From: a virus | Virus record (IMG/VR): IMGVR_UViG_3300035633_000103 | Span: 1 to 22,304 of that record | Reading direction: 5' to 3' (one strand) | DNA: 22,304 bases | In this document: positions 1 through 22,304 of the stretch, piece after piece | Layout of the letters: every line of letters begins with the position of its first letter | Position numbering within the stretch: position 1 is the first letter of the stretch | The notes under the pieces: generated by a model | What the model saw: the letters and a program-made list of their open reading frames with translations, nothing else | Database searches by the model: none | What the model was told of the DNA's origin: nothing | Translations under genes and position numbers: made by a program

Positions 1-170
1 AATTGGCTAGGTCGCAGCGTGTCCAAGAATTCCATCCACGCGCTCGTGGGTCACGCAAAAGAAAGCGCATGTAGCGGCCCTGTTGTGGCGAGCGTGTGGT
101 AGATGGCCGGCCGGCCCCACCGGTGGAAAAAACGGGGCAACCTTAGAGTTCCTTACACGTTGGAGGTCTC

Positions 171-626
171 ATGAAAATTCGCAGACCACTTTATAACAGG
201 GTCTGGCGCTGGGTCTTGGACGTGCTTGACCCGATCTGGCCCGCGCTGGTGTTCCTTGCCAGCATTTACTTCATGCTTTGGGCGATGGACAGCACGGCCG
301 GCGACCTTATCCAGGTGCCCGAGCAGACAGGGCAAGTAGTAGTGAGAGTTGCGGTCCCTATGCCAGCGGATCAGTTCGGCGTCGGCGTCGGCGAGATAAC
401 CATTATTGAAGAGTCGCCGCCGCCTGTAGATCCGCTAATGGTCGCACCGTTGGCTTTGGGCTGGGAAGCCAGCATTGAGCGCGGAAGGCTGTACTGCTTT
501 GCCGCTTTCGCATTGATTGAAAAGCCCGGAAAGCAAGAGGCGCGGATTGCTGAAATTGCGTGCCCTATGCACGACGGCAGCTTTGTGAAAAAGACAATTA
601 TTTTCTACGACAACGAAAAGCATTGA
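171..626 (+). CDS. Hypothetical membrane-anchored protein
   Basis: Protein of 151 residues, family not recognised. A basic N-terminus (RRPLYNRVWRW) is followed by one clear hydrophobic segment at about residues 23-40 (PALVFLASIYFMLWAM). The remaining ~110 residues look soluble, with a Val-rich stretch and two pairs of interest: Cys near residue 109 and Cys near 131 (IACPMHDG). An N-in, C-out single-pass inner-membrane protein is the simplest reading. The start is well supported: GGAGG lies 4 nt before the ATG. It is on the strand opposite the tail operon and is followed 3 nt after its stop by the next plus-strand gene, so the two probably form a small transcription unit. Accessory genes past the tail tip gene often act in superinfection exclusion or lysogenic conversion, but nothing in this sequence proves that. 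Confidence 0.6.
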   Translation: MKIRRPLYNRVWRWVLDVLDPIWPALVFLASIYFMLWAMDSTAGDLIQVPEQTGQVVVRVAVPMPADQFGVGVGEITIIEESPPPVDPLMVAPLALGWEASIERGRLYCFAAFALIEKPGKQEARIAEIACPMHDGSFVKKTIIFYDNEKH

Positions 627-629
627 ATT

Positions 630-959
630 ATGAATCTATCCGCGTTTTTTGCCGCGCTGCTCATGTGCGAAGGCGACCCGCTGACATTGCGATACGGTGG
701 GGCGGGCGCAGATTTTTTCCCCGGATTCAGCGTCGTAGAATCGGTGAGCGTCAATGGCTTTTATCCCGCGCTGTATGTAGACGGGGAATACAAAGGCTGG
801 GTCGAGTATTACGACACCATTGAGCCGGAGGTTTGCTTTTTGATTGGTGACGATCAGTACACGTGGACGCTGCAAGTTGATCCGGGCCCGCCTGCTGACT
901 CAGGGCACGGGGAGCTGCACGTGTCTACCGGACCTTTCAGGAGTTCATTTGAGCAATGA
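630..959 (+). CDS. Hypothetical small acidic protein
   Basis: Protein of 109 residues, not recognised. It is acidic and rich in Gly, Tyr and Asp. The first ~14 residues (MNLSAFFAALLMCE) are mildly hydrophobic, perhaps a weak export signal, but no clear cleavage site is seen. The ATG lies 3 nt after the stop of the upstream membrane protein gene and lacks a strong ribosome binding site, so translation is probably coupled. It ends only 13 bp from the stop codon of the convergent tail tip gene. Overlapping open frames in this stretch are arginine-rich and look non-coding, whereas this frame has ordinary composition. Function is unknown. Confidence 0.5.
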   Translation: MNLSAFFAALLMCEGDPLTLRYGGAGADFFPGFSVVESVSVNGFYPALYVDGEYKGWVEYYDTIEPEVCFLIGDDQYTWTLQVDPGPPADSGHGELHVSTGPFRSSFEQ

Positions 960-972
960 AAAAGGCCGCTAA

Positions 973-3120
973 TCAAAACGTAATGCTGTTACCGCGAGTG
1001 GTCCCAAAGTCCATCGTTCTGTTAACGGGCTTTACGTCAATGCTATAGGTCGTGCCCGCGACGTATTCGCCGAGACCAAAATAGTCGGTTTCGGTTACGC
1101 TCTTCGCTTGCTCTTCAACCATAGAGCCGAGCCCCGCAAAGTTGCCCTCGTACTCGCAATACCCGGCAGGGCAAGATCCGCCAGTTTCCGTAATGCTCCA
1201 ACCGACAACGTAATTTGGTGTCGAGTCTACAATTGTCACCCTTAGCCCGAACGTCTCCGGGCTGTCCCCGTTGCTGATTTTTTCGAGCTTGACAAAATCC
1301 GGCGCTGGCGGCAAAGGATCTTCATATTGAACAAGAGCGTCGGCAGTAACGACCTTTGGCAAATCCGTCCACTCGCCAAAAGCGCCAGATTGCGCCACAA
1401 TTCTGGCTTGGAGTTTAAAGAGCGACTCAGTGTTCGGTTGGCCAGGCTGTCCTGGGCTTACGTATCGCTCAATGTAAGGATCAATTACGACAGTCGCGCT
1501 TGTCGCATCCCCCGGCTCGCGTTGTGTAAATAAAAGCGTGTCATCCGGCGAGTCAAACACATAGGTCCCCCATACACGAATTTCTATGGCCTCGGCCCAA
1601 AAATAATCCGGGTCGTCCCAGGTGATATCAATCGTGCCGACGATATCGCCCGCAGCGTTGCCCACTTCAATGTGGTTGCCTGTCCCGGAAAGCCCGGTAA
1701 TTTGCGGAGGGTTAAAGGGATCGTCGGTTGTGATGTTGAAATCTGGCACGCTAGTTTGATCGGAAACATCATCCGAAAAGGCGCTTGGCTGATATTCGCG
1801 CAGGACCAGATTAAACCAGTTCCATCCGCTAACGCTGATGCTGGTAATAATAAAAGGCTTGTTCGTGATGCCAATCAAAGGCTCGGTCACTTCCACGACT
1901 TCACCGCGAAGCAGCCTCAATCCTTGCCCGAATACTCGAATGCGAAGCACGGTGTCCGTGCGCTGATCTGGCGCATCTGTCGTGCCACCAAGCATGCGCA
2001 GACGCTCTATTGCTCTGCGCTTTGCCTCCTGATACGTGCCGACAAAAGGCATGGAAACCTTGCTAATCCGGCCGGTGATGTTGCCTTTTGCTTCTGCTTG
2101 GTTTGTTGCGTTGTTGTCGGGATCGTAAAAAGAAACGCGCACGTCATCGGGAATGTCGCGGTCTGGCAGCCGGTCGTATTGAATGGATCGCCTGTCGATG
2201 CGCTGCGGCAGGATGTCCGCAACAGAATTCCGTTGTTTGTTCGGAACGAAGAAGAAGGTGTCCCCGACTTCTGATACGTAGCACTGCGCGGCCTCTTCAA
2301 GATAAGCAATAATCGCGGCCATGTCGCTGGTGCTGGCACCAATCACCGCGCCTATTGTATGCCTGATATACGTCGTGTCTAGCGCGTCGTCGTTGTAATC
2401 GGCGCACTCAATAAGTGATGCCTCGTCTACCGTTTTGTTCGGCTTGTAATACGTAGTCAGAAAATGAGCCAGGCACAGCGACGGGTTGTTGCTGTAAGCG
2501 GTTGTCGGAGATTGGCGCGGATCATCTACGCGCAGCCCTTTAACAAGAGCCTCCACTCTGGGCGGCGAAGCGTCTAGCGGGAATTCCCAGAATCGACGCC
2601 AAAACGACACGACTACATATCCAGCCAGCGTGTCAGCATAGCTGGGCAGATAGGTGGACACAAAGCCGCTAACGTCTTGAGTGTCGTTCCCGACATAATA
2701 AACAATCTCCCCGCCGCCAACAATGCTTGACACACTAATTGGTGTCTCTGGCGCCAGCGATGAGCAGTCAAACTCGGTGCCGTCAATGTAAATTTTTTCG
2801 AATTCTTCAATCTCTCCTTGCGCAAAAAGATAGACGCAAAGATACGCGGAGCCTGAAATTTTTTGAAGCTGGACTAGCTGGCCCGAGACCCTGGTTCGCC
2901 CATAGACAATCGGAATCGGCGACTGAAAGCCCGCAACGGTTGCCTTGATTTGGTTAGGCGTTTGTCCGGCGACACTTTGCAAAATGCCGACAGGCGTCAC
3001 CGGCGTTGCCCACGTGACCTGGCCTCGATTGACCGGCCCGGGCTTGTACGGGTTGAAAGGGACAAGCGCCTGATTGCCAACGTTGATGGCGCTTCCAGGC
3101 TTGACGTTTGGGTCAGGCAT
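973..3120 (-). CDS. Tail tip / host specificity protein, gpJ-like
   Basis: Protein of 715 residues starting with MPDPNVKPGS. The frame stays open upstream to 3204, but that extension is Arg/Cys-rich and overlaps the preceding gene. The ATG at 3120 overlaps the preceding stop as TGATG, the usual junction in this operon, so it is preferred. The N-terminal part (QSPIPIVYGRTRVSG, then FAQGEIEEFEKIYIDG) and the middle part (VRVSFYDPDNN, then the segment ending LRIRVFGQGLRLLRGEVVEV) fit the tail-tip hub domains of gpJ-like proteins. The C-terminal ~280 residues look like fibronectin-III-type beta domains (TGLSGTGN, TIDITWDDPDYFW) that in the family reach toward the receptor. It is the last gene of the minus-strand operon, as J is in lambda. 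It is shorter than lambda J (about 1130 residues). Confidence 0.8.
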   Translation of the reverse strand: MPDPNVKPGSAINVGNQALVPFNPYKPGPVNRGQVTWATPVTPVGILQSVAGQTPNQIKATVAGFQSPIPIVYGRTRVSGQLVQLQKISGSAYLCVYLFAQGEIEEFEKIYIDGTEFDCSSLAPETPISVSSIVGGGEIVYYVGNDTQDVSGFVSTYLPSYADTLAGYVVVSFWRRFWEFPLDASPPRVEALVKGLRVDDPRQSPTTAYSNNPSLCLAHFLTTYYKPNKTVDEASLIECADYNDDALDTTYIRHTIGAVIGASTSDMAAIIAYLEEAAQCYVSEVGDTFFFVPNKQRNSVADILPQRIDRRSIQYDRLPDRDIPDDVRVSFYDPDNNATNQAEAKGNITGRISKVSMPFVGTYQEAKRRAIERLRMLGGTTDAPDQRTDTVLRIRVFGQGLRLLRGEVVEVTEPLIGITNKPFIITSISVSGWNWFNLVLREYQPSAFSDDVSDQTSVPDFNITTDDPFNPPQITGLSGTGNHIEVGNAAGDIVGTIDITWDDPDYFWAEAIEIRVWGTYVFDSPDDTLLFTQREPGDATSATVVIDPYIERYVSPGQPGQPNTESLFKLQARIVAQSGAFGEWTDLPKVVTADALVQYEDPLPPAPDFVKLEKISNGDSPETFGLRVTIVDSTPNYVVGWSITETGGSCPAGYCEYEGNFAGLGSMVEEQAKSVTETDYFGLGEYVAGTTYSIDVKPVNRTMDFGTTRGNSITF

Positions 3121-4322
3121 CAGGTGATCCCGTACTTGCTCTTGAGATAATCGTGCACATCGGCAAGCTCGGTATCGTTCAGGCGGCGGTCGTATACAAG
3201 CCACTCAAAAAGATATGAGCCGCTGTCGAGTGCCGCGCCTACCGAGTTGATTCTCCCGATAGTGGCAATGTTGGCGCTTTTGTAAAAAGTGCCCGCAGGC
3301 TGCGCAAACGAGTCTGCCAGAGTGCCGTCAAGATAAGACTCAAGCGTGCCGCCTGCGCCGCTGGTTCTGAGGGTCTGTAGTGTAATTGTATTAGTGGGCA
3401 CAGGCGTGGATGCTTGGGTGTAGGTCTGGTTCCCTGCTCCATCTACAGCGCCGCCGAGATAAGCAGTGGACTCTCCCCCGTGGAGAAGAGTATAGCCACC
3501 GTTTCCGTTAACGGCGCCAAAATCGGCAAACGTCGAAAACATCCACGCATAGTTACTGGTGACGTTGTGTCGATATACTACAAAAATTGTCACCTCGTCT
3601 TGAGTGTGCACAGTGCAAGTTCCGCCTGAATCATTGGCTTGGGCAATTACGCCACTCCCTGGGGGATCGAATTCAATTCCGGCAAAGCCGGTCCCGCCAG
3701 CATTGGATCGGTAAATTGCGCGGTTTGTCACCTGCCACTGTTCAGGGATTGTGCCGGAAGCAAGCGATTCATCAATCCAAAAAATTAAATCATTGTTCTT
3801 AATTGGATCTGTTTGCAACTCGTCATCCCACATGTCCGACTCGTCTGCCGCCACCCAGGACGCCAGGTTGGGCAAGTCGGTCGGCAAAAACCCGGGGGAA
3901 TCGCCCGGAGAGTCAAAGCCCGGAGAGTCAAAGCCCGGAGAGTCAATGGGCGTTGGGCTTTCTGCCGGATCTGGCGATTCTGGCGCATCCTCTGTCACAA
4001 ACTTCGCCAGCCTACAGGATACCCTATATTTGCCGGTGCCAGCCTCAAGCCGCCACTGCGGCGGCTGCTCCCAGAATACAACGTGCGCCGTGCCATCCTC
4101 TTGCCATGTAAACGATTGCGTCCCTGTCCTGTTTTGATCGAAGTTGACGAGCAGCTCTGAAAGCTGCGCCTGGTCTAAAAAATACTCAACAACAAAAGCG
4201 CCTTGATCTGCGTCAATGGCGGTTTGAGTATCTGGCGCACCAGAAGGTGCGCGCCCGATTTCCACGTCCTGGACGGGCTCAAAGCGCGATCCGTAAAGCT
4301 GGTCAAAAGACGGGAATGCCAT
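3120..4322 (-). CDS. Minor tail protein fused to a LamG/ConA-like lectin domain
   Basis: Protein of 400 residues in three parts. Residues 1-112 form a distal-tail domain (MAFPSFDQLYGSRFEP to YRVSCRLAKFV) that resembles the protein encoded just upstream. Residues about 113-145 are a low-complexity linker built on the unit DSPGF. Residues about 146-400 look like a jellyroll of the laminin-G/concanavalin-A type: it opens with LPNLASWVAADESD, has an FVVYR strand, and ends with the typical WLVYDRRLNDTELADVHDYL followed by KSKYGIT. In phages such domains bind glycans or decorate tail fibres. Lying between the distal tail gene and the tip gene, it is a plausible host-surface adhesin. The ATG at 4322 follows the upstream stop by 2 nt. 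The domain calls are from motif recognition; a specific ligand cannot be given. Confidence 0.75.
   Translation of the reverse strand: MAFPSFDQLYGSRFEPVQDVEIGRAPSGAPDTQTAIDADQGAFVVEYFLDQAQLSELLVNFDQNRTGTQSFTWQEDGTAHVVFWEQPPQWRLEAGTGKYRVSCRLAKFVTEDAPESPDPAESPTPIDSPGFDSPGFDSPGDSPGFLPTDLPNLASWVAADESDMWDDELQTDPIKNNDLIFWIDESLASGTIPEQWQVTNRAIYRSNAGGTGFAGIEFDPPGSGVIAQANDSGGTCTVHTQDEVTIFVVYRHNVTSNYAWMFSTFADFGAVNGNGGYTLLHGGESTAYLGGAVDGAGNQTYTQASTPVPTNTITLQTLRTSGAGGTLESYLDGTLADSFAQPAGTFYKSANIATIGRINSVGAALDSGSYLFEWLVYDRRLNDTELADVHDYLKSKYGIT
3904..3948 (-). repeat. 15-bp tandem repeat, three copies
   Basis: Three adjacent 15-bp units (plus strand cccggagagtcaaag; the third ends in atg) encode the pentapeptide DSPGF in the linker of the tail-lectin gene. 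A decayed copy lies just below 3904. The unit is a multiple of three, so copy-number changes would lengthen or shorten the linker without breaking the frame. Confidence 0.9.
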
Positions 4323-4324
4323 AA

Positions 4325-4720
4325 TCAGAAGATCAAGTCGTCTTGGATAGGCGAATCATCGCCACCAGCGCCCGCGCTGCCGTCAACGTCCACCAGCTCT
4401 ACGCGCACGCGATACAAGTCAGGGCCGATCTTGACGCGAGTCGGACGGCTTGCAAACTTGCACTCATATTCCACATCATCGTGGCCGCTCTGAAACTTAA
4501 ACCACTCCGTGCCTGTTGACGACTGCGACGATTCATATAGCGACATAATCTGATCCCATTCAGAATCAGTAAGTATGTGCTGGAGCCTAAATTCCTGATA
4601 ACGGCGTGCGCCGTGATCAACTGCTAGGAAAAATCCGTTGCTGCTACGGTAGATTTCGCGGCCCGCAATAGTGCCTTGCTCGCTTTCGCGTAGCTGAGGG
4701 AAGTTTGGATAAGCACTCAC
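4325..4720 (-). CDS. Minor tail protein (distal tail)
   Basis: Protein of 131 residues starting at a GTG that overlaps the upstream stop as GTGA. The sequence MSAYPNFPQLRES, then FFLAVDHGARRYQEFRLQH, a TGTEWFKFQ segment and LYRVRVELVDV match the pattern of small distal tail proteins found between tape measure and tip genes, the position of lambda M/L. The second half is similar to the N-terminal domain of the next protein: both have a GT-x2-F-x-(W/F)-Q block, then a Pro, then YRV near the end. It is probably part of the tail tip ring beneath the hub. The last ~15 residues are Gly/Asp-rich and likely disordered. Confidence 0.65.
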   Translation of the reverse strand: MSAYPNFPQLRESEQGTIAGREIYRSSNGFFLAVDHGARRYQEFRLQHILTDSEWDQIMSLYESSQSSTGTEWFKFQSGHDDVEYECKFASRPTRVKIGPDLYRVRVELVDVDGSAGAGGDDSPIQDDLIF

Positions 4721-5268
4721 TGCGCCGACTCGACAACAAGGCTGTCGCTGCCAAATTGATAAACGCCAGGCGCTAAAACACTAGTAAACCCATTTTGCGG
4801 CGTGACGTATTTTTTGGGGAACAGGTCAGTTGTCACGATAGACTCTATCTCAATCCTGCCAGGACGGACCTTGTAGCCGCCAGTAATTTTCCCATCGTAA
4901 ACTTTGATCACATCGTTCGCGCCAGTGTAGTTAAACAATGCCCTTGTGACATATACCGAAATGCTTGATTCTCTTGTGATTTGTAGAAACGTGGCAAGCG
5001 CGGCAAGATCCATTGCATTAAACGTAATAGAGACGCCCGCTCGACCGGGCGCTCGCAATTCGCCAATCCCGGTAATGACAAAATTTGCAACGGGCCACGC
5101 TGGCGTCGGGCTATCGTCTCCCCATAAAATGGTTTGACCGTCCAAGTCTGGACCAGACGCATAGCGCAGAACGCCTTCCACCGGATGGCCCAGCTCCACA
5201 AGCCACCGCACATCAGCAATCGCTGCCTCCGGCAGCGTGTCCAGGTTTGTGCCAAGTTCAACGCTCAT
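4717..5268 (-). CDS. Minor tail protein (distal tail / tip assembly)
   Basis: Protein of 183 residues. The ATG overlaps the tape measure stop as ATGA, so the start is firm. The sequence (ADVRWLVELGHPVEGVLRYASG, VITGIGELRAP, VYDGKITGGYKVRPGRIE) is typical of beta-rich proteins encoded directly after the tape measure in siphophages. These form the distal tail or baseplate hub under the tube. No catalytic motif is seen, and no NlpC/P60 endopeptidase or lambda I-like protein lies between here and the tip gene. The name rests on position and general sequence character more than on a diagnostic motif. Confidence 0.6.
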   Translation of the reverse strand: MSVELGTNLDTLPEAAIADVRWLVELGHPVEGVLRYASGPDLDGQTILWGDDSPTPAWPVANFVITGIGELRAPGRAGVSITFNAMDLAALATFLQITRESSISVYVTRALFNYTGANDVIKVYDGKITGGYKVRPGRIEIESIVTTDLFPKKYVTPQNGFTSVLAPGVYQFGSDSLVVESAQ

Positions 5269-8117
5269 GCGGCCTGATTCACCTCGCCTGCAAAGCCAGA
5301 AACGCTAACGTCAACAAGAATGGGCGTGCTCACAAACCTATCAACACCACCAGCAAAAGTGGTCACCGCGCCGGAGAAGTCGCCGCCCGCCGCAGCAACG
5401 GCGCTCGCGCCCTCGTTAAAGCTGGTGGCAGCGCCGGCAAGCTCGTTCCTGATCACTGACAGCGTGTCGTCGACCACCGATTGCGTCTCCTGCTCGATAA
5501 CATCAAGGCGGCTTTGCGCGGCCTCTTCGGCCTGTTGAAGTATGCCGATTAGCTGGTCAAGCAGCCCGCCCTGCAAGGCCTCGGTGCCCGCCAGGCCGCC
5601 AGCCTGGGAGATAAGCTGATTAATCAGCTGAATTTGCTGCTCAACCGCAGACGCAGAACCTAGCCCGCCAATCTCGCCGGATAGCTGCGTGGCGCGGCCA
5701 ATGAGAAAATCAAGCTGCGCCCCGGGATCGCCAATAGCAGAAAATCTGAGCTGGTCAATCGTGGCCCCGGTGATGTCGCCAACGCGCTGGCGAACCTGCT
5801 CAATTTGCAGCAGAGCCTGAACCGCCGCGTTCTGAAACGCTTGCGCAGATCCGGCAAGCGCCTCCAAAGAGGCCGTTGATCCGTCAAAAGTCCGAGTTTG
5901 CGTAATGAACTCTTCGCCCAACTCGCGCAACGATTCAGTAACGCTAAGCGAGCTGCGCCGAAGTATTTCCTCCGCTTCCTCAATCGGATTCAAATTAACG
6001 GTTTCTATGACCTGAACCGCCGCCTGAATTCTGCGGAATCCTTCCTCGGCATCAGTGATGGTGCCGACAAGTCGCTGCACGCGCTGATCAAATCCACCGA
6101 GAGCACGGTTGAGTCGATCAATCGCAAGGGCTTCTGGCGTCTCCCCGATGAACTCCCGCGAGACATCACCCGTTGCGCGATTTGGGTTAATCGCATCGGC
6201 CAGGCTTTCAATGCTGGCGAGATCGGTGTTTCGTGCAATGTTAGCAAGGAACGCGTCGACTTGAACGGCTGCGTCCAGGAACGCCTGCGCGCTCTGATCC
6301 CCTAGCGCCTCCGTAATTCTTTGCCCTTGAATGCCAAGCCCAAGCGCAGTCCGTCGGAAGAATCGAGGATCTGCGCCGCTTTCTGCGGCAGATGTTGCGC
6401 GGCCCGTCAAAAGCTGGAACCGCTGGATTCGCTCGCCTTCATCATCACCAAAAATTCCTCCAATTGCAGATCCAACTAAAGATCCAATTGGCCCAAGCCC
6501 AGGAATGAGTCCACCAAGCGCCCCCCCAATTTGGGCGCCAACTTGCCCAGATTGAGAAACGCCTAGCGCCTGCCCAACAAAGCCGCCGATGCTTGCGCCT
6601 TGGAAAAGCTGCGATGCCAGGCCGACATTTCCAAAACTGGTCAGGCCGCCGCCTTGCCCTTGGATTTGCTGAAACAGGCCAATGACGCCAGCAATCGCAC
6701 GGCCCACTTCTCCTGCGCGGCCTTCGACATTGCGAAAAGCAACATCCACGACTTGCGCCCAATTTTCAACAGCTTGCGCGCCTTCTTCTGCCTCTTCTTT
6801 GACTTCCGTGCCAAATATTTTTGCAGCGCGTCTGGCGCTATCTCCCGCAATCAGCAACGCGCCGACTAGCCCTGTGGCGGTCCCCCCAGAAGAACCGCCG
6901 CCAGCGAGCGCACCGTCCAGACGCTGAGCGGTAACGATAACTTCCTCAATAGCCTCTTCGCTTTCGCCGAGCCCGTCGCTCAATTGATCGGCTTTTCTTC
7001 TTGTCCTGTCGATCGACTCTCCGCTGTTTTCTAACTCATCAGACAGGCCGGACGCGCTCTTCTTTGTGCCGTCAAAACTTTCGCCAAGTCCATCAGTGCG
7101 CTCTTGAAGGTCCAACAGTGCCTGTTGGAGTTCAGTATCAGCGATGTCTGACGTATCTAAAAGGGCATCAGAAACCTCGGCCAACACTCCCCTGAATTTT
7201 TCAAACGACCCGACATTTTCAAGCGCGACACCAGGCAGTTTAGAAAGCGTCCGCGCCACGTTGCTCCTGATCTTTTCGTTAAGCTCTAAAAGCTTGCTCA
7301 AAGCAGCAGTGATTGCGCCAAGCGTTTCAGAGATGACCATGCGAAGGCGCAGGATTAGAAGATTGATTTCCTCAATCACCCGGCCCAAGTTGTTAGCGAG
7401 GAAATTGGCGACTTTGGTAAGGGTCGGGACGAGCTCTAAAGCAAAAGATTGTGCTAAAGCGTTTGTCGCGGTTTCAAAATTTGTCAGCGCGTCGGCCGCA
7501 GCTTCAGCCTCAGCCGCTTGCTCGTTGGTTACCTGGCCTAAGCGCTCCTGCTCTTCTCGCAATGCGGCAACGCCCGCCGATCCTTCAGCAAGCAGAAGCG
7601 CAAGCTTTGGGCCTGCATCATCTCCGAAAAGCTGAGAAGCAAGCGCGGCCTTTTGCGCTTGAGACTCGACGCCTTCAAGCGATGCAACAATCTCGTTAAA
7701 AACAGTTTCAGTGCTTTTGACTTTTCCTGAAGAATCTTCCGCGCTGATCCCCAAACGCTCAAAAGCCGCTGCGGCTGGGCCGCCACCGGAGTTGATAAAC
7801 TCGCCCAGCCGCCTATTAAGGCGTCGTAACCCATCGTCAAGTTGCTCTGAAGATACACCAGAGCGATCTGCGGCAAATCTGAGTTCTTGAAGAGACTCCG
7901 CAGAAACGCCAGCGGCGCGGGCGGTTTTTGCAAGGGAATCAATGACTTTGACTTGGCTAATAACAGCCGCAGTTACCGCGCCGCCAACAGCAGCAAAGGC
8001 TGCGGTTAGTTTAGCCGCGTTCCTGGCCGCGTTATCAATGGAGCGCCCCAGCTTCGCCATGGCTGGCGAGGCGTTGTCTTTTGCCCCAATGACGATTTGA
8101 TAATTAAGACCGGCCAC
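5265..8117 (-). CDS. Tail tape measure protein
   Basis: Protein of 950 residues, the longest in the window. It sets tail length and is carried inside the tube, then ejected ahead of the DNA. The N-terminus (LNYQIVIGAKDNASPAMAKL) and the following block (SLAKTARAAGVSAESLQELR, with a nearby LFGDDAGPKLALLL) are standard tape measure signatures. Long Ala/Glu/Gln-rich helical stretches follow. A Gly-rich hydrophobic region at about 515-560 (GALGGLIPGLGPIGSLVGSA) could insert into the inner membrane. The start is a GTG inside the end of the frameshifted chaperone reading frame (14-bp overlap). At about 0.15 nm per residue, the usual rule, the tail would be about 140 nm long. Confidence 0.92.
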   Translation of the reverse strand: MAGLNYQIVIGAKDNASPAMAKLGRSIDNAARNAAKLTAAFAAVGGAVTAAVISQVKVIDSLAKTARAAGVSAESLQELRFAADRSGVSSEQLDDGLRRLNRRLGEFINSGGGPAAAAFERLGISAEDSSGKVKSTETVFNEIVASLEGVESQAQKAALASQLFGDDAGPKLALLLAEGSAGVAALREEQERLGQVTNEQAAEAEAAADALTNFETATNALAQSFALELVPTLTKVANFLANNLGRVIEEINLLILRLRMVISETLGAITAALSKLLELNEKIRSNVARTLSKLPGVALENVGSFEKFRGVLAEVSDALLDTSDIADTELQQALLDLQERTDGLGESFDGTKKSASGLSDELENSGESIDRTRRKADQLSDGLGESEEAIEEVIVTAQRLDGALAGGGSSGGTATGLVGALLIAGDSARRAAKIFGTEVKEEAEEGAQAVENWAQVVDVAFRNVEGRAGEVGRAIAGVIGLFQQIQGQGGGLTSFGNVGLASQLFQGASIGGFVGQALGVSQSGQVGAQIGGALGGLIPGLGPIGSLVGSAIGGIFGDDEGERIQRFQLLTGRATSAAESGADPRFFRRTALGLGIQGQRITEALGDQSAQAFLDAAVQVDAFLANIARNTDLASIESLADAINPNRATGDVSREFIGETPEALAIDRLNRALGGFDQRVQRLVGTITDAEEGFRRIQAAVQVIETVNLNPIEEAEEILRRSSLSVTESLRELGEEFITQTRTFDGSTASLEALAGSAQAFQNAAVQALLQIEQVRQRVGDITGATIDQLRFSAIGDPGAQLDFLIGRATQLSGEIGGLGSASAVEQQIQLINQLISQAGGLAGTEALQGGLLDQLIGILQQAEEAAQSRLDVIEQETQSVVDDTLSVIRNELAGAATSFNEGASAVAAAGGDFSGAVTTFAGGVDRFVSTPILVDVSVSGFAGEVNQAA

Positions 8118-8615
8118 GTTCGCGCTCTTCTGCTTCCATTTTCAAAAAGGCCAAGCGTTGATAAAACTCTCCGACCGGCAGGTTTTCGACCTCCTCAACA
8201 GGACATGGCCAAGCTCGGCTCAGTCTGTAGATCAATCGCTGTCGCCGGTCTTCCGTGAGTTTTTTTCCGCATCCTCGAATGCTTTAAGCTCGTCATCATC
8301 AAACAGCCCAAGCTCGCCGAAGACGCGGTTAAGCACTTCCGCCTCGACGTTAGCCTCGAACTCGTCAATCTCATTGATATCAATAATTTGACGGCCATCA
8401 GCATCGTGAAATGCAAGCTGCGCCAGCTTGACAAGCCGAGACGTGACGCTGTTTCGTTTTTGGCCAAAGCGATCTACCAGACGCAAGTCACGCATCGTCA
8501 GCGGCTTTGCGTAAACGACAGTGGGCTTCCCCTTGGCGTCCGGGAATTCGGGCACGGCAGTGGTGCGCCACTCCATGGCGCGTCTGTGAGCCTTCAGTCT
8601 ATCTACAAAACTCAT
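8104..8615 (-). CDS. Tail assembly chaperone, G-T frameshift fusion
   Basis: The longer product of the chaperone gene, about 170 residues, is made by a -1 ribosomal frameshift on the heptamer at 8265-8259. The first 119 residues are shared with the short form. After the slip the ribosome reads LTEDRRQRLIYRLSRAWPCP, then VEEVENLPVGEFYQRLAFLK, and ends MEAEERERGRS at a TAA at 8106-8104. That extension has normal coding composition, and it would be missed by annotation that does not allow frameshifts. In lambda, gpG and gpGT bind the tape measure and recruit tube subunits, and neither ends up in the virion. The extension overlaps the tape measure start by 14 bp, the standard arrangement. Confidence 0.88.
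8232..8615 (-). CDS. Tail assembly chaperone, G-like (unshifted form)
   Basis: Protein of 127 residues between the tail tube gene and the tape measure, the position of lambda G. It is charged and helical (MSFVDRLKAHRRAMEW; then ANVEAEVLNRVFGELG) and ends SRKTGDSD after the slippery site at codons 117-119. The ATG overlaps the upstream stop as TGATG. It is expected to be far more abundant than the frameshifted form and to coat the tape measure during tail assembly. Identification rests on position, size and the overlapping -1 frame. Confidence 0.82.
   Translation of the reverse strand: MSFVDRLKAHRRAMEWRTTAVPEFPDAKGKPTVVYAKPLTMRDLRLVDRFGQKRNSVTSRLVKLAQLAFHDADGRQIIDINEIDEFEANVEAEVLNRVFGELGLFDDDELKAFEDAEKNSRKTGDSD
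8259..8265 (-). promoter_or_regulatory. Programmed -1 frameshift slippery heptamer
   Basis: On the minus strand the sequence is A AAA AAC, in phase with the zero frame (GAA AAA AAC, codons 117-119 of the chaperone). This fits the X XXY YYZ rule and is one of the strongest known -1 slippery sequences in bacteria. The zero frame ends 8 codons later, whereas the -1 frame runs 51 codons to 8104. A downstream stimulatory structure was not identified by eye. Confidence 0.88.
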
Positions 8616-9004
8616 CAGCTAGCCGCCCTAGTAACGTCACCGTCAACAACAAAGTTATAAGTGTTGCGTACATAATCGCGCCCCGTCTGCACATCTACAC
8701 CGGAAACAATGCCGGTGAAGCTGATCGTCGGGCTGGCAGTATTAGTGCTGCCGCGCTGATACAAAACAAAAGACACGGACGCCCCTACAGTAAGCGCTCC
8801 TTGACCGCTGGTGTCTTCCGGGTCATAAAACACAGTAAACGAGCCAGAGCCAGAGCTGATGCCAACGTCCTGCGTAGCAGACGTATCGCCAAGGGCAATG
8901 CTGGTAAAAATCTCTGCCTGCTCGTTTAGAGTAATGCTCTCAACGCTCGAGATGGCGTTACCGCCCGCAGTAAGCGTGGCGTCTTTCCCGACAAAACGCG
9001 CCAT
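8615..9004 (-). CDS. Major tail (tube) protein, gpV-like
   Basis: Protein of 129 residues immediately upstream of the chaperone gene, where the tube protein lies in lambda-like phages. It is Ser/Thr/Gly-rich and beta-strand-rich (MARFVGKDATLTAGGNAISS; SGSFTVFYDPED; SVSFVLYQRGSTN; SFTGIVSGVDVQTG). That pattern is typical of tail tube proteins, which form stacked hexameric rings. It is about half the size of lambda gpV and lacks room for an added Ig-like domain, so it is probably the bare tube fold. The ATG overlaps the previous stop as TAATG, with GGAG upstream. Confidence 0.75.
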   Translation of the reverse strand: MARFVGKDATLTAGGNAISSVESITLNEQAEIFTSIALGDTSATQDVGISSGSGSFTVFYDPEDTSGQGALTVGASVSFVLYQRGSTNTASPTISFTGIVSGVDVQTGRDYVRNTYNFVVDGDVTRAAS

Positions 9005-9231
9005 TATTCCGACTCCTCTTCAGTATGTTTAAGTTCTACAGTCTCAACGTCCGCAGATGTTTTTACGGGCCTGCGCTTGCGGACAGATTGCTTTTTGCTT
9101 ACAGGCTCAAAAACCCATCCGTCAAGCAGCTTTTGCTCGACGTGACGCTCCAGAAACAACGTGGGCTCTTCGCCACCGTTAGGTGGAAAGAGCGCAACTT
9201 TCCCTTTTGGACACTCACTCTTGTCTAGCAT
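9004..9231 (-). CDS. Hypothetical small phage protein
   Basis: Protein of 75 residues between the tail terminator and tail tube genes. Family not recognised. The N-terminal half looks folded (KGKVALFPPNGGEEPTLF then VEQKLLDGWVFE). The C-terminal half is charged and probably disordered, changing from basic (RKRRPVK) to acidic (HTEEESE). The start is supported by GAGG 5 nt before the ATG and by close packing with both neighbours. A small tail or connector role is possible from position only. Confidence 0.6.
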   Translation of the reverse strand: MLDKSECPKGKVALFPPNGGEEPTLFLERHVEQKLLDGWVFEPVSKKQSVRKRRPVKTSADVETVELKHTEEESE

Positions 9232-9238
9232 TTCAACC

Positions 9239-9643
9239 TCACGTCAAGTAACGCACAGTGTAGACCACATCACAACGAAGCATTTTCTTTTTTCCCTGAT
9301 CCCGCTGCGGCTCGCTGACTTCCGTTGGATAAGAATCCGTCGCCAAGCCGGAAAGGGCCGGATCGGCAGCCAAAGCGTCCAGCGCAGACCAGACAGTGTT
9401 AAAAACAGTCACGTCGACGTCTCCAACGTCCGACGCATAAACATGCAAACCAAACTCTTGTTCATGCGCAAGCGTTCGCTCTAGATCGTCTTGGTCAATG
9501 TTGTCGGATCCTACCGTAACAACAACCGCAGGCAGGTCCGCATCTTCAAGCGCATAATGGCGCGAAGAAAAAACGCTATAGCTCGTGCTGGCAATGGCCG
9601 CCGCTATTTGATCCCGAATTTGAATTGCTTTGCAATCAGCCAT
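9239..9643 (-). CDS. Tail terminator protein, gpU-like
   Basis: Protein of 134 residues matching the pattern of lambda gpU: an N-terminal helix (IQIRDQIAAAIAS), FSSRHYALEDADLPAVVVTV, a central beta strand (EFGLHVYASDVG), a helix (WSALDALAADPAL) and a final strand (RCDVVYTVRYLT). In lambda this protein caps the finished tail as a hexameric ring and forms the tail side of the head-tail joint. The start overlaps the preceding connector's stop by 8 bp. It lies directly after the gpFII-like gene; the gpZ-like gene that sits between these two in lambda is absent here and found at 21022-21615. Confidence 0.75.
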   Translation of the reverse strand: MADCKAIQIRDQIAAAIASTSYSVFSSRHYALEDADLPAVVVTVGSDNIDQDDLERTLAHEQEFGLHVYASDVGDVDVTVFNTVWSALDALAADPALSGLATDSYPTEVSEPQRDQGKKKMLRCDVVYTVRYLT

Positions 9644-9923
9644 TTAACACCAGCAAGCTAAAGCCGTTACCATCCGGCTGCGTTTCTACAACAGTGTAAC
9701 TAATCGCTTCGACAATCAACTCTTTCCCTACAGGATCAATTGCATCCTCGGCTTTTAGCCAAAAACGCGGTAGCGACGTAGAGACTCCCGGCTCGTTATC
9801 AAAAGCCTCAAAATACGAATCGTAAAAAACGCCGGTCACCGGGACGCCATCAAGCGTCGCGTCTACAGCAAAATCGTCTGTATTCAAAAAGCTGTCCAAG
9901 TTGTCCCACGCTGGCGTTGTCAT
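9636..9923 (-). CDS. Head-tail connector, gpFII-like
   Basis: Protein of 95 residues. It opens TTPAWDNLDSFLNTDDFAVD and has a VTGVFYDSYFEAFDNEPGV segment, then a RFWLKAEDAIDPVGKELIVE block and a final strand GFSLLVLNG. This order of elements (D-N-L start, GVF-x2-x segment, then the short beta block with an xG-x-xL turn) resembles lambda gpFII, which attaches to the portal ring and receives the tail. The start overlaps the upstream stop as ATGA. Position between capsid and tail terminator supports the call. Confidence 0.72.
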   Translation of the reverse strand: MTTPAWDNLDSFLNTDDFAVDATLDGVPVTGVFYDSYFEAFDNEPGVSTSLPRFWLKAEDAIDPVGKELIVEAISYTVVETQPDGNGFSLLVLNG

Positions 9924-10204
9924 GAGTTTGCCTCAATCCTGCACTCGACGCTGCAATACTTTTGCGCCGCGCTTTTGCGGTCGTAACGAGTGCCGCATTG
10001 AACACACTCCGGTCGCGTATCAAGGTCTTCTAGTTCTTTCTTGATTTCTTCCGCTTTTCCGATGTTTTTCAAATACTTAGCCAGTGCAGACGACACTGTC
10101 AGAACGTCACCGACTTTGGCGCGGCGACCGTTGACATACGTCTCCCGCGAGATCCTTACTCGCTCTTCGCCAGCTCGCCCTCTGAATGCATCTGATTTAA
10201 GCAT
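9920..10204 (-). CDS. Small capsid-adjacent protein with C-terminal zinc ribbon
   Basis: Protein of 94 residues in two parts. Residues about 14-55 (RVRISRETYVNGRRAKVGDV through LAKYLKNIGKAEEI) match a small fold seen in phage proteins encoded next to the major capsid gene, where lambda FI lies. Residues about 66-91 carry CVQC, then 13 residues, then CSVEC: a C-x2-C-x13-C-x3-C arrangement of the zinc-ribbon kind, ending QKYCSVECR. A zinc finger on this protein is unusual. It could bind DNA or RNA or simply stabilise the tail of the protein. A strong hairpin lies just upstream of its ATG. Confidence 0.6.
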   Translation of the reverse strand: MLKSDAFRGRAGEERVRISRETYVNGRRAKVGDVLTVSSALAKYLKNIGKAEEIKKELEDLDTRPECVQCGTRYDRKSAAQKYCSVECRIEANS

Positions 10205-10219
10205 CGTCTCAGTAAGGCA

Positions 10220-10241
10220 GGGCGGGCCAAAAGGCCCGCCC
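10220..10241 (-). terminator. Hairpin between capsid and connector genes
   Basis: A perfect 9-bp GC stem (GGGCGGGCC / GGCCCGCCC) with a 4-nt loop lies in the 53-bp gap after the capsid stop, 16 bp before the next ATG. On the minus-strand transcript the loop is UUUU, and no U-tract follows. It is therefore more likely a partial attenuator or an mRNA 3'-end stabiliser, giving more capsid than connector protein, than a full intrinsic terminator. Confidence 0.6.
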
Positions 10242-10257
10242 GCCTTTGCCTCCTACT

Positions 10258-11601
10258 TTACGGAGTAGAGCCGCTGTTACCGCGAACGAAGCTAACTGCA
10301 TGACGCACAGCCATGTCCGCAGTCTGGAAGGTCACGTAGCGAACCCGGCCACGCAGCGAGTGCGTGTACGGGTCAACGTTGACCTCCAGGCCGCCCCAGA
10401 AGCCGACCAGAAGGTCGGCCCAATTGCCAAAGAACCAGTCGCCGCTGTCGCATTGGTTAGAAACAAAAGCCCGCCGCCCGACAACCGGCGCGTTCGGGGC
10501 CGTTTCGTTCCAAATGAATTGCGCGGTGTTGGTAGCCTTTTCGGTCGTCATGGCTGCGTCCCACCCGGTGGGGTCAGTCACGAAAGCCGTGGCGCCCATG
10601 TCGGCATTGTCAAGCTTGCATTCAGTCACCATCTGGACGACTTCAGCATAAGTGGGCTGACTCGATCCAAACGTCACCGAATTGATGCCGGACGTTGCCG
10701 CAATACCCGCAGGCACGCCAGAAGCGCCAGACGATCCATAAAGGCCAGTCTCATCAAGCGCGATTCGCATACCTTGCGACAGGTCATCCCGGATCAGAGC
10801 TTCGATGCTCGGCGTGGACTGCTGAATAAGCCGCCGGCTGACCTCGGTGTAAGTCGCCAGGTCATGCGGCGACATCGTAACCTGATCAAACTGGGGCTCA
10901 GTACCTGCGGCCTCCGCGTCCTCGGTGGCAAGCCACGCTCCGCTGGAAGCAGAAGTCTTGCGCGGGATTTCGACATTGCCGACAAGGCCCGTGATGAAGC
11001 GAGCGCCAGCCTGCGCGATGACCGTCGTGTTGCGCAACACATCAATAAAGCTGCCCGCCAGGAGATCATCAGAGACAAGCTCTGCCCCGTCCGTCGCGGT
11101 GCCGGCGGTCAGCGTCCGCGATGCAAGCGCCACCTCCGACGGAATAAAAATGCCTCTGGGCTCGATGCCCAGCCGCTTGGCAGCAGCGTCCGAAACCTCG
11201 AACTCAAAGGCCGCATCTTCAATCGCCCGCTTCGCGTTGGCAGGATCGGTCGCCTGTTGGGCAAGCGCCCGCATAATGCGCAGCATGGAATACTGGCGCT
11301 TCTCCTTTTCCGGAATATCCAGCTTGTCATCCACCGGATTTTCGGAGCGGATCTTATTGTTCCGCCGCCCGATTTCCGCCAGGACTTCGCGCTGGAATTC
11401 ATGGACCGGCTTGCCATCGTCAATGAACGAACGCGCAATGTCAGCCATGCCGTGCTCATCGGCAACGCGCAGGATTTCGTTGACGCGCTCACGCTCAGCT
11501 TTTGCGCTCATTTCTCGCTCGGCCTTGACATTGACGGCCGGAGCTTGCGGCGCGGCTTGTTCCCGGTTTTCCGTCTTGGGAGACGTTTTTGCGTCAGACA
11601 T
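10258..11601 (-). CDS. Major capsid protein from internal in-frame start
   Basis: Proposed nested product of 447 residues beginning MSDAKTSPKTEN, in the same frame as the protease fusion. It is supported by a full AGGAGG 8 nt before the ATG, stronger than the site for the fusion itself. It would carry the helical delta domain (to about residue 290 of the fusion) plus the HK97 fold, without the protease. HK97-type capsids need hundreds of shell subunits but few proteases, so internal initiation would give the right ratio. Both the start and its strength are seen in sequence. Its use in the cell is inference. Confidence 0.7.
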   Translation of the reverse strand: MSDAKTSPKTENREQAAPQAPAVNVKAEREMSAKAERERVNEILRVADEHGMADIARSFIDDGKPVHEFQREVLAEIGRRNNKIRSENPVDDKLDIPEKEKRQYSMLRIMRALAQQATDPANAKRAIEDAAFEFEVSDAAAKRLGIEPRGIFIPSEVALASRTLTAGTATDGAELVSDDLLAGSFIDVLRNTTVIAQAGARFITGLVGNVEIPRKTSASSGAWLATEDAEAAGTEPQFDQVTMSPHDLATYTEVSRRLIQQSTPSIEALIRDDLSQGMRIALDETGLYGSSGASGVPAGIAATSGINSVTFGSSQPTYAEVVQMVTECKLDNADMGATAFVTDPTGWDAAMTTEKATNTAQFIWNETAPNAPVVGRRAFVSNQCDSGDWFFGNWADLLVGFWGGLEVNVDPYTHSLRGRVRYVTFQTADMAVRHAVSFVRGNSGSTP

Positions 11602-12120
11602 GTTAATGTCCTCCTGTTCGAAATGATTAAAAGTTCTTCCGACACCTACACTCACGTCAGCGGGCATTGACACAATCGAGATCTCATAAGGCTCCCAATC
11701 CATAGCCCGGTACTCTTTGGGCTTGGCTTTTTCGGCCTTGGCTTCCTCAAACTTGTGCACAACATACCCGACACTGACTTTTGTGCGGATGCCATCGATC
11801 ACGTCTTGGAAGACCTCGCTTGCCCTGGCGCCCCGCCCAAATCGGACGGTAGCCCGCGCAACGCGATCCTCTCCAACCAAAACAGACTCAACAACCCCGA
11901 CATGATCAGTAAGGTCGTGGTCTACCAAGACCGCGCCGCCGTCCGCAATACGGCCTAGCCGGATACTGCTTTCGGTGTGGTCAAGGATTTCAAAACCGAA
12001 TGCCCGTTCGACTGGCTCTTCGCTTGAAAACGCCAGTTCTACTGTGCGGGCTTCTTCATCAATGGCACGCTTGTTAAGTCGTGCCTCTCGATAAATTTTC
12101 TCGCCTGTCTTTGGCTTCAT
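10258..12120 (-). CDS. Fused prohead protease - HK97-type major capsid protein
   Basis: One uninterrupted frame of 620 residues combines two normally separate genes. Residues about 1-165 are an HK97-type prohead protease (peptidase U35). The likely catalytic His is H68 in VLVDHD and the likely Ser is S116 in TKVSVGY; the later SIVSMPADVSVGVGR is also typical. Residues about 174-290 are charged and helical, matching the scaffolding-like delta domain. The rest is an HK97-fold major capsid protein (VEIPRKTSASSGAWLATEDA; FDQVTMSPHDLATYTEVSRR; FVRGNS near the end). The ATG overlaps the portal stop as TGATG. The capsid part has its own internal ribosome binding site, so two products are likely. The portal and terminase are lambda-type, so the module boundary lies between portal and protease. 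Confidence 0.88.
   Translation of the reverse strand: MKPKTGEKIYREARLNKRAIDEEARTVELAFSSEEPVERAFGFEILDHTESSIRLGRIADGGAVLVDHDLTDHVGVVESVLVGEDRVARATVRFGRGARASEVFQDVIDGIRTKVSVGYVVHKFEEAKAEKAKPKEYRAMDWEPYEISIVSMPADVSVGVGRTFNHFEQEDINMSDAKTSPKTENREQAAPQAPAVNVKAEREMSAKAERERVNEILRVADEHGMADIARSFIDDGKPVHEFQREVLAEIGRRNNKIRSENPVDDKLDIPEKEKRQYSMLRIMRALAQQATDPANAKRAIEDAAFEFEVSDAAAKRLGIEPRGIFIPSEVALASRTLTAGTATDGAELVSDDLLAGSFIDVLRNTTVIAQAGARFITGLVGNVEIPRKTSASSGAWLATEDAEAAGTEPQFDQVTMSPHDLATYTEVSRRLIQQSTPSIEALIRDDLSQGMRIALDETGLYGSSGASGVPAGIAATSGINSVTFGSSQPTYAEVVQMVTECKLDNADMGATAFVTDPTGWDAAMTTEKATNTAQFIWNETAPNAPVVGRRAFVSNQCDSGDWFFGNWADLLVGFWGGLEVNVDPYTHSLRGRVRYVTFQTADMAVRHAVSFVRGNSGSTP
11610..11615 (-). promoter_or_regulatory. 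Internal Shine-Dalgarno for major capsid protein
   Basis: A perfect AGGAGG on the minus strand lies inside the protease-capsid coding frame, 8 nt before the in-frame ATG at 11601. It encodes part of the peptide EQED, so no stop codon separates the two halves. It decides where the mature capsid subunit probably begins. Confidence 0.8.
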
Positions 12121-13571
12121 CACACTAACCCCAGCTCTTCCAGCTTCATGTTTTCTGACGCCAGCTCCTTGAACACCTCGTCCGGGTCCATGCCACGCTC
12201 TCTAATAATTTGGCTGCGCGTCGTCAGTCTGTTTTCCAACGCCAGCGTGCTGGCGCGCATGTCTTTCTCGGGATCTACCCAATCCCACCGCCGCCCTTGA
12301 AACGCGGCAGGCGTCATAGCCGCAATTGGCACGTTCAACGCAATTGCACCCGAAACCGACGCCATCGGAAGCCATGCTAAGTTTCTGACTTTCTTAACAA
12401 ATTTGATAAGGATTTGTTGATAAGTTCTATAAGCGTCTCTGTTCTCGAGCTCAAACTGCCGTAGCGTCGAATAGCTAGTGTTTTCGGGATCGTTGGCAAC
12501 GGCGTTATACCCGATGTTCAATCCGCTGCTCATTCCCATAAGCGTCCGCTTCATGAAGGATTCGTACTGGTCATGAGGGTAGGTGGGGTCATACGTGCTA
12601 ATACTCGTGCCCGCGGGGAGCTGCTCCCAGCTCCCAGGCTCTACGTCCATCAGCAGCGGCCCATCTGGCGTTGCCTCGTCGCCGATATAACCGTCGCCCG
12701 ATTCGGTGGTAATGAACCCAGCTTTAGACGCGCCAATGCGGGCGGCAGTAATCGCCGCCTCTTCATAACCGTGCAACAGTTTCATCCGGTAAAGCGCAGT
12801 GCTCAGCCAGGGAATGCCTCGGCTTTGGTGCGGGAATTCATGCAGAAAGCAATGGATCAACGCGGGCCTGCCATCGATCGTCATTGGCTCACGCTGCGCG
12901 TTGCTTTCCTGGTATTCGCCGCGACTGTCTACAGGATGAATCCAGAGCGCAACAGGCTTGGGGCCTTGGTATTCAACGCCAAGCCGGGTCACGTTGCCGT
13001 TGCGCATTGTCTCGTCTTTATACGTCGCAATCCTTGCGGCGTCGATCACCTCGAGCTGCACGCCGTGCGGCCCGTACTCTGGACCGTAATGCAATTTGCA
13101 AACGAACTCGCCGTCATAGACAAGAGCGCTCACAAGCATTCGCTGAAAGTCAACAAAATCAAGAGAGCCTGCGACATCGCAATGATCGGAAGCCCATGAT
13201 TTCCAGGTGCTTTCCAGCAATGAATTAGCGTTATCGTCAAGCTCGCCTGCCGCGTTTTTAATGTGAGCCTGTACGGAAATGCCCGTAGATCCCACGACAT
13301 TTGAAAGCAACAGGTTTAGATATCGCTTTGCGTAGTCGTTATTCCGCACCTGCTCCCGACATCTGGCTCGCAGAACGCGAAGATCTTGTCGCAACACGCG
13401 GTCAATACTGACCGGGTAATTCTCCCAATTTGCTAGCAGCCTGTCGGCTTGCGCGGCTTGGAACTGCCGCATCATTTTCTTGGTATCTACCAGCCCTCTA
13501 AGCTCTCGCTGGTGCGCGGCTTTCCACGGCGCGGGCGCATCGGGCTGCTTTTTTCTAAAAGGCCAGATCAT
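12120..13571 (-). CDS. Portal protein, lambda gpB family
   Basis: Protein of 483 residues. The dodecameric portal is the DNA channel of the head and docks terminase and connectors. The sequence fits the lambda-type portal family: RVLRQDLRVLRARCREQVRN then NDYAKRYLNLLLSNVVGS near the N-terminus, LVYDGEFVCKLHYG, HCFLHEFPHQSRGIPWLSTA in the middle, and GMSSGLNIGYNAVANDPENT followed by YSTLRQFELENRD. The C-terminus (IRERGMDPDEVFKELASEN) is also typical. Length is near the ~530 usual for lambda B. The ATG overlaps the upstream stop as TGATG; a TTG one codon earlier is less likely. Its context, terminase before and capsid after, confirms the call. Confidence 0.93.
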   Translation of the reverse strand: MIWPFRKKQPDAPAPWKAAHQRELRGLVDTKKMMRQFQAAQADRLLANWENYPVSIDRVLRQDLRVLRARCREQVRNNDYAKRYLNLLLSNVVGSTGISVQAHIKNAAGELDDNANSLLESTWKSWASDHCDVAGSLDFVDFQRMLVSALVYDGEFVCKLHYGPEYGPHGVQLEVIDAARIATYKDETMRNGNVTRLGVEYQGPKPVALWIHPVDSRGEYQESNAQREPMTIDGRPALIHCFLHEFPHQSRGIPWLSTALYRMKLLHGYEEAAITAARIGASKAGFITTESGDGYIGDEATPDGPLLMDVEPGSWEQLPAGTSISTYDPTYPHDQYESFMKRTLMGMSSGLNIGYNAVANDPENTSYSTLRQFELENRDAYRTYQQILIKFVKKVRNLAWLPMASVSGAIALNVPIAAMTPAAFQGRRWDWVDPEKDMRASTLALENRLTTRSQIIRERGMDPDEVFKELASENMKLEELGLV

Positions 13572-14125
13572 CAAGTAAACCTTGTCAAGACTTTTCTCTT
13601 GGTGCCGAGTCCGCGAGCCACACGCTCTGCTTGTAGCTCTTGCTCATACCACGCGCGGTAACGACTCCGCATTTCAAGCAAATCAGACATCGGCGTTTTG
13701 GCAAGTTGCCGCCCGGAAATGCTATAACTTTCCACGCTGCCAGACGTGCGTATTTCAATTTCCCGCTCGATCAAATCAAGCGTCTTTTTGACGTGGCTGC
13801 GATCATCAATCGGGCCAGCGTCCAAGTCTGGCAGAATGTTAATGGAGCCGCTTTCGACAGTATGCCGTACGCTGGGCGAGCTGCCGTCTTCCGCGTACAC
13901 CTTCCACTTGTAATCGCCAGCAGCCCAGGATGCCGTCTCGATGGAATCGGCGTCAACTAGATGCTTACCGTCAAACGCAAAGCCCTGCACTTCGTATCGG
14001 TTATCCGCGTTTACGATAACAAAACGGACAGTCCACCCTTCGCTTGCGGGATAGTCAGCATAGGTGCGTTCCACACTGAATGTGTCGCCCGCCGGAAATG
14101 CGCCCGGAAATTCCGAATTTCTCAT
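13571..14125 (-). CDS. gpW-position head-tail connector with N-terminal Ig-like domain
   Basis: Protein of 184 residues between terminase and portal, where lambda encodes the 68-residue connector gpW. The C-terminal half holds a gpW-like unit: a helix (LDLIEREIEIRTSG), the hairpin VESYSISGRQLAKTPMSDLL, and a helix MRSRYRAWYEQELQ. The N-terminal ~95 residues are a beta-rich, immunoglobulin-like extension (FSVERTYADYPASEGWTVRF; DYKWKVYAEDGSS). The combined architecture makes it nearly three times the length of lambda W. It probably sits at the portal exit and completes the head. The ATG at 14125 is preferred over a TTG two codons upstream. Neither has a strong ribosome binding site. Confidence 0.65.
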   Translation of the reverse strand: MRNSEFPGAFPAGDTFSVERTYADYPASEGWTVRFVIVNADNRYEVQGFAFDGKHLVDADSIETASWAAGDYKWKVYAEDGSSPSVRHTVESGSINILPDLDAGPIDDRSHVKKTLDLIEREIEIRTSGSVESYSISGRQLAKTPMSDLLEMRSRYRAWYEQELQAERVARGLGTKRKVLTRFT

Positions 14126-14141
14126 AGCCAATGATTTTCAA

Positions 14142-16013
14142 TTAACGCCAACTGGTGGCAAACGTGCCTTTTCTAATGCGTGCCCGTTGTTTTTTATGCT
14201 GTTTCAAAAGTGCCTTTTCTTTGACATCTGAATTCTGTTTTCTTTCCTTTTGTTTTTTATCGTTTTTTATGGCGGCCCAAACGGGATTCAAAATATACAG
14301 CGCGGCGTGAGCATAAACTCGACAATCAAGAGCTTCGTTTCTGCTGCGCACCTTTTGCCACACGTGACGCTTGAATCCGCGCACATATTTAATCTCCCTG
14401 CGCTCGGCTGTCAATTGCGCGTAATACTCGCCATCTAAACCAGTCGGAAAATGCACGTAATTCGGTCCGGGTTTTTCGGTTGAAAGCGCGCCGTAAGTCT
14501 GAGACTTGAGCGCATCTACTCCGACCTGAAACATCCGGGGCGGCTTTGGCCCCGGCGCTTTCGGCTTGTTCATTACAGAAACAGCAGGCTTGTTTTCGCC
14601 TTCCACGCCTTTTACGGCATAGAATCTTCGCCCGTACCGTTGAGCGCAGTAGCGGTAAACCTGATTCGACAAATAGCCGCTATCAATAGCAGCCGCAGTA
14701 ATGGGCAATGTGGAACCGCAGGGCTTCTTGTAAACTTTTGAGCTGAGCCAGTGATCAAGGCGCATCCACTCGTCTGGCAAAGACGGATCTGCGTTAATTA
14801 CTGCGTGCTCAATAAGCCAGGATTCGTTTGTCTCGTTCCACCCCCAAACAGAAATCTCAAATCGGTCCGATTGCACGTCAACGCCAGCCGTCAACAGCGC
14901 AACTTGCCCCGGCGCTTCCGCTTGATAGAGCTCAGCCCGCGCCGCCAGCCCTTCCGGGTCTAGATCTTCGCCTTCGTTTTTCCACGTCTCTCCGAGCGTG
15001 GTGTTGACCCACGTTTTAAGCTGCTCGCGGTTTCCCTTGACGCGCTCATAAGCCCGGAAGACGTCTGACCACGACGACCATGGAGAGTAAAACTCATTAA
15101 TGTGAAAACCGGCAATGTCTACAAACGGCGCTGTAGCTTTCCACTCGCCAGCCGCCACCATGCCGGCCTTGTCAGACTCGGTAGCCATGCCGCCGCAGCT
15201 CGGGCAGATCCACACCGGCTGCTCTACGGTGCCAGCATGGCTCCAATCAAAATGCTTGAACTCGAAGTGATGCGTTTCGCCACAATGCGGGCAAGGGACG
15301 TGAAAGCGCCGCTGGTCAGACTTTGAAAACTCGTTGTCAATGCGGCTTAAGCCCTCGATTGTAGGCGTGCTGCCCAGCAGGATTTTGCGATTCCAGAAGG
15401 TGCGTGTTCTCTTGACGCCCAAAGAAACCGGATCGCCTTCCGTTCCTGCTGACGCTGGAAACCTGTCTACCTCGTCAAACAACGCAATTCTGATCGGCCT
15501 GGACGCCAAGCCAGCGGCGCTGTTGGCGCCAGCAATAGTCAAGTGACCGCCGGCGAAACGCTTGTGCAGCAAGGTGTTGTCGCCGACTTTAGACTTTGCT
15601 TCCGCAACCTTGCCCCGCAAAGCAGGCGTGTCGCGCAGCATCGGCGCGATGCGATCTTTGGAGAAGGCCTGGCCCATTTCAAGCGTAGGCTGCACGCACA
15701 AGATAGGCGCGGGGTCTTGGTGTACGTAGTAGCCGATGGTGTTAAGGAGAATTTCAGTCCACCCTACTTGAGCGGACTTTTTAAGAACGATAGTGGCCAC
15801 ACGCGCATCTGAAAGCGCGTCCATTATTCCGCGCTGGTAGGGCGCGCGATCTGTCATCCACTGCCCAGGCTCCGCGCTGGATTCCGACGAAAGCTTGCGA
15901 TATCTGTCTGCCCAATCAGACAGCGTAAGATCCGGTGGCGGCATCCATAGCCGCTTTGCCAGCTGGCGCGTCCGCTCAAAGTTTTCGGGATATTTCAGAG
16001 ATCGCTTCATCAT
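14142..16013 (-). CDS. Terminase large subunit, lambda gpA family
   Basis: Protein of 623 residues, close to lambda A (641). It is the packaging motor: an N-terminal ATPase that translocates DNA and a C-terminal nuclease that cuts concatemers. The Walker A-like motif is VLKKSAQVGWTE at 76-87, equivalent to the variant lambda motif, and Walker B is ALFDEVDRFP with D180/E181. A zinc-binding pair of CxxC motifs follows (CPHCGETHHF and WICPSCGG, about 240-275). The nuclease region includes LTAGVDVQSDRFEISVWGW and AAIDSGYLSNQVYRYC, whose Asp residues are likely metal ligands. The C-terminal tail is very basic (KNDKKQKERKQN). It overlaps the small subunit gene by 38 bp. A gpA-type terminase would be consistent with cos-end packaging, but no cos site was identified. 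Confidence 0.95.
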   Translation of the reverse strand: MMKRSLKYPENFERTRQLAKRLWMPPPDLTLSDWADRYRKLSSESSAEPGQWMTDRAPYQRGIMDALSDARVATIVLKKSAQVGWTEILLNTIGYYVHQDPAPILCVQPTLEMGQAFSKDRIAPMLRDTPALRGKVAEAKSKVGDNTLLHKRFAGGHLTIAGANSAAGLASRPIRIALFDEVDRFPASAGTEGDPVSLGVKRTRTFWNRKILLGSTPTIEGLSRIDNEFSKSDQRRFHVPCPHCGETHHFEFKHFDWSHAGTVEQPVWICPSCGGMATESDKAGMVAAGEWKATAPFVDIAGFHINEFYSPWSSWSDVFRAYERVKGNREQLKTWVNTTLGETWKNEGEDLDPEGLAARAELYQAEAPGQVALLTAGVDVQSDRFEISVWGWNETNESWLIEHAVINADPSLPDEWMRLDHWLSSKVYKKPCGSTLPITAAAIDSGYLSNQVYRYCAQRYGRRFYAVKGVEGENKPAVSVMNKPKAPGPKPPRMFQVGVDALKSQTYGALSTEKPGPNYVHFPTGLDGEYYAQLTAERREIKYVRGFKRHVWQKVRSRNEALDCRVYAHAALYILNPVWAAIKNDKKQKERKQNSDVKEKALLKQHKKQRARIRKGTFATSWR

Positions 16014-16434
16014 GAATCTTTTTCAAATAATCCGCGACCTCTGCTTCTCCAAGGGAAGGCGCAAGTATCGGCGCAAGTTTGCTCCTGGCAGATCCAAGCT
16101 TTGCCTTTGCAGCAACAATCATACTCGAAATAAAGCGGTCAACGTCATCCCGCCTCAGCAGCTCGCCTTCCTGCTCCTTTCTGTTAAGCTCGGCAAGTTT
16201 TCGTTGCTCGGCAGTCAGCTTTGCTTTCTCTGCGGTAAAGTCTGGAATCGATCCATCGTCACCAATGCCTAAAGACTCCCGCTCACGCGCCCTGATCCAC
16301 TCTCCTACTTCCTCGCATAAGTAGCCCTTGTTGTGCTGCGGAAAAGCGTCGTCTTCCTGGCTAATCTGCCGTAGTCTGCGCGGGCTGACGCCAACCAGTG
16401 CGGCAAACTGTGGCTGGGTAATCTTGCTAGACAT
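15976..16434 (-). CDS. Terminase small subunit, Nu1-like
   Basis: Protein of 152 residues encoded immediately before the large subunit. The N-terminal ~50 residues form a winged helix-turn-helix (TQPQFAALVGVSPRRLRQIS, then the GYL...VGEWIRARE strand and helix) that would bind the packaging start site. The central part has the family signature KLTAEQRKLAELNRKEQEGE followed by LLRRDDVDRFIS. The C-terminal helices probably contact the large subunit. The ATG has only a poor ribosome binding site. It is the first gene after the one real gap in the operon, so it may have its own promoter. Confidence 0.9.
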   Translation of the reverse strand: MSSKITQPQFAALVGVSPRRLRQISQEDDAFPQHNKGYLCEEVGEWIRARERESLGIGDDGSIPDFTAEKAKLTAEQRKLAELNRKEQEGELLRRDDVDRFISSMIVAAKAKLGSARSKLAPILAPSLGEAEVADYLKKIHDEAISEISRKL

Positions 16435-16545
16435 CGGTAGGTATTTGATTTTATTGGGTTTTTCTAGAAAAATTATGCGCAGCTATTCGCCCCGCACCGC
16501 GGGCTCACAAAGTACCTTGAGCTTGTGATGCTGGTGAGTTAGGCA
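16435..16545 (-). other. Intergenic gap upstream of terminase, with palindrome
   Basis: This 111-bp space is the only sizeable gap in a minus-strand operon whose other genes touch or overlap. It contains a perfect 14-bp palindrome, TTTTTCTAGAAAAA, at 16459-16472 and a small 5-bp GC hairpin at 16491-16503. On the minus strand there are AT-rich -10-like elements (CATAAT, TAAAAT), but neither has a convincing -35 at the right distance. It may hold a late promoter, an operator or a terminase recognition site; none can be proved by eye. Confidence 0.4.
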
Positions 16546-16839
16546 TCAGTTCCAAAAAAGAGCGCCGCCATTTCTTTTCGTTGAGCCGCCGGAGCCGTCC
16601 GGCTTATCATCTTTGCAATTTTCCTCATAGATTGTTTCGTTGAAAATTGCATAACCATTCCCGACGTATTTGTAAACGTACGCTGATTCTACCTCGTTTT
16701 CGGTCACCGCCCCCTCCCCATGCTCAACCCATTTCGAGATAATCGCAATCCACGGCGCCTCAATAAGTTCCTGTTCTGATTCGACATCGTGATCCAGAAC
16801 GCAATCATCAAGCGGGCCGCCGAAAAGCTCAATGTCCAT
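16546..16839 (-). CDS. Hypothetical small acidic protein with GGPLDD motif
   Basis: Protein of 97 residues starting MDIELFGGPLDDCVLDHDVE. The frame is open further upstream, but that part is Gly/Cys-rich and lies over the glycosyltransferase gene, so the ATG at 16839, overlapping the upstream stop by 11 bp, is preferred. The opening ELxGGPLDG-like motif followed later by an aromatic strand (YVYKYVGNGYAIF) recurs in small proteins of unknown function in phages and bacteria. The C-terminus is Gly/Ser/Lys-rich and probably disordered. It closes the accessory cassette. Whether it is part of the modification pathway is unknown. Confidence 0.6.
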   Translation of the reverse strand: MDIELFGGPLDDCVLDHDVESEQELIEAPWIAIISKWVEHGEGAVTENEVESAYVYKYVGNGYAIFNETIYEENCKDDKPDGSGGSTKRNGGALFWN

Positions 16840-17557
16840 ACGGCGCGCTGGCCTGTCGCATTTCGATCCGCTCACGCATCCAGATGCCATCATGAGTGCC
16901 TCCGCCCCACCCCCGGAGCCATGGCCCCCCCAGGGTGAAATGGCAAATTGCGCCCCCCCCGGGAGGCTCTTCCTGCACGCCAACTAACCAGTTCCACCTT
17001 GCGTTAATCTCTCCAATTTCCGAATCCTGAAGCCAATCAAACGCATGCAGCCGCCGGCCAGGCCAGCGGTTGATATGATCAAGCCTAAGCCTGCGATTGC
17101 TGGCATGGTCGCAGTTGAACGCCATCACGCTTGACCAGTTTTTCCTTGAATAGCGCGTCTGGATTAGACCGCACATCTTCGTTTGCTCTTCTGCCTGGTG
17201 CTCATGCTTGACGCAATACACCGCTTTGTCGGGATCAGTCGGCAGCATGTTGTGCAGGTTTTCTTTCACAACAACATCGCAATCCATGAAAATTGCCATG
17301 CCGCTCTGGTGAAGTAGTGGGACGAGAAACCTGCTGATCGCGAACTCGGTGGACATTGGGGCATCACTCAAGACATCCCAAAGCTGCCCGTTTGTCCTGT
17401 ACATCGGGCGATTGAGAAGCCCGCACATTGTGAGCCAGTCATGGCGCAATGGGACAACGCGAACGTTCGGCGTCGTCTTGCGTATTGTGTATTCCGCGAC
17501 CTTGTAGGCCTCTACCTCGATCGGATCAAAGCCCATATAGACGGTTAGTGTTTCCAT
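16829..17557 (-). CDS. Glycosyltransferase, GT-A fold (GT8-like)
   Basis: Protein of 242 residues starting METLTVYMGFDPIEVEAY. Two features mark a GT-A nucleotide-sugar transferase: the metal-binding DxD motif in IFMDCDVVV (D92-C-D94) and a C-terminal HFTLGGPW, analogous to the metal-binding His and xxPW of GT8 enzymes. The segment RFLVPLLHQSG before the DxD is also typical. The frame is open 12 codons upstream, but the ATG at 17557 has GGTGG 5 nt before it and overlaps the methyltransferase stop by 13 bp. Donor sugar and acceptor are unknown. The 3' end of the gene contains a G8 run (16953-16960) and a G7 run (16925-16931) that could slip. The conserved HFTLGGPW between them indicates the zero frame is correct up to that point. 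Confidence 0.75.
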   Translation of the reverse strand: METLTVYMGFDPIEVEAYKVAEYTIRKTTPNVRVVPLRHDWLTMCGLLNRPMYRTNGQLWDVLSDAPMSTEFAISRFLVPLLHQSGMAIFMDCDVVVKENLHNMLPTDPDKAVYCVKHEHQAEEQTKMCGLIQTRYSRKNWSSVMAFNCDHASNRRLRLDHINRWPGRRLHAFDWLQDSEIGEINARWNWLVGVQEEPPGGGAICHFTLGGPWLRGWGGGTHDGIWMRERIEMRQASAPYGH

Positions 17558-18090
17558 GCTTCCACCCGGAAATCCCGGCGCACCTTTCCGCATCGATGAA
17601 AAACTGTTTGCTTTTCTTTCAGCTTTCCAAATCCATTAGACAAAAGCAAAGGCTTTATTGTGGCAAACGTCCAGCCCCACTTGTGCATCATGAAAGGGTC
17701 GCGGTGCCTGGGGTCACCGTAAATTCCCCAATACGAAACATTATCAGGCGACGATGCGACAAGATTGCGCGCGCATTTCACAATGTCCGGCATCTCAAGG
17801 GCCAGCTTGCCTCCGGGCATTAAAAGCCTGTGCCAGTCGGCGAGAAGTCTTTCGCATTCCCACGGGAAGAAATGCTCGAACACATGCACCGCCAAAACCT
17901 CGCTAGCGCATTTATCGTCTAGCGGAATCGGCGATTTTGTAAAGTCGCAAACAATATCAGGCTCTGCGCCACTCCGAGAAACCACGTCGATGTTGACATA
18001 ACCGTTTAAGCGCTTTCTGCCGCATCCGACATTGAGGCGCAGCGGTCGGTTATGAATTCCCAGAACTCCCTCGCCTCGCTTGGTTTCCAT
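17545..18090 (-). CDS. SAM-dependent methyltransferase (type 11-like)
   Basis: Protein of 181 residues with a class I methyltransferase fold. Motif I, LRLNVGCGRKRLNGYVNIDV, starts about residue 17 and binds the methionine part of SAM. The acidic end of strand 2 is IDV. Motif IV-like AVHVFEHFFPWE and the LLMPGGKLALEMPD segment after it are characteristic of small-molecule or sugar methyltransferases. No DNA-methylase motif such as NPPY or a target recognition domain is seen. It lies among glycosyltransferase genes, so O-methylation of a sugar is the most likely job (inference). Start choice is uncertain: two GTG codons at 18099 and 18096 precede this ATG, and all overlap the upstream gene by more than 80 bp. 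Confidence 0.8.
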   Translation of the reverse strand: METKRGEGVLGIHNRPLRLNVGCGRKRLNGYVNIDVVSRSGAEPDIVCDFTKSPIPLDDKCASEVLAVHVFEHFFPWECERLLADWHRLLMPGGKLALEMPDIVKCARNLVASSPDNVSYWGIYGDPRHRDPFMMHKWGWTFATIKPLLLSNGFGKLKEKQTVFHRCGKVRRDFRVEAWKH

Positions 18091-18800
18091 TGCCACCACG
18101 CTAACCTTTTTAGAAAGTCTACCCGATCCTCGACGCTGGCGGGTGCGTTATCCCAGCTATTTGAATAAAGGAACGACGCAGCGCCGCTTTCTGTCGAGAC
18201 AGGAATCCCCTGAATAATCGCGTCAACGCCCACGTTACTATGCCTTGTTATGACAAGTGCCGCACCCTTCAGTGCCTGCTGAACGCGTCGGTGATTATCG
18301 GTTGCATAATTTGCAACACCCGGATTTCCAGGCTTTGGGCGATACACAAGCCTGTCGCCAAATCGAGCCGATGCCGCCTTAAGCGTGTCGCGCTCCCAAT
18401 GAGAGTTAATGTGAGGCTCGGCTTTTGACTTGCGGCCCATGCCGACAACGATCACGCGGCCTGTTGAACAGTAATCGTTGCTGATTGCCGGGATTTGTCG
18501 TCCTGGCCCAAAGTCTGGAAGGTCGGTTTGGTGGCGTGAGTTGATCGCGCATCGGATCGGGTAATCGCTACCTGCCCTGCCCCAATAGCCCAAGTCCAAG
18601 TGCACCCACCTGCCAGGGTATTTTTCTATCGCTCGCCTTTGCTCGACGCCGCCGCCCCCGTAAACAATCAGCCAATCAGATCGCCCAATGACTCGCTCAG
18701 TGACAACGTGCCGATGGGGGCAAGCGTCAATTGCGGCCCTTATAAATCGCTTGCCTTTCGCGGACCATTTTGTCCTAGGCCAAAAAATTTCAAAATGCAT
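18006..18800 (-). CDS. GT-B-like putative glycosyltransferase (capsule synthesis-like), paralog 1
   Basis: Protein of 264 residues. An N-terminal Rossmann half (MHFEIFWPRTKWSAKGKRFI; DWLIVYGGGGVEQR) leads to a C-terminal half with LVYRPKPGNPG and then the block VQQALKGAALVITRHSNVGV with DAIIQGIPVSTES. That block resembles the nucleotide-sugar binding segment of KpsS/KpsC and related enzymes, where a Ser/His-x-x-x-x-E/D-A helix follows the beta strand. It ends with FLKRLAWWQWKPSEA. The protein at 19594-20337 shares the same C-terminal layout, so the two are diverged paralogs. AAGG lies 8 nt before the ATG. It overlaps the upstream gene by 61 bp. Donor and acceptor are unknown. Confidence 0.65.
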   Translation of the reverse strand: MHFEIFWPRTKWSAKGKRFIRAAIDACPHRHVVTERVIGRSDWLIVYGGGGVEQRRAIEKYPGRWVHLDLGYWGRAGSDYPIRCAINSRHQTDLPDFGPGRQIPAISNDYCSTGRVIVVGMGRKSKAEPHINSHWERDTLKAASARFGDRLVYRPKPGNPGVANYATDNHRRVQQALKGAALVITRHSNVGVDAIIQGIPVSTESGAASFLYSNSWDNAPASVEDRVDFLKRLAWWQWKPSEAREFWEFITDRCASMSDAAESA

Positions 18801-19606
18801 TGCCGATACCTTGCCGCAATGTCTTTCAATAATGGCGTCCCGGCTCGAAGCACCATGGCGCGGATTTTCCTTTCTTCATAACTCTTGAGCGCATCAATCG
18901 CGTCCTCGAACTCTTGCCGGTTTCTATAATAGACAGGCCCCACGGGATCACACTCAAGGTACCCTGACTCATAAGGCATCACGCACGGCGTGCCGGTCGC
19001 CTGCGCATTCGCCAGCTTTACGTTAGACTTCCATGCGCGTGACACCTCGTCATCATAAGGATCTGCGCGACAAGCTATAACAGCGTCCAATTCCGCAAGA
19101 TTTGCCGGGTTCATGACAAACCGGAGCCCGTTTCGCCTGACAGAATTTGTCACCCAATTTGGCACGTATCGCTTGCTGCCTTGATAGCCGACGGTCTTCA
19201 GCTTTTCCCTGATGGGATTTCTCGGTTGATTTTCCATTGCATGATGGCGCAATACAAATCCGTCGAGATCGCGCAAGGATGTTTGCTGCGCTTGTGTTGA
19301 AAACACGCAAGCCGACGCACTCATGCCTTTAGCCTGCGCGTATACGTAAGATTTGGCCTGCTCCAGGGTAAAACCTTTTCCTTGCGGCCAGCAGTCCACA
19401 ATGTCCCACAAAACCGGCTTGCCAGACTGCTTGATGGCTTTATTAATCTGCGCCGTTGTGCGCTTGACAACCACCACAACGTCTGCCGCGTCCATGTCTT
19501 TGACAGTAGCGTTTGGCTTCACAATCGCGCCGATTGCCTCGCCAAGTTGAACGCCTCGAATTTGCCAACTTCCAGATCCGCCCCTGCCTGTAATCAAGAT
19601 TTGCAT
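18740..19606 (-). CDS. GT-B-like putative glycosyltransferase (GT4-like)
   Basis: Protein of 288 residues. The first strand and loop are MQILITGRGGSGSWQIRGVQ, followed by ADVVVVVKRT and LWDIVDCWPQG, as in the acceptor half of GT-B enzymes. The C-terminal half has a DAVIACRADPYDDEVSRAWK segment followed by SNVKLANAQATGTPCVMPYE. The last part matches the K-x-x-x-A-x-A-x-G-x-P donor-binding pattern of GT4 enzymes, although the usual E-x7-E is not obvious. It may therefore be a divergent or even inactive member. The ATG overlaps the upstream stop by 13 bp. It lies between the two paralogous transferases. Confidence 0.6.
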   Translation of the reverse strand: MQILITGRGGSGSWQIRGVQLGEAIGAIVKPNATVKDMDAADVVVVVKRTTAQINKAIKQSGKPVLWDIVDCWPQGKGFTLEQAKSYVYAQAKGMSASACVFSTQAQQTSLRDLDGFVLRHHAMENQPRNPIREKLKTVGYQGSKRYVPNWVTNSVRRNGLRFVMNPANLAELDAVIACRADPYDDEVSRAWKSNVKLANAQATGTPCVMPYESGYLECDPVGPVYYRNRQEFEDAIDALKSYEERKIRAMVLRAGTPLLKDIAARYRQCILKFFGLGQNGPRKASDL

Positions 19607-20337
19607 AAGTATTTAAACGGCGTCCCTTGCTCAATTTCCGACGCCTCCCATTGCGCCCACGCAATGCGCCTCAAAAAGGCTCTCCGACATCCTTTGTAAG
19701 GCTTCTCATTCCATTTTATCTGAGCAGCCGGTGCGCCGATCCAGCTCATTAGCGCATGGTAAGCGGGGATGCCGTCGCAGATTGCTTTTAGGGCGGCGGA
19801 GCTGGCCCACGTCACCACCGCATAAGCAGAAGCAAGATCCTCCTCAAGCGGCACGGCGTCTTTGTTGGTGCCAGGATGTGCGCGGACACGCACCGGGCGG
19901 CGGTGGATGCGCTTAAGTTTGCTTAGCGCCAAGTTTAGCCATCGGTGCGGTTGCGTGACGCCTGGCTCGCCAATGCCGCGCTGCGCCAAAATGACGATTT
20001 CTTCGCCACCCTTTCGCCACGGCTTTAGGCTAACGCCTTTGATGTCCCTGTCGCCGCCGACGTGCCAGTCCCCAGCGCCGCAGTGGTGATTGCGGGCGAT
20101 AGCATAATAGCCATCCCCCAAATAGCCGTTTTCAACCACCAACACATCAGCACCCGCAGACTCGAACCGCGTCGCCTCCCGGTTATAATTGCCATAGCGG
20201 TTCCAAATTACAAGGCAATCGCCAGGCGCGGGATTTGCTATGCGCTTTTCCAGCGTAAACCCATGCGCCCTGAGTCCCGACTCAAACGCATGCCGCCGGT
20301 AATGCGGCTGCGGGCGAATCATGCATTGGGCTTTCAT
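19594..20337 (-). CDS. GT-B-like putative glycosyltransferase (capsule synthesis-like), paralog 2
   Basis: Protein of 247 residues starting MKAQCMIRPQPHYRRHAFES. A GTG two codons earlier is possible, but the ATG overlaps the upstream stop as ATGA with GGTGG-like sequence before it. The sequence contains DCLVIWNRYG, VLVVENGYLGDG, VRAHPGTNKDAVPLEEDLAS and AYAVVTWASSAALKAICDGI. The last matches the donor-binding block of KpsS-type transferases. It ends RRAFLRRIAWAQWEASEIEQ, a tail shared with the gene at 18006-18800. It is probably a sugar transferase acting on a glycan or a virion protein. Substrate is unknown. Confidence 0.65.
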   Translation of the reverse strand: MKAQCMIRPQPHYRRHAFESGLRAHGFTLEKRIANPAPGDCLVIWNRYGNYNREATRFESAGADVLVVENGYLGDGYYAIARNHHCGAGDWHVGGDRDIKGVSLKPWRKGGEEIVILAQRGIGEPGVTQPHRWLNLALSKLKRIHRRPVRVRAHPGTNKDAVPLEEDLASAYAVVTWASSAALKAICDGIPAYHALMSWIGAPAAQIKWNEKPYKGCRRAFLRRIAWAQWEASEIEQGTPFKYLCKS

Positions 20338-21068
20338 GCCCACCTACCCAAAAACTCTTGAATGCTCATGCGCGGGAAACACTTAAGCGCGGTTTCCCTG
20401 GAGCAATTCACAATGTGGCACCGGCCCTTTGCGTCGTCTGCCAAATTGCGGAACGCCTGAATCCACCGTCCAAAATTCCCAGCCTGTGGAACGCCAGCGG
20501 CTAGCGTGCCTACATGGTCGCCATGCCAATGGGAGCGACCGAATGTGCGCTGCATGTCGAATCCGAGCAAGCCGATGGTTTGCGCGCCGAAAAGCACATG
20601 TACCAGGTTAATGGCAGCGTGCCCGCTGTTTCGCCCGTTGATGATGGGCAGCGCCTCCGCAAGCCCGCCAGAGCCGCGCCGTGCGTGGACGTTGCGGCCC
20701 TGGATATGCGTTATATCTCCCATCTCCCGCAACGTCTTGCAGTCTGCCTGGCTGAATTTTTCCCCTTCAAAGTGCAGTGTGCGCTTGTGATAGGTGCGCC
20801 ACCATTGGTGGTCGGCTGCATATAGCGCGTGCGCCCACGGCGCAAGTTCGTGAGCGTTATTGACGACGCAGACATAAGCGCGCCCTTTGCATGCCTCGAC
20901 GTCTTGAAGCGTCAGGCTTGGCCCGCCGGCAATGACAACCCACGGTCTTTCGGTCCTGCAGGTTTTCATGCGCCGCTTGTTCTTGGCGGCACACTGCTGC
21001 TTCCAGCGTTCCGTTTCAGACTTAGCGTAGACCGGACGCGATGGCCCCGAATCGGCGAATTGCGGCAT
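20334..21068 (-). CDS. MptE/GT42-like Rossmann protein
   Basis: Protein of 244 residues. After a basic N-terminal ~40 residues it shows WVVIAGGPSLTLQDVE (GGPSL at 48-52), the strand YVCVVNNAHELAPW with ALYAADHQWWRTY, then NSGHAAINLVHVLFGAQTIG leading to LLGFDM (169-172) and a polar loop rich in His and Asp (SHWHGDH). This order of motifs is shared by DUF115/MptE-like pyrophosphokinases and GT42 sialyltransferases: GxGPSL near the start, then SG-x-x-A, then GxD. Either a sugar transferase or a nucleotide-type transferase is possible. The gene opens the accessory cassette. A strong AGGAGG 10 nt before the ATG supports the start, which overlaps the gpZ-like gene by 47 bp. Confidence 0.6.
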   Translation of the reverse strand: MPQFADSGPSRPVYAKSETERWKQQCAAKNKRRMKTCRTERPWVVIAGGPSLTLQDVEACKGRAYVCVVNNAHELAPWAHALYAADHQWWRTYHKRTLHFEGEKFSQADCKTLREMGDITHIQGRNVHARRGSGGLAEALPIINGRNSGHAAINLVHVLFGAQTIGLLGFDMQRTFGRSHWHGDHVGTLAAGVPQAGNFGRWIQAFRNLADDAKGRCHIVNCSRETALKCFPRMSIQEFLGRWA

Positions 21069-21615
21069 TGCTTTGCGCCCTCCTTCTGCGGGCCAGCTTT
21101 CTTAGCTCAACATTTATGCGCCGCTTAAATTCTATAGGATATCTTTCGGCAATTGTCTTCGGCACTACGTCACGCCCGACCGTAACCACTTCTTGCTTAA
21201 TGGGGAACGTCGGGACTTCGACTGGCAACCGGCTCTTGCCTTCCCGTTGGAAAACAGGCTTTCGTTTAATCTTTGGGATAAACGCTTTTGGCAGGTGCCT
21301 GCCTCCATAAAAGCTGACGCCGCCGCGCTTCAATTCCCGCGGTCGCAGCCGCGTTCCCCTGACTGGGAGCGTTCCGACCTGAAGCACCCTAGAATTGCCG
21401 ACTTTGCGATTGTGGCTGCCGTGTTTTGCCAAGACTTTCCTTGGGACTCTGGCCGCTTTTGCAGCATTCCGCAGCCACCTTGAAAAGGCAGTCGCGGCTG
21501 ACCTGTACTCGGCTGTCTTGTGCGCCTCTGGGATAAACTGACGCGCGGTCCGGCTCAAGTCTTCCTTGACGGCGGCAAGCGCGGCATCAACGTTTGATGT
21601 GATATCAAGAGCCAT
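21022..21615 (-). CDS. Minor tail protein Z-like (gpZ family)
   Basis: Protein of 197 residues, very basic, matching lambda gpZ (192 residues) along its length: VGNSRVLQVGTLPVRGTRLR, GGVSFYGGRHLPKAFIPKIK, then PVFQREGKSRLPVEVPTFPI, and a C-terminal helix with basic charges (RRINVELRKLARRR). In lambda, gpZ is needed for tails to work in DNA delivery. In lambda it lies between FII and U; here those two genes are adjacent, and this gene is found about 12 kb upstream, between the lysis genes and the accessory cassette. The ATG overlaps the upstream stop by 11 bp. Confidence 0.72.
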   Translation of the reverse strand: MALDITSNVDAALAAVKEDLSRTARQFIPEAHKTAEYRSAATAFSRWLRNAAKAARVPRKVLAKHGSHNRKVGNSRVLQVGTLPVRGTRLRPRELKRGGVSFYGGRHLPKAFIPKIKRKPVFQREGKSRLPVEVPTFPIKQEVVTVGRDVVPKTIAERYPIEFKRRINVELRKLARRRRAQSNAAIRRFGAIASGLR

Positions 21616-21892
21616 CGTCTTTTAGTGTCGCGTCAATCGAGTTCACCCTGTTTTCAATGCGGTCCAGCTGGCGCTCAATTCGCTGTTCAACACGATCAAT
21701 TCTGGCGTTACGTTGCTTTTCAAGGCTTGAAGATTGATAAAGATAGGCGTCAAAACCGGTCTCAAGACTTGAGATTCTCCCCTCCATTCCAGAGCCCCAA
21801 ACAAAAAGACCACCTGCGATGGTGATTGTGCTTAGCATGTGCCCAATGCTGATGTGTTTGTCAAGCTTCCATTCGCTTTTGCCGTCATTCAT
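21605..21892 (-). CDS. Membrane-anchored coiled-coil protein, lysis-associated
   Basis: Protein of 95 residues starting MNDGKSEWKLDKHISIGHML. One hydrophobic segment at about 15-33 (IGHMLSTITIAGGLFVWGSG) is followed by a long charged helix with heptad character (RNARIDRVEQRIERQLDRIE). Single-span proteins of this kind with a coiled coil are common beside phage holin genes. A spanin-like or holin-modulating role is possible, but no lipobox partner is visible. GGGGG lies 5 nt before this ATG, which is preferred to an in-frame ATG four codons upstream. Both overlap the holin stop. Confidence 0.6.
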   Translation of the reverse strand: MNDGKSEWKLDKHISIGHMLSTITIAGGLFVWGSGMEGRISSLETGFDAYLYQSSSLEKQRNARIDRVEQRIERQLDRIENRVNSIDATLKDDGS

Positions 21893-22304
21893 TGTGGCCC
21901 CCATTGGGTTTCCCGGTTAGCGCCTTTTCTGCGGCTTTTGCCTTTACAATCGGCTCTCGAAAATCCTTCCAAAGACGGACGCCTAGAGCAGATCCGATAA
22001 CCGCCAAAAGAACCATTTGATACCAAAAAGGCGTATTTGAAACGTATTCAAACCCGAGAGAGACGTAGTCCTGTGTCCATGGGAGAAAAACGCCCACAAA
22101 AGGCAGAGTAAAAAGAATTGTGATGTACTCGTCTTTCCAGCCTGAATTGCTAATGCTCATCAGCTCCCAGGCTTGCAGGTGCTCCTGAGCGCTGATCCGC
22201 AGATTCATGCGGGCCTCGATTTCTTTCAGTCGGGCCTCATGCTTTTTTAGCTTGACCTCATGACGGCGCTGAAAAATGCCGTCAATGCCTTCAATTATTG
22301 GCCC
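21885..22304 (-). CDS. Holin, three-transmembrane type (partial)
   Basis: The 5' end lies outside the window: the frame is open to base 22304 and reads GPIIEGIDGIFQRRHEVKLK before a Met at 22208, so the Met is internal. The visible 139 residues include a charged helix (HEARLKEIEARM), the NSGWKDEY motif, then two hydrophobic spans (ITILFTLPFVGVFLPW and FWYQMVLLAVIGSALGVRLW). The whole order fits the GTA/phage holin family with three membrane segments (helix-WKDEY-TM-TM). Holins form the lesion that lets endolysin reach the wall. The endolysin gene would be expected just beyond the window edge. Confidence 0.72.
   Translation of the reverse strand, partial: GPIIEGIDGIFQRRHEVKLKKHEARLKEIEARMNLRISAQEHLQAWELMSISNSGWKDEYITILFTLPFVGVFLPWTQDYVSLGFEYVSNTPFWYQMVLLAVIGSALGVRLWKDFREPIVKAKAAEKALTGKPNGGHNE

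Follow-up and report, generated by a model that had tools for sequence, protein, structure and literature searches.

The window, a virus record of 22,304 bases that lacks end repeats, contains a set of six consecutive genes (g1-g6) whose products most likely assemble a methylated sugar chain at a late stage of infection; the chain is probably carried by a protein of the phage's own particle. Five of the genes encode glycosyltransferase-like enzymes and one a methyltransferase, and the six are kept together, with their motifs conserved and their order maintained, within virion genes across many phages. On balance we consider it probable that they constitute a glycan-building cassette of tailed phages that is transferable, is expressed late and acts in the cytoplasm, with g1 priming a virion protein and the remaining enzymes extending and methylating the chain.

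Phage-encoded glycan modification, including the glycosylation of mycobacteriophage virions, is already known, and particle glycosylation has been documented for few phages. We found no description of the six-gene cassette in the open-access literature, and what is new here is the occurrence of the set in 37 further loci, usually between the Hc1 and Neck1 genes, together with smaller versions in the cultured phages PAJU2 and D3 and homologues of g1 in coliphage P1. The cassette is widespread, structured and, in relatives, tied to a specific virion gene, and it provides likely functions for several genes annotated as 'hypothetical' or 'putative morphogenetic'. Phages that infect Gram-negative bacteria may accordingly often carry out late glycan modification, a question that bears on particle adsorption, stability and recognition and can be tested in laboratory phages.

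Gene layout and neighbours

The gene content of the window amounts to roughly a single run on the minus strand, comprising tail completion (gpZ-like), terminase, portal, capsid and tail genes. The six consecutive overlapping genes reported in a first-pass annotation are found as claimed: g1-g6 are minus-strand open reading frames that overlap successively from 16829 to 21068, and together with a 97-residue open reading frame they lie between the gpZ-like gene and the gene for the small terminase subunit.

21022-21615, minus strand: gpZ/Neck1-like tail completion gene, the immediate 5' neighbour (PF06763, 1.6e-8; PHROG 27, 'tail completion or Neck1', 1.6e-13)
20334-21068, minus strand: g1, 244 aa, GT42/MptE-like transferase, the proposed initiating enzyme (PHROG 4603, Pfam MptE-like, CstII profile)
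19594-20343, minus strand: g2, 249 aa, KpsC/WbbB-superfamily transferase related to g4 (g4 superfamily, R-x-H-P motif)
18740-19606, minus strand: g3, 288 aa, GT4-type GT-B glycosyltransferase (AlphaFold model and Foldseek)
18006-18800, minus strand: g4, 264 aa, GT-B transferase resembling retaining Kdo transferases (AlphaFold and Foldseek)
17545-18099, minus strand: g5, 184 aa, SAM-dependent methyltransferase (Methyltransf_11, PHROG 6636)
16829-17593, minus strand: g6, 254 aa, GT-A (GT8-like) glycosyltransferase with DxD (PHROG 28018, Pfam GT8)
16546-16839, minus strand: small 'GGPLDD' open reading frame, 97 aa, lineage-specific and outside the conserved cassette (no relative)
15976-16434, minus strand: terminase small subunit, the 3' neighbour (PHROG 57, 9.4e-21)
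14142-16013, minus strand: terminase large subunit (PHROG 15, 2.5e-248)

The 'GGPLDD' protein had also been counted with the cassette, but it gave no family match in family-profile searches and has no homologue in any of 131 loci, and it was therefore dropped as a member. The upstream genes that had been assigned to lysis could likewise not be confirmed, since the only match of the open reading frame at 21885-22208 is a PHROG of unknown function and that at 21605-21904 gave no match in a Pfam search at E 0.01.

Assignment of the enzymes

The product of g1 matches PHROG 4603, 'alpha-2,3-sialyltransferase', at 3.6e-43, and Pfam MptE-like matches 23 of the 29 members of the g1 family, with a best value of 2.2e-7. 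Profile similarity and the GPSL / GFDM motif pattern relate it to the GT42 sialyltransferases (CstII) as well as to MptE/Maf-type proteins, and the top seven matches of the g1 profile in the PDB are all to the GT42 enzyme CstII. The similarity to GT42 is however weak (best E 0.0076), and the conserved g1 residues H180 and H185 show no visible alignment with His188 of CstII.

Sequence comparison places g2 and g4 in one superfamily. g2 shares 36-53% identity with 26 phage relatives, in which the R-x-H-P motif is conserved. A single-protein scan with g4 returned one relative, and a tblastn search with g4 against named phages returned no match. The sequence profiles of g2, g3 and g4 gave nothing meaningful against the PDB, and structure comparison was therefore used. 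The AlphaFold model of g4 is confident (pLDDT 91), and the closest structures found by Foldseek are those of the retaining Kdo transferases WbbB (GT99), KrkA and KpsC (GT107), with E 1.5e-6, a TM of about 0.5 and a fold-match probability of 1.0. There are 30 matches at E <= 0.001 and the top 25 are all Kdo transferases, while viral structural neighbours are capsule-type enzymes (Tetraselmis virus 1). g4 is however smaller than WbbB, KpsC and KrkA and only 10-14% identical to them. The retaining Kdo transferases use CMP-Kdo and employ a catalytic aspartate nucleophile, D232 in WbbB and D160 in KpsC.

The model of g3 (pLDDT 93) is confidently that of a GT4-type GT-B enzyme, the best Foldseek match being BshA (E 6e-10, TM about 0.66), followed by HepE, Gtf3, PglA and WaaG, and the 206 matches at E <= 0.001 agree with a GT4-like GT-B fold. 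Enzymes of LPS and capsule synthesis have such GT-B folds as well, an observation that we counted against our main reading. g5 matches Pfam Methyltransf_11 at 1.2e-5, which passes the Pfam cut-off, as well as PHROG 6636 at 7.9e-6, and its motif residues are conserved in 26 relatives. Relatives of g6 were not found by a single-protein scan and required profile scans; the protein matches PHROG 28018 at 1.7e-45 and Pfam GT8 at 7.8e-4 (score 19.5, just under the cut-off of 24.3), and D104 and D106 of its DxD motif are invariant in 27 sequences. Family profiles, conserved motifs and the models of g3 and g4 hence bear out the assignments that had been read from the letters, namely an MptE/GT42-like protein, GT-B-like transferases, a methyltransferase and a GT-A transferase with DxD, and the structure predictions that had been proposed as a check yielded confident GT-B models for both g3 and g4, with KpsC among the matches of the latter.

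Conservation and genomic position

Profile scans of IMG/VR with g4, g2 and g6 led to more than 120 loci, with at least 585 stretches matched by the g6 family alone. Besides the window, 37 loci contain all six families, on an estimated 30 or so distinct contigs, mostly on a single strand and in the usual order g1-g2-g3-g4-g5-g6; in variants of this order g1 is found at the 3' end (L036-L042, L045) or g4 and g5 are exchanged (L067, L071, L078). We can conclude that the six-gene order recurs in dozens of phages, far beyond chance. Pairwise distances among the six genes are correlated (Mantel r 0.41-0.78, permutation p about 0.001), as are the distances of the six genes with those of the backbone genes Neck1 and TMP (r 0.40-0.85, permutation p about 0.001), and the cassette therefore seems to be mostly inherited with its structural module. 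That cassette distances also track backbone distances was counted against the main reading. The cassette is furthermore found in proteobacterial genomes, for example on a 32-kb Variovorax contig (L142).

In the relatives, the gene before the cassette is that of head closure protein Hc1 in 10 of 23 cases and the gene after it is Neck1/gp10 in 13 of 22, whereas in the window the cassette lies 3' of the gpZ-like gene and 5' of the terminase genes. A search for the same set next to terminase in other phages, as had been suggested, thus recovers the set in dozens of phages but at a different usual site, between Hc1 and Neck1, and the terminase adjacency is a peculiarity of the window phage. The backbone of the window resembles that of CRP-822-type roseophages, and in CRP-811, whose TerL is about 48% identical, the genes from terminase to tail follow the order of the window, with no cassette genes annotated. 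In a further locus, L224 (TerL 46%), only 100 bases separate the end of a gpZ-like gene, recognised by inspection, from the small terminase gene, and this gap contains no other gene. L224 is the empty counterpart of the window arrangement, and since its gpZ-like gene directly adjoins the small terminase gene, the cassette looks inserted, which suggests transfer into the window lineage.

Smaller versions in other phages

The minimal version is g1 alone, situated in the Hc1-Neck1 slot (L211) or beside it (L188). A medium version, found in L165 and its relatives and in PAJU2, consists of g1, a second gene with 62% identity to D3 orf12/PAJU2 ORF011, and a methyltransferase gene, and in D3 the genes of this version are split over two sites. 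PAJU2 ORF010-012 and D3 orf7 and orf12-13 thus resemble the window cassette in having a g1 homologue, an orthologous follow-on gene, a methyltransferase and a place in the head-tail operon, but are without g2-g4, the g5 type and g6; no test of the function of this slot was found in the literature. In P1, two genes are related to g1, namely pmgO, which matches the window gene at 4e-20 with 29% identity, and more weakly pmgP (1.4e-13); pmgQ is an annotated glycosyltransferase, and all three lie downstream of an annotated late promoter. No homologues of g2-g6 are however recognised in P1 and its pmg genes are not beside Neck1. The P1 structure paper makes no mention of pmgO. All three genes are nonessential (PMC10695390), as is expected of an accessory modification. 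g1 is the only component found in nearly all versions of the cassette and the sole one in some, and because the versions are graded, from g1 alone over g1 with partners to the full set, it is the obvious candidate for starting the chain, which the other enzymes would then lengthen and decorate.

Proposed function and alternatives

We propose that g1 would take the initial sugar, which is possibly acidic, from a CMP donor and attach it directly to a virion protein of the head-neck region, that g2, g3, g4 and g6 would add further residues, and that g5 would methylate one of them. The particle would thus come to bear a short, methylated glycan, synthesised from host sugar nucleotides just before assembly, which would change the adsorption, stability or recognition of the particle, while assembly would not depend on it. 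A virion acceptor is favoured over a host glycan by the location of the genes, by a link to a collagen-like gene in relatives, by the presence of soluble enzymes only and by the dispensability of the P1 homologues. With regard to solubility, hydropathy analysis of g1-g6 revealed no strongly hydrophobic segment, the peak 19-residue value being at most 1.56, and there is therefore no sign of membrane or flippase components; neither were there family matches to the membrane flippase or bactoprenol glycosyltransferase of Gtr-type O-antigen seroconversion systems.

Most relatives possess, two to three genes upstream of their g1, a gene for a collagen-like protein; this protein measures 210-560 aa and combines G-X-Y repeats with a C-terminal domain that is conserved. 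In PAJU2, the adjacent collagen-family protein ORF007 is a candidate acceptor. Counting loci with enough upstream sequence, the collagen-like gene accompanies 17 of 21 full cassettes, but where g3 is lacking it is present in 1 of 46 loci (Fisher p 3e-11, uncorrected for phylogeny). When loci were instead selected by the collagen-like gene, g1 or more was found between Hc1 and Neck1 in 43 of the 48 whose downstream sequence exceeds 5 kb (21 full and 22 partial cassettes, none in the other 5), although there are near-identical contigs among them. The cassette may also include optional genes, for a 2OG-Fe(II) oxygenase (15 loci) and for a second methyltransferase (19 loci), duplicates included in both counts. 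A collagen-like acceptor was also sought in the window, but neither that protein nor the oxygenase is found there, and the best candidate acceptor of the relatives is therefore inapplicable to the window phage. Since L071 and L027 likewise are without the collagen-like protein, the link is strong but not universal. A more specific notion, which we regard as doubtful, is that most relatives use the cassette for a phage equivalent of collagen maturation, in which a collagen-like virion protein of the head-neck region is hydroxylated by the optional oxygenase and then receives a methylated oligosaccharide that g1 initiates. The window phage would in that case have switched to another virion acceptor.

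It is possible, albeit on the unlikely side, that the target of the cassette is instead a glycan of the host surface, such as the LPS core, O-antigen or a capsule precursor, which would be altered late in infection from the cytoplasmic side, thereby blocking superinfection or the re-adsorption of progeny to debris. This notion draws on the resemblance of the predicted g3 and g4 folds to WaaG and KpsC/WbbB, on the fact that every named bacterial host found is Gram-negative, and on the Burkholderiales chromosomes (L140, L141, L143) in which g3 and g6 homologues occur together in what appears to be an envelope-lipid gene neighbourhood, the neighbours in L140 being, by inspection, an ABC exporter, an acyltransferase and CDP-alcohol/CDP-glycerol-type transferases. 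Modification of host surface glycans has moreover been argued for the GT8 genes of pelagimyophages (PMC7029224). However, none of the g1-g6 products is a membrane, flippase or polyprenol-linked component, and phages with different backbones keep the cassette at a site inside the head-tail genes. D3 furthermore possesses a separate O-antigen conversion locus, which is in poor agreement with such a role.

Quite improbable, in our view, is that g1 and some of its partners have lost enzymatic action and now serve as structural or assembly factors. The submitters labelled the PAJU2 g1 homologue 'structural protein', a label that we also counted in favour of the main reading, and the P1 pmg genes are annotated 'putative morphogenetic', but the predicted motif residues are conserved and pmgO, pmgP and pmgQ are, as mentioned, dispensable. 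Glycosylation of modified bases in phage DNA is most improbable of all: DNA-hypermodifying viral glycosyltransferases are known (Pyle 2024, as cited in PMC12619734), but the genes lie within the late structural operon and PF00303, the thymidylate-synthase-type hydroxymethylase, was found in 0 of 18 cassette-phage contigs, several of them fragments, while the positive controls were detected. An anti-phage defence system was likewise rejected, PADLOC giving no match for g1-g6.

Comparison with mycobacteriophages

Virion glycosylation by the cassette would be reminiscent of the mycobacteriophages Che8, Corndog and Myrna, in which, according to papers that cite Freeman 2023, several phage-encoded glycosyltransferases are proposed to equip virion proteins with a glycan. 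There the genes are located near the right genome end, whereas the present ones are found inside the head-tail genes and together with a methyltransferase. The comparison, drawn already in the first-pass annotation, holds as a functional analogy but not as homology, because gp108-110 of Che8 match none of the six family models. A Ser/Thr-rich capsid C-terminus as acceptor is unsupported, since in cassette phages the C-terminus of the MCP is not rich in Ser/Thr and gives no sign of mycobacteriophage-like capsid tails.

Timing of expression

Late expression of the cassette is suggested by its position, and the earlier proposal of a late, co-expressed cassette able to build and O-methylate a glycan agrees with the conserved gene order in dozens of phages, as judged from sequence. 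Internal promoters and terminators in the window operon are not above shuffled expectation. In five loci of amber-recoded phages (L029-L031, L043, L190) the in-frame stops in homologous segments are all TAG (116 of 116), whether the gene belongs to the cassette or is structural, and the consensus residues at the TAG positions are mostly Q or E. TAG density is similar in the cassette (0.95%) and in the structural genes MCP, TMP and Neck1 (0.72%), and the cassette of these phages is full length and recoded like late genes.

Relatives of the cassette genes in phages and bacteria

The family of g1, the GT42/MptE-like gene of the cassette, is matched by both pmgO and pmgP of phage P1 (L243, P1 74652-85185), where pmgQ is furthermore annotated as a glycosyltransferase, and all three of these P1 genes have been described as nonessential (PMC10695390). 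Homologues of g1 are likewise found in the tailed-phage genome of Tetraselmis viridis virus S20 (L006), in the interval between the head and head-closure genes and together with several further glycosyltransferase or methyltransferase genes, and the green alga recorded as the host of this virus looks doubtful. Among bacteria, divergent genes of the g3 type (GT4-type GT-B transferase) and g6-like genes (GT8-like GT-A transferase) occur in Burkholderiales chromosomes (L140, around 8845-10948, L141 and L143), and in L140 the genes beside them resemble those for an ABC exporter, an acyltransferase and a CDP-glycerol-type transferase. The phage genes may have been acquired from chromosomal genes of this kind in a host.

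In five of the phage loci (L029, L030, L031, L043 and L190) every one of the 116 in-frame stops in the homologous segments is TAG, most often at Q or E consensus positions, and these are amber-recoded phages, the recoding being common to cassette and structural genes.

Accessory genes and the tail-region protein

The collagen-like protein can occur without the cassette, since the phage of L222 encodes a strongly collagenous protein of 37 G-X-Y triplets (L222:9689-10573) and has none of the cassette genes. The tail-region protein at 3120-4322 of the window, which gave a weak, below cut-off match (0.0019) to a concanavalin A-like/laminin G domain, is probably the "tail lectin" of the first-pass annotation.

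Some cassettes contain an additional gene between g4, which is KpsC/WbbB-like, and the methyltransferase gene g5:

L045:9928-10524, 2OG-Fe(II) oxygenase, between g4 and g5

Homologues of this oxygenase are present in 14 other loci, the g4-g5 placement being seen in a subset of cassettes, and the cassette oxygenases weakly match FlmC-type oxygenases (NCBIfam). In another phage (L067:4548-7845), a type IV CRISPR module consisting of Csf2, Csf1 and Csf3, accompanied by a CysH/PAPS-reductase-like gene, interrupts the glycan cassette at the boundary of g2 and g3.
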